A stretch of DNA of 53,525 bases from Elusimicrobia bacterium CG_4_9_14_3_um_filter_62_55 (GTDB lineage Bacteria; Elusimicrobiota; Elusimicrobia; UBA1565), in contig PFUL01000069.1 in NCBI GenBank assembly GCA_002790095.1, positions 1 to 53,525 of the forward strand. Reading direction: 5' to 3'. The first letter of the stretch is position 1; every line of letters starts with the position of its first letter. The notes below the pieces were generated by a model that worked only from the letters and a program-made list of their open reading frames with translations, searched no databases and had not been told where the DNA came from. Shown piece after piece: positions 1 to 53,525 of the stretch. The position numbers were made by a program, and so were the translations under genes.

Positions 1-8
1 ATTTTTTC

Positions 9-36
9 AAAAAGCATTAGAAAACAAGTGCTTTTT
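9..36 (+). terminator. Possible A/T-tract hairpin terminator
   Basis: AAAAAGCA at 9-16 pairs with TGCTTTTT at 29-36 across a 12-nt loop, giving an 8-bp stem that ends in a run of five T. This is the form of a weak bidirectional intrinsic terminator for a gene left of the window. The stem is GC-poor and its T-run runs into the next palindrome, so the call is tentative. Confidence 0.3.
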
Positions 37-57
37 ACATCTCGCGCGAGATGTAAA
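34..57. repeat. Perfect 24-bp palindrome
   Basis: The half-site TTTACATCTCGC at 34-45 is followed at once by its exact reverse complement GCGAGATGTAAA at 46-57. A spacer-less perfect dyad of this length fits a dimeric repressor operator or a cruciform/recombination site better than a terminator, because there is no loop and no T-run of its own. No regulator family is recognised. Confidence 0.6.
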
Positions 58-186
58 TAATACCGTATTTTATTACACTTCTCCGAATATTCGATTTATT
101 GAGCACCAGGAGATCGTCCTTTGCGGCTTTCGCTGTCGCAAAAGCGGACGTAGCGGAAGTCTATGGAGGTTTCCCATGCCTTATTT

Positions 187-210
187 CTTTATAGGCGATC
201 GCCTATAAAG
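187..210. repeat. Second perfect 24-bp palindrome, GCGATCGC core
   Basis: The half-site CTTTATAGGCGA at 187-198 is followed by its exact reverse complement TCGCCTATAAAG at 199-210. The centre contains the 8-bp palindrome GCGATCGC, and a further palindrome GTACGTAC overlaps its right end at 210-217. Its length equals that of the palindrome at 34-57, but the sequence differs, so the two are not copies. Function unknown. Confidence 0.6.
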
Positions 211-604
211 TACGTACAAGCGGGAGAGGACTATGGTTCCCTCCAGACTCCGAAGCCCGAACCGCATCACAACTCCAGTCCCAAACTATGGAAACTTGGA
301 AGTCCGCACATGCGGCACCGCGACCCGAATATCTGGAGCCGTCCCGCCCGCGACGACGAGAATGCGATTCAACAAACGGCGCAGACGCATGGGTTTCCTT
401 TACGCGCTTCGGGCGCGTGGCTCGAAGAATTGCTTCTGGCAATTCTTTGAGCTACAACGGAAACGGATCAGTCCTCCCGGGCGAACGCGCCTTCACGCAA
501 ACAATGGAATCCCGAAGGGATTCAACGCCGTCGTTGGAGGCGCGTGATGCGCGGGAGCGGCCGTTAAAGCGCCGTTGCCGTTGACGTTCTAGCTCGCGCG
601 TTTT

Positions 605-976
605 TCAGGACGCCAGCGTGAGAAGTTCGTCGACGGCGGCCAAGAAGACGGGGAGATCCAGCGGTTTGTGAAGCACCTTGATCCGGTCGTCCTTGGGGAT
701 CACCTTCGCCGCCTGGTCGGGGGTGATGGCGGTCAAAAAGAGAACTGGGATTCCCTGCGTAAAAGGATCGTCCTGAAGGGATTTATAGGCCGAGGAGCCG
801 TACGCGCCCGGCATCATGACGTCGGAGACGATGATTTTCGGACGGATCGATTTGGCCTTTTCGATCATCTCGACTCCGTCGTGGCATACCGCGACCTGAT
901 GCCCCCTGGAGTGGAGGATGTCGCGAAGCATGTTCGCGATATCGGGGGCGTCTTCGGCCACGAGGATAAGCGCCAT
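605..976 (-). CDS. Stand-alone response regulator receiver protein
   Basis: A 123-residue CheY-like receiver domain with no output domain. It starts MALILVAEDAPD: the acidic pair is E8-D9, the phospho-acceptor aspartate lies in IIVSDVMMPGA, the conserved Thr in FLTAITP and the Lys in VLHKPLD. Such single-domain receivers take a phosphoryl group from a histidine kinase and act by protein contact. The gene lies 36 nt downstream of the large HAD-MFS gene on the same strand, so co-transcription is possible. Its C-terminal half resembles the receiver of the gene at 39838-40677 (an AxKVIPK / AQKIVPK stretch followed by HKP), suggesting a lineage-specific subfamily. No cognate kinase lies in the window. 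Confidence 0.88.
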   Translation of the reverse strand: MALILVAEDAPDIANMLRDILHSRGHQVAVCHDGVEMIEKAKSIRPKIIVSDVMMPGAYGSSAYKSLQDDPFTQGIPVLFLTAITPDQAAKVIPKDDRIKVLHKPLDLPVFLAAVDELLTLAS

Positions 977-1012
977 GGGAACCCATCCTACTAAATTGTC
1001 AAAAACGAGGGT

Positions 1013-4000
1013 TCATTCTTGGTGTTCGCCGGGACGGAGCATCGTTTTGGGGAGTCCGGGGAAAAAGCGCGGAGCCAGCCAGAACGCGACCCCGATCGCG
1101 GCGTAGAAGCCGCCGAGCACGGCGAGGAAAATCGGGAAGGCGGGGTTGAGCGCACCGTAGATCGCCGCGGTGCCGCCGATGGCCACCGAGCGCGCGGCGT
1201 TAAGCAAGGAGCCCTGCACGCCGATCATTTTCCCGAGCACGTTCTTCTGCAGGCCGCCCTCGAAGATCGTCTTCAGCGCGACGAAGGACGGTCCGTAAAC
1301 GGCTCCTGCGAGAATGACGGTCAAAAACATCGCGGTCGCCGGGGAGAGCCAGGACGAACCCCAGGCGAAAAACGGCAGCCAGAGGCCCGCCATGCCCAAA
1401 CCCAATATCCTGATCCAGGCCCGGTTCGTGAGCTTCGCGGCCAGCGTCATCAACAAAGCCGCCGCGGCGAACGCCCCGAGAGAGGCGAGGACGCTTCCGG
1501 GCGCGAGGCTGGTGTACACCCAGACCGGAGCCAACAGCGCCACGAGTCCCTGTAGAAATCGCTGACCCGCGATCCGGCCGAAAAACGGAACCTTGAGTTC
1601 GGGCAAGCGGACCTGGGCGGCGTTGGCGATCAGGCTGCCGAAAAAGAGCGCGCCGAGGTATTGGCCGAAGAGCAAGGTCGACTCGGGCGAGGACATGGGA
1701 AGTCCGGTGACGGCTTCGGTGAAGCGCGGAATCGCGAAGCTCTGAAGGGGGCCGAGCGTCATCGCTCCGAGCGCGATGTAGAGCATCGCGATCCGGGGGG
1801 ATTTCTTCCAGCGCTCGAGTTCGCTCTTGGCGGCCTTGAGTTCATCGGAGCCGTTCTTCCCGTCCGCTTCCATCGCGCGGATGCGTTCGACGAGTTCCTG
1901 CTCCCGCTTGCCCACGTCTCGTCCGCGGCCGGCCCACAGCTGCTTGGCCCCGTCGGTGCGCGTGACGAGATAGGCCAGCGCGAGGGCGACCGGCACGGGC
2001 GAGTGCCAAACGAAAACGAAGCTCAAAATCGAGGCGGCGAGCAAAACGAGGCCGACGCGGTAGCGCTTGACGAGCTCAAGGAGCGCCGCGCGCGTTTTGG
2101 CGGCGCGCTCGGAAGCGCTTGGTCGGGGGGAGTCGGTCCGCGCGGGTTCCATCGGTTTGTGATTGGGCATCGTGAACCAGACCAAGGGCAGGATCACCAG
2201 CGCGTTGATCGCCGCGGCGATGAAGTAGGCGTTGATAGGTCCGACCATCCCGACCACGGCGCCGAATCCCAAGATCAACGCGAGAACGACCTGCACGACC
2301 AGGTAGTTCATCCACAGAAGGCTGTTGACCGGGCCGACGTACTTCTTGCCGGCGAGGCGCTTGATGTAGGCGCCCTCGGTGGTCATGACCGAGGAGAGAA
2401 TCCAAAAATTCGCGACCGACGCGATGATGAGCATCGGCGTGTTGATCAGCCCGAGCAGTACGAGCACCGGCGGGAAGAGGTCGAGTACGACGCGGGCGGC
2501 GGTGTTGATCGCCATTGAATTGCGCGCGGACAGCTTGTCGACGAGCCAGCCGTTGAGCGGACCGACCGCGATCGGGGCGAGCGAGCCGACGGCCATGACG
2601 GCCCCGTAGCCGACCCAGCCGATCACGGGGACCGAGATCGCCGTGAACGCGATCGTCGTGAGGATATAGGTCGTGATCGCGATCGTGCGCTGGGCGAAGA
2701 GACCGGCGACGGCCTTCTTGTCCGCCTCGCCGGCCGGCATCGACGCGACCGCGCCGAGAATTTCCAAGGATGCCGCTTCCCCGGCGGTCGGCCAAACGAA
2801 GACGTTGTCCAGACGCGGGCTCGCCGCTGCGGCCACGGCGATGACGCGGGCGCCGGGCGCGCCTTGGGCCATCAACGCGTCCGCGCCGGGGGCGACGGCC
2901 TCGGGCATGAAGCTGTCGCCGAGCACGAGCGTGTTTCGCGCCGCGATGGGGCGGGCCGGAAAGCGCGAGAAGATCTTTCCGACCCAGCGCAGCGCCCGGG
3001 CGCCGCCGCCCCAGCGGAGCGTATCGCGCGCGCGCTCGAGCGAGCGGATATCTCGGCGGACCCGCGATGCCGCCGCCGATTTGTCGATCGCCGAAACGCG
3101 GACATAGGGAACGTCCCCGGCGCCGAGCGGCCGGCGGGCGACGATGTGGGTTCCCGAAAGGCCGCCTTCCTTCAAGACCCCGTCGACGATGCGGCCCGCC
3201 TCGGCGATCTCTTCGTCGCCGAGGGAGCGGGGGAGGAATCGTTCATAGGAATCCGACTCATAGACTTCGGTGTTTCCGAGAAAGTCCTGTTCGGCGAAGC
3301 GCGCTTTCAGTGCCCGGGAGGCGTCCGCCAGAACGCGCCGCTCGGCGGGCGTCCATTCGCTTCGCGATTCTTCGATGAGAACCGCGGAGCCGTTGCGATC
3401 GAAGAGGGAGGTCTTGGCGCCGATGTCGGAAAGCACCGTGAGTTTCTCTTTCTGCGCCGGGCTCATCGGCGCGAGGGATTGGAAAATCGTGATGTCGCCT
3501 TTAAAGCGCGGCTGGGCGGGACGGTCGGTCAGCAGCGCGATCTCCACGTCCGCGGCGAAAACGGCGGCCAACGCCGCGGCCATGCGGGGGGAGATTTCTT
3601 CCTTCGTGCCCGCGAGGGTCCGGTCGTAATCGCTCAGGACGATCTCCGGCTTTTCGGCGGCCAAGTCGGTGAGGATGGCTTTCCGATGCGCCTCGGAAAT
3701 CGGCCGCAGCGACCGAAGCACGCCGTGGACCAAATCCAGCGCGCGCAGGGCCGCGCGGTGCACCTCGTAATCGGAGGCGCCGCCCTCGGGGTTCGCGGCG
3801 GCGACTTCCTCAAGCGCCGCGCGGCCTTCGGCGCCGGGGACTTTCTCCAAAACCCGGACAGCCGCGAGTCGGCTGTCGAGGGCGCGCTCGGAGCGCGCGG
3901 CGGCCGCGACGAGTTCGCCGATCGCGAGTTTCTTGAGCGACGCGTCGGCGCGGCGCTTAGGAGCGCCGGAGCCGTCCACCGCGTCGGCGGCGTTGACGCC

Positions 4001-4513
4001 TTCGCGAGCGGCGCCGAAATAGAGACCGTCGAGAATCGCGCCCTTGGCGTCGGGCGCGCTCCCCGCTTTCTCAAGCCGCGCGACCGCGGCGGCGACGCCG
4101 GCGCGAACGGTTTCTTGAGGCTTCACCGCGGGCACGGCGGCTGCGGTCGCGGCGGCGCGCGAGGCGGGGGAAGGGAATTTTCGGGAGACGGCGGCCGGGG
4201 AAGCGGCCGCCCGAGTCGGGGCGGCGGCTTCGGCGGCAAGGACCCGAGGCGTTGCCAATACCGCCAAAGAGGGAAGTGTCCCACCGGGGAGCGCGGGCGC
4301 GAGCGCGGCGCCGGGGAGGGCGCTTGATCCGCGCCCAGACAACGCCGGCAAGGAGAGGGAAACGGGAGCGGCGGAGGGGGCGGCCGTTTTTGCAAGCGCC
4401 GAAGCCGCGGCGCGCGCCGCGGGGACGCCGAAAGAAGAAATCCAGACCGCGAGCGCGAGCAGCCCCGAAAGGCATCGGGCCGCGCGATCCGCGAATCTGG
4501 AATGAAAATGCAT
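1013..4513 (-). CDS. Exported HAD phosphatase-MFS transporter fusion
   Basis: About 1166 residues. I chose the ATG at 4513 over the GTG at 4519 because a strong AAGGAGGT lies at 4518-4525, correctly spaced for the ATG but overlapping the GTG. Residues 1-35 form a Sec signal peptide ending ARA-A. An Ala/Pro/Ser-rich stretch follows (including TLPSLAVL), then a helical region containing DYEVHRAALRALD. Next is a HAD domain with motif I LSDYDRT (D295, D297), motif II LLTDRP and a partly altered GDSFMPEA motif near 530. From about 598 to the end is a multi-spanning MFS transporter (GLFAQRT, then VGPLNGWLVDKLSARN). The 7737-11591 product is a full-length paralog. I infer that HAD faces the periplasm and MFS sits in the inner membrane. 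Substrate unknown. Confidence 0.8.
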   Translation of the reverse strand: MHFHSRFADRAARCLSGLLALAVWISSFGVPAARAAASALAKTAAPSAAPVSLSLPALSGRGSSALPGAALAPALPGGTLPSLAVLATPRVLAAEAAAPTRAAASPAAVSRKFPSPASRAAATAAAVPAVKPQETVRAGVAAAVARLEKAGSAPDAKGAILDGLYFGAAREGVNAADAVDGSGAPKRRADASLKKLAIGELVAAAARSERALDSRLAAVRVLEKVPGAEGRAALEEVAAANPEGGASDYEVHRAALRALDLVHGVLRSLRPISEAHRKAILTDLAAEKPEIVLSDYDRTLAGTKEEISPRMAAALAAVFAADVEIALLTDRPAQPRFKGDITIFQSLAPMSPAQKEKLTVLSDIGAKTSLFDRNGSAVLIEESRSEWTPAERRVLADASRALKARFAEQDFLGNTEVYESDSYERFLPRSLGDEEIAEAGRIVDGVLKEGGLSGTHIVARRPLGAGDVPYVRVSAIDKSAAASRVRRDIRSLERARDTLRWGGGARALRWVGKIFSRFPARPIAARNTLVLGDSFMPEAVAPGADALMAQGAPGARVIAVAAAASPRLDNVFVWPTAGEAASLEILGAVASMPAGEADKKAVAGLFAQRTIAITTYILTTIAFTAISVPVIGWVGYGAVMAVGSLAPIAVGPLNGWLVDKLSARNSMAINTAARVVLDLFPPVLVLLGLINTPMLIIASVANFWILSSVMTTEGAYIKRLAGKKYVGPVNSLLWMNYLVVQVVLALILGFGAVVGMVGPINAYFIAAAINALVILPLVWFTMPNHKPMEPARTDSPRPSASERAAKTRAALLELVKRYRVGLVLLAASILSFVFVWHSPVPVALALAYLVTRTDGAKQLWAGRGRDVGKREQELVERIRAMEADGKNGSDELKAAKSELERWKKSPRIAMLYIALGAMTLGPLQSFAIPRFTEAVTGLPMSSPESTLLFGQYLGALFFGSLIANAAQVRLPELKVPFFGRIAGQRFLQGLVALLAPVWVYTSLAPGSVLASLGAFAAAALLMTLAAKLTNRAWIRILGLGMAGLWLPFFAWGSSWLSPATAMFLTVILAGAVYGPSFVALKTIFEGGLQKNVLGKMIGVQGSLLNAARSVAIGGTAAIYGALNPAFPIFLAVLGGFYAAIGVAFWLAPRFFPGLPKTMLRPGEHQE

Positions 4514-4517
4514 CGCC

Positions 4518-4525
4518 ACCTCCTT
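4518..4525 (-). promoter_or_regulatory. Strong Shine-Dalgarno site deciding the 4513 start
   Basis: On the minus strand AAGGAGGT precedes GGCG and then ATG. This spacing favours the ATG at 4513 over the upstream in-frame GTG at 4519, whose first bases overlap the end of the Shine-Dalgarno site. Confidence 0.8.
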
Positions 4526-4561
4526 AATAAAAGGGTAGCGGCAAAAGCGTTTCGGCTCCTG

Positions 4562-4595
4562 AGCCGATCAGGGAGCTAAGACCCGGTGATGGGCC
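4562..4595 (-). promoter_or_regulatory. Weak match to the shared GRCCCAW-N21-TACnnT element
   Basis: On the minus strand GGCCCAT is followed after exactly 21 nt by TCGGCT, about 49 nt before the start codon at 4513. The spacing matches the elements upstream of 11591, 20761 and 34585, but the downstream box is poor. A second GGCCCAA copy lies 16 nt further upstream. An alternative downstream box is TACCCT just before the Shine-Dalgarno site. Confidence 0.3.
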
Positions 4596-4618
4596 CAGCG
4601 GGTTTTGGGCCTTAGGCT

Positions 4619-4831
4619 CTAGAGCAGGGCGCGCGGGTACGGCTCGGCGGCGGTGGAGCGCGGGGAAAGACCGAATGCCGCCTGGGAGGCGTCCAAAAAG
4701 GCGATCAAATCATCCACGCTCATTTTCCGGCCGGCGGCGGCCGCATGCGCGGACATCCTCTCAAAATCGCGGCGCAGCGCCTCGGACGCGGCGGCCTGGA
4801 GAAGCTCCCGACGGCACGCGTCGTCAAGCAT
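4619..4831 (-). CDS. Small hypothetical protein, partner of the nucleotidyltransferase
   Basis: A 70-residue, mainly helical, Ala-rich acidic protein with no recognised domain. Its ATG at 4831 overlaps the last 8 bases of the nucleotidyltransferase gene at 4824-5366, so the two are translationally coupled. The middle segment KMSVDDLIAFLDASQAAFG looks like an amphipathic helix pair. A short helical protein encoded next to a small nucleotidyltransferase recalls toxin-antitoxin and AbiE-like modules, but the homology is not visible and the role is inferred from position only. Confidence 0.6.
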   Translation of the reverse strand: MLDDACRRELLQAAASEALRRDFERMSAHAAAAGRKMSVDDLIAFLDASQAAFGLSPRSTAAEPYPRALL

Positions 4832-5366
4832 CGAGATGCTCCCTCAGGCGGCGCAATTCATCGTCCAAGCCGAAGAGTGCGTAGAACTGGGCCACGCGCT
4901 CCCAGTCGAGATCCGCATTGGCCGCGGCCAAGGCCTGGATGTCGGCCCTTTCGCGGTCCTTGCGCTTGGGCTGGTTGACCATGGCCTGAACCTTGAGTCC
5001 GATGATATCCTCAGGGCGCAGAACCCGGATGCCGCGCGTGCCGGAAAAGACGGGCTTTTCGACCGCGCGCCCCAGCATGTCGAGCGCGGTTTCCCGAAAG
5101 GCGTGCACGAAGTCGAGGCATCCCCAGGCGAGGCTCTCTCCTTCGTACTGCGAAACATTCTCACTGTGGTGGATGCGCCGATAGCCGAGGCCCGTCAGCA
5201 GTTCATGCAGGCGCGGCGTGTCCTCTTGGTGTACGAGAAAGTCCAAATCCTGCGTGGCTCTGGGGGCGCCGAGCGCGCCCATGGCGAAACCGCCGATCAC
5301 CGCGTAGCGTAGATCGAGCCGATCGAAACCTTCGAGAAGGCGCTCCAAGACGAATCTAAATTCCAT
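4824..5366 (-). CDS. Nucleotidyltransferase-fold protein (AbiEii/DUF6036-like)
   Basis: A 180-residue protein with the hallmark of small polymerase-beta-type nucleotidyltransferases: a Gly-rich turn (VIGGFAMGALG) followed by RATQDLDFLV, where the two Asp of DLD would bind metal. A later VLRPEDIIGLKVQAMVNQPKRKDRERADI is typical of the family's C-terminal part, with the KxKDxxD-like motif that orients nucleotide. Members include AbiEii-type toxins and antitoxin-type nucleotidyltransferases. The gene precedes and overlaps a 70-residue ORF and has its own promoter (5393-5421). It sits between two giant transporter genes and is transcribed in the same direction. Target molecule unknown. Confidence 0.75.
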   Translation of the reverse strand: MEFRFVLERLLEGFDRLDLRYAVIGGFAMGALGAPRATQDLDFLVHQEDTPRLHELLTGLGYRRIHHSENVSQYEGESLAWGCLDFVHAFRETALDMLGRAVEKPVFSGTRGIRVLRPEDIIGLKVQAMVNQPKRKDRERADIQALAAANADLDWERVAQFYALFGLDDELRRLREHLDA

Positions 5367-5392
5367 AAGAAAAGACTCAAGACGACGATTTG

Positions 5393-5421
5393 ATTGTAGC
5401 GCCCCCGCCGAGGCGACGCAA
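5393..5421 (-). promoter_or_regulatory. Sigma70-type promoter for the nucleotidyltransferase pair
   Basis: On the minus strand TTGCGT (5416-5421) and TACAAT (5393-5398) are separated by exactly 17 nt. The start codon of the nucleotidyltransferase follows about 26 nt downstream. TACAAT recurs as the apparent -10 box at several other starts in this window. Confidence 0.6.
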
Positions 5422-5448
5422 GGGACCGAAACCGCACGGGAAGCCCCG

Positions 5449-7740
5449 CTATTTCTTCTTATTCTTTTCGGCGTCGCCGAAGGGCATCACCTTGCTGCCG
5501 ATCAGGAAGATCACCGCGATCGCCGCGTAAAGCGCGGCGACGACGTACCAGGTGAACGGGAAGGCGTCCGTGATCCCCCAGAGCTTCTCCGGAAGAACCT
5601 TGGCCAGTCCGTAGAGGGCGTAGGCCGAAGAGACCGCCATGGTGAAAAACGAGCCCTTGATGCCGGAGATGAACTGGTAGTTGTCGTCGGCGTGCTGCTT
5701 CGCCTGCTGGCTGAAGGTGGCGCTGATGGTCCGCGCGGCCGGGTTGTGCAGCATCCCAAACAAAAACAGGCTTCCGAAAAGAACCGGGAAATTCCCCCAG
5801 AACAACAGCGGCGGAATGCCGACCGCGAGCAGGCCGATCGCTTCCATGCGCAGCCATCCGGCGTCGGAGACCTTCGGCGTGTAGTCGTGTACGAGGTGGT
5901 AGAACTTGATGATGACCGGCGCGAGCGCGGCCGCAAGCCAGCCGGCGGGCAGGATCACGCTCATCGTCCAGCCCGTCAAGACCAAGGCGCCGACCCAGCG
6001 CATCGTCTTCTTGAGGTTGAAGGAGACGGGTTTCTTCAATTTCCACGGCCCGATCTTCCCGATCTCGATGTCGAGCCCTTCGGACAGCATCCCGGTTCCG
6101 GTGACGAGTTGGCCCATGTAGAAGGCCGCGATCAGTTTTCCGTAAAACGCGGCGTTTCCCATCTCGCCCGAGATTTCCTGCGAGAGCGCGCCGAGCACGG
6201 CGTTTCGCATCGGAACCTCGACGAACGCGGTGACCATCACGAGGACGAGGCCGAGCTTGAGCAAAGTGTTTTTCATGATCACGCGGCGGAACACGTCCGA
6301 GCGCATCAGCACGAGGCTCATCGCGCCGATGATCCAAAACGGGGTTTGATAGACGAACAGGTAGCCGAGCACGGACGCCGCGAGAACGGCTCCGTTGATG
6401 AGATACCCCCGGGCGGAAGCCCGATCGGGAACTCCCTCGCCTAAAGAGCGCAGCGCCCGCGCGGCATTCGCGGGAAGCTCTTTGAGAACGGTCCAAAGCG
6501 GCTTGCGTCCCGGTTTGTAGCCGATGTCCGGCAAGGTCTTCCAGAGGATGAACGCCGGAACGGCGGTCACCGCCGAAACGATGCCGAAGGTCCAGACGAA
6601 GCCGAGCGTGTCGACGATAATCGAGCCGAGGAACATCCCGGACGCGATGTTGGTCAAAATGCTCGCGACGCCGATCATCGCCTCGGTGGAGCGGATCTTG
6701 TTTCGATGGGGGCCGACGATTTCGGCGGTCATCGCCTGATCGGTGATGAACAGGCTCGCGAATTGAAACGAGTTGACGACCGTCAGAAGGAGCAGCGTCG
6801 AGAAATTGAGGAAGCCCATCGCGTACAGCGCGGCGTTGGCGAGAGCCAGCCCCGAGCGGAGCACGTTGTTGTAGACGATGTACTTTTTCAGCGGCATGTG
6901 GTCGCCGATTTTTCCGACGATCACGTTCATCCCGATCGAGATGATGCCGCCGATAGAGAAGAGGTCGTACATGGAGGCCTTTCCGACCGAGTCGATGAGC
7001 ATGAGCGGATAGGCCATCGCGCTCAGCGAGAATCCGACCATGCCGAACGGGCGGGAGAGGAACATCCCCATGATGCCGCGCTTTTGTTCGGGAGAGAAGC
7101 CGTCGTCGTCGGTTTTGCCCTGAGTGGGGGGAGCCTTCGGCTCGGCCGCATCGGCGGCGTTTTGCGGCGTTTTGCGCTGCAGGCCGCTTCGCAGCGTGCG
7201 CGGGGCGCCGGGGGAAACGGCAGCCGCTTCGGCGCCCGCGGCGGGACGAGAAAAACCGGAGAAGAGGCGATTTAAAGCGATTTGGGATTGCTCCGGGGAG
7301 CGCGCCTCGGCGAGCGACGCGGCGCCGGCCTCCAAGCTGCCGCGCGCGGCGGCGGGGCTGCGCGCGGCGGGCGGGGTCCGGGAGGGGGCGCGGACCTGCG
7401 TCGGGGAGAACGCCGCCGCTTTCTCAAGGACGCGGGGCGGCGCGGCGGGAAGGGTACGCGGCGCGGCCGCGGCCTCCGAAGCGGCCGGAGAGAGGAGGGG
7501 GGCGTCGAGGGTCACGAGTGCGCTCGACGCGAGGCCGGGGGCGGCGAGAGTCCCGCCGAGGGATAAGGAGAGCGGGGCCGCGAGGGCGGGCAAGGGGATG
7601 TTCCCGGCGGCGAGGCCGAACCCGGAAACCGGCGCCGATTTCCCGGCGACGACGCCGGCGAACGCGCGCGTCGAGAACGGACCGGGCGACGCGAGAGTCA
7701 GAGACAGTACTAAGGAGAGAGCGCTCGCGCGTCCCCTCAT
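5449..7740 (-). CDS. Signal-peptide-bearing MFS transporter with long N-terminal region
   Basis: About 763 residues. The open frame extends 5' to 8172, but that part merely shadows the end of the 7737-11591 gene. The true start is the ATG at 7740, which overlaps the upstream stop as ATGA (7737-7740) and opens a good signal peptide (MRGRASALSLVLSLTLASPG). Residues to about 220 are Ala/Pro/Ser-rich with IPLPALAAPLSLSL and the short motif LNRLFSGFSRP shared with its neighbours. The rest is an MFS-type carrier starting near MGMFLSRPFGMVGF, with a loop motif VGKIGDHMPLKK. There is no HAD domain. The protein ends in a Lys-rich tail (EKNKKK). Coupling to the HAD-MFS gene suggests that they act together. 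Substrate unknown. Confidence 0.78.
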   Translation of the reverse strand: MRGRASALSLVLSLTLASPGPFSTRAFAGVVAGKSAPVSGFGLAAGNIPLPALAAPLSLSLGGTLAAPGLASSALVTLDAPLLSPAASEAAAAPRTLPAAPPRVLEKAAAFSPTQVRAPSRTPPAARSPAAARGSLEAGAASLAEARSPEQSQIALNRLFSGFSRPAAGAEAAAVSPGAPRTLRSGLQRKTPQNAADAAEPKAPPTQGKTDDDGFSPEQKRGIMGMFLSRPFGMVGFSLSAMAYPLMLIDSVGKASMYDLFSIGGIISIGMNVIVGKIGDHMPLKKYIVYNNVLRSGLALANAALYAMGFLNFSTLLLLTVVNSFQFASLFITDQAMTAEIVGPHRNKIRSTEAMIGVASILTNIASGMFLGSIIVDTLGFVWTFGIVSAVTAVPAFILWKTLPDIGYKPGRKPLWTVLKELPANAARALRSLGEGVPDRASARGYLINGAVLAASVLGYLFVYQTPFWIIGAMSLVLMRSDVFRRVIMKNTLLKLGLVLVMVTAFVEVPMRNAVLGALSQEISGEMGNAAFYGKLIAAFYMGQLVTGTGMLSEGLDIEIGKIGPWKLKKPVSFNLKKTMRWVGALVLTGWTMSVILPAGWLAAALAPVIIKFYHLVHDYTPKVSDAGWLRMEAIGLLAVGIPPLLFWGNFPVLFGSLFLFGMLHNPAARTISATFSQQAKQHADDNYQFISGIKGSFFTMAVSSAYALYGLAKVLPEKLWGITDAFPFTWYVVAALYAAIAVIFLIGSKVMPFGDAEKNKKK

Positions 7741-10700
7741 TTGCCGTCCGCGGACTTGTTGATCATGTCCTTGGGAAACCCGGGGAGCCGGGCCGGCGCG
7801 CGCCAGGTCAGAATCCCGCCGAGGATGAACAGGACGCCGAAGACCGCGAGCATCGACGGGAACGCGGGCGTGAACAGGCTCGCCGCCAGCGTCGCGAGGC
7901 CGTAGCCGAAGGAGATGGCCGCGTTGAACACCGACCCCTGAACGCCGACCGCGCGTCCCATCGACTTCATGTCCTTGTTGCGGTGGAAGTAGCTGATCAG
8001 CGAGGTGAAGGAAGGGCCGTAGAACATGCCGAGCACCACCATCGCCAGCATCACCGCCGGCGCCACCGGCATCAAGCCCGTGGTCCACGCGAGATAGGGA
8101 ATCCAGATCGCGGAGAAGCCGGCGCCGAAGAGCTTGAGGTAGCCGGTGTCGGAAAGCTTGTTGGCCAGCCACATCAGCGCCGCCGCGATCGCGGCCGCGC
8201 CGCCCGCCGCGAGCAGGCTGCCCGGCAGCAGGCCGGTGTACACCCAGGTCGCGGCCAAGGCGAGCACGCCGGCCTGAATCAGGCGTTCGCCGGGAACGCG
8301 CATGCCGATCACCGGCAGGCGCACGTCAGGCATCCGGGCCTTCGCCGCGTTGGCGATCAGATTGCCTAAGAACAGCGAGCCGAGGAACTGTCCGAGCAGC
8401 AGGCCCTTTCCGGCCGCGCCCGCGAGCGCGCCGGCGATCATGGCGAGGCCGAAATACTGAAGCGGGTACATAAGGAAAGCGGTCAGCCCCAAAAGAAGCA
8501 TCGCGGTGCGCAAACGGTTCTGGTGGGACGAGATTTCCTTCTTGAGCCGCTTGATCGCGGCGGGGGCGGTCTCTTTCTTGAGCTGATCCTCGAGAGCGGT
8601 TTGGGCCTTTGAGGGCTCGCCGCCCTTTCCGTACCAGAGCGCCTTAAACGCGTTGGTCGACGCGATCCAGTGGACCAACGCGGCGACGATCGGAATCGTC
8701 GAGGTCAGAAAGGTCGACGCGATTTTAGGAAGCCCCGCGAGCAGCGCGGCGACGACCGGCAAGCCGGCGTGGGTCAGCGCGTAGAGAGCGACCGCGGCCG
8801 CCATGAGACCGGCGGGCAAGGCGTGCGCGCGCAAGGCCTTCTTGATCCGGGCGGAGCGCGAATCTCCGCGTCCGAGTTCAGAGAGGGACTGGGCGATCGC
8901 GCTGCGGCGCAGTTGGTTGTCCGCTTCGCGGAAGTTGATCTCGCCGCGGATTTCACGTCGGCGTTCGCGGCTCGCGTCCTTCGCTTCGTCCTCGAGTTCA
9001 GCGATGCGGGCGGCGTTGGCCGCGACGGCGGCTTCGTCTTCGCCGAGCGTCTTTTCAAGCGCGGCGGAGCGCTCCGCGAGCGCTTTCTCCAGCGCGGCGA
9101 CCTCCTCGGCCGCCCCGTTCTTTGCGCGCAGTTGGGAGAGGAGCTTGCCCATGCTCTGCAGCGTCTTCGGGGCGGGCGAGATGTTGGGCATCGTGAACCA
9201 GATGATCGGCAAAACGACCGCGGCGTGAACGATCGCCGAGGCGTAGAAGGCGAACATCGGGTTGAGCGCGTCGATGATCGCACCGGCGCCGATGATCGAT
9301 CCCAAAACGACTTGGATGACCAGGTAGTTCATCCACGCGCCGCTGTTGACCGTGTTGGTGTGCTTGTCTCCGGCGAGCCGGCGGACATAGGCGCCCTCGG
9401 TCGTCATAATGGAGGAGAGCAGCCAGCCGTTGGCCACGGAGGCGATCAAGAGCGAGGTGAAGTTCAGGTATCCGAGCGCGGCCAATACCGGCAAGATCAG
9501 CGCGAGAGCCGCCCGGACGACGGTGTTGAGGGCCATCGCGTTTCGCGCGGAGAGTCGGTCCACGATGAGTCCGTTGAGCGGTCCGGTCGCGATCGCCGCG
9601 AGAGGACCGAAGGCCATCAACGCGCCGAATTGCGCGACGCCGACCGCTTCGATCGCGATGAACGGGTAGGCGATCGAGGTGAGGATGAAGACGCCGATCG
9701 AGAAGGTGCGCTGGGCAAAGAGGCCGATGACGGCCTTCTTCTGGAAGCCGCTGGGTTCTTGCGTCGCGACCGCGCGGAGAATCTCGCGGGAGGCCTCGGC
9801 CTCCTGCCTCGGCGCGACGAAAAGGTTCTTGTAGCGGGGGTCGCCTTTCCCACCGACCGAGATCTGGGTCCCGTCCGGAGAGGCCTTGGCGAATCCGAGG
9901 TCGGCGTTGCGCGTATCGTAGAACTGATCGCCGACGGAAAGAACCTTCCGGTCCGCGACCGGGCGGGCGAAGCGCTTGGACAACGCGAGCGCCCGGCGGA
10001 TCAGTCCGGCGGGGGCGCCGAGGCGGACCAGCGCCCGGGCGAGTTCGGCTCCGCGGCGGTCCGCCTTGGTCGGAAGAACTCCGGTGCGCTTGTCGATCTT
10101 GGAGAAGGTCAAATACGGCGGATCGGTGTCCTTCTTGGCCATGCGCGCGCTGACTTCGATGTCCATCCCGCGCGCGGAAAGTTCGGCGGCGAAGAACGCG
10201 GCGGCTTCCTTCACGCGCGTCTCATCCATGCCGATGGGGAGAAAATGAGCGAAGCCGTAGGCGCTGCGTTCGTGCGTCTTGCCGTTGTATTCCTGTTCGC
10301 CGTACGCGCCGACGACGACGGCGTGAGCGGCGTCGATGGCGGCTCCTTCCGCTTTTGACCAGGCGACCTTGTCTTCGCGCACGAGGACGGCTTCCCCGCG
10401 CTTGTCGAAGAACAACGCGCGCGTGCCGCGGCTGGCGATGACGCCGACGCCCGCTTTCTGCGCGGGGCTCAGCGGCGCGAGCGAATCCAGAACGGTCACG
10501 TCCGTTTCGCGTTTCTTCGCGTCGGGACGGTCGGTCAAAATGAACAGTTCCACTCCCGCGTCGGCCGCGGCCTTCAGGGCCTCGCCGGTTTCCGCGGCGA
10601 TCGGTTGGTTGAACGGGGCGAGCGTGTCGTCGTAATCGAAGAACGCCATCTCGGGTTTTCCGGCGTCGGAGGCGAGCGTCGCGAGGATCGCCTTCCAGTG

Positions 10701-11591
10701 GGCGTCGGTGACCGGGCGAAGCGTGCGAAGGTCGGCGTGGTCTTCAGCGAGGGCGCGCAGAGCGGCGCGGTGCACCTCGTAGTCGGCCGCGTCGCGCGCG
10801 GCGTCTCCTTGAGCGTCCGCGGGGGTTTGGGCGATCGTCTCGAGCGCCGCTTTCGCGGACGCGCCCTTGGCGCGAAGCGCCGCGACCGCGGCGAGGCGTT
10901 CGGCGGCCGGTTTCGAAGCGTCGAGGGCCTCCGCCGAGAGCTGCGCAGCCGATTTTTCCGCCAGCGCGGGGGAGTCGGCGCCGTTGAACGCGACGGGCGC
11001 GCGCCGCAGCAAAGAACGGGAGCGGCCGAAGAGACCTGCGCCGGCGACGGCGACCGCTTCGGCGGCGTCGCCGGGCCGCAGAGAGCCGGTGAAAATCTTA
11101 TCAAGCGCGGCGCCTTTCTCCGAGGGCGACTTCGCGTCTTCGATCGCTTTCGCGTTCGAGGAAAGGGTGCTTCGCAGCGAAGATTTCGGCGCCGCGGTTT
11201 CGGCCGCTCGAGCGGCGGGCGCGTCGGCGGTCCGGGCGGCCGGTGCCGACACCGTGTCCGCGTCCGGGATCCGCGAAGGCGCGCTTTGAGCGACGGCGCT
11301 CGGAGCGGAGAGGGAGGGAGCGGCCGATTCGAACACGGGCGCGCTGAGCGACGGAAGGCCACCGAGACCCATGGAGGGGGCCAAGAGAGAGTCGATCGCT
11401 CCCGGCACCAGCGGCGCGCTCAAGGACGGGAGCGACATTCCCGCGGCGGGAACGCCCGCGTTGCCCGAAACGGCCGTCTTGCCTATGACGGCCGCGAGCG
11501 CCTGCGCGCCGGGAGCCGCGGCGATCAGCGCAGCGGCTAGCGAGATGCATAGAAATTTGTAAGGAAGCGGAAGCGGATTCTTGTTTTCCAT
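7737..11591 (-). CDS. Exported HAD phosphatase-MFS fusion, second paralog
   Basis: About 1284 residues. The open frame extends to 11762, but ATG 11591 opens a clear signal peptide (KFLCISLAAALIAAAPGAQALA), so I use it. An Ala/Pro/Ser-rich stretch with repeated LPSLSAP follows, then LDKIFTGSLRPGDA and FNGAD motifs and the block DYEVHRAALRAL shared with the 1013-4513 product. The HAD domain has DYDDT (D319, D321), ILTDRP and GDQFYDTRNAD, so its catalytic set looks complete. MFS helices begin near 617 (GLFAQRTF, then TGPLNGLIVDRLSARN). The central loop carries a charged coiled coil at about 814-904. Stop overlaps the next gene's start as ATGA. I infer a periplasmic phosphatase tethered to its own transporter. 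Confidence 0.8.
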   Translation of the reverse strand: MENKNPLPLPYKFLCISLAAALIAAAPGAQALAAVIGKTAVSGNAGVPAAGMSLPSLSAPLVPGAIDSLLAPSMGLGGLPSLSAPVFESAAPSLSAPSAVAQSAPSRIPDADTVSAPAARTADAPAARAAETAAPKSSLRSTLSSNAKAIEDAKSPSEKGAALDKIFTGSLRPGDAAEAVAVAGAGLFGRSRSLLRRAPVAFNGADSPALAEKSAAQLSAEALDASKPAAERLAAVAALRAKGASAKAALETIAQTPADAQGDAARDAADYEVHRAALRALAEDHADLRTLRPVTDAHWKAILATLASDAGKPEMAFFDYDDTLAPFNQPIAAETGEALKAAADAGVELFILTDRPDAKKRETDVTVLDSLAPLSPAQKAGVGVIASRGTRALFFDKRGEAVLVREDKVAWSKAEGAAIDAAHAVVVGAYGEQEYNGKTHERSAYGFAHFLPIGMDETRVKEAAAFFAAELSARGMDIEVSARMAKKDTDPPYLTFSKIDKRTGVLPTKADRRGAELARALVRLGAPAGLIRRALALSKRFARPVADRKVLSVGDQFYDTRNADLGFAKASPDGTQISVGGKGDPRYKNLFVAPRQEAEASREILRAVATQEPSGFQKKAVIGLFAQRTFSIGVFILTSIAYPFIAIEAVGVAQFGALMAFGPLAAIATGPLNGLIVDRLSARNAMALNTVVRAALALILPVLAALGYLNFTSLLIASVANGWLLSSIMTTEGAYVRRLAGDKHTNTVNSGAWMNYLVIQVVLGSIIGAGAIIDALNPMFAFYASAIVHAAVVLPIIWFTMPNISPAPKTLQSMGKLLSQLRAKNGAAEEVAALEKALAERSAALEKTLGEDEAAVAANAARIAELEDEAKDASRERRREIRGEINFREADNQLRRSAIAQSLSELGRGDSRSARIKKALRAHALPAGLMAAAVALYALTHAGLPVVAALLAGLPKIASTFLTSTIPIVAALVHWIASTNAFKALWYGKGGEPSKAQTALEDQLKKETAPAAIKRLKKEISSHQNRLRTAMLLLGLTAFLMYPLQYFGLAMIAGALAGAAGKGLLLGQFLGSLFLGNLIANAAKARMPDVRLPVIGMRVPGERLIQAGVLALAATWVYTGLLPGSLLAAGGAAAIAAALMWLANKLSDTGYLKLFGAGFSAIWIPYLAWTTGLMPVAPAVMLAMVVLGMFYGPSFTSLISYFHRNKDMKSMGRAVGVQGSVFNAAISFGYGLATLAASLFTPAFPSMLAVFGVLFILGGILTWRAPARLPGFPKDMINKSADGK

Positions 11592-11601
11592 GGGTACCAC
11601 T

Positions 11602-11635
11602 ATTGTACCCGGGGTCAGGCTTAAGTCTTTGGGTC
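11602..11635 (-). promoter_or_regulatory. Promoter-like element GACCCAA-N21-TACAAT
   Basis: On the minus strand GACCCAA (11629-11635) is followed after 21 nt by TACAAT (11602-11607), which lies only 10 nt before the ATG at 11591. TACAAT also sits inside the inverted repeat GGGTAC/GTACCC flanking the likely transcription start, so a regulator or hairpin could act here. The same architecture occurs at 20837-20870 and 34592-34625. Confidence 0.5.
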
Positions 11636-11743
11636 CTAGGCCCCGGAGTGCCAAGGATTTAGACCTAGACGGAACTAGGCCCTCGAGAAGGCGTAAAAAA
11701 CCATTATTTTTTAAGTATTTATACGGCGACTGAGTTTCTGATG

Positions 11744-12268
11744 CTAGAAAGGACGAGGCCAAAGGCTGGGGGGAAGGTTGTTTTCTAGGAAGAACTTCGC
11801 CTTTGCTCTGAAAACGTTTATTTCGCCTTGGGTAAGTTTCCGCTGCGTGGATGCATGAGAATAGTTTGAACTATCTGAATCTTTCAGTGGAGCGTGAAGA
11901 ACATCTAATGGAGGTTTTCCAGGAGTCTTAGTGGAGGAAGATCGGCGGATATCACGTGCAGAAAATTCGGCGTACCCTATGTATTCCGGCCACCTAGGGG
12001 GCGTCTTGTGGCCGGTTATGGTTTCGCGAAGTGAGGAAAAAAGTGCTAAATCTGCCGACAGCCCATTGCTGTCTTTAAAAAAGGATGACTTGATTTCTCC
12101 CGTCGGTTTGCGCTGGGTTGCGGGAATGACCCTTCTCAAAATCGCTCGATTTGGAACTCGAGTAAGGACGGTCCCCCGAACCTTGAGGAAAAGCCTAGCT
12201 ATTAAGCCAAGACAACTCTTTTTCCAGATTGAGGTTGCGCAACTCAACTGGTTTCTCCTTGTACCCAT
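11744..12268 (-). CDS. Hypothetical protein, third gene of the TIGR04255-type island
   Basis: Up to 174 residues. The first about 24 codons overlap the preceding gene (12195-12791) and may not be used, though no better start is visible. The first part is basic. The second half contains SARDIRRSSSTKTPGKPPLDVLHAPLKDSD followed by SNYSHAS, and the C-terminus ends PPSLWPRPF. I do not recognise a domain. Base composition matches the two island genes upstream and is clearly more AT-rich than the flanking transporter genes. The order is TIGR04255 gene, GWDGY gene, this gene, all overlapping on one strand, which suggests a co-inherited cassette. Confidence 0.5.
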   Translation of the reverse strand: MGTRRNQLSCATSIWKKSCLGLIARLFLKVRGTVLTRVPNRAILRRVIPATQRKPTGEIKSSFFKDSNGLSADLALFSSLRETITGHKTPPRWPEYIGYAEFSARDIRRSSSTKTPGKPPLDVLHAPLKDSDSSNYSHASTQRKLTQGEINVFRAKAKFFLENNLPPSLWPRPF

Positions 12269-12791
12269 CTGCTGATTCAGTTGTTATGAGAACCTCTTCT
12301 TTGTTGGGAACAATAGTTAGAGTAAAGCGTCTGTCGTCTTTCGCGATTTCCAGGTCCAAAGCACCATCGGAGATCGGTCCCGGAGTAATCTCGTCCGGAA
12401 AAAAATCAAAATTAACCAGGTGGCTGGATATTCTATTTAACAGACGCTTTGATAAAAATACCGTGTCGCGATCAAATGATGGTGCCGTATATCCGTCCCA
12501 ACCCGGAGGCAGGGTTAAATAATGGTCGAGCTCTCTAGAAGCTGCCTCGGAGAGAGACAATATTCTGCTTGAAAGAGAAGATAGGGAAGGGAATTCAAGA
12601 ACTGTCGTTGGCTCTTCGATATCCCTAAGGATGCTCCGCAAAGTTAACTCGTCTGTGGCGACCTCGGAAATGTCGAAGCGCGGGAGTATGCGATCGGCGC
12701 GCTCTACATATGCAGACGACCGGGTCAAATCGCGAACGTCACGGGGCTCTTGGTTAATAGCGTGATTATCTGCAACATGAGTAGCTAGCAT
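12195..12791 (-). CDS. Hypothetical protein with LPPGWDGY motif
   Basis: About 198 residues from ATG 12791, whose first base overlaps the upstream stop (TAATG). The longer frame starting at 12839 would overlap the upstream gene by 49 nt and is less likely. The centre carries LPPGWDGYTAPSFDRDTV, a motif I associate with uncharacterised proteins encoded beside TIGR04255-family genes. The C-terminal half looks like a small beta-rich domain (LDLEIAKDDRRFTLTIVPNKEEVLITTE). It is soluble, with no signal peptide. Codon and base composition are more AT-rich than the neighbouring GC-rich genes. Function unknown. The tight overlap with the TIGR04255 gene implies a joint role. Confidence 0.68.
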   Translation of the reverse strand: MLATHVADNHAINQEPRDVRDLTRSSAYVERADRILPRFDISEVATDELTLRSILRDIEEPTTVLEFPSLSSLSSRILSLSEAASRELDHYLTLPPGWDGYTAPSFDRDTVFLSKRLLNRISSHLVNFDFFPDEITPGPISDGALDLEIAKDDRRFTLTIVPNKEEVLITTESADGYKEKPVELRNLNLEKELSWLNS

Positions 12792-13522
12792 TATTCCGCC
12801 CCTCCCATAACCTCTCCTCTCGTCTTGTCGGTAATCCAAGATTCAAAACACCTGGTGGAATCCGCATGGAGGTCTTCCAAGACTGTCGTTATCTCTTCGC
12901 CCGATGAGATCATTTTCTTGAATGCCGTAGTAGCTTTAAGATCAAAGTTTTCCGGTCCGCGGCGGAGAGAACATCGAAATTGTTCGTTGAAACCATCCGC
13001 CTCAAGAAACCCTTTTCCAAGGGTAATATCCAGTGGGGTTTTAGCACTCTTGTACCAGCTGGGGATAAGTGGGCCGCCGACGTTCAAATAGTCGCTCAAT
13101 TCAAAATCTTTTTGCGGGCGGGAAAATTTATCAATAGTGTGTAGAGCTAAGGCTTTAACTTTGAGTGTGGGAGACAAGGCTCGAAGCTTATCGAGAATGC
13201 TATCAAACAGGCTTCGATACTCTTCCCAACCAGGGTAATTCCCGACCAAGTTTACAACGAGGAGGTCTTGTGAAAGCTGAACCAGTTGAGATTTATCACT
13301 ATTCCAGCAACGCACGCGCGGTGTGGGCGCGATTTGCTGTTCAATATTGTCACCTTTAATCGTTTCTCCGCGAACCATTAAGGGTTGCCCGACTTCAACA
13401 GTTCCCATCCCGATTTCCTTTATCTTGGGAACAATGTCGAAAAACTTCTCGGGAGTTAGAAACTCTCTAGAAAAGAACAGCTCTGTATAAATTTCAACCA
13501 GGGTGGGCTTCTTGTAGTTCAC
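12791..13522 (-). CDS. TIGR04255-family protein
   Basis: A 243-residue protein starting at a GTG (13522) with GAGGG upstream. The N-terminus (YKKPTLVEIYTELFFS) and the block QLVQLSQDLLVVNLVGNYPGWEEYRSLFDSIL match what I know of TIGR04255, a sporadically distributed bacterial family of unknown biochemical activity often found on variable islands. It is soluble and lacks transmembrane segments. It heads a three-gene minus-strand cassette whose members overlap, and its DNA is visibly AT-richer than the flanking genes, which points to horizontal acquisition. A defence or toxin-antitoxin-like role is plausible from the distribution pattern but is not shown by the sequence. Confidence 0.65.
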   Translation of the reverse strand: MNYKKPTLVEIYTELFFSREFLTPEKFFDIVPKIKEIGMGTVEVGQPLMVRGETIKGDNIEQQIAPTPRVRCWNSDKSQLVQLSQDLLVVNLVGNYPGWEEYRSLFDSILDKLRALSPTLKVKALALHTIDKFSRPQKDFELSDYLNVGGPLIPSWYKSAKTPLDITLGKGFLEADGFNEQFRCSLRRGPENFDLKATTAFKKMISSGEEITTVLEDLHADSTRCFESWITDKTRGEVMGGAE

Positions 13523-13654
13523 GGTACCCTCATTAGACTAACCCTGAATCCAGATCGACGCTAGGCCTGGTATGTTACCGAATCAGGACGTGAATAATCT
13601 TGATTCTAATTGAATAATCACGCCAAGGCAACCGAAATTCCCGCGGGTAATTAT

Positions 13655-13668
13655 GTTGTTTAGACAAC
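13655..13668. repeat. Small inverted repeat between the island and the nuclease gene
   Basis: GTTGT (13655-13659) and ACAAC (13664-13668) form a 5-bp stem with a 4-nt loop. It lies downstream of the nuclease-type gene on the minus strand and upstream of the island. There is no T-run, so it is a weak candidate for a terminator or island edge. Confidence 0.25.
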
Positions 13669-13723
13669 AAGCGTCGTAACTTGTTCCAAGCGAAGCCGGA
13701 GCGGGGTAAGGAAGGAAGGAGTG

Positions 13724-16438
13724 CTAAACTTTTTTCTTGGCCTTGTTGGCTTCCTTAAGCTCCTTGCGCGCTTCGCGTTCGGCCTTCAGGCGCTCCTTCT
13801 CCATCATTTCCTCGGTGAGGTTTCCGCTGTGCTTGCGCATTTTCAGCATCAGGAGGTTGATCGTCTTCTCGAAGGTCAGGCGGTCGAATTCGTTGATCGT
13901 GCGGCCCTGCATGCCGCGCGGGAAGATGAACGCGACGACGCGGGAGACGACGGTCTGCAGCTTCTGCGTCAGCGAATAGGGGGCCGTGATCGTCGGCCAA
14001 AGCCGGCGCGAGAAGTAGTCGTAGAGCTGCACCTGCAGGTCCTTGCCCCAGTGCTGGATCGCCGGCGTCTGTCCGGTTTTGAAGTCGGTCACGAACACTT
14101 CGAGGCCGCCCTTAACTTCCTTCGCGACGACGAGGTCGAAAAGCCCCCGGAAGATGTCGCGGTGGGTCTGTTCGCCTTCTTTGTTGTAGCGGTCGACCAC
14201 CATCAGGTTCGGAAGCTCGGTGCCCAGCGCGATCGGATACAGCTTCAGCGCCTGGCGCAGTTCTTCGTACATCGTGAACATGCGCGCCTCCATCGCGTCG
14301 CGGTAGCCGAGCGTGGTCTCGCGCGGCCGTTCGAGCATGTTGGTCGTCACGTCGAGCTGTTCCCGGACCCAGATTTCGCGGGCGACTGTAAGCGTCTCCT
14401 CGAACGGAGGGAGTTTTCCGTCCTCGTTGTACTTCATGACGGCCCAGTCGAGCGCCGTGTGCCCGACATGTCCCATCAGCATGTAGATGCGGTATTCGAA
14501 GCCGCCCGCGCCGCCGTAGAGCTGACGGTACTTGAAGGATTTCATCGACGAAGCCGAGGCCGCCAGATCGCCGACTTTGTTGACGCGGTAGTCGCCGAGC
14601 ATCGCGGCGAGCGCGGTTTCGATGTAGTCCTCGCGAGCGGTCGTCTTCGGCATCACCGCCGCCGCGTGCATCGCGCCGGGGAGCGCCGCCTGCAGGGCCG
14701 GGTCGTCGGTGACGGTCAGGATGTGCTGTTGGTTGAGGTAGAGGCCTTCGGAGGTCTGCAGATCCTTGATCAGGCTTCCCATCGCGCGGGCCAGCGTCGT
14801 CGGCCGCGCCTGAACCACCGGCGTTCCTTCGTGTTCCCCGAGCGTGAGCGCGTAGGCGTCTTCAGGCATGCCGAAGCGCTTCAGTTGGGCGTCGAACGCC
14901 TTTTTGAGGTCCTCGAGGCCGACGCCGCGCTTGGCGCGCATCGAGAGCAAGAATCGGCGGTCTTCGACGACGATCCCGGAGCTCGTCGCGCCGGCGGCCC
15001 GCTTGAGGATCTCCTGCTCGTCGGCCTTGAACTGCCGGGAGGCCTTGAGCTCTTCGAACGATCCCGAAAAGCCGTAGAGCGTGTTGCCGTCGTTGGACAG
15101 GCTCAGCAGTTTCCAGCGGGTGACGTCGTTTTGCTGATGCGCCGGCGTATCGCGCCGAATCATCCGTTCGACTTCCTCCTGGGTTTTGTCCGAGAGAAGG
15201 ACGAAGGTCATGCCGGCCTTCTGCAGTTTTCCCATGTCTTCGAGCACGTCGAACGGGATGCGGTCCCCGTACAGGCGCAGATCGAAGAGAACGAGCCGCG
15301 GAAGCATCCGCTGCAGGTCTTTAAGTCCGGCCGGGATCTCGAGTTCTTTGCGCTCGCGGAATTGAGGGGTCTTTTCGACGCCGTTGTCGGGCAGATCGCG
15401 GGCTTGATCGTAGGGCAGGAAGTGGAGGACGCGAACCTTCATCTCGCTGCTGATGACCTTCGGCGCGTTCAATTTCCGCTCGGACTTCCATTTGATTTCC
15501 TCGAGGAGCTTCCTCTCTAGGCGCGCGAGCTGGGCCGTGTCGGTTTCGCCGCCCTTCTTGGCGGTGATGCGCGAGCCGTAGTAGCTCTTGTAGTCCTCGA
15601 GAGTCAGGTCCTTGATCTTGTGGGTGTAGGACTTCACGATTCGCGTGATGAACTGAACCTGCCCGCCCGCGATGACGCGGATAGGAATCCGGCGCTGGTA
15701 GCGTCCCCAGAAACGTTCGCTGCCGGCGTTGTTGATGGGGCGGATCGAGGCGGAAATCTTCGAGTCGAAGAGCTTGCTCCGATTGGTTTTCCCGAACCAG
15801 AGGTCGAGAGCCTCGTCCTCGTCTTGCGGCGCGATTTGAAGGTCGCTCGCCGCGTCGGCGCGAACCTTCGCGTCGACTTCGGCGTCGACGGCATCCTCGG
15901 AGAAATCGGCGCCGTTGAGCGAGCCGCGGCGTCCCCCGAAATCGAACAGGCGGTTGAGCGTGGCGGCGTTGATCCCCGACGCGGGCGCGGAACGGCCTTG
16001 CTGCACGAGCGCGACCGTCTGTCCGACCGTGCGGCTTTTCGCCGCGGCGGCCTTATAGGACGGGGCTTCGGTTAAAGCGGCGGCGTTGGAGACTTCGGCG
16101 GAGGCCCGGACCGACGGGCGCGCGGTCGCCGTCGGGGCCTGCCGTGCCAAAGCGGCGGCGGCCGGGGTTTCGGCGACGGCCGAGGCCGCGGCGAGACCCT
16201 GGGTCTGCGCGACGGAGACCGGCAGCAAGGACGGAAGCGACATCCCCAAAGACGGGGCGGCCAGGCTCAGCGCGGTCGCGGCGGAGGCGCCGTTGCCGAC
16301 GAGGGCGGCGGGTCCGGAGACGGGGGCGATGCGCGGCGCCGAGGGGGAGACGGCGATATTTCCGGCGAAGGCTCCGGAAGCGGAGTTCGCCGCGATCGCG
16401 AGCGACAGGACGACGCGAGCCAGGATGTTTTGGGTCAT
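13724..16438 (-). CDS. Exported protein with degenerate HAD and intact RecB-like nuclease domain
   Basis: A 904-residue protein whose ATG directly follows the upstream stop (TAG-ATG at 16436-16441). A signal peptide (VVLSLAIAANSASGAFA) precedes an Ala/Ser/Pro stretch with LGMSLPSLLP, then LNRLFDFGGRRGSLNGADF. Near 377-560 is a HAD-like fold with motif I changed to LFDLRLYGD and LLSDK at motif II, so phosphatase activity is doubtful. The C-terminal third matches the PD-(D/E)XK RecB/AddB/Cas4 pattern: GHVGHTALDW (H660), FRGLFDLVV (D768), VTDFKTG (D785, K787) and QVQLYDYF. E. coli RecB has its nuclease residues in the same order and similar spacing (H956, D1067, D1080, K1082). A Lys-rich tail ends the protein. 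An exported nuclease of this superfamily is unusual. The alternative is a non-catalytic DNA-binding role. Confidence 0.68.
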   Translation of the reverse strand: MTQNILARVVLSLAIAANSASGAFAGNIAVSPSAPRIAPVSGPAALVGNGASAATALSLAAPSLGMSLPSLLPVSVAQTQGLAAASAVAETPAAAALARQAPTATARPSVRASAEVSNAAALTEAPSYKAAAAKSRTVGQTVALVQQGRSAPASGINAATLNRLFDFGGRRGSLNGADFSEDAVDAEVDAKVRADAASDLQIAPQDEDEALDLWFGKTNRSKLFDSKISASIRPINNAGSERFWGRYQRRIPIRVIAGGQVQFITRIVKSYTHKIKDLTLEDYKSYYGSRITAKKGGETDTAQLARLERKLLEEIKWKSERKLNAPKVISSEMKVRVLHFLPYDQARDLPDNGVEKTPQFRERKELEIPAGLKDLQRMLPRLVLFDLRLYGDRIPFDVLEDMGKLQKAGMTFVLLSDKTQEEVERMIRRDTPAHQQNDVTRWKLLSLSNDGNTLYGFSGSFEELKASRQFKADEQEILKRAAGATSSGIVVEDRRFLLSMRAKRGVGLEDLKKAFDAQLKRFGMPEDAYALTLGEHEGTPVVQARPTTLARAMGSLIKDLQTSEGLYLNQQHILTVTDDPALQAALPGAMHAAAVMPKTTAREDYIETALAAMLGDYRVNKVGDLAASASSMKSFKYRQLYGGAGGFEYRIYMLMGHVGHTALDWAVMKYNEDGKLPPFEETLTVAREIWVREQLDVTTNMLERPRETTLGYRDAMEARMFTMYEELRQALKLYPIALGTELPNLMVVDRYNKEGEQTHRDIFRGLFDLVVAKEVKGGLEVFVTDFKTGQTPAIQHWGKDLQVQLYDYFSRRLWPTITAPYSLTQKLQTVVSRVVAFIFPRGMQGRTINEFDRLTFEKTINLLMLKMRKHSGNLTEEMMEKERLKAEREARKELKEANKAKKKV

Positions 16439-19400
16439 CTATTTGCCCCCCTTCGTCCGGACCGGTTTCTTCCCGGTCCCCGGGTCCTTCTTCGTCTTTT
16501 TCGCCGCCTTGATCTCTTCGTCGGTTGCCTTTTCGTTCTCGGCCTTGAAGTGCTCTTGGAATTCTTCATCGGCGCGCATGCGCTCGATCAGGTTCGCGAT
16601 TTCCTTGACGACGACGCCCTGACGGTAGCTGCCGTTGGGGAGAATCTTGAAGAAGTCGCTCGGATCGAAGTAGAGGTCGCGAGCGGCCTGCTTGTACTCC
16701 AGGCGGACGTGGAGCTTCGCGATGCGCGGTCCCTGCGCCCAGCCGTCATGCCATAATCCGTCGTTTCCGGGTTGGGCGAATCCCGCGAGGATGGCCATCG
16801 CGAGCGTCTTGGCGTAGATGCCGCCGCCGTCGCCTTCGAAGGGCTCCTTGCCCGTGCGGTAGGCGGTTACGGAAAGGACTCGCCCGTCTTCGGTGTCATG
16901 CTTCATCAGACGCGGAAGACGCGTGAAGACCTTGTAGATTTTCCCGCCGGACTTGAAGACGAGCGTGATCAGGCTTTGGCGGTCGGTCGTGAGAGCGGCC
17001 ATGTTGTGCATGATGTCCTGAGCCGCGTCGCTGTAGTGCTCGAAGGTCCGGTCGTAGATGTTGCTAAACAGCGTCAGCGCCCGCTCGAGGTAGCCGCGGG
17101 AGCGCTCCTTCCAGCCGGGTTCAGTCATCACCGCCGCTTGCCGCTTGCTGACGAACACGCCTTCCTTTTCGGGGTTGCGCCACATTTGGCGCAGGCGCTC
17201 TTTGGCGTGCGACTTCGTCGTGTTTCGCGCCTGGCCGCGCCAGACGTTCTCGAAGAGTTCCGGCATCAGCTTATAAAGGATGGAGCCGGTGAACATCGCC
17301 ATGGGGCCGTGGTAGCGGCGGTCCTCTTCGGAGGTCGGCGCGCTTTGGTGCGCCTCGCTCTCGAAGTTACCGGCGCGGCGTTCGAGCATCGGCTCCCAGA
17401 ACTCGCTGTAGGAGCGGATTTCGCCGAGCTTCACGCCGACCTGCTTCTGTCTGCGGTCTCCCAGGACGTTGCCGAGGAAATCAAACAACTCGGCTTCGTT
17501 CTTGGCCGGGCGAAAGGTCGTGAGCTTGGGCCAGGCCTTCGACAGCTTCAACGAGCGCCTCGAGTTCCCGATGACGAGGAAGGTCTCGGGCCGTGAAAGG
17601 ATCTCCTCCCCGTGAAAGCGCTTATCGAGCGCCGCGAAGACTCGATCCAGGGAGACCCGCATCGGCTGGGACCGGACCCAGAGTCGGCGCGGATTGGAGG
17701 GATGCTTCTGGATCGTGTAGTCGAGCCCCTCCGCCTTCATCGCGGCGTTGAAGCCGCGGATCATTTTGGAGCGCAGCGCGGCGACCTCCGCTTCGGGAAC
17801 CGAGGCGGGGATCCAAAGGTTGTATTGGAACGTAGACTTGGCGTTGGGGATCGCGTCGAATTCGAGTTCTGTATCGAGATCCCCCGCGAGTTCGTTGGCC
17901 GCCGCGTCGAAGGTTTTCAGCGTTTCTTCGTTGAACGCGCGGCTGTCTTCGATGTAGGGCTTCGGGTCGGCGGCGCGCGAATGGAGCGCGACGCGGCCGC
18001 CGTTGTAGCTGACGACCATGACGGGATTGGTTTGGCTCACCTTGAGCCGCGAGAGCAGGATCGAGTCGGCCGAATCTTCTCCCGTATGCGGGCGGGCCGT
18101 CATGAAGACGACGTGGGCGCCGGCGTTGATCAGGCGCTGTACGTAGTCGACGGTCGCCTCAGAAACGGGTTTGTCGAAGATGTCCTCAAGGAAGACGACG
18201 CGCGGCGTTGCCTCGAGATCGTCCTCGATTTGCGTTCCGTCTTCGTCGATCGGTTCCGGAGTCTTGGCATTGGCCGGCCATTTGACTTCCGATTCGAGAA
18301 TCTCGATCGGAGCGGCCCCTTTGGAGGGGGACGGCCGAAGGGAAGCCGCCTCACTAAGGAAGGGGCGAAGCCGGTCTCCGGCGGCCGCGTCGGGGAAGTA
18401 GGAGGCGAACAGCTCGCGCAGCGCGCCGCCCTTCTGATCCCACTCGGTGCCGTCCCAGTCCGTGTTCGGAGCGACCCGGCTCTTTTTCTTCGTGGAGGCG
18501 ACGTGCTTGAAATCGGCCTGAGCCGACTCGATTTCGTTGATGAGCTGCAGGGCTTTCGGGCCCTGGGAAATGGAGCCGTCCGCTTCGATTTGCAGAAGCT
18601 CCTCGGGCGTGAAGTCGAAGGTGCGGGCGCGCTTGAGATATTCGACCGAGACGGTGATGCGGGCCAGCGCCGGCCCCTGAATCGAGCCGTGATGCCACTT
18701 GAGATCAAGCCCCTTGCGGCCGTAGCCGCGCAGCACCGCGAGCGCGACCGCGCGGGCCTGCGCTTCGTCGCCGTCCGTCGCAGATTCCTTGCCGAACCTG
18801 TAAATCGTCGCGTTGAGCTCGCGTCCTTGAACCGTGTCGCTCTTCATGACGCGGTCGATGGAGACGCCGAGGTTGTAGCGGCGCCCCGTAAACGGCGACC
18901 GAAGCGGCACCTGGGTGTACACCTTTCCTTCGGTCACTAGGTTTTCCCGGATGTCCAATTGCGCGGCGCGGTAATCGCCGACCTCGCGCGCCCAGAAATT
19001 CTCGGCGAAGCGCTCCGCGTGGCGAAGGTATTCGGCGTTGGCGGTCTTCCCGCCCTTGGAACCGCGATAGCGCTGGAACTTCGCGTCCCGCGACTTTCCG
19101 GCCCAGCGCATCCGCAGGGAATCCCGAAACTTTCCGAAGTTCGTGTACTTCGTTCCCGCGCGGGCCGTGTCCACGTAGAAATCGGTCATCAGGTCGTGGA
19201 GGACCTGCCAGGTGAACAGGCCGAAGCGGCCCGCGGAAGTGTTGGCGCCGCGCTTGGGCGAATTGCCGCTGCGTCCGATCACGGGACGCCAGAAGTCGAG
19301 GTACTGGCGCATGTCGCTCATCGAAACGTCGAGGGGGGCCTGTTCGGAAGGCTTCACGACGGAATCGAGCAAAGCGGCCTGGGCGTCCGGGTCGGCGGCG

Positions 19401-20761
19401 TCGAGCACGGTCGCGTCGCGGAACACCCCGGGGACCGATTCGGGGTCGGCGGTGATCGTGCGCATCAGAGGCTCTCGTTGACGGGTGTTCATCAAGACGA
19501 GCGTTTCCTGTCCTTTTTCGGAGAGGGATTCGTCGGCGAAGCGGTCGTTGAGGGCACGGTCGATGCGGCCCAGCGCGAGACGGGGCGCGAGCGCGTGAAC
19601 GATCACGGCGTTCGGGTCGTCTTGGTGGGGCTGCATGCGGTAGGGGGATTTGGAGGCGCTCATGGAGCGGTTGAACTTCGCCATGAGATCAGCGCGTTTT
19701 GCCGCGTCCTTCCCTTCGAGGTGGAAAGTGACGCTGAGAGGGTTTCCCTTCGCGGGGGAGACGGTGTAGGAGGGCGCGGAGGAAAGTTTGGAGCGGCCCG
19801 CAGCGAGGGCGGCGACTTCGGCCAAGCGCTCGATGTCGGCGGCTTCGAACGCCCCGGCTTCGCTCGCCACGGACCATTTTCCGCCGGTTTCCATAAAGGA
19901 GATGCGGGCTCCCGAGTAGCTCGCGACAAGGACCGGATTGTTCTTGGCGGGCTTGAGTTTAGAGAGAAGGATTTCGTCGATCGATCCGGCGCCGCGGTCG
20001 GGTCGGTCGGTCAACACGACGACGTGCACGCCTTCGTCGATCAACGTCTGCAGGCGGCTGAGCGTTGTTTTCGGCGCGGCGGCCGAGAAGGAGTCGTTGA
20101 TGACGACGGTCCGCGGAAGATAGGAACGGATGTCGCTGCCGTCTTTGAGCGCGTTGAAGACCACGTCTCCGAGCGCGCCGCGGCGGGCGGGAGCCGCTTT
20201 CTCGCCGCGAACGCCGTCCGCCCCGTTGAAGGCCGAACGCTTTCCTGAACCGTCGAAAACGCGTCCGAAGAACGAGGCGATCGCGCGTCCGAATCCGCCG
20301 CGCTTTTCGCGCGCGACGGCGGCGCCGAGTTCCCGCGCGCCGCTGAGCGCGGGTTTTTCTTCGCGACGAGAGGCGCTCGCCGCGTTTTGGAAAACGGGAG
20401 ACGGTGATACGCGCGCGGCGGGCGCGGCCGCGCCGAAGGCTTCGGGCGCCGACGGCGTTTTCGTCGGGGCGGCCGGGGGCAGCGCGAGCGCCGACGCGGC
20501 GGAGGCGGCCGGTCCGGAAGGAATCGCCGAGGGAGTGAGAGACGGAAGCGCCGAGGGGGAAAGAGAGATCCCGCCGGAGAGGGCGGGATCGGAGAGGGCG
20601 GGAGCGGAGAGCGTTCCAAGGGGGAGAAGCGTTCCCGCCGGGGCCGGTGCGGTGGCGTTGACCGCGCGACCCGCGGCGATCGTACGGCTAAAAACCAGCG
20701 GTGCGTCGCTGCATACCAGGGTAAAGACAAGAATTCCGGCTAGGGACTTTCGTGCGATCAT
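16439..20761 (-). CDS. Exported giant protein with two degenerate HAD + RecB-like modules
   Basis: A 1440-residue protein from ATG 20761, preceded by GAGGG. A signal peptide (SLAGILVFTLVCSDAPLVFS) and an Ala/Pro/Ser region with ISLSPSALPSLTP come first, then RVFDGSGKRSAFNGADG. Two repeats follow. Repeat 1 has a HAD-like part (TVVINDSFS near 215, VVLTDRP) and a nuclease-like part with H522 in FTWQVLHDLM, D636 in SIDRVM and IYRFGKE at 653. Repeat 2 has VVFLEDIFDKP near 854, VFMTARP, then FTGSILYKLM, RLPRLM and AYRTGKE near 1298. Aligned with DFKTG of the downstream gene, the catalytic D and K are replaced (D to I or A, K to R), and repeat 2 also lost the H and first D. I infer a scaffold or regulatory subunit for the active downstream protein. 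Confidence 0.65.
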   Translation of the reverse strand: MIARKSLAGILVFTLVCSDAPLVFSRTIAAGRAVNATAPAPAGTLLPLGTLSAPALSDPALSGGISLSPSALPSLTPSAIPSGPAASAASALALPPAAPTKTPSAPEAFGAAAPAARVSPSPVFQNAASASRREEKPALSGARELGAAVAREKRGGFGRAIASFFGRVFDGSGKRSAFNGADGVRGEKAAPARRGALGDVVFNALKDGSDIRSYLPRTVVINDSFSAAAPKTTLSRLQTLIDEGVHVVVLTDRPDRGAGSIDEILLSKLKPAKNNPVLVASYSGARISFMETGGKWSVASEAGAFEAADIERLAEVAALAAGRSKLSSAPSYTVSPAKGNPLSVTFHLEGKDAAKRADLMAKFNRSMSASKSPYRMQPHQDDPNAVIVHALAPRLALGRIDRALNDRFADESLSEKGQETLVLMNTRQREPLMRTITADPESVPGVFRDATVLDAADPDAQAALLDSVVKPSEQAPLDVSMSDMRQYLDFWRPVIGRSGNSPKRGANTSAGRFGLFTWQVLHDLMTDFYVDTARAGTKYTNFGKFRDSLRMRWAGKSRDAKFQRYRGSKGGKTANAEYLRHAERFAENFWAREVGDYRAAQLDIRENLVTEGKVYTQVPLRSPFTGRRYNLGVSIDRVMKSDTVQGRELNATIYRFGKESATDGDEAQARAVALAVLRGYGRKGLDLKWHHGSIQGPALARITVSVEYLKRARTFDFTPEELLQIEADGSISQGPKALQLINEIESAQADFKHVASTKKKSRVAPNTDWDGTEWDQKGGALRELFASYFPDAAAGDRLRPFLSEAASLRPSPSKGAAPIEILESEVKWPANAKTPEPIDEDGTQIEDDLEATPRVVFLEDIFDKPVSEATVDYVQRLINAGAHVVFMTARPHTGEDSADSILLSRLKVSQTNPVMVVSYNGGRVALHSRAADPKPYIEDSRAFNEETLKTFDAAANELAGDLDTELEFDAIPNAKSTFQYNLWIPASVPEAEVAALRSKMIRGFNAAMKAEGLDYTIQKHPSNPRRLWVRSQPMRVSLDRVFAALDKRFHGEEILSRPETFLVIGNSRRSLKLSKAWPKLTTFRPAKNEAELFDFLGNVLGDRRQKQVGVKLGEIRSYSEFWEPMLERRAGNFESEAHQSAPTSEEDRRYHGPMAMFTGSILYKLMPELFENVWRGQARNTTKSHAKERLRQMWRNPEKEGVFVSKRQAAVMTEPGWKERSRGYLERALTLFSNIYDRTFEHYSDAAQDIMHNMAALTTDRQSLITLVFKSGGKIYKVFTRLPRLMKHDTEDGRVLSVTAYRTGKEPFEGDGGGIYAKTLAMAILAGFAQPGNDGLWHDGWAQGPRIAKLHVRLEYKQAARDLYFDPSDFFKILPNGSYRQGVVVKEIANLIERMRADEEFQEHFKAENEKATDEEIKAAKKTKKDPGTGKKPVRTKGGK

Positions 20762-20836
20762 GTTTCCCTCGGTTAACTCGGCTTGGGTGTCGCTTCTTGC
20801 GGCAACGGCGAACGCTTCTTTCCGACCTCTGTTTGA

Positions 20837-20870
20837 ATTGTAGCGGAGCCTCCGGTACGTCCTATGGGCC
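20837..20870 (-). promoter_or_regulatory. Promoter-like element GGCCCAT-N21-TACAAT
   Basis: On the minus strand GGCCCAT (20864-20870) is followed after 21 nt by TACAAT (20837-20842), which would give a leader of about 70 nt before ATG 20761. The 21-nt spacer contains a GGAG/CTCC dyad. Spacing and both boxes match the elements at 11602-11635 and 34592-34625. Confidence 0.5.
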
Positions 20871-21089
20871 GAACAGGAAGAACGCCCAAATTAAAGGACC
20901 CAGCGATTGTTGGGCCCCCCGGCCCAATGCGACAAAATGCAATAAGGGCTGATGAAATTCGAGGATAGGGCGCGGCGTCCCGGAGGGACCGAAGGACCCT
21001 TTTTATTGACGCGGCTCAATGATTGAGGCGAAGTTAACCGTCTCGCTGTATTAAGGAAGGCCTTTCGTCTTGAATATTTAACAAAGTTG

Positions 21090-21119
21090 TACAATACTGG
21101 AGGAAGCGCATGCGCTTCC
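21090..21119 (+). promoter_or_regulatory. clpC promoter -10 box and palindromic operator candidate
   Basis: TACAAT at 21090-21095 is a likely -10 box. The -35 region is imperfect (TTGAAT lies 14 nt upstream). The predicted start of transcription falls on a perfect 18-bp palindrome at 21102-21119, half-site GGAAGCGCA. This is neither a CIRCE element nor a CtsR box, so if it is an operator for the clpC unit it belongs to another regulator. Confidence 0.45.
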
Positions 21120-21172
21120 CTCGAGCATTCGGGCAGGTGATTTACTACGCATCCAAATAGAGGGAGTATCCT

Positions 21173-23644
<2,472 letters not shown>

Positions 23645-24774
23645 CCCCCGCACTCAGCCGAGGCTGAGACGGCGCATTCAGGATCGCGTCGTCTCGGCCT
23701 TGAGCTGGGTCCCGTCCGAACGCTTCCAGTTTCCCCTCATCCTGCTGCTCGTCGCGGCCCCGTTTCTCTACATGCTCACGGCGCCGGGCGGTGTGCTGTC
23801 CGACCGCTTTGTCGAACGATTCGAGCAATCGGGCGAGGCGGAGGCTCCCGCCGCGGGCGATGGAACCTTCGTCGATTCGCGGCATTACCGTTCTAGCGAT
23901 GAAGACAGGGCGATGCGCCCGGTTTTCGAGAACATGAGCGCCGAGATCGAAAAGGCCGCGCGCGCGTATCCCGCGCGGGTGGCGATTCTCATCAAGGATT
24001 TAAACAGGGGTTATACCTACGCCTATCATGCCGATGATCTGTTTCCCTCCGCGAGCCTTATCAAGGTTCCGATCATGGTCGGGGTCTTTGACAAGATCCA
24101 TCGCGGACGATTGTCTTTGCAGAGCAATCTGAAGCTCCGCCGCAGCACGCGCATGGGAGGTTCCGGCCGGTTGAAGTGGCAGCGTGACGGCACGCGCTTC
24201 ACCGTCCGGCAGCTGCTTGAACAGATGATGCAGCGCTCGGACAACACGGCGATGCTGCTCTTGATCGACGAGGTCGGGATGGGGTTTCTTCAAAACTTTT
24301 TCCCCACAATGGGCCTGGTCTACACCGAAATTTATCCCGAGGGACTTCGCTTGACCAGCGGCCGCGTGCGCTACGAAAACTACACGACGGCCCATGAAAT
24401 GGCGATGCTGTTAGAGAAGGCCTACAAGGGGAAACTGGTCAACAGCTTCGCGAGCGAATTGATGCTCGACATCATGAAGGGCAAGAAAGGGAAGACGCGT
24501 TTGGCGAAGCATCTTCCGGTCGGGTGGGAGATCGCCCACAAGACGGGGCTGCTGCGCCGCGTATGTCACGACGTGGGCGTCGTCTATTCCCCCAACGGAG
24601 ACTACGTCGTCGCGGTGCTGACCGGCCGCAATCCGACCTACGGGCGCGCGAAGGAATTCATAACGGAGATCGGAGATATCACGTATAAGCATTACCGCGG
24701 CGATTTCGGTTTCGTCGCGCGGGCCGGAGATTCTAAAAAATCCGCACACTGATTGTTTTAGGCGCAACGACACC

Positions 24775-25284
24775 ATGAGACGCTTGCTTTTCGTTCTGCC
24801 GCTCCTCGCGCTTCTCGCGTCCCTTTCGGACGCGGGGGTTGCGCTGCAGCGCTACCTCGAAAGTCTGAAGCTCGGCGATACCCTTAAGGAAGTCGAGATC
24901 GTATACCCTCCGAGGCGTAACTGGGGGAGCTACCGGGACCCGCGCGGCAACCTCCGCCGCGTTTTGCTTGACCGCTCCCAGGCCAAGTACTTCCCGGTCG
25001 ACGCTGAGAACCTGAGACTCGGGTTTAGCGGAGAGCGGCTCGCCCACATTCAAGTGATCTACACCCGGGAGGCCTCAAAAAAGAAGCCGCTCGGGAATCT
25101 TGTCGTCGATCTCTCATTAATTTACGGGGAGCCGCGGCGTATCGACGAGACCTATTTCTGGTGGGACAACGACACGGTGATTGCCGTATCCGATGCGATG
25201 CTCGCGTCCCCCGACGGCAGGGGCAGCGAACTGCGCACCAGCCTCGAGCTCATGGACTATGAGCTCTTCGAACCCCTGCGTTGA
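24775..25284 (+). CDS. Small secreted protein of unknown function
   Basis: A 169-residue protein with a signal peptide (LLFVLPLLALLASLSDAG) and a compact mature domain with alternating charged and hydrophobic strands (VIYTREASKKKPLGNLVVDLSLIYGEPRRIDETYFWWDNDTVIAVS). The pattern LGDTLKEVEIVYPP followed by IYGEP and YFWWDNDT recalls small periplasmic proteins that start with a weak repeat of the BamE or SmpA type, but I would not assign a family. It lies 22 nt after the beta-lactamase-fold gene and its TGA overlaps the next ATG (TGATG), so the three genes are probably one transcript. Confidence 0.75.
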   Translation: MRRLLFVLPLLALLASLSDAGVALQRYLESLKLGDTLKEVEIVYPPRRNWGSYRDPRGNLRRVLLDRSQAKYFPVDAENLRLGFSGERLAHIQVIYTREASKKKPLGNLVVDLSLIYGEPRRIDETYFWWDNDTVIAVSDAMLASPDGRGSELRTSLELMDYELFEPLR

Positions 25285-26375
25285 TGTCCGGCGACGGCGA
25301 GTTTGTCGAGTCCGGATCGTTTCGCGTCGACCGCAAGCGGGCGCTTTCCAAGCTCGAACGCTACAAGCTTCCCGATCTGGAACTGGGATTCTATTTTTGG
25401 ATTCGCGCCGCGCGCGCGGCTGGGGTCAAGCGCTTCGAGGCGTCGCATTCGGCGCGGACGCTGGACATTCGATTCGACGGGAAGCCGTTTAAAGGCGGGG
25501 AGCTCTCCGATCCGTACGGGGGACTGTTCGACGGGGGAGACCCGCGCCGCAAGCATTTAGGGCTCGGGCTTCTGTGGCTGCTGCGCGCCGGCGCGGCGGC
25601 GGTTTCCGTGAGCTCGGGAGGCTTGCGCTTGTCCGTCGATTCTCTGGAACGCGATCGTCTCGAGCGCGACCCCGCGGGACCCAAGGAGACGGTCGTTTCC
25701 GCGCGTTGGACTGGGCTGCTCCGCTCCTTTCAGGGCTCCCCGTGGAGGCTTTCCGCGGGGACCGTCGCGGGCCGGTGTCCGCTGCCGGGCATGACGATCG
25801 TCGTGGCCGGAAAGGAGGCGAAGCCGGATCCGTTCCACCGCGGCGAATGGGTTCATGAATTCAAGAGCGGCGCCGTTCGCGGCGTGATGAGTCCGCCGAA
25901 CGGTTCGGAGCCCGAGAGCTGGGTGACGCACTCGGTGCTCGGCGTCCGGGCGGACGACTCGCGCTACAAGCCGCGCACCATGCCGTGCTTCGCGTTTGCC
26001 GACAGCCCCGCGCTGCGCTTGGACGCCTCCGAATTCAAGGTGGTCAAAAACGAGGCGTTGGATGAACTGCACGAGCGGGTCGCGCGGGAAGAGAAGAATC
26101 TTCTGGAGAAGATGCTGCGGTTCGTTGAGCATGGAAATTGGGTAGAGGAATTTCGGGACGGTCTGATGGGGGCGTGCTGGCTGCTGCTGAAGAATCCTAA
26201 GACGGATTCCCGGGACCCGCTGCTCAAGCGCTTGTGGCGGGCGCCGCTGGCGCGCGACGAGCGCGGGAATCCGCATTCCCTGCTGAAGGCGCTCGAGAAC
26301 CCCGAGGCCGCTTTCTTCTCTTCCGAAAGGGACCGGAGAAAGTTCCGTGCGCTGGCTGCCCGCCGGCTTCCTTGA
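25284..26375 (+). CDS. Uncharacterised protein, possibly with a degenerate GHKL-like N-terminal fold
   Basis: About 363 residues from ATG 25284, whose A is the last base of the preceding stop. I do not recognise the family. There is no signal peptide or membrane segment. The first 120 residues (FYFWIRAARAAGVKRFEASHSARTLDIRFDG, then GLFDGG and KHLGLGLLWLLRAGAAAVSVSSGG) loosely resemble the order of elements in GHKL/HSP90-type ATP-binding domains. The canonical Asn and the Asp of the G1 box are not evident, so this is weak. The C-terminal part is helical and charged. It ends the clpC run, and a pseudogene follows 34 nt downstream. Confidence 0.7.
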   Translation: MSGDGEFVESGSFRVDRKRALSKLERYKLPDLELGFYFWIRAARAAGVKRFEASHSARTLDIRFDGKPFKGGELSDPYGGLFDGGDPRRKHLGLGLLWLLRAGAAAVSVSSGGLRLSVDSLERDRLERDPAGPKETVVSARWTGLLRSFQGSPWRLSAGTVAGRCPLPGMTIVVAGKEAKPDPFHRGEWVHEFKSGAVRGVMSPPNGSEPESWVTHSVLGVRADDSRYKPRTMPCFAFADSPALRLDASEFKVVKNEALDELHERVAREEKNLLEKMLRFVEHGNWVEEFRDGLMGACWLLLKNPKTDSRDPLLKRLWRAPLARDERGNPHSLLKALENPEAAFFSSERDRRKFRALAARRLP

Positions 26376-26408
26376 CGCCTTTTAAGCCCTCGGCTATGTA
26401 AGGAGAAT

Positions 26409-27004
26409 ATGTCCCAGCCGCCGGAAGAAAAACCGCGCGACGAAACCCTCGTCCAGCCCTAAGAGGCCCAGGAAGGCTCTAAAAAGATTTCGGTCCCCTC
26501 CGGCGTGGAGCAGCACACTTCCGTTCCGAAGATTCCCGGCTATGTGCTGACCCACCCGCTGGGCCAGGGAGCCTTCGCCGAGGTGTGGAAGGGTTGGCAG
26601 GTACGCACCCGCAAGTGGGTCGCGGAGAAGGTCTTCACCCAGCGCCAAGGCGTCAACTGGCTGTTTCTGCAGCGCGAGCTCGAGCGGCTGATCCGTCTCG
26701 ACCGGTTTCGGCGGAAGTTCTCGCCTCGATGCGTGAGGAATTGTGGGGAGAGGACTTTGAGAAATCGACGCCCGGCACGGGGTCGGAAGATAAAAATTTG
26801 GATTTTTTGTGCGCGGAGGTCGCTGCGGCATTTTCGATCCCCATAGAATTGATTCGAAGCGCGTCGCGAAAACGAGGGCTAAGCCCGATGCGCAGGGTTT
26901 TTATAAAGACCGCGCGTGATGCTGGATTCTCTTTTGTTTCTATTGCACAATTTCTGGGCCGGACGCCCGGCGCTATTGCGAATCTAATGGAGCGGGGCCA
27001 ATAA
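26409..27004 (+). pseudogene. Ser/Thr protein kinase fragment joined to a transposase C-terminus
   Basis: The frame begins MSQPPEEKPRDETLVQP at 26409 and hits an in-frame TAA at 26460-26462. It stays open beyond into GYVLTHPLGQGAFAEVWKGW and VAEKVF, the P-loop and lysine motif of an Hanks-type Ser/Thr kinase. Kinase homology stops near 26705, after only about 75 residues. In another frame a different protein end runs to 27004: SMREELWGEDF, SIPIELIRSASRKRG, MRRVFIKTARDAGFSFVSIAQFLGRTPGAIANL. This resembles the helical DnaA-like C-terminus of REP-associated Y1 transposases. I infer that a mobile element inserted into a kinase gene and both decayed. Neither part has a complete catalytic domain. 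Confidence 0.6.
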
Positions 27005-27031
27005 GAAAATAAGTATGGACCAGGTCCCTAC

Positions 27032-27060
27032 TTGACAACTGAACAAATGTTCAGTATAGT
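27032..27060 (+). promoter_or_regulatory. recA promoter
   Basis: TTGACA (27032-27037) and TATAGT (27055-27060) are separated by 17 nt, a near-consensus sigma70-type promoter about 100 nt before recA. The whole spacer after its first base is occupied by an SOS box (27039-27054). Confidence 0.85.
27039..27054. promoter_or_regulatory. LexA (SOS) box inside the recA promoter
   Basis: CTGAACAAATGTTCAG is a perfect inverted repeat with the GAAC-N4-GTTC core known from the Gram-positive-type LexA operator, not the CTGT-N8-ACAG form of gammaproteobacteria. It fills the spacer between -35 and -10, so bound LexA would exclude RNA polymerase. No lexA gene lies in the window. Confidence 0.85.
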
Positions 27061-27157
27061 TGTATCCTCGGGGCACTAAACCGGGGGGTCATTCGTAAGT
27101 AAGGGGAATGACCTTCAGGACGCCGAGAAAGGGGTCCGCGAGGAGGAGACTAACTCA

Positions 27158-28309
27158 ATGGCATCGAATCCGGAAGACGGTAAGAACAAGGCGCTGGAAC
27201 TCGCACTGACTCAGATCGAAAAGGCGTACGGCCGGGAATCCATCATGAAGCTCGGGGAGCGGGCCGCCAAAATCTCCGTGGAAACGATTTCTTCGGGCGC
27301 GCTCTCGCTGGACATGGCGCTCGGGGTCGGCGGATTGCCGCGGGGCCGCGTAATCGAGATCTACGGTCCGGAATCCTCCGGAAAAACGACGCTCGCGCTT
27401 CACGCGATCGCCGAAGCGCAGAAACTCGGCGGCAAGGCTGCCTTCATCGACGCCGAACACGCGATGGACCCCGCGTACGCGAAAGCCCTCGGCGTCGATT
27501 GCGACGAATTGCTGATCAGCCAGCCGGACTCCGGGGAACAAGCGCTTGAAATCACCGAGAAGCTGATCCGCTCCGGCGCGCTCGACGTGATCGTTGTGGA
27601 CTCGGTCGCGGCGCTGACGCCTCAAGCCGAGATCGAAGGCGACATGGGCGACAGCCGGCCGGGGCTGCAGGCGCGGCTGATGAGCCAAGCCCTGCGAAAA
27701 CTGACCGCGGCGATTTCACACACGAAGACCTGCCTGATCTTCATCAATCAGATTCGACACAAGATCGGTGTGATGTTCGGCAGCCCGGAGACGACCACCG
27801 GCGGACTCGCGCTTAAGTTCTACGCGTCGATCCGCTTGGACATCCGGCGCATCGAAAACCTGAAGAAGGGAGACGTCTTCTTCGGCTCCCGCTGCCGCGT
27901 GAAGGTCGTCAAGAATAAGGTGGCGCCGCCGTACCGGCAGGCCCTGTTCGACATGATTCACGGCTACGGAATCTCTCACGAGGGTTGTCTGCTCGACATG
28001 GCCGTCGAGAATAATCTCGTGGATAAATCCGGAAGCTGGTTTCTCAAGGGAGAGGAGCGGCTGGGACAAGGCCGCGACAACGCAATCGCCTACCTCCAAG
28101 GGAATCCTAAGATGGCTAAGGAGATCGAGGCGGCGCTTCGGGATCTGCTGTTGGTCAAACCCGCGCAGAAAAAGGCCGCGGAGCAGCTGGCCAAGGATGA
28201 CGCGAAGAAGGCTGCGACGGAAGCGGAGTCGATGCCGGTTCCGGTGTCCGCAGATGCGTCCGTCCCGAAACCGGTCGCGGCGAAGAAAAAAACCGCCGCC
28301 GCGAAGTAG
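27158..28309 (+). CDS. recA: Recombinase A
   Basis: A 383-residue protein that forms filaments on single-stranded DNA for homologous recombination and stimulates LexA self-cleavage. Family marks: Walker A GPESSGKT at 70-77, [12 protein letters not shown] (Walker B), [19 protein letters not shown] for loop L1, [22 protein letters not shown] for loop L2, then [14 protein letters not shown]. The C-terminal tail is Lys/Ala-rich rather than acidic as in E. coli (ending [11 protein letters not shown]), which is unusual for the tail that normally dampens RecA activity. ATG 27158 follows GAGGAGGAG. Regulation by LexA is indicated by the box at 27039-27054. A Xer-type recombinase gene follows after 18 nt. 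Confidence 0.97.
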
Positions 28310-28327
28310 CGGTCGGCCGCGACGCTT

Positions 28328-29257
28328 ATGTCCCCCGCTTCGGAACCGAAACGCTCCGAAGCGGGGGATTCGCGTTTATCGGCGTTCGTCGACGAGTTCG
28401 TGAAGTACCTCTCCATGGAACGGGGCCTCGCTGAGAATTCCTGCCTCGCCTACGGTTCCGATCTGGCCGGGTACCTCGCGTGGACGGGGAAGCGGGATCC
28501 GTTGGCGGCCGACGCCCGCGTGATCGAGGATTATCTGTGGCATCTGCGCGAGGAGAAGGGTCTCAAGGCCGTGTCGGTGTTTCGCAAGATGGAGGCGCTG
28601 CGCGCGTTCTATCGCTTTCAAGCGGTCGAAGATCGGATCAAGGAGGACCCGACCCGGGATTTTCGTTCGCCGCATCTTCCGGACCGGCTTCCGAAGTATC
28701 TGACGCTCGATGAAATGAGTCGTCTGCTGCGCGTACGCGGCGGCGACGATTTCGCCGCGCTGCGCGCGCGCACCGAACTTGAATTGCTGTACGCGACCGG
28801 GATGCGCGCCTCCGAACTGCTCGGACTGAAGCCGGAAGACGTAAACCTGATGGAGGGGGTCGCCAGGGTATTGGGGAAGGGTTCGAAGGAACGCCTCATT
28901 CCTTTGCACACAAAGGCGCGTGAAGCGCTTTCGAAGTATCTCGCCGAACGGGCACGGCGGTTTGAAGGGAGGGGCCCGTCGCCTCAGGTATTTGTCGGCA
29001 GATCCGGAAAGCGGCTTTCGCGCGTGCAGTTGTGGCGGGACCTGAGGGCGTTGGGTAAAAAGGCGAAACTGTCCCGCGAATTGCATCCGCATCTGCTGAG
29101 GCACACCTTCGCGTCGCATTTGCTGCAAGGGGGAGCCGACGCCCGGTCGGTGCAGGAGATGCTCGGACACGCGAGCCTGCAGACGACCCAAATCTACACG
29201 CATCTGGACGCGAGCGGTCTCAAAGAGCGTCACAAGCGCCATCACCCGCGCGGTTGA
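28328..29257 (+). CDS. Tyrosine recombinase of the XerC/XerD type
   Basis: A 309-residue site-specific recombinase, of the type that resolves chromosome dimers at dif with FtsK. The N-terminal SAM-like domain starts near residue 20 (FVDEFVKYLSMERGLAENSCLAYGSDL). The catalytic set is complete: Arg in ATGMRASELLGL, Lys in GKGSKERLIPL, HxxR in LHPHLLRHTFASHLL, His in LGHASLQTTQIYTHLD and the Tyr in that segment. Length is normal for XerC/D. It is probably co-transcribed with recA. Codons 2-14 are contained in a perfect 13-bp inverted repeat (28331-28368), which could weaken or tune translation. I cannot tell XerC from XerD by eye, and no integron or phage context is present. Confidence 0.9.
   Translation: MSPASEPKRSEAGDSRLSAFVDEFVKYLSMERGLAENSCLAYGSDLAGYLAWTGKRDPLAADARVIEDYLWHLREEKGLKAVSVFRKMEALRAFYRFQAVEDRIKEDPTRDFRSPHLPDRLPKYLTLDEMSRLLRVRGGDDFAALRARTELELLYATGMRASELLGLKPEDVNLMEGVARVLGKGSKERLIPLHTKAREALSKYLAERARRFEGRGPSPQVFVGRSGKRLSRVQLWRDLRALGKKAKLSRELHPHLLRHTFASHLLQGGADARSVQEMLGHASLQTTQIYTHLDASGLKERHKRHHPRG
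28331..28368 (+). repeat. 13-bp inverted repeat at the start of the recombinase gene
   Basis: TCCCCCGCTTCGG (28331-28343) is the exact reverse complement of CCGAAGCGGGGGA (28356-28368), with a 12-nt loop. The GC-rich hairpin starts right after the ATG at 28328, covering the first codons. It could end or attenuate the recA transcript or block ribosome access to the recombinase start. No T-run follows. Confidence 0.6.
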
Positions 29258-29259
29258 CT

Positions 29260-29279
29260 GGCGGGGCGGAAGCCCCGCC
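29260..29279 (+). terminator. GC-rich hairpin after the recombinase gene
   Basis: GGCGGGGC (29260-29267) pairs with GCCCCGCC (29272-29279) across a GGAA tetraloop, immediately after the recombinase stop. It would be a very stable end for the recA transcript, although no T-run follows, so it may act as an RNA-stabilising structure or a Rho-assisted terminator. Confidence 0.45.
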
Positions 29280-29316
29280 GTGCCGGCATTCAATGGGGCT
29301 ATTGGAGGGGCCGGCC

Positions 29317-29345
29317 TGGCGACGAATTTTTCCAGGCGCTATACT
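29317..29345 (+). promoter_or_regulatory. Promoter placing the start codon at +1 (zinc-ribbon gene)
   Basis: TATACT at 29340-29345 lies exactly 6 nt before ATG 29352, with a weak -35 TGGCGA 17 nt upstream. Transcription would begin at or next to the start codon, giving a leaderless mRNA. Confidence 0.5.
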
Positions 29346-29351
29346 GGAGCC

Positions 29352-29732
29352 ATGACAATCACCTGTCCGAAGTGCAAGGCGGCGATGGAGGAAGTGGTTT
29401 TCGGAGGCGCGACGGTCGAGCGCTGCACGGAATGCCGGGGTATTTTCTTCGACATTCTGGAGCACGAGGATCTTAAAGCACTTAAGGGCTCGGAGTCGAT
29501 CGATATCGGCGATCCGCAAAAGGGAATGGAAACCGATGAGCTCGACATGTACAATTGCCCGAAATGCTCGGTCGGCATGGTACGGCTCGTCGATCCGGTG
29601 CAGAACCACATTTGGTACGAGGCGTGTTCGAAGTGCTACGGCGTTTTCTTCGACGCCGGAGAATTTAAGGATTTTAAAGAAGAATCCTTCCTCGACCGGA
29701 TTCAAAGCGCCTTCACCCGACCTCGCCGATAA
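29352..29732 (+). CDS. Double zinc-ribbon protein of the TFIIB-type family
   Basis: About 126 residues. The frame is open upstream to 29280, but the promoter box TATACT at 29340-29345 and the clean N-terminus MTITCPKCKAAMEE favour ATG 29352. It has two similar halves, each with a CPKC knuckle and a second Cys pair: CPKC...ERCTECRGIFFD and CPKC...EACSKCYGVFFDAGEF. This is the pattern of small bacterial zf-TFIIB proteins, usually single or paired and of unknown role. Cytoplasmic, with no signal peptide. It lies between the recombinase and a secreted protein gene, each with its own promoter, so it is probably a single-gene unit. Confidence 0.8.
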   Translation: MTITCPKCKAAMEEVVFGGATVERCTECRGIFFDILEHEDLKALKGSESIDIGDPQKGMETDELDMYNCPKCSVGMVRLVDPVQNHIWYEACSKCYGVFFDAGEFKDFKEESFLDRIQSAFTRPRR

Positions 29733-29751
29733 ACGGGGGGTCTTTCGGCGG

Positions 29752-29780
29752 TTGTGCGATAACACTCACGCCGCTATACT
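29752..29780 (+). promoter_or_regulatory. Promoter placing a GTG start codon at +1
   Basis: TTGTGC (29752-29757) and TATACT (29775-29780) are 17 nt apart, and the GTG start at 29787 lies exactly 6 nt beyond. This repeats the geometry seen at 29340-29352 and again implies a leaderless transcript. Confidence 0.6.
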
Positions 29781-29786
29781 CAAGAG

Positions 29787-30416
29787 GTGAGACGCTTTCC
29801 CCCGTTTCTTTTATGCGCGCTTTTAAGCGTAGGCGCTTCGGCGGCGCCTTCCGCCGATGCAAAGGACGCGGGCGCGACCGCCGATAAAGACACCGTTGAA
29901 CTTGTCGATTCTTTCTTGAAGGCGGATACCGCGAAGATCCCCGCGGGGGCGATTCCGGTATTTATGAAGATCGACCCGGAGACCCTTCCGGAACGGCAGC
30001 GAATTCCCTACGAAGCGAAGAAAGCGGAACTGCAGGCGCTGCGTATGGCGGCGGAATCCAAGCGCAAGCCGCCGATCCGCATGGCCGGCAAGGAACCCGT
30101 CGAGAACTGCCCTCGCGAAAAGGGAACCAAGAAACTCATCGACACGCTGATGGGCATGGGATTCGGGCAGCTCGACCCGCAGGAAGTCCTCTTTTTGGAG
30201 AAGAAGACCCGCTGCACCGAGTGCGAATTGATCGACGAATTCGGACTTAAGGTGACGATCGTTCCGCCGGACAAGAAGAAGAAGGAAAAGTATCCGATGC
30301 GCTATTACCTGATGCATCAGAACTCTCCGGCCTGGGCGCTGATCGCGGCTTACCGCAAAGGGTCCGAGGGCGGAACTAACTTCTTCGGCGTCGGGTTTTT
30401 CGGGGCTTGCCGCTAA
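29787..30416 (+). CDS. Secreted Cys-containing protein of unknown function
   Basis: A 209-residue protein with a GTG start chosen from its position 6 nt after a TATACT box. A signal peptide (FLLCALLSVGASA-AP) precedes a linker rich in Ala and Asp. The mature part includes a Lys/Arg-rich segment, ENCPREKGTKKLIDTLMGMGFGQLDPQEVLFLEKKTRCTECELIDEFGLKV and a C-terminal Gly/Phe-rich end (GGTNFFGVGFFGACR). The Cys residues could form disulfides or bind metal. I do not recognise a family. It ends convergently with the thiolase gene, the two stop codons overlapping (30413-30416). Confidence 0.7.
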   Translation: MRRFPPFLLCALLSVGASAAPSADAKDAGATADKDTVELVDSFLKADTAKIPAGAIPVFMKIDPETLPERQRIPYEAKKAELQALRMAAESKRKPPIRMAGKEPVENCPREKGTKKLIDTLMGMGFGQLDPQEVLFLEKKTRCTECELIDEFGLKVTIVPPDKKKKEKYPMRYYLMHQNSPAWALIAAYRKGSEGGTNFFGVGFFGACR

Positions 30417-31762
30417 CCGATTTTCTCCACGACCATCGCCCCGCCCATCCCGCCGCCCGCACAGGCGGCGATCATCCCCAACCGGCTCTTTTCGTTTTTC
30501 TTGAGCGCGTAGAGCAGGTTGAGCAGCAGGCGCGTTCCGGTCGCGCCGAGCGGATGCCCCATCGCGATCGAACCGCCGTGCGGGTTGAGCGCCGCGGATT
30601 CGTAAAGGGACCGCCAATCGTGCCCGAAGCGCTCCATGCCGACTTTGAAGATGCCCAGCACGGTCGCGGCGAAGGGCTCGTGCAGTTCGATCTGGTCAAG
30701 ATCGCCGAACTTGATCCCGGCCTGTTCGAGGGCGATCGGTGCGGCGAGCGCCGGAGAGACGCCCATGTGCGCGGGATCGTTGCCGTAGAAGCCCCAACCC
30801 TTGAGTTCGGCGAGAATCGGAAGCTGCAGGGCCTTCGCCCGCGCCTCGGTGGCGACGACGACGGCGGAAGCGCCGTCGGAGCGGCCGCAGGAGTTAAACA
30901 GCGTAACGGTTCCGTGGGCGCCTTCCTTGAATTCCAAGCCGTCCATGAATTTTCCGTACTCCTCGTAAAACTTCTCAATAGAGTATGCGGAGTTGTCGAA
31001 GGCGACCGGGGCCTTCGCGAATTTCTGCGGCTTCGCGACGAGATCCTCGCGCAAAAACGGGTACTCGTCCTTTTCGAGAATCGTCGTGCCGCCGTCCAAA
31101 AACGGCTTCACATGGCTGTCGTAGAAGCCCGCGTTCCAGCCGTCGATGCAGCGCTTGAAGCTCTGATGGGCGTAGGCGTCCTGATCTTCCCGCTTGATGC
31201 CGTGCATCTGCGCGCAGACTTCGGCGGTGCCCGCCATGTTGATGTCCTTGACCGGATCGGTCAACCCCTTCTCCATCGCGTCGACGACGGCGACGGTCTC
31301 GGACTCCAGCAGTTCTCCCCACTTCTGCTTGACGGTGTCCAAGGAGCGCAGCGCCTTATCCGAGCGCGGGCCCGAGATCGTGTACGGCAGGCGCGACATG
31401 GATTCGGTTCCGCCCGCGACGTAAAGCTCCCCTTCGCCGGCGAGGATGCAGCGCGCGGCGGCGGCGACGGCTTCGATCGAGGAAACGCAATTGTTTTGAA
31501 CGGTGACGGCCTGGGTCTTCAGCGGCAATCCGGCGCGAAGCGCCGTGACGCGCGCGATGTTCGGGGCCTGGAAGTCCTGGCCGACCCAGCCGACGATGAG
31601 GCCGTCGACTTCCCCTTTAGGAACGCCGACGCTTTCGAGAGTCCTGTCGACGGCGGATTTCATCAGGTCGTCCGCTCTGAGGCCGGCGAGCGATCGGGAC
31701 AGATGGCCGATCGGCGTTCGAGCGCCCCCGCAAAGAACGATTTTTTGATCGTGAGCTTTCAT
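30413..31762 (-). CDS. Acetyl-CoA acyltransferase (thiolase, FadI/HADHB-like)
   Basis: A 449-residue thiolase, which cleaves 3-ketoacyl-CoA with CoA or condenses acetyl-CoA units. The nucleophile Cys lies in VQNNCVSSIEA, the catalytic His in AMGHPLGATGTRL and the second Cys in IAACAGGGMGGAM. The fourth motif reads ELHEPFA instead of the NEAFA of FadA-type enzymes, closer to the HEAF form of the FadI/trifunctional-beta group. Length fits that group. ATG 31762 is preceded by GGGAGGT. A clear TATAAT -10 lies at 31796-31801. Another thiolase of the NEAFA type is encoded at 38496-39704, so the organism has both classes here. Cytoplasmic. Confidence 0.92.
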   Translation of the reverse strand: MKAHDQKIVLCGGARTPIGHLSRSLAGLRADDLMKSAVDRTLESVGVPKGEVDGLIVGWVGQDFQAPNIARVTALRAGLPLKTQAVTVQNNCVSSIEAVAAAARCILAGEGELYVAGGTESMSRLPYTISGPRSDKALRSLDTVKQKWGELLESETVAVVDAMEKGLTDPVKDINMAGTAEVCAQMHGIKREDQDAYAHQSFKRCIDGWNAGFYDSHVKPFLDGGTTILEKDEYPFLREDLVAKPQKFAKAPVAFDNSAYSIEKFYEEYGKFMDGLEFKEGAHGTVTLFNSCGRSDGASAVVVATEARAKALQLPILAELKGWGFYGNDPAHMGVSPALAAPIALEQAGIKFGDLDQIELHEPFAATVLGIFKVGMERFGHDWRSLYESAALNPHGGSIAMGHPLGATGTRLLLNLLYALKKNEKSRLGMIAACAGGGMGGAMVVEKIG

Positions 31763-31795
31763 CCCAAGAACCTCCCAAAATAGTCGTGTGCCGGG

Positions 31796-31801
31796 ATTAT
31801 A
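31796..31801 (-). promoter_or_regulatory. -10 box for the thiolase gene
   Basis: TATAAT on the minus strand, about 34 nt before the ATG at 31762. The -35 region is not well matched (T-rich), so only the -10 is called. Confidence 0.5.
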
Positions 31802-31831
31802 GGTCTTTTAGGGGAAGGAAAAAGACGCCGT

Positions 31832-34585
31832 TTAGTGGGCGCCGAGCGTGACGACGATGTCCGTCACCGTCCCCGCGCGATCGACCTGCAGCGTGATCGT
31901 TTCCGTCGGGGATTTGGCCCGCATCACCGCCGAGAGCATGCCGAAGGCCTGCGCCGAATCGGCCGGCAGGCCGTGTCCGTCGATGCCGACGATCACGTCT
32001 CCCGCCCGGAGTCCGCCCTTCTCGGCGGGGCTGCCGGGGCGGACCTGTTCGACGGCGGCGCCGAAGGTGTCCGCGGAGGGGTTGGAGGGGTAGAAAATCG
32101 CCCCCATCCAGGAGGCCGAGATGTTTCCCTGCGCGGCGAATTGAGCCAGCGCCGCTTTCAGGTCTTCGGCGCGGATGGACCGGGAGATGCCGGCGAACGC
32201 GCCGGAAGGGCTGACGATCTGCGTGTTGATGCCGATCACCTCGCCGCGCATGTTAAACAGCGGGCCGCCGGAATTACCCGGGTTGACCGCCGCGTCATGC
32301 TGCTGGAATTGAATGAAGCCGTTGCCGCGATAGCCGAGGCCGCTGATGATTCCCTTGGTCACGGTGAACGGCTGGCCGAGGGGGTAGCCCATCGCGACGA
32401 TCTCTTGGCCTTCGAGAATCGCGGAGCTGTCGCCGATCTTGACGGTGGGCCAGCCGAAGGGATTCTGGGGGATGATCCGAAGTATGGCCATGTCCTTGTC
32501 GGGGCTGTAGGCGAGCACCTCCGCCGGGACGCGCGTTCCGTTGGCGAAGCGGATGACGATTTGGGTCTGATGGCCGCGCGAAATCTTGCCGCTCGCGCGG
32601 TCGATCCCTTCGCTGACGACGTGCGCGTTGGTCACGAGGGTGCCGTCGGGCGAGATGATAAATCCCGTTCCGGTGCCTTTTCTCGTCAAGACGTTGACGA
32701 CCGCGGGCTTGTTGCGCGAAACGATCTCGACGGTCGAAAGATCGGCGGCGGGCTGCGGGGCGACGAGCGGCCGCTCCCCTCCGACGATCCGGTTGAGCAG
32801 CTGTTCGATCGCCTCGGAATCCTGGACGTCCTGCGGTTGGGGAATCTCGACGGGGTCCGTTTTCAGATCTCCGGTGAGCCGTTGGTACTGGGTTTGCATG
32901 GGCGCCGTCAATTCGGAGACGGACGGACCTGAGCCCATGAAACCTGAGCCGAGCAAAACGGGGATGATAAACAAACCGGCAAGCCGCGAATACCAGCGCA
33001 TGCGCTTTTGGACGCCGGTCTTAGGGGCTTCGGTTTCTCCGCGGGCTTCCGCGGCGGCCGCGCGCTTGGCTTTGCGCCAACTGCGAGCCTGATAGTAGAG
33101 GAACGCCGCCGAACCGAGACCGAGCACCGTGCCGGCGATCGAGGCCGCTTGCGCGCCGAGGGCCGCCGGGACCAGCACGCCGAGGGCGATCGTCATCACG
33201 TTAAACAAGTAGTGGGCGATAAAGGGCGCCGCGACGAAGCGGCTGCGGTAGGCGACGTGCGCGAGCGCGAGACCCATCGCCGCGTGGTAGAAGAGCAGGT
33301 ACGGTGAAAACCCCCACATCGCGACATGGGCGCCGGCGAAGCCGAAGGCGGAAATCGAGGCGGCGATGGTGTAGGAATTCGCGGAAATCTTCTCGATCTG
33401 GCGCAGCGTCCACTGAATGACGCGCCGCAGTCCGCTGATGTCCGGGATGTCGTCGAGGACGCTGGAAATTTTAGACGCGACCGGCCGCGCCAGAGCGGTC
33501 GCGATGAACCAGCCCCCGAACTGCATGACCCGGTGGCGGAGTTCCTCCATCAGCACCGCGGCGGGAAGGGCCAACAGCATGAATCCGACCGGGGACATCG
33601 CCATCGCCTGAGCGATCTGGGCGGGTCCGAACGCGCTCAGGAGTTCGACCCGACCATAGGATCCCAGCGCGGCCTCCGATAAGAAGAGCTGCCAGGGAAC
33701 GGCTGCGAAGACGGGGGCGACGACGGTGTCGAGGATCGTCGCGATCGCGAAGAGATTGATTCCCCATTTGAGTCCGTAGCCGACGTGAGCGGCGGCCAGC
33801 GCTCGGAATTTCTGGAAGCGGGTCGCGTTTTCCGCAAGCGCTTTCACGGGAATGGGTTTGTAGCCGCCGAATTTGTCCTTCGAATACGCGGTGTCGACGG
33901 CGGGTTTGCGGGCCTTGAACGCGATCCGGACCGGGGCGCTCAGCAGACGGCCGGCCGCGCCGAGCCAGCGGCGCGTTCGTCCGGGAACTTTCGCCGTTTC
34001 GACCCCCGGGCGGACGCGTTTCCCATCGGTGAGATCGGAGCGGGCCGCGCGGGATCCGTCGAACACCCCGCCGCTCGCGTCGGGATTTTGAACCGTGACG
34101 CGGAGCATCCCAACGCTGTCCGGAGCGGATTCGGCAAGTAGGGAAGCCGTTTCGACGGCCTCTTGGAGCGTCGGGACCTTGGCGCCGTCATCTCCAGCCG
34201 TGAAATCGACATGCCGGGCGTTCGCGGGGGTGGTTTCAATCGGAATTTGCGTTCGGTTGGGAGAAGGGTCTAGGCGAGTCCTTTCGGGAGAGGCGGTTTC
34301 AATGGGGGCGCCTTTCGCGGAGGGAACCGGGGCTTCATCGGCCGCGTTCAACGCGGGCAGAAGCGCGGGCGACACGGTGGGCAGGCTCCCGGTCAACTCC
34401 AACGAGCCGACCCCATTTAAGGAGAGGGAGTGATTGGGGGCCGATAAATGAGTTGGGATCGCGCCGAGGGAGACCCTATTTCCGGTCGTGCCTACGGAGA
34501 CGGCGCGTCCGGCCGCTTGGGCCGGCCCAATCGCAGGACCCGCCGCGAGCGTCATGGCCAGCGCGAGAGAAAGGAACTTTCTCAT
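31832..34585 (-). CDS. Fusion of CPBP intramembrane protease, HtrA serine protease and PDZ
   Basis: About 917 residues. The frame runs on to 34711, but ATG 34585 opens a proper signal peptide (FLSLALAMTLAAGPAIGPAQA) and follows a promoter box. An Ser/Pro/Ala-rich region contains LPTVSPALLPALN and GGVFDGSRAA, similar to the giant proteins at 1013-20761. A multi-spanning part then carries the CPBP (CAAX-type) protease motifs: EELRHR (E347, E348, R352), FAGAH and HYLFN. After another hydrophobic stretch comes a trypsin-like HtrA domain with TNAHVV (H655), SPDKDMAIL (Asp) and NPGNSGGPLF (S772), followed by one PDZ domain (GGLRAGDVIVGIDG). Both proteases look catalytically complete. I infer an inner-membrane protein with HtrA on the periplasmic side. 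No neighbour explains its substrate. Confidence 0.85.
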   Translation of the reverse strand: MRKFLSLALAMTLAAGPAIGPAQAAGRAVSVGTTGNRVSLGAIPTHLSAPNHSLSLNGVGSLELTGSLPTVSPALLPALNAADEAPVPSAKGAPIETASPERTRLDPSPNRTQIPIETTPANARHVDFTAGDDGAKVPTLQEAVETASLLAESAPDSVGMLRVTVQNPDASGGVFDGSRAARSDLTDGKRVRPGVETAKVPGRTRRWLGAAGRLLSAPVRIAFKARKPAVDTAYSKDKFGGYKPIPVKALAENATRFQKFRALAAAHVGYGLKWGINLFAIATILDTVVAPVFAAVPWQLFLSEAALGSYGRVELLSAFGPAQIAQAMAMSPVGFMLLALPAAVLMEELRHRVMQFGGWFIATALARPVASKISSVLDDIPDISGLRRVIQWTLRQIEKISANSYTIAASISAFGFAGAHVAMWGFSPYLLFYHAAMGLALAHVAYRSRFVAAPFIAHYLFNVMTIALGVLVPAALGAQAASIAGTVLGLGSAAFLYYQARSWRKAKRAAAAEARGETEAPKTGVQKRMRWYSRLAGLFIIPVLLGSGFMGSGPSVSELTAPMQTQYQRLTGDLKTDPVEIPQPQDVQDSEAIEQLLNRIVGGERPLVAPQPAADLSTVEIVSRNKPAVVNVLTRKGTGTGFIISPDGTLVTNAHVVSEGIDRASGKISRGHQTQIVIRFANGTRVPAEVLAYSPDKDMAILRIIPQNPFGWPTVKIGDSSAILEGQEIVAMGYPLGQPFTVTKGIISGLGYRGNGFIQFQQHDAAVNPGNSGGPLFNMRGEVIGINTQIVSPSGAFAGISRSIRAEDLKAALAQFAAQGNISASWMGAIFYPSNPSADTFGAAVEQVRPGSPAEKGGLRAGDVIVGIDGHGLPADSAQAFGMLSAVMRAKSPTETITLQVDRAGTVTDIVVTLGAH

Positions 34586-34591
34586 GCTCTC

Positions 34592-34625
34592 AGCGTAACA
34601 TTGACCCGGTCTGGTTGCTTGGGCC
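34592..34625 (-). promoter_or_regulatory. Promoter-like element GGCCCAA-N21-TACGCT
   Basis: On the minus strand GGCCCAA (34619-34625) is followed after 21 nt by TACGCT (34592-34597), which sits exactly 6 nt before ATG 34585. It matches the elements at 11602-11635 and 20837-20870 in both boxes and spacing, and implies a leaderless mRNA. Further GGGCCC boxes lie upstream around 34668-34680. Confidence 0.5.
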
Positions 34626-34741
34626 GTGCGGCCCCCCTTTTGCGGACATTCGACCCCCGGAAGTCTGGGCCCGGGGGCCCGGGGTTTGTTTGTCAAAAAG
34701 GACTTACGCAAACTGCTAAATTGTTGATTGCGAGCGATTTT

Positions 34742-36091
34742 ATGTCAGGCATCGTGTACATAGGAAGCCATCTTGGATATCCGATGGACCGCACTCCGCT
34801 GGGAGGCGGGGCCACGGTGGGTCTGCAATTGGCTCGCGCCTGGTCGAAACGCACGGATTTGAATCTTCTCGCGATGGGTTCCGGACCGCAAACGCCCGCC
34901 GCGGGGTTTCCGTATGTCCAATTACCGGAACCCGGGATGCAGCACGCGCTGGAAAAGCTCTCCGAGATGGGCTACGCCCGTTTTTGCCGAGATTTCGAGC
35001 GCGCGACGACCGATTTTTTGATCGCGCATCGCGGGGCCTATCCGCCCGGAGAAACGACGGTGATTGTCAACGATATCTCCGAGGGGCCCGACCTTGAGCG
35101 CATCGCCGCGGCCGGCTATCCGATTCTTTCCATCTGGCATGTGGACGTCGTCGAGTTTTTCAATCGAATTTACCTCAAGGACGTCCTCGCTCCCGAACGG
35201 TGGACGCGGGGATTCGACCGGCTTCGCTCCTGGGGACTTTCCGGCGTGGTACCCGACGTGCTCAAGCTCGTCTTCGAAAAACAAAGGGAGACGGTCGCCC
35301 GTTCCGACGTTCTAATCGTCCCTTCGCGGCAGATGGGGGAAACGGTCCGTCGATGCTACTCCCATCTTGAGGACGGGGGAAAGCGGCCTCTCGCCGAGCG
35401 CGTCGTGGTGGTCCCCTGGGGCGGGTGGCGGGAATCCTTCCCGGACGCCGAAGTCGCCGTTGAGGCATCGCGGCTGAGGACTCATTATCAGCTTTCGCCC
35501 TCGACCCGCGTTGTCTTGACGATGAGCCGTATTTCACCGGAAAAGGGAATTCATCTTCTGTTGGATGCGCTCATGAAAATCGAGAATTCCCCCCGGCTTC
35601 GGGGGATCGATACCGCCGTCTTCGTATGCGGCGAAACCGCCTTTATGCGGGGAGAGGCCTACGGCCGGAAGGTTCGCCGCGCGGCCGCGCGATTGACGCG
35701 AACGCGGGTTTTCTTCCCCGGGTATCTCTCTGCGCTCGGGAAGCGCGTGTATTTTCGGTTGGCGGACCTTTTCGTTTCCCCATCGCTGCATGAGAGCTAC
35801 GGGCTCACGATCGTCGAAGCGCTGCAGGAAGGGATCGCCGTGCTCGCCAGCGATCATTACGGGGTCGCGGAAATTCTGGCGCCGGAGTACGGTCGCACCG
35901 TCTCCTACGCGCGGCCTTCGCGCCGTTCGGACGCGCTTGCTGGAGCCTTGGCGGAATTACTCTCCGACCCTGCGGGACTCAAGCGAATGGGAAAGGCGGC
36001 CGCCCAAGCCGCGAAACACATGCGATTTTCGGACGCGGCCGAGCGGGTGCTGGACGCCGCCCTCGCGCTTGCGGGAGGGGAGGGGCGATGA
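34742..36091 (+). CDS. Family GT4-type glycosyltransferase
   Basis: About 449 residues. The open frame reaches back to 34448, but the upstream part shadows the protease gene and its promoter. ATG 34742 leads into IVYIGSHLGYPMDRTPLGGGATVGLQLA, a typical first strand and donor loop. A TTG at 34721 is an alternative. The C-terminal Rossmann domain has VVLTMSRISPEKGIHLLLDAL, VFFPGYLSALGKRVYFRLADLFVSPSLHESYGLTIVEALQEGIAVLASDHYGVAEI, the GT-B retaining signature with the EX7E-like pair (E in HESYG and E in VEAL). It would transfer a sugar from a nucleotide donor to a glycan or lipid. It heads a six-gene operon whose next gene overlaps by ATGA. Confidence 0.88.
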   Translation: MSGIVYIGSHLGYPMDRTPLGGGATVGLQLARAWSKRTDLNLLAMGSGPQTPAAGFPYVQLPEPGMQHALEKLSEMGYARFCRDFERATTDFLIAHRGAYPPGETTVIVNDISEGPDLERIAAAGYPILSIWHVDVVEFFNRIYLKDVLAPERWTRGFDRLRSWGLSGVVPDVLKLVFEKQRETVARSDVLIVPSRQMGETVRRCYSHLEDGGKRPLAERVVVVPWGGWRESFPDAEVAVEASRLRTHYQLSPSTRVVLTMSRISPEKGIHLLLDALMKIENSPRLRGIDTAVFVCGETAFMRGEAYGRKVRRAAARLTRTRVFFPGYLSALGKRVYFRLADLFVSPSLHESYGLTIVEALQEGIAVLASDHYGVAEILAPEYGRTVSYARPSRRSDALAGALAELLSDPAGLKRMGKAAAQAAKHMRFSDAAERVLDAALALAGGEGR

Positions 36092-36504
36092 AGGCTCATT
36101 TTAAGCGCGGAATTCGGGTGGAACTGCCGGTTAAGGTCGAGCCGTGGATGAAGCCGAATCTGGAGGGGTTGGTCAAACACCCGCTCTATTCCACCTGGGC
36201 GATGGTGTACCACATGGAAACGGCGGCGCGCATGCTGCTCGTCCCTTATCTGGACAAGGATGAGGAGGCTGTAGGCGGAGCGGTGCTGGTGAAGCACCTG
36301 CAGCCGGCGGCGATCCACGCGAATCTGCGGGTTTGCGCCAGGCTGGTCTCTTATCGGGACAACAAAGTAACGACGCGGTTGGAGGTATACGACAAAAGTC
36401 GTAAAATCGGCGAAGGTTCCCACGTGCAGGTGGTGATGTCGAAAGCCCGTTTCGTTCGCCTGCTGAGGGACGCTCGCACACGCGGACGACATGGACAAGG
36501 ATAG
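36088..36504 (+). CDS. Hotdog-fold thioesterase (FlK-like)
   Basis: A 138-residue protein. Its ATG overlaps the glycosyltransferase stop (ATGA, 36088-36091). The layout (HPLYSTWAMVYHMETAARMLLVPYLDKDEEAVGGAVLVKHLQPAAIHANLRVCARLVSYRDNKVTTRLEVYDKSRKIGEGSHVQVVMSK) is that of small hotdog thioesterases of the fluoroacetyl-CoA thioesterase type. These have a Glu/Thr-lined active site on the long helix and a conserved His in the GxGxHxR-like strand (here GEGSHVQ). It would hydrolyse an acyl-CoA in the cytoplasm. The operon also encodes a 3-hydroxyacyl-CoA dehydrogenase and a thiolase, consistent with acyl-CoA handling. It overlaps the next gene by 14 nt. Confidence 0.8.
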   Translation: MKAHFKRGIRVELPVKVEPWMKPNLEGLVKHPLYSTWAMVYHMETAARMLLVPYLDKDEEAVGGAVLVKHLQPAAIHANLRVCARLVSYRDNKVTTRLEVYDKSRKIGEGSHVQVVMSKARFVRLLRDARTRGRHGQG

Positions 36505-37036
36505 GATCGCCTCCCGGCGCGTCTATCTGCGCGCGCTGACGAAAGACGACGCCCCGGCGCTTCTGGAGGCGGTCGAGACGTCGCGCGAATCCCTCAAGCG
36601 CCGCTTGCGCTGGGTCGGCGACGCCAACGATTTGGAGTATTTCCGCCGTTTTATCGCCGCGGCCGACGCCTCCTCCGACTCCGATACATGGGGCGTTTTC
36701 GAAGCGAAGGGCGATCGTTTGATCGGGGTCGCGTCGCTGCAGGAGATGGAAGACCCGCAGCGCGGCCGCGGGCGGTTGGCGCTCTGGATCGCTTCCGACC
36801 GCCAGGATAAGGGCATCGGAACGGAAGCGGCGCGCTGCCTCGTGGACTACGGAATCCGCAAGCGGGGACTGCACAGGCTTTTCGCGAGACTCGACCCAGC
36901 GAACCGTTCGTTTAGGCGCGTTCTCAAGAAGATCGGGTTCCGCTACGAGGGATGCCTGAGATCGGATCGGCGGCTTAACGGCCGCTGGGTCGATCAGGAA
37001 TGCTGGGGGATGCTCAAATCGGAGCTTAAGCGCTAA
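36491..37036 (+). CDS. GNAT N-acetyltransferase (RimJ/RimL type)
   Basis: A 181-residue acetyl-CoA-dependent acetyltransferase of the RimJ/RimL/SpeG group. It begins with the typical IASRRVYLRALTKDDAPALLEAV, has GVFEAKGDRLIGVASLQEM in the central sheet, the acetyl-CoA pyrophosphate loop region DRQDKGIGTEAARCLVDYGI and the late KRGLHRLFARLDPANRSFRRVLKKIGFRYEGCLR, ending WGMLKSELKR. It likely acetylates an N-terminal amino group of a protein or a small amine. The substrate cannot be read. The start overlaps the thioesterase gene and the stop abuts the receiver gene (TAA-ATG). Confidence 0.88.
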   Translation: MDKDRIASRRVYLRALTKDDAPALLEAVETSRESLKRRLRWVGDANDLEYFRRFIAAADASSDSDTWGVFEAKGDRLIGVASLQEMEDPQRGRGRLALWIASDRQDKGIGTEAARCLVDYGIRKRGLHRLFARLDPANRSFRRVLKKIGFRYEGCLRSDRRLNGRWVDQECWGMLKSELKR

Positions 37037-37420
37037 ATGGCCGCGGACGCGAAGAAGAAAATCTTGGTCGCCGACGACGATCCCGAAGTTCGGTCCTTGG
37101 TGACCGACGTTCTCACTGAATTGGGGTACGAGGTCGTCGTGGTCGAGGACGGCGCCGCGTTGTACCGCACTGCCCCGGCCATGAAGCCCGATTTGATCCT
37201 TTCCGATTTGGACATGCCGGGACTCAGCGGCGGTACGGCCCAGGCGCTGCTGCGCACCAATCCCGAGACGCGGGGCATTCCCATCATTTTCATGACCGGG
37301 CAGACGCGCGATCGCCAGGCGCATCTGGTCGAATTCCGGCCGGACACGCGCATCCTCTACAAGCCGTTGAACCTCAAGGAGCTCGCGATCGCCGTCGAAG
37401 AGGAGCTGAATCCCTTTTAG
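37037..37420 (+). CDS. Stand-alone response regulator receiver protein
   Basis: A 127-residue CheY-like receiver starting directly after the GNAT stop. It has the acidic pair in VADDDPEV, the phospho-acceptor Asp in LILSDLDMPGLSGG, Thr in IFMTGQTR and Lys in LYKPLNLKEL. There is no output domain. It is embedded in an operon of acyl-CoA and glycosyl-transfer enzymes, so it may connect a phosphorelay to their activity or be a co-transcribed unrelated signal protein. No kinase lies in the window. Confidence 0.88.
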   Translation: MAADAKKKILVADDDPEVRSLVTDVLTELGYEVVVVEDGAALYRTAPAMKPDLILSDLDMPGLSGGTAQALLRTNPETRGIPIIFMTGQTRDRQAHLVEFRPDTRILYKPLNLKELAIAVEEELNPF

Positions 37421-37431
37421 GGATTTTCCCC

Positions 37432-38495
37432 GTGGCATCCTTTTTCGATCCCCAGATCGGCATCGTCGGCGCGGGAGACATCGGATCCGGTCTCGCGCAA
37501 ACATGCGTCGCGAGCGGCCTGCAGGTTTTATTGATCGACGACTCGGAGGAGGCATTGGCGTCCGCGGAAGAGCGGGTGCTCAAGGGCCTGCATCGCGCCG
37601 AGCAGCCGGAGTCATTCAGTCTATTGCGCAAGGCCACCCGACTCAACCGTGTCGAGGAATGCGATTTGGTCGTCTCCTGCGCGACCGAAGACCCCGCGCA
37701 TACGCAGGACCTGTTGCGCCGCATCGACGCGCGTTTGGATCGCGGGAAACTGCTCGCGGTGCAGACGACCGCGATGCCGGTGCGCGTCGTCGGACGCGCG
37801 GTCGAAAACCCGGATCGGCTGGTCGGACTCCATTTCTTTCATCCCGCGCATCACATGAAACTCGTCGAAGTCGTGCATTACGAGCATGCGGAGGAGAAGG
37901 CGGTCGAATCCGCCTTGGATTTCGCGGTTCGCATCGGAAAGACGGCGGTTCGCTGCAAGGATTCTCCCGGGTTCATCGTGAATCGGCTGGCGAGGCCCTT
38001 CATTCACACGGCGCTGCGGTTCATCGCAGAGGGCCGCGGGACGCCCGCCTCGATCGACGGCGCCCTGCGCAGCCTGGGAGGGTTTCCCGCCGGTCCCATC
38101 GAGATGGTCGATTTCTTCGGACTGGAAGAAGATTACGGAGTCGCCGAAACGGTGTATCAATTGCTCGAGCGCCCGGAGCGCCTCCGTCCTTCGGCGCTGG
38201 TGTACGCGATGATCGGACGCAGCGTCTTGGGGCGCCGCCACGGTTCGGGATTTTACCTGTACGGTTCCTCACCCAACGGGAGCGGGAACCCCCTGCTGCG
38301 TCAGCTCGTGGGGGCTTATGATTCCCATCCCGTGAAGACGGTCGAAATTCTCGACACCGTTCTTGAGGCCGTGTTTCTCGAAGCCCACCGGCTGGTCGAC
38401 GAAGGGGTCGCGGGACCCGAGGACATCGATTGCGCCGCGAAGCTCGGACTTCTTTGGCCGAAGGGACCTTTTGAATGGGAGAAGGAGAGACGACG

Positions 38496-38499
<4 letters not shown>
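37432..38499 (+). CDS. 3-hydroxyacyl-CoA dehydrogenase
   Basis: A 355-residue NAD-dependent enzyme oxidising 3-hydroxyacyl-CoA to 3-ketoacyl-CoA, or the reverse in butyrate-type synthesis. The GTG start at 37432 is followed by the Rossmann motif [15 protein letters not shown] (GxGxxG). Further marks: [39 protein letters not shown] (catalytic His with downstream Glu), [16 protein letters not shown] and the C-terminal [11 protein letters not shown]. It lacks the hydratase half of FadB, so a separate enoyl-CoA hydratase must exist elsewhere. Its TGA overlaps the thiolase ATG (38496-38499), tying the two steps together. Confidence 0.92.
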
Positions 38500-39704
<1,205 letters not shown>

Positions 39705-39739
39705 GAGATCGATTTGCCGGGTTTCGTAACAAATCGTTG

Positions 39740-39768
39740 TTGATTTTTAGTTCGAGCCCGACTACACT
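39740..39768 (+). promoter_or_regulatory. Sigma70-type promoter for the receiver gene cluster
   Basis: TTGATT (39740-39745) and TACACT (39763-39768) are 17 nt apart. Transcription would start about 60 nt before ATG 39838 and cover the three signalling genes to 41780. Confidence 0.6.
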
Positions 39769-39837
39769 GGTAAAACGCAGTCTCGCCGGCGGTTCGGTCC
39801 CGGATGGGCCCGAAGTCGTTGTTGTTTGCGCTTAAAA

Positions 39838-40677
39838 ATGGCTACTTTGCAGCAGATCGTCGCTTACATCAAGCAATACAGCGCGAAATATCCTGTCGCG
39901 TCGCTGAAGGCCCAATTGCTTAAGCAGGGGGTTCCCGCGGCGACGATCGACCAGGCGATTGCGATGGCGACGGGAACTTCCCCGGGCGGCGCCCCCGCCG
40001 GGGGGCAGGCGAGACCGGCGGTTCAGCCCGCGCGCCCGGCCGCGCAGCCCGGCCAACCGGCCGCGCGCCCCCCACAGCCGGGTCAACCGGTTGCGCGTCC
40101 GGCGCAGCCCGGACAGCCCGCGGTTCGCCCCGGACAGCCCCAACCCCAGGTGCCGCAGGCGCGTCCCGCGGCGCGGCCGGGTCAGCCGGTGCGCCAACCG
40201 AATCAAAGCGCTCCGCCGGGGGGTACGACGCAGGGAAGTCCGGTCCAGGCGGCCCCCAAAGGCGGCGTGTTCAAACCGCCTCCCGGAAGAAGCTTCATCC
40301 TGGTCGTCGATGACGACCCGCTGATTCGAGACATGCTCGTCGCGAAGCTCGAAGGGGCGGGCTACCGGGTGACCTGCGCGGAAGACGCCGCGCAATCGGT
40401 GATCCAGGCGGAGGGCATGAACCTCTCGTTGATCATTTCCGATATCGAAATGCCCGGATTCGGAACCGGCGTCGATGCGTTGAAAAAACTCCGGGCGTCC
40501 AATTACATTCCGAGAAATCTGCCGGTGATTTTCGTGACCGGAATGCCTCCGTCCGAGGCGCAGAAGATCGTTCCGAAATCCGATCCGTACATTCGGTTGA
40601 TGCATAAGCCGGTGGATTGGAGACTGTTGGCGAAATACATGCTCGACCTTTCCGGCCTAGATAAGCCGCTCGATTAA
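39838..40677 (+). CDS. Response regulator receiver with Pro/Gln-rich linker and helical N-terminus
   Basis: About 279 residues from ATG 39838 (a TTG at 39826 is less likely). Residues 1-45 form a small helical unit (LQQIVAYIKQYSAKYPVASLKAQLLKQGVPAATIDQAIAMA) resembling the C-terminal helical bundle of several type IV pilus and sensory proteins, or a UBA-like fold. Residues about 50-145 are a low-complexity linker built from PGQP/RPAQ units. The receiver follows: VVDDDPLIRDML, IISDIEMPGFG, IFVTGMPPSEAQKIVPK, LMHKPVD. It resembles the receiver at 605-976. Pro/Gln-rich tethers like this usually connect a docking unit to a mobile domain. Partner unknown. Confidence 0.82.
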   Translation: MATLQQIVAYIKQYSAKYPVASLKAQLLKQGVPAATIDQAIAMATGTSPGGAPAGGQARPAVQPARPAAQPGQPAARPPQPGQPVARPAQPGQPAVRPGQPQPQVPQARPAARPGQPVRQPNQSAPPGGTTQGSPVQAAPKGGVFKPPPGRSFILVVDDDPLIRDMLVAKLEGAGYRVTCAEDAAQSVIQAEGMNLSLIISDIEMPGFGTGVDALKKLRASNYIPRNLPVIFVTGMPPSEAQKIVPKSDPYIRLMHKPVDWRLLAKYMLDLSGLDKPLD

Positions 40678-40684
40678 CGAAACC

Positions 40685-41398
40685 ATGTCCCAGTTGACTT
40701 TTTGGATTCTCGGATCCGACCCACTCCGCCTGCGGCGGTGGGAGACCGCGTTGTCGCGCGAAGGCTGGCATCTTTCGACGCAGGCGCGCTTCGACGCGCT
40801 TTACGCTGAAGTGGCGCGCGAGCGGTTTGGAATCATCCTGCTGGATTGGAACGTCCTCAAGCAGAAGATCCCCGAAGGGATTCGCCGGCTGAAATCGGCA
40901 TCGACCGGCATTTCCGTGATCCTGACCTCCGATTCCGATTTGACGGCGGACTGCGTCATCGAGGCGCTCGACTCCGGCTGCGACGACCATTTCATCCACG
41001 ACATCGACGACCGGCTCTTGGCCGCGAAGCTCAAGGCACATCTGCGGAGAATTCTTCCGAGTCTCGCCTCCGCCCTGGACGTCCTCAAATCCCCCGGGGG
41101 AGAAATTAAGTTGGATCGGTCCCGCCAGGAGGCGTGGGTGAAGGGAACACGCACGCGGTGGACTCCGGCGACCGGACTCACGCCGACCGAGTTTCATATC
41201 CTCGCTTTGTTTTTAGAGCAGCCCGGGAAGGTGTTGGAGCGCGCGTTTATTCTGGACGCCGTCGCCAAGGGCAAGGCGGTTGATATTCGCCCGGGGACGG
41301 TGGATAAGCACATCGAATCGCTGCGCCGAAAGCTCGGACGCTATGCGTCGATGATTCGTTCCGTGTACGGCGTGGGCTACGCGCTTCGGGAGAACTGA
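40685..41398 (+). CDS. OmpR/PhoB-type transcriptional regulator with atypical receiver
   Basis: A 237-residue protein. The N-terminal receiver is degenerate: the acidic pocket near the start is replaced (FWILGSDPLRLRRWE) although an Asp remains in IILLDWNV and TSDSD follows. Phosphorylation is therefore uncertain. The C-terminal winged helix is typical: LTPTEFHILALFLEQPGKVLERAFILDAV, then RPGTVDKHIESLRRKLGRYASMIRSVYGVGYAL, with recognition helix and wing in normal order. It binds DNA as a dimer and likely regulates the nearby genes. It lies 7 nt after the preceding receiver gene and 1 nt before the next, so the three form one unit. Confidence 0.85.
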   Translation: MSQLTFWILGSDPLRLRRWETALSREGWHLSTQARFDALYAEVARERFGIILLDWNVLKQKIPEGIRRLKSASTGISVILTSDSDLTADCVIEALDSGCDDHFIHDIDDRLLAAKLKAHLRRILPSLASALDVLKSPGGEIKLDRSRQEAWVKGTRTRWTPATGLTPTEFHILALFLEQPGKVLERAFILDAVAKGKAVDIRPGTVDKHIESLRRKLGRYASMIRSVYGVGYALREN

Positions 41399-41399
41399 T

Positions 41400-41780
41400 A
41401 TGGCTACGATCTTGGTCGCAGACGACGACGAAATGTTTCGCGAATTGGTCACCGAAATTCTGACGCAAGGCGGCTATTCGGTGGTGCGCGTGAAGGACGG
41501 CGCCGAAGGATGGGAGGCCCTGCAAAAGAAGAAAATCGATCTCGCGGTTCTCGATTTGAATATGCCCAACATGGATGGGCTGGAGTTGACGCGCAAGGTG
41601 CGCGACGACGCCAAGCTTCGGGATCTTCCGATTTTGATGCTGACGGTGCGCGCACTGGTCGAAGATCAGGTCACCGGGTATGAAAGAGGCGCAGATGACT
41701 ATCTCACCAAACCGTTCGACAGTAAAATGCTGCTCGCCCGCGTGAAGGTGCTCGCGCGCCGCTCCTCGCTCGGAAAGTGA
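41400..41780 (+). CDS. Response regulator receiver protein (third of the cluster)
   Basis: A 126-residue CheY-like receiver with all key residues: VADDDEMFREL, LAVLDLNMPNMDGLEL, LMLTVRALVEDQVTGYERGADDYLTKPFDSKMLLARVKVL. The GADDYLTKPF end is like that of OmpR-type receivers, and the domain stops where a DNA-binding domain would begin. It could supply the phosphorylatable half for the degenerate OmpR-type regulator encoded immediately upstream. Confidence 0.88.
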   Translation: MATILVADDDEMFRELVTEILTQGGYSVVRVKDGAEGWEALQKKKIDLAVLDLNMPNMDGLELTRKVRDDAKLRDLPILMLTVRALVEDQVTGYERGADDYLTKPFDSKMLLARVKVLARRSSLGK

Positions 41781-41784
41781 TTTT

Positions 41785-41801
41785 GCTTTTTAAAAAAAAG
41801 C
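41785..41801 (+). terminator. Weak intrinsic terminator after the receiver cluster
   Basis: GCTTTTT (41785-41791) pairs with AAAAAGC (41795-41801) around a 3-nt loop, followed by CTTTT. The AT-rich stem is weak but lies in the right place, 5 nt after the stop at 41780. Confidence 0.4.
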
Positions 41802-41880
41802 CTTTTCCGTGTAACAGATTCTTCAGGATTCATTCGTGATTTAAACCGTTTCCGGGGCTACCCTTCCTAATAGTTAGCCC

Positions 41881-44800
41881 ATGCGATTTCCTCAAGCCCT
41901 CCGCGCGCTGCTTTCAGCCGCCGCTCTTTTGAGCGGCGGCTTCACGCCGTCTTGGGCGGCTTCGATTTCCTGGGACGGCGGCGCCGGCGGAAACGACAAT
42001 TGGTATGACGCGCTGAACTGGTCGGGCGACGCGGTGCCCGGAGCGGGCGACGATGTGGTGATTGATGCCGCAACGACCGTGCAAGTGGATGCGAGTTCGC
42101 CGGCGATCTCGTTTCAGAGTCTTGTCCTGGGCGAGAACAACAATCCGATTCTGCGGATGTCCACCGGCATCCAGAGCGGCTACCTCGAAATTCGCAACGG
42201 TGCGACGTTGCTGCAGAATACCGCCGTCGAACTGGTATTGACTTCGGTGACGGTTCTCAGCGGCGGCGCGATCGACCACTCTGCCGCCGGCGCCGCGTCG
42301 GTGAACATCCGGACTACGGGCGATTTCGTGATCGCTTCCGGCGCGACGATCATAGTCGATGGAGACGGATTCTTGGGCGGCGATAGTGGAATGACCAGCG
42401 GCAACGCCGGTTCGGGGACACAGCCTGGAGCGGGCGGCGCGAGCCTGGGGGAGGGCGGCGGCGGCGGCGGTCACGGCGGCGTGGGCGGAGCGGGTGGAAA
42501 CCCCGGGGGCGCGGGCGGCGGAAGCGACGACGTGGTGACGGCCCCTTCGCTGCACGGTTCCGGCGGCGGCGGCGGCGGGTCCGGCGGCTCGGGCCTCGGG
42601 GTCGGCGGCGCTGGCGGCGGACTGGTCCTGCTCAGCATCGGCGGGACCATGACGCTGGACGGAACGGTTTCCGCCGACGGTGCAAACGGCGCCGTGAACG
42701 GCAATGGAGCCGGCGGCGGCGGCGCGGGCGGCGCGGTCTACATCCAGTCCGCGAATATGGCCGGCGGCGGCTCGATCTCGGCCGATGGCGGCAACGGGGG
42801 TCTGAGCGGAACGGCCGGCGGCGGCGGCGGCGGCGCCGGGCGCGTCGCGATCGTCTTCACCGGGACGAACGCGTCGACGATCACCTATACGGCGAACTTC
42901 GGGACCGCTCCTGGAACCGGCGGATCCAGCGGCGCCGGCGGCACCACATTCGACGGCCCCGGAAAGATCACGGATCTAAGCGTCTCGGCGATCGTCTCCA
43001 CCGGCTTGGGAGCCTCCTCGCAGACGGTGCGTTTGCAGTGGACCTCGCCGAAGGCGGGTCTGGCCGGGGCGTCGAATGATTGGGACATCCGCTACGCGAC
43101 CTACCCGGTTTCCGACATGACGGTCTACAACGCCCTGCCGGTCGGCAACGTGATCTCAACGAGCGTCGTCGAGGGAGTCGTCGTCTCCACCGACATCGGG
43201 CCGCTTGATCCGTCGGCGACCTGGTACTTTGCGGTCACCGTGTACGACCAGCAAAACCTGCGTTCTGCGCTTTCCGTCGGCGCGACCGCGCAATCGCCGG
43301 TGATCGACTTGACGGCGGTCTCGGCCAACGCCCGAGGGGCGGCGTGGGGTGATATGGACGGCGACGGGGATTTGGACCTCGCGATCGCGGTCGCCGGCGT
43401 CGGCGATGAGATCATCGCGCGTAACGACGGCGGAGGGGTCTTCACGCCGACGGCGGTCGTTTCGGCGGGGGCGTCGGTCGGCGTGGAGTGGGCCGACTAC
43501 GATCGCGATGGGGATTTGGACCTCGCGGTCGCCAACACCTCCGGGGAAGACGAAGAACTCCTGCGCAACGACGGGGGGGTCTTCATGAAGATTTCGCCGA
43601 GCCCGTTCGCGGGGTCCGCGGGGAACACGACCGGGATCGCGTGGGGCGACATGGACAACGACGGCACCATCGACCTGGTGATCGCCCAGAACGGAGCGCT
43701 CGACATCATCGCGTTCAACCCCGGAGACCTTTCCGCGTTCTCGCAGACGACCGTCGCCGGGACCGGAGGGGCGAGCAACGGCGTCGCTCTCGCGGACTAC
43801 GACCGGGACGGGGATCTGGACGTGGCCGTGTCAATCGCTGGCGGCCCCGACTACATCATCCGCAACGATGGAAACGGGGTCTTCTCCACCTTCACGATCA
43901 CGATGAGCGGGGGCGCGGGTTCCTCGTCGTCGGGCCTGGCCTGGGGGGACTTCGACGGGGACGGAGACCTCGATCTCGTGTTCGCGACCGGCAACCTGAC
44001 CCCGTCCTATTTCGTCTTCAACAACGCGGGCGTGTTCGATTCGAGCGCGACGATTGCGGGAAGCGGCATAGAGACGACGGTCGCCCCGGCGGTCGGTGAT
44101 TTGGACAACGATGGGGACTCCGACCTCTACTTCGCGGCGCAGGGCGCCGAGGATCTGGTTGCGCGCAACGACGGCGGCGGCGTCTTCGCGGTCTCCCGCG
44201 TCCCCGGAACTGATGCGGCGACCGACGGTTACGCGGCTCCCGTCGGCGACTACGACGACGACGGGGACCTCGATGCCGGCGGCGTGCGTCAGCCGACGGG
44301 TTCCGCCTACCTCGTACGCAACGACGTCGCGCCGGCCAACACTGGTCCGACGGCTCCGGCGTCCGGCTTCGAGGCATCGTTTACGCCGTTCTCGGTAGGG
44401 GCGGCCTCCGGGACGCTCACGCTGCGCTGGGGAGACGGCAGTGACGCCGAGACGCCGGCCTCGGTGCTGGAGTACTTCGTTCGCGTCGGAACGAGTTCCG
44501 GCAATGGGGAAATCCTGGCACTTCCGCGCCGCTTCGGATACGACCCGCGTTCCGGGAGTGGGGGGCATCTCTACAGCACCTGGCTCTCGGGCGCCCAGCG
44601 AGGGATCAACCTGACGATGGACGCGGAGACTACCGTTTATTGGAGCGTCTCCACCCAGGACGGGGCCTTCGCGCGCTCACCCGAGTCCGCCGAACAGACC
44701 GCGTCCTTGGTCGCGCCGAATCCTGTCTCCAATTTCTTCGCGATCACGGCGTCCACCGGCTTCGCGGCGAGTTCGACCACCGTCCGCCTGTCCTTCACGA

Positions 44801-47800
44801 CCCCGGGCGACGACGCGAATCTGTTCGCCATCACCGGCGGAACCTTCGACGTGCGCGGTGGAACCGCGACGATCGCGACGATCGCGGACTACATCGCGGC
44901 TCCGATCCAGGTGCTGGTAACGACTTCGGTTTCCCCCGGCGCCGCAGCGACCATCGACGTTGGACCGCTTGACCCGTCGGTGACCTGGTATTTCGCGATG
45001 ACCACGAAGGATTCCATCGGAATCCGGTCGGCGCTGTCGAATTCAGCGACGGCCGAAGCGGTGGTGCGAGTGTTCGCCCAAGCGGACCGCAGCAACGGCG
45101 TCGCCTGGGGTGATTTTGACGGGGACGGGGACATGGACTATGTCGTTGCCAACAACAACGCCCATGAGCGCCTGTACACCAACAACGGGTCCGGGGTATT
45201 TACGGAATCGTCGATTGACGCGACCGCCGAGGGACGCGGCGTGGCCGTCGCGGACTACGACCGCGACGGCGATCTCGACGTCCTCGTCGCGCGCTACGCC
45301 GCGGCCGACGTCGTTCTGCGCAATGACGGCGGAGGATCGTTCGCGTCGGTGACGGTCCATGCCGACGCATCTACGAGAACGCTGGCGGTCGCTTGGGCGG
45401 ATTACGACAATGACGGGGATCTGGACTATGCCGCCGCCGTCGAGACGGGAGAGGACGCCTATCTCGCAACCAACGACGGCGCCGGCGCTTTTACCATCGC
45501 GCCGTTGACGGGCGTGTCGGGGTTGTGCACCTCTCTCGCGTGGGGGGACTACGACAGGGACGGAGATCTCGATCTCGCGGTGGGATGCACCGGGAAGACG
45601 GACTATCTGCTGACCAACGTTTCCGGAAGCACCTTCACCTATTCGCTGCTTAGCGCCGGCGGCGCTTTGACCACGGGCGGGCTCGCGTGGTTTGACGCGG
45701 ACGGCGACGGGGATCTCGACCTCGCGGCCGCGTCCACTTCGAGCGGCTACTATCTGCGCAACGACGCGGGCTCGTTTACCACCAAGATCACGATTACCGG
45801 GGCGTCGGGCAGCGGAGGGATCGCGGTCGGGGATTTCGACGACGACGGCGATCTTGATCTCGCGTTTTCGGGTTCGCCGGTCAATGTCGCGCTGAACGAC
45901 GGCGCCGGCGCGTTTGCCGTCACGAACGTGTCCTCAACGGTTTCGTTCGGCGGTGAGGGGATCGCGGCCGGCGACATGGACGGGGACGGAGATCTCGATT
46001 TAGCGTCCGTGCGCTGGGACGGGGGCGACGATTCGCTCATCCGTAACGACGGTTCCACCGCGCACTCCGCGCCGACGGCTCCCACGGGCCTCTCCTCGTC
46101 GTTCCTCCCGTTCTCGAGTTTTGCGAGCTCCGGAACGCTTACGCTCCAATGGGACGACGGTACCGACGCGCAAACGACCGACCCGGACCTGCTCGAGTAC
46201 GTCGTTAGAATCGGAACGACGGTGTCCGGGAGTTCGACGACGATCTCGATGGCACCCTATCATTCCGGAGACGGGCATTCGGGCTCGAGCTTCCTCTATA
46301 GTACGCGCTTGAGTGCGTCGCAGCGCGGCATCCGGCTGAAAATGCAGACCGAGACCACCGTCTACTGGACCGTCGCCACCGTTGATGCCTCCGGGGCACG
46401 GTCGGCTCCCGCCGCGGAGAGCTCAATCGACCTGTCCGCCCCGGCGGCGGTCTCAGATTTGGGAGTTTCACAGGATCCTTCCTTAGAAACATCCTCCTCA
46501 GCTTTTGTGACTCTCGCATTCACGGCGCCGGGAGAAAACGGAGCGACCGGAAATCTCGGCGCGACGGCGCTTTACGACGTGCGTTGGACCACCGCAGGCG
46601 CGATCGACTCGCAGTCGAAGTACATCGCGGCGACGAATCAGAAAACGTTCTCGGCCCAGGGGACCGCGGGCGCGGCCTTCGTTCACAAGCTTTCCGTGGA
46701 GTCGGGACGCAGCTATCACTTTGCGATCACGACGCTCGACAGCGCGGGCGTGCGCTCGGGATTGTCGAACTCGCCGCAGTTCGAAGTGGATGCGATGCGC
46801 GAGGAGCTCTCCGACGTGTCCTCGAAAGCGTTCCTGCAGGGGGGGACCACCGCGTTCTTGAAGATCCGCTTGTGGACGGATACCGGCCAGGCGATTTGGA
46901 AAAAGCTCAAAGTGAAGAAGGACGGCCGGCTTCCGGATGCGGCGATCACCAATGTCGGGGTGTACCGGGACGTGGGCCTCGACGGCGTGTTCAATTCTTT
47001 CGATGAACCGGGGCTGATCAGCGCGGCCAAGATTTTTGTCTCGAGCGCAGCCGAGATCACCCTAACTTCTCCCCAGACCATCGTCGCTGCGACGCAAACC
47101 TATTTCCTCGCGGCGACCTTCTCTAACTCCTTTCTTCCGGTCGCCGGTACCAGCGTGTCTTTGCGGCTCGATGGAGAGGCGTTCACCGTCTCCAGCGGGG
47201 GCGTGAAGGGGATCGACTTCCCGGCGCTGGCATTCGACGGATCCGACGACCGCGCCGCGGCGGGCTATAACGCGGCGATGGACATCGGACCCGCAGCGCA
47301 GGGCACCGTCGAGGCTTGGGTGAAGACCGAGGATCCAGGAACCAACCGGTCGATCGTTACCCGGGGCGACGTCGCCGGCAACGCCGGGTATCGTCTCTGG
47401 CTAAACGGCGGCGGCTGCGGCTCCGGTGTTCCCACATTCTACGCGGGTTCTTCGTTCCTCTGCGCCGGAAGCGCCGTCAACGACGGTGCGTGGCATCACG
47501 TCGCGGGGGTCTACAACACCAATAACGGAGAGATCTACATCGACGGGGAGATCTCGGCTGCGGGGGCGATGGTGGGCGGAGCGTTGGGAGACATGTCCAG
47601 CGGACTCGCGATCGGCGGACCCAACAATACGGGCGGTTCGTTCTTAAACGGTCAGATCGACGAGGTGCGCGTGTCCAACTTCGCCCGCTATCCCTCGGAA
47701 TTGCCTCCCCTGCGCAGAAATTCGACGGCAGGCGCGGTTCTGCTTTACCATTTCGACGGAGTCTCCGCCGGTACGAATACGTTCGCGGATTCGACCAACA

Positions 47801-50800
47801 ACGCCGCCCTGACTTTGCACGGCCAGGGATTCGCGTACGCGGGTTCCAGTTCCACGCACATCACCGACGCTCAGGACGTGGTGTTCGCGAGCGGGACCGA
47901 TATTTCCCCCGCGCTCTTTTTCCGGAATACGAGCGCGGTCGGAGTGTTGAAGCTGGAGCTGTGGACCGATCGCGATTTTGCAACGCTGAGTCGGCTGTCG
48001 GTAGAAAAGATCGGCTCGGGCTCCGAAGCCGGCGTGACCAACCTCCAGTTGTTCCTCGATAATGGAGATAAATCCTTCAATTCGGGTTCGGATTCCCCGC
48101 TGGTTTCCGCCGTCGATTTCGTCGCGGGAAAGGCCACGTTTACGATCGCGGCGGCCAATCAGCCGCTTCTGAGCTCCACGACGAAGACCTTCTTCATCGC
48201 CTGGGATGTCGGAGGGGCGGCGCAGATCAACGCGAGTCTCGGATTGCGGTTGGGCGCCACGATGGAATTTCTGCTGGTCGGGGATACGGATACGGTTTCG
48301 ACCGCATTTTTTCCGATCCAAACGACTCCGACGGATGTCGTCGCCGCGGAAGCCGTCGTCTCTGCGGAGAGCACGACGAATTCTTGGGTCAACACTTCGT
48401 CGATTGTCTTTCGGGGAGTCTTCGTTGCCGGAAATGTCGATCACTATCATTACGTTTTCGATCAGAATCCCGTCACCTTGGTCGTCGCAGGCAACTCACC
48501 GTGGGTCGCGGGTAAAACGACCGTGACAGCAACCAGCGACGCCGCTGATTGGTACTTTCACGCTCGGGCCTTTGATGTGGGCGAAGGCGAGGGACTGCAG
48601 AAGGACATCGGCCCGTATTTCGTTGATAGAACCAATCCGACCGGAGCGACCTTCCGTCATTTTGACGCTTCGCAGGCGTCGCTGCAGGAATCGCAATTCA
48701 ACGACCTCGCGACGGCGGTGACCGCGCAGCTCGCGATTTCCGATGCGCTCGCGGGAATCAATTTAAACGGCCCTGCTCCACTGGCGCCTTCGAGCGGAAC
48801 GGTCGGGTTATGGCATTTTGATGAGACCTCGGGTTCCTGGGCGGACTCGGGTCCCTCGGGGAACTTCTTGGGCGTCGCGGCGGGCAATCCGCAGCGCGTC
48901 GCGGGACGCTACGGGGCCGGCATTCAGACCGTGGAAGGCTCTTACCTTAATAACCCCTCTCCCGCTGATTTGCCGGTCGGCAATGAGGCGCGGACGCTCG
49001 AGGCCTGGCTGCTTCCGCGATCCTCGGCGGGCGTACAGGGAATCCTGCGCTGGGGATCCGGCGGGGGTCTTAACGCCCTTCAATTAAACGCGGGGGTTCT
49101 GGAGGTTGATCTCGGAGGTTCGTTCGCTTCGGGGGGACCCGCGCTGAGCACGGGCGTTTGGCAGCACGTCGCCTTTACGTTCGACGGAGGGACCGGGCGC
49201 TTCTTCCTGAATGGAATAGAGCGCAGCAATAACGCGTACGGCGCGCAGACAACGACGGCCGGGACGCTGGAAGTGGGGCGCGTCGGGGCGGGAGGGTTTT
49301 ACGGAACGATCGACGAATTGCGAATCTCCAAGCGCGTTTTGACGCCCGCGGAGATTCTGGCGGACTACGAACGTGGGAATCCCTATTTCGTCAGCTTCTC
49401 AACCGACGCCGGCCGCTCGTGGCGAGTCGTCTCCGCGACCGAGCCCGGGGCGGGAGCCTACGTGACGATGACGGGTTCCCACGGGGCCTTGGGTCCCGAA
49501 ACACTGACGGCGATCGGGCTCGACTTGATCGTCTCTACGCTGACGGCGACCGGGTCCCAGGGAACGAACCAGATTCGATTCCACCCCAACGACCTGGCGG
49601 GAAATACGGCGGCGCTCGGCCCGTTCACGATTCTAGTCGATTCCAACGCGCCCGTCGCCTATTCGACGCCCAGTCTTCCCGCCGATGGCTACTACACCCG
49701 TTTGGATCCGGATTTCTATTGGACCGGGCCGAGCACTTCCTTGGTGCAGGGGCTCGGTGGAAGCTTCTTCGTGGAAGTTTCCAGCGCGGATCCCGCGTTT
49801 GCGATCGGCAATCGGGTGATCGACGTTTCCGTGCCGGCCTCGGTCAACGACTCGAACGCACAGAAGGTAACCGGGGTCTACAACTCAACGTTTACGCTGA
49901 CCGAAGGGGCGACCTATTATTGGCGCGTGCGTTCCCGCAGTTCTCTCGGAGTCTTTGGCAGCTATGGGCCGGTGCATTCTTTCGTCACCGACATCGCCTC
50001 TCCGACCGCGTCGAATTTCGTCGTTTACAACGGAACCGGCGGCATCTTCGGGCAAGGCGACTTCATCGGTCTGCTTGCCGGTGTGACGGCGCAAATTTCA
50101 GTACAGGACGTCGTTTCCGGGTTGGGACACAACGAGGGAATCGCGCCGCCTTCTAATGCGGTCGGATTTTGGCGATTCTCGGAGACGAATGGAACGAACC
50201 AGATCGATCACTCCGGGAGGGGCAATACCGGAGTCCTGTCCTGCGCGACGGGCCCCTGCTCTCCGGCGATCCTCCGAGCAACCCCGCGCGGAGCGGGCAT
50301 CCAATGCGCCTCCGGAAAGGGCATGACGGCGAGCAATACCGATTTCAACTTCTCAGCGGCAGGGAATTTCACCGTCGAGGCTTGGATTCTACCGACCACG
50401 GTTTCCGGAACTCGCGTCATCGCGGCCGTCGGCGCTACGACGTTGGGAACGAATTCCAACTGGGCGTTTTTGATCAACAACTCCGCGTTTAACCTCGTCA
50501 ATTCATCGCTGGGCGGCGCCCTCGGACCCGCCCTCGCCGTCCAAGCCGGAGTTTGGCAGCACGTGGCGGCGTCGGTGCAGGGGACGAGTGTTCGCTTCTT
50601 CGTCAACGGCGAGCTGAATTCGCAGGTCTCGTATCCGGGGGGGAACTCGGGAGGCGGATCGATGCCCTTCTCGGTTTGTTCTGGTGTGCGGGACGACGGC
50701 GTATGGGACTCGCCCTTCTTGGGTCTTATCGATGAAGTGATGGTCTCCAGCGGCGCGGCGACGGCCGCGGAGATCGCCGACCGCTATTCGCGGTCCCGGC

Positions 50801-53525
50801 CGGGGCGATTCAGCGTCGAATATTCGACGACCGTCGGCCAAATCTGGAACGTCGTCAGCGCGACGCGCGCTGCCGGAGGGAGCCCGTGGCTGGAGCTTAC
50901 GGGAATCGACGGGGATACCGGATCGCAGGTGCTTACGATCCGTGATCTCAGGCTGACTCAATCGACGAACCCGGCGACCGGCGCGGCGGCGACCAACCAG
51001 GTCGTCTTTGTCGCGGCGGACCGGGCGAACAACGTGACGACGGCGGGGCCGTTCTCAATCATCGTGGACACGTCGGCCGCGGCGGCCGTATCGACTCCCA
51101 CCTTCCCCCTTAATGGAACCTATGTCCGGGGAACCCCGAACTTCGTTTGGGCGGGCCCGAGCACGACAACCGCCCAGGGAATGGGCGCCAACAGCTTCTT
51201 CCTGTTGGAAGTCGACGACGATCCCTCGTTTTCGACGCCGGAGGTGCTCATTTCAACGCCGATCCGCATCGCGAGCACGTCCACCTTCGCCACTGAAGGG
51301 ACCTATCTTTCGACGCAGACGCTCGCGGATGCTACGACCTTCCACTGGAGGGTCCGCGCCTCAGGCGCGCTCGGAATCCTCTCCAAGCCGCTCACCGTGT
51401 ACAGCTTCGTGACGGATTATTCCTCTCCGTCCGCTTCCGGGTTTGTTTCAATCACTTCGAGCGGCGGGGCGGCGGTCGAGTCGATCGGCATCGACCTGCT
51501 CAGCGGCGTTACGGTGCAAATCTCTCTGCAGGATGTCGGGCCCGCGGGAATTTCCACCGCTCCAGTCGACGGATCGGTGCCGTTCGGCGTTCTCGTCAGC
51601 ACCGATTCGGGATTCTTCTGGAGCGACGGCGCGTTCGTTCCGTCATTCGCGGACGCCGCTTTGGACTCGATTCGGCGCCTGGCTTCGTTTGCGGGAAAAC
51701 TCTACGCGGGCGGCGGCCCCGGAGGCTTCATTTACGTAAATGACGGGAACGCGTGGTCGCTTTCCGCGGATCTTCCTGGAACCGAAGTCGCCGCCTTCGC
51801 CGAATACAACGGCGAATTGTACGCGGGTCAAACCGGCAGCGGCGAGATATGGCGATTCAACGGAACGATATGGTCTTCCTTTTTCGATCACGGCGGCGCT
51901 CAAACCAACGCGTTGAAAGCCTTTAACGGGAAACTCTACGCCGCGTCCGACGGACTCATTTGGGTATACGATCCGAAGGCGGGGTGGTCGGTCGCGTTCG
52001 ATCCCGCGGACGCCGACGTTCTCTCCCTTGAAGTTTATGATGGGGAGTTGTTCGCCGGAGCGAATCCCCGTATCTTCAAGTTTGACGGAAGCAGTTGGAC
52101 CGTCTCCGCCGCCAATGTCAGCGCGAACGTCTACGCGCTGCAGTCGTACAATGGAAAATTGTACGCCGGCACCAACGACGCCTCCAACGAGATCGAGTCC
52201 TACGACGGAATCTCCTGGACGAAGCTCCCGAATTTCGGGGGTTTTACCGAGGCCCGGGCGCTTGGGCTGCACGCCGGGCGCATGTACGCGGCGTTTCACG
52301 GACCCTCCTTTCCCGAGATATACGCGTACGATGGAAAAGATTGGAGCCGTATCCGGCGTTTGAGCAGCCTCAACGATGTTGTCTACGACTTCCGGGAGTT
52401 CAAGGGACGCCTTTACACCGCGATGCACGTAGACCCATCGAGCGGCGTCGTGACGGTGACGACTCCGACGGCCGTGACGGTGACGGGCGCGGACGGATCC
52501 TTGGGCGTCGAGACGCTCCAGGCCACCGGACTCGCAATTAGGGCATCGGTGGACGGAAGCGTCTGCAATCAGAACCCGGCGTGTACGTCGACGAACCAAA
52601 TTCGCTTCACGTACCAGGACCGTACCGGGCAGGGCGGAGCGGTCGGTCCTTTCGCGATCCTATCCGATCCGCTGCTTTCCGCGCCGACCGGCTACGCTCC
52701 CGCGACCGGTGATTTCGTTCGCGAGGCGGCCGTGCCGCTTTCTTGGATTGAAACGACGACCCAGCCTGTGCACGACGTCGATGTCGACAACGACGCGAAC
52801 TTTTCCTCGCCGGTGCTGAGCATCGCGGCTACGGGATTTTACAACGTCACGACCGCGCCGACGCTTTCTCAGGCGACGACCTATTTTTGGCGGGTGCGGG
52901 GAGCCAATACCTCCGGCGTGCGCAGTGAGTATTCGCCCGCGTCGTCGTTTGTCATCGATTCGCTTTCCCCATCCACCGGCGTGTACCGCGTGCTCAATTC
53001 GACGAACGGATTATTCTCCGAGCAGGAATTCGTCAATCTGCAGAAAGGCGTTACGGTGCAGGTGGAATTCCAGGACTTGAACGCGGGGCTCGGGATCGGA
53101 GGACTGCAGTCGCTGAACCGGGTGGGAACCTGGAGTTTCGAAGAAATCAGCGGGGGCACGACGACCGACCGCTCCGGGAACGGGAACGTCGCGATCCTCG
53201 CCGTCCCGATGATTCGTGCTTCGGCGGGGCGAGTGGGCCGTGGTGTGCGTTTCACCGGCGCGGTCTCCCAAATCGTCGTATCGACGCCGACGGTTTCCTC
53301 GTGGACAGGCCTCACAATCGCGGGCTGGGTGCGTCCGACCGCGAATAACTCCACGTTCGATACGGTCTGGGCCTCGAAACAGTTCCGGGTCCAGGCGTTC
53401 AGCGCGCAGGGCCGGGTCCGGTTCCAGTATGAGCCGGCGGCGGGGCAGAATGGAGGGTGCTCCGTTTCGACGCCGGAGACCTATCCGTTGGGCGCCTGGC
53501 TGCATGTCGCTGTGGTGATGGATCC
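41881..53525 (+). CDS. Giant exported modular surface protein (3' end beyond window)
   Basis: An open frame of at least 3,881 codons running off the right edge with no stop. A signal peptide (ALRALLSAAALLSGGFTPSWA) leads into ISWDGGAGGNDNWYDALNWSGDAVPGAGDDVVI, a start common to bacterial adhesin-like and autotransporter-like proteins. A Gly-rich domain follows (42409-42845), then Fn3-like domains and two FG-GAP blocks of seven Ca-binding repeats each (43330-44310, 45085-46050). Two related beta modules, four LamG domains (about 47221, 48808, 50161 and 53107) and a seven-repeat YNGKLYAG block (51655-52440) come after. Long super-repeats with TTYYWRVR and GPFxIxVD motifs link them. Such proteins act at the cell surface or in the medium in adhesion or carbohydrate binding. 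Secretion route and anchor must lie in the missing C-terminus. Confidence 0.88.
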   Translation, partial: MRFPQALRALLSAAALLSGGFTPSWAASISWDGGAGGNDNWYDALNWSGDAVPGAGDDVVIDAATTVQVDASSPAISFQSLVLGENNNPILRMSTGIQSGYLEIRNGATLLQNTAVELVLTSVTVLSGGAIDHSAAGAASVNIRTTGDFVIASGATIIVDGDGFLGGDSGMTSGNAGSGTQPGAGGASLGEGGGGGGHGGVGGAGGNPGGAGGGSDDVVTAPSLHGSGGGGGGSGGSGLGVGGAGGGLVLLSIGGTMTLDGTVSADGANGAVNGNGAGGGGAGGAVYIQSANMAGGGSISADGGNGGLSGTAGGGGGGAGRVAIVFTGTNASTITYTANFGTAPGTGGSSGAGGTTFDGPGKITDLSVSAIVSTGLGASSQTVRLQWTSPKAGLAGASNDWDIRYATYPVSDMTVYNALPVGNVISTSVVEGVVVSTDIGPLDPSATWYFAVTVYDQQNLRSALSVGATAQSPVIDLTAVSANARGAAWGDMDGDGDLDLAIAVAGVGDEIIARNDGGGVFTPTAVVSAGASVGVEWADYDRDGDLDLAVANTSGEDEELLRNDGGVFMKISPSPFAGSAGNTTGIAWGDMDNDGTIDLVIAQNGALDIIAFNPGDLSAFSQTTVAGTGGASNGVALADYDRDGDLDVAVSIAGGPDYIIRNDGNGVFSTFTITMSGGAGSSSSGLAWGDFDGDGDLDLVFATGNLTPSYFVFNNAGVFDSSATIAGSGIETTVAPAVGDLDNDGDSDLYFAAQGAEDLVARNDGGGVFAVSRVPGTDAATDGYAAPVGDYDDDGDLDAGGVRQPTGSAYLVRNDVAPANTGPTAPASGFEASFTPFSVGAASGTLTLRWGDGSDAETPASVLEYFVRVGTSSGNGEILALPRRFGYDPRSGSGGHLYSTWLSGAQRGINLTMDAETTVYWSVSTQDGAFARSPESAEQTASLVAPNPVSNFFAITASTGFAASSTTVRLSFTTPGDDANLFAITGGTFDVRGGTATIATIADYIAAPIQVLVTTSVSPGAAATIDVGPLDPSVTWYFAMTTKDSIGIRSALSNSATAEAVVRVFAQADRSNGVAWGDFDGDGDMDYVVANNNAHERLYTNNGSGVFTESSIDATAEGRGVAVADYDRDGDLDVLVARYAAADVVLRNDGGGSFASVTVHADASTRTLAVAWADYDNDGDLDYAAAVETGEDAYLATNDGAGAFTIAPLTGVSGLCTSLAWGDYDRDGDLDLAVGCTGKTDYLLTNVSGSTFTYSLLSAGGALTTGGLAWFDADGDGDLDLAAASTSSGYYLRNDAGSFTTKITITGASGSGGIAVGDFDDDGDLDLAFSGSPVNVALNDGAGAFAVTNVSSTVSFGGEGIAAGDMDGDGDLDLASVRWDGGDDSLIRNDGSTAHSAPTAPTGLSSSFLPFSSFASSGTLTLQWDDGTDAQTTDPDLLEYVVRIGTTVSGSSTTISMAPYHSGDGHSGSSFLYSTRLSASQRGIRLKMQTETTVYWTVATVDASGARSAPAAESSIDLSAPAAVSDLGVSQDPSLETSSSAFVTLAFTAPGENGATGNLGATALYDVRWTTAGAIDSQSKYIAATNQKTFSAQGTAGAAFVHKLSVESGRSYHFAITTLDSAGVRSGLSNSPQFEVDAMREELSDVSSKAFLQGGTTAFLKIRLWTDTGQAIWKKLKVKKDGRLPDAAITNVGVYRDVGLDGVFNSFDEPGLISAAKIFVSSAAEITLTSPQTIVAATQTYFLAATFSNSFLPVAGTSVSLRLDGEAFTVSSGGVKGIDFPALAFDGSDDRAAAGYNAAMDIGPAAQGTVEAWVKTEDPGTNRSIVTRGDVAGNAGYRLWLNGGGCGSGVPTFYAGSSFLCAGSAVNDGAWHHVAGVYNTNNGEIYIDGEISAAGAMVGGALGDMSSGLAIGGPNNTGGSFLNGQIDEVRVSNFARYPSELPPLRRNSTAGAVLLYHFDGVSAGTNTFADSTNNAALTLHGQGFAYAGSSSTHITDAQDVVFASGTDISPALFFRNTSAVGVLKLELWTDRDFATLSRLSVEKIGSGSEAGVTNLQLFLDNGDKSFNSGSDSPLVSAVDFVAGKATFTIAAANQPLLSSTTKTFFIAWDVGGAAQINASLGLRLGATMEFLLVGDTDTVSTAFFPIQTTPTDVVAAEAVVSAESTTNSWVNTSSIVFRGVFVAGNVDHYHYVFDQNPVTLVVAGNSPWVAGKTTVTATSDAADWYFHARAFDVGEGEGLQKDIGPYFVDRTNPTGATFRHFDASQASLQESQFNDLATAVTAQLAISDALAGINLNGPAPLAPSSGTVGLWHFDETSGSWADSGPSGNFLGVAAGNPQRVAGRYGAGIQTVEGSYLNNPSPADLPVGNEARTLEAWLLPRSSAGVQGILRWGSGGGLNALQLNAGVLEVDLGGSFASGGPALSTGVWQHVAFTFDGGTGRFFLNGIERSNNAYGAQTTTAGTLEVGRVGAGGFYGTIDELRISKRVLTPAEILADYERGNPYFVSFSTDAGRSWRVVSATEPGAGAYVTMTGSHGALGPETLTAIGLDLIVSTLTATGSQGTNQIRFHPNDLAGNTAALGPFTILVDSNAPVAYSTPSLPADGYYTRLDPDFYWTGPSTSLVQGLGGSFFVEVSSADPAFAIGNRVIDVSVPASVNDSNAQKVTGVYNSTFTLTEGATYYWRVRSRSSLGVFGSYGPVHSFVTDIASPTASNFVVYNGTGGIFGQGDFIGLLAGVTAQISVQDVVSGLGHNEGIAPPSNAVGFWRFSETNGTNQIDHSGRGNTGVLSCATGPCSPAILRATPRGAGIQCASGKGMTASNTDFNFSAAGNFTVEAWILPTTVSGTRVIAAVGATTLGTNSNWAFLINNSAFNLVNSSLGGALGPALAVQAGVWQHVAASVQGTSVRFFVNGELNSQVSYPGGNSGGGSMPFSVCSGVRDDGVWDSPFLGLIDEVMVSSGAATAAEIADRYSRSRPGRFSVEYSTTVGQIWNVVSATRAAGGSPWLELTGIDGDTGSQVLTIRDLRLTQSTNPATGAAATNQVVFVAADRANNVTTAGPFSIIVDTSAAAAVSTPTFPLNGTYVRGTPNFVWAGPSTTTAQGMGANSFFLLEVDDDPSFSTPEVLISTPIRIASTSTFATEGTYLSTQTLADATTFHWRVRASGALGILSKPLTVYSFVTDYSSPSASGFVSITSSGGAAVESIGIDLLSGVTVQISLQDVGPAGISTAPVDGSVPFGVLVSTDSGFFWSDGAFVPSFADAALDSIRRLASFAGKLYAGGGPGGFIYVNDGNAWSLSADLPGTEVAAFAEYNGELYAGQTGSGEIWRFNGTIWSSFFDHGGAQTNALKAFNGKLYAASDGLIWVYDPKAGWSVAFDPADADVLSLEVYDGELFAGANPRIFKFDGSSWTVSAANVSANVYALQSYNGKLYAGTNDASNEIESYDGISWTKLPNFGGFTEARALGLHAGRMYAAFHGPSFPEIYAYDGKDWSRIRRLSSLNDVVYDFREFKGRLYTAMHVDPSSGVVTVTTPTAVTVTGADGSLGVETLQATGLAIRASVDGSVCNQNPACTSTNQIRFTYQDRTGQGGAVGPFAILSDPLLSAPTGYAPATGDFVREAAVPLSWIETTTQPVHDVDVDNDANFSSPVLSIAATGFYNVTTAPTLSQATTYFWRVRGANTSGVRSEYSPASSFVIDSLSPSTGVYRVLNSTNGLFSEQEFVNLQKGVTVQVEFQDLNAGLGIGGLQSLNRVGTWSFEEISGGTTTDRSGNGNVAILAVPMIRASAGRVGRGVRFTGAVSQIVVSTPTVSSWTGLTIAGWVRPTANNSTFDTVWASKQFRVQAFSAQGRVRFQYEPAAGQNGGCSVSTPETYPLGAWLHVAVVMD
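42409..42845 (+). repeat. Glycine-rich low-complexity segment of the giant protein
   Basis: Runs of Gly separated by Ser, Ala and Asn, interleaved with short strands such as LVLLSIGGTMTLDGTVSADG and GAVYIQSANMAGGGSISADG. This alternation is typical of Gly-rich beta-helical passenger regions rather than a disordered linker. Confidence 0.7.
43330..44310 (+). repeat. FG-GAP block 1: seven Ca-binding repeats
   Basis: Seven copies of the WGDxDGDGDLDLAIA-type loop occur at roughly 50-residue spacing (near 43346, 43492, 43640, 43790, 43940, 44090 and 44239). The DxDxDGxxD pattern is the calcium loop of integrin-alpha-like FG-GAP/VCBS repeats. Seven repeats make a closed seven-bladed propeller. Confidence 0.85.
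45085..46050 (+). repeat. FG-GAP block 2: seven Ca-binding repeats
   Basis: A second set of seven loops (near 45103, 45246, 45394, 45537, 45685, 45826 and 45967), each about 48 residues apart. It is flanked on both sides by the same Fn3-like modules as block 1, so it probably arose by duplication of propeller plus flank. Confidence 0.85.
51655..52440 (+). repeat. Seven-repeat propeller-like block with YNGKLYAG motif
   Basis: Seven repeats of about 38-43 residues centre on FAGKLYAG, YNGELYAG, FNGKLYAA, YDGELFAG, YNGKLYAG, HAGRMYAA and FKGRLYTA. Blade size and number fit a third seven-bladed propeller of non-FG-GAP type. It takes the place that a LamG domain holds in the neighbouring super-repeats. 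Confidence 0.75.

What the first reader, a model, noticed from the sequence alone, without database searches (positions are those of the whole stretch)
13724..20761. Exported operon with three HAD-like + RecB-like nuclease modules, only one with an intact active site
The two adjacent genes (stop and start abut at 16436-16441) encode proteins with signal peptides. In the downstream protein I read the complete PD-(D/E)XK RecB-type set: H660, D768, D785-x-K787 and QxxLY. The upstream protein holds two more copies of the same module. Aligned on RVMK/RLMK and the RTG/RFG motif, the distance from the first Asp position to the D-x-K position is 17 residues in all three copies. Copy 1 keeps H and the first D but has I-Y-R for D-F-K. 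Copy 2 has Y, P and A-Y-R. Each module is preceded by a HAD-like fold with a broken motif I. Loss of catalysis in tandem copies with retention in one suggests a catalytic subunit plus a scaffold or sensing subunit, as in AddAB-type enzymes. Exported members of this nuclease superfamily are rare. The domain assignment rests on motif reading only.
Basis: partly seen in the sequence, partly recalled or inferred. Interest (0 to 1): 0.85.

Follow-up and report, generated by a model that had tools for sequence, protein, structure and literature searches.

The report
Exported RecB-type nuclease with inactive partner
Elusimicrobiota bacteria carry a two-gene unit whose proteins appear to be sent out of the cytoplasm: one keeps the full active site of a DNA-cutting enzyme normally found inside cells (the RecB/AddB/Cas4 family), and the other is its relative with the active site lost in every copy seen, which suggests an undescribed DNA-processing machine outside the cytoplasm.

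Summary
P1 (13724-16438, minus) has a RecB-family PD-(D/E)XK domain above Pfam's cut-off. H660, E741, D768, D785-x-K787, Q802 and Y806 are invariant in 32 Elusimicrobiota homologues. P2 (16439-20761, minus) carries two degenerate copies. Profile-profile comparison puts P2's AYR/IYR on P1's DFK. A weak AlphaFold model of P2's copy, searched with Foldseek, ranks AddB and Cas4 first. In 34 P2 modules the catalytic Asp is never acidic and Lys is always Arg.

P2 abuts or overlaps P1 wherever the contig reaches it, and the two co-evolve (r=0.97). Both have Sec-type signal peptides and almost no cysteine. The genome's eight other PDDEXK_1 proteins contain cysteine and lack signal peptides; they include two AddAB-like pairs. 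So this is not the cell's repair nuclease. There is no helicase and no iron-sulfur staple, so "AddAB-type" fails as membership. The pattern resembles RecB/RecC: one active copy, one dead.

The two-copy P2 is specific to one family. The usual downstream neighbour is a leader-bearing MFS or ABC transporter.

Best reading: an extracytoplasmic nuclease/pseudonuclease pair that degrades DNA outside the cytoplasm. The anatomy is well supported; complex formation and purpose are inferred. New variant of a known kind.

The parts
16439..20761 (-). P2, 1440 aa: signal peptide and leader, then two HAD-like + degenerate RecB-like modules; no intact active site
13724..16438 (-). P1, 904 aa: signal peptide and leader, conserved middle region, HAD-like domain, RecB-family nuclease domain with complete motif set
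20195..20761 (-). P2 leader: signal peptide, Pro/Ala/Ser-rich linker, VFDGSGKR...FNGAD end motif
15884..16438 (-). P1 leader: signal peptide (cleavage-like AFA-G), Pro/Ala/Ser-rich linker, LFDF...LNGAD end motif
19343..20131 (-). P2 HAD-like domain, copy 1 (D223 kept, second Asp lost)
18431..19342 (-). P2 RecB-like domain, copy 1: H522 and D636 kept, I653-Y-R in place of DxK
17450..18229 (-). P2 HAD-like domain, copy 2 (Cof-type HAD match E 2e-4, below the curated cut-off; D860 kept)
16487..17449 (-). P2 RecB-like domain, copy 2: Y1163, P1283, A1300-Y-R; hhalign 92% to P1 nuclease; AlphaFold model resembles AddB/Cas4 nuclease domains at low confidence
15332..15841 (-). P1 middle region (residues 200-369), no known family, conserved W244, D282
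14657..15346 (-). P1 HAD-like domain (D386 invariant in 31, motif IV degenerate)
13799..14656 (-). P1 RecB-family PD-(D/E)XK nuclease domain
14459..14461 (-). H660, motif I His, invariant 32/32
14216..14218 (-). E741, invariant 32/32
14135..14137 (-). D768, GxxD-type Asp, invariant 32/32
14078..14086 (-). D785-F786-K787, the D-x-K motif; D and K invariant 32/32
14021..14035 (-). Q802-V-Q-L-Y806, the QxxxY motif; Q and Y invariant 32/32
7737..11591 (-). Downstream leader-bearing HAD + MFS transporter protein
5449..7740 (-). Downstream leader-bearing MFS-like protein; assigned by clustering with the other two, no Pfam match of its own
1013..4519 (-). Downstream leader-bearing HAD + MFS transporter protein

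Best explanation
P1 and P2 are two co-translated proteins exported by the Sec route that most likely assemble into one extracytoplasmic nuclease complex. P1 supplies the only intact RecB-family PD-(D/E)XK active site (H660, D768, D785-x-K787, QxxxY). P2 is a paralogue of P1's HAD-nuclease module whose nuclease-like fold has lost the active site; it probably binds DNA or P1 as a positioning subunit, as RecC's degenerate nuclease domain does beside RecB. With no helicase, the likely substrate is DNA with free or single-stranded ends present in the periplasm or at the cell surface. Shown by sequence: domain identity, intact versus lost motifs, constraint on both, obligate adjacency, recurring signal peptides. 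Inferred: actual export, complex formation, DNA as substrate, and degradation of incoming or environmental DNA as the purpose, with an adjacent leader-bearing transporter acting in the same process.
For: PDDEXK_1 above cut-off in P1 and matched by 28/32 homologues. Seven catalytic-motif residues invariant in 32 diverse homologues. The RecB-family motifs superpose on canonical PDDEXK_1 proteins of the same genome (hhalign 92%, E 6.5e-7). P2 domain homologous to P1's and its model's best PDB hits are AddB and Cas4. DxK Asp never acidic and Lys to Arg in 34/34 P2 modules, yet dN/dS is about 0.06-0.09 for P2 domains and 0.10 for P1's nuclease (from dN and dS). P2 lies within 10 bases of or overlaps P1 in nearly every locus where both are visible; identity matrices correlate at r=0.97 and the gene trees agree. 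Signal-peptide-like N-termini in the full-length proteins of both families. Cysteine: 0 in P1, 1 in P2 (inside the signal peptide), against 0.8-2.3% in the genome's other PDDEXK_1 proteins.
Against: No structure of P1's nuclease domain: the one AlphaFold run, on a single sequence, failed (pLDDT 42). The P2 model is weak (pLDDT 56, pTM 0.40) and no Foldseek hit is below E 1e-3. The P1-P2 homology signal drops to 8% probability when 24 columns around RTG are masked. No signal-peptide predictor was available; export rests on hydropathy, cleavage-like motifs and cysteine depletion. Complex formation and substrate are untested. The MFS partners weakly resemble H+-antiporter exporters, which fits nucleotide uptake poorly.
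Confidence: 0.62

Rival explanations
1. Nutrient scavenging: the pair digests extracellular DNA and neighbouring HAD phosphatase/MFS proteins dephosphorylate and import the products.
For: Leader-bearing HAD-MFS proteins with D-x-D-x-T motifs share the operon and the leader; secreted nucleases are common in environmental bacteria (PMC11495043).
Against: The MFS family resembles exporters, weakly (TIGR00900); in other genomes the slot holds an ABC exporter-type protein; no nucleotidase family was recognised.
Confidence: 0.3
2. A gate on DNA entry: the pair degrades incoming phage DNA, or the non-transported strand during natural transformation, in the periplasm.
For: The RecB-family motif set (H, D, DxK, QxxxY) is shared with single-strand exonucleases such as Cas4 (PMC3466216); conserved chromosomal setting and predicted export.
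Against: No PADLOC match; no competence or defence gene recognised beside it; no match in phages or plasmids.
Confidence: 0.2
3. A secreted antagonistic nuclease (toxin) with P2 as immunity or chaperone.
For: Exported nuclease, a paired inactive homologue, and transporters next door.
Against: P2 itself carries a signal peptide, whereas nuclease immunity would be needed in the cytoplasm; the nuclease domain is strongly conserved, not polymorphic (dN/dS 0.10); no toxin delivery module recognised.
Confidence: 0.08
4. Cytoplasmic DNA repair enzyme of AddAB type with mis-read signal peptides.
For: Same nuclease family and active/inactive pairing.
Against: No Walker A or helicase domain; the genome has two other AddAB-like pairs; signal-peptide-like N-termini and cysteine depletion recur across homologues.
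Confidence: 0.05
5. P1 is not an active nuclease; the fold is used only for binding, as in the Cas4-derived capsid protein TP1 of TTV1.
For: Precedent for exaptation of the fold (PMC4625639).
Against: Complete invariant motif set in 32 homologues, whereas TP1 lost catalytic residues.
Confidence: 0.05

Closest known systems
RecB-family PD-(D/E)XK nucleases (PF12705; AddB, RecB, Cas4, MGME1)
   Same: Complete H / E / D / D-x-K / QxxxY motif set in order; Pfam match above cut-off; profile alignment to canonical members of the same genome
   Different: Exported, no helicase, no cysteine and so no iron-sulfur staple; fused to a HAD-like domain and an uncharacterised middle region
RecBC / AddAB pairs
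   Same: Two genes for large proteins sharing nuclease-type domains; as in RecBC, one is active and one is degenerate (RecC: own knowledge)
   Different: No helicase domains; extracytoplasmic; the genome's own AddAB-like pairs are elsewhere
HAD superfamily, Cof/IIB type (PF08282, TIGR00099)
   Same: P2's HAD-like domain matches weakly (E 2e-4 to 2e-3); first Asp of motif I kept
   Different: Scores below curated cut-offs; second Asp and motif IV lost, so probably not a phosphatase
Secreted bacterial nucleases (endonuclease I, NUC, SNase, HNH types)
   Same: Predicted exported nuclease
   Different: Unrelated fold; the activated-sludge survey PMC11495043 listed other domain types for its nuclease search, so this class would probably be missed
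TTV1 TP1, inactivated Cas4-derived protein (PMC4625639)
   Same: RecB-family fold with lost catalytic residues, kept for another role
   Different: Viral nucleocapsid protein; P2 is encoded beside an intact paralogue

Membership tests
RecB-family PD-(D/E)XK nuclease (P1) | H, GxxD-type Asp, D-x-K and QxxxY in order, conserved | tested here: met
   32/32 for H660, D768, D785, K787, Q802, Y806; superposed on canonical members
RecB-family PD-(D/E)XK nuclease (P1) | Family profile match above cut-off | tested here: met
   PF12705 26.9 bits against 22; 28/32 homologues match
RecB-family PD-(D/E)XK nuclease (P1) | Restriction-endonuclease-like core with residues in one cleft | tested here: inconclusive
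   AlphaFold on one sequence failed, pLDDT 42
RecB-family PD-(D/E)XK nuclease (P1) | Metal-dependent nuclease activity | not testable with these tools
   needs an assay
RecB-like fold, P2 domain | Homology to a RecB-family domain | tested here: met
   hhalign 92%, E 5e-7, well above shuffles; Foldseek top hits AddB and Cas4 from a weak model
RecB-like fold, P2 domain | Intact active site | tested here: not met
   Asp to A/V/I/S/L and Lys to Arg in 34/34
AddAB / RecBCD | SF1 helicase domain with Walker A | tested here: not met
   no Walker A, no helicase Pfam match
AddAB | Iron-sulfur staple of four cysteines in AddB | tested here: not met
   P1 has no cysteine
HAD phosphatase (P1 and P2 HAD-like domains) | DxD motif I and acidic motif IV | tested here: not met
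   first Asp kept; second lost in all P2 modules and 21/31 P1; motif IV degenerate
Sec-exported protein | N-terminal signal peptide | tested here: met
   h-region in the full-length P1 (21) and P2 (22) proteins examined, A-x-A sites common, no later segment clearly TM-like in nearly all; no dedicated predictor available
Sec-exported protein | Extracytoplasmic location in the cell | not testable with these tools
   needs fractionation or reporter fusions
Known anti-phage defence system | PADLOC profile match | tested here: not met
   no match

The most novel reading that the evidence does not exclude
A helicase-free, extracytoplasmic counterpart of RecBC: an exported RecB-family nuclease obligately paired with a catalytically dead paralogue, sharing an operon-specific leader of about 180 residues with three HAD/MFS membrane proteins, forming a membrane-associated machine that handles DNA as it crosses the cell envelope.
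Probability: 0.25. Interest if true: 0.82.

Novelty: new variant of a known kind. Interest (0 to 1): 0.58.

Why it matters
RecB/AddB/Cas4-type nucleases are known as intracellular repair, replication and CRISPR enzymes. A conserved exported pair, active plus inactive, in a phylum with few cultured members would be a new place and role for the family. It would extend the theme of dead nuclease domains kept as positioning subunits (RecC) to a helicase-free system, and it offers a candidate enzyme for DNA processing outside the cytoplasm. Surveys that search secreted nucleases by the usual families would miss it.

Tried and rejected
AddAB-type enzyme: rejected as membership (no helicase, no iron-sulfur cysteines, separate AddAB-like pairs elsewhere in the genome). 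Cytoplasmic enzyme with a chance N-terminal hydrophobic stretch: rejected because signal-peptide-like N-termini and cysteine depletion recur across homologues. Leader as a two-pass membrane hairpin that would return the enzyme to the cytoplasm: second hydropathy peak reaches 1.6 in only 2 of 21 P1 and 2 of 22 P2, so not favoured. Mobile or phage origin: no match in viral contigs, plasmids or phages.

Full report
WHAT WAS CHECKED. The window is contig C19 of a 4.3 Mb Elusimicrobiota genome (a 74%-identical P1 homologue lies in Elusimicrobia bacterium NORP122). The two ORFs are as described: P2 16439-20761 (minus, 1440 aa) upstream and P1 13724-16438 (minus, 904 aa) downstream, with stop and start abutting.

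P1 IS A RECB-FAMILY NUCLEASE BY SEQUENCE. Pfam PDDEXK_1 matches residues 635-822 at E 5.7e-6, above the curated cut-off, and 28 of 32 homologues match it, best E 2.8e-12. In 32 homologues found across the phylum, down to 22% identity, the columns H660, E741, D768, D785, K787, Q802 and Y806 never vary. Five canonical PDDEXK_1 proteins of the same genome were aligned independently, and hhalign superposes the motifs of P1 on theirs (92%, E 6.5e-7). The structure was not obtained: a single-sequence AlphaFold run failed.

P2 CARRIES DEAD COPIES OF THE SAME MODULE. Profile-profile comparison of the P1 nuclease and the P2 domain gives 92% and E about 5e-7. The real score of 52-55 exceeds 150 column shuffles (maximum 25) and 100 block shuffles (maximum 32); masking 24 columns around RTG leaves 28, so much of the signal sits there. 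The HAD-like halves agree much more strongly (99.5%, E 6e-23), in the same order, so the whole two-domain module is paralogous. A weak AlphaFold model of P2 1105-1425 (pLDDT 56) retrieves AddB (3u4q, 4ceh, 4cej) and Cas4 SSO0001 (4ic1, probability up to 0.95) at the top of a search of 350,542 PDB chains, with MGME1 further down; no E-value is below 1e-3, so this is supportive only. Across 34 P2 modules the DxK Asp is A, V, I, S or L and the Lys is always Arg. The inactive domains are nonetheless constrained: dN/dS about 0.06-0.09, against 0.10 for the active nuclease and 0.34 for the linker (ratios).

HAD DOMAINS. The P2 HAD-like domain matches Cof-type HAD profiles weakly. The nucleophile Asp is invariant, but the second Asp is lost in all P2 modules and most P1 proteins, and motif IV is degenerate. 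'Broken motif I' is therefore half right.

EXPORT. Both families carry signal-peptide-like N-termini with cleavage-like A-x-A sites, and in nearly all no later segment clearly reaches a membrane-helix threshold. A cruder rule-based scan passed only 20 of 34 P1 and 17 of 30 P2 entries, partly because several entries are truncated at contig ends or start too far upstream. P1 has no cysteine in 904 residues, P2 one, inside the signal peptide, and most P1 homologues have none after the signal peptide. The eight other PDDEXK_1 proteins of this genome have 0.8-2.3% cysteine and no signal peptide; four form two adjacent AddAB-like pairs. No dedicated signal-peptide predictor was available.

PAIRING AND HISTORY. 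P1 was found in 32 of 341 Elusimicrobiota genomes and P2 in 33. Where the contig reaches, P2 lies directly upstream, nearly always between a 4-base overlap and a 10-base gap (a few loci where the automatic ORF start is too far upstream or a frame is broken give larger figures). Identity matrices correlate at r=0.97 over 27 loci and the trees broadly agree. P2 has one module in most genomes; the doubled form belongs to family f1, the window's own. Genus g9 contains two deeply split versions of the pair, so transfer or differential loss of the pair as a unit has probably occurred.

NEIGHBOURS. In about two thirds of loci a leader-bearing transporter lies downstream of P1 on the same strand, usually within a few hundred bases and sometimes overlapping by 4 bases: an MFS protein in most, an ABC exporter-type protein in others. 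In the window there are three such proteins (1013-4519, 5449-7740, 7737-11591), two with a HAD domain keeping D-x-D-x-T. A profile of the leader finds in the whole genome exactly these five proteins plus three weak hits (the five match by construction, but the near-absence of others is informative). The MFS family also occurs in genomes without P1.

HOW IT MOST LIKELY WORKS. P2 and P1 are translated together, exported, and probably form a complex in which P1 cuts and P2 positions DNA or P1. This is the RecB/RecC logic without a helicase. RecB-family enzymes with this motif set include single-strand exonucleases such as Cas4 (PMC3466216), so free or single-stranded DNA ends are the likely substrate. 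Whether the purpose is nutrition or a gate on DNA entry is open; the exporter-like character of the neighbouring transporters does not favour nutrition. An inactivated relative kept for binding has precedent in the TTV1 capsid protein derived from Cas4 (PMC4625639).

NOVELTY. No paper found describes an exported RecB-family nuclease; the library covers open-licence papers only. Pfam gives only the superfamily for P1, and PADLOC nothing. The activated-sludge secretome survey (PMC11495043) searched other nuclease domain types. I rate this a new variant of a known kind.

Noticed in passing
1013-4519, 5449-7740, 7737-11591, 13724-16438, 16439-20761 (all minus): Five proteins of the cluster share a leader of about 180 residues: signal peptide, Pro/Ala/Ser/Leu-rich linker, LF-x-G-x-R...N(A/G)AD end motif. 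Whole-genome search finds it in these five plus three weak hits. It may be a docking or sorting module.
   Followed up: partly
L039:4767-7154 and other leader-bearing MFS proteins: Topology puzzle: the MFS loops follow the positive-inside rule with a cytoplasmic N-side before the first membrane helix, yet a signal peptide with an A-x-A site precedes the leader, which would put that side outside.
   Followed up: partly
L046:2633-5959, L048:8627-11545: ABC exporter-type proteins with signal peptide and long leader occupy the place of the MFS protein next to P1 in some genomes; L048 seems by eye to have three extra membrane segments that would restore normal topology.
   Followed up: partly
12791-13522 and 12195-12839 (minus): A TIGR04255-family protein (E 6e-19) and an unknown protein, overlapping each other, lie between P1 and the transporters here and not in the same-genus locus L003; possible insertion.
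   Followed up: partly
31832-34711 (minus): Exported-looking protein joining an Rce1-like (CAAX protease) membrane domain (just under cut-off), a trypsin-like protease and a PDZ domain, with a similar Pro/Ser/Leu-rich leader.
   Followed up: no
P1 residues 200-369, 15332-15841 (minus): Conserved region with no recognised family (W244 in 30/30, D282 in 30/30).
   Followed up: no
41881-53525 (plus): Open frame of at least 3881 codons with a signal-peptide-like start running off the window end; a giant exported-looking protein.
   Followed up: no
L036-L062: Genus g9 holds two deeply divergent versions of the P2-P1 pair, one of them grouping with the versions in family f2, suggesting transfer or differential loss as a unit.
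   Followed up: partly
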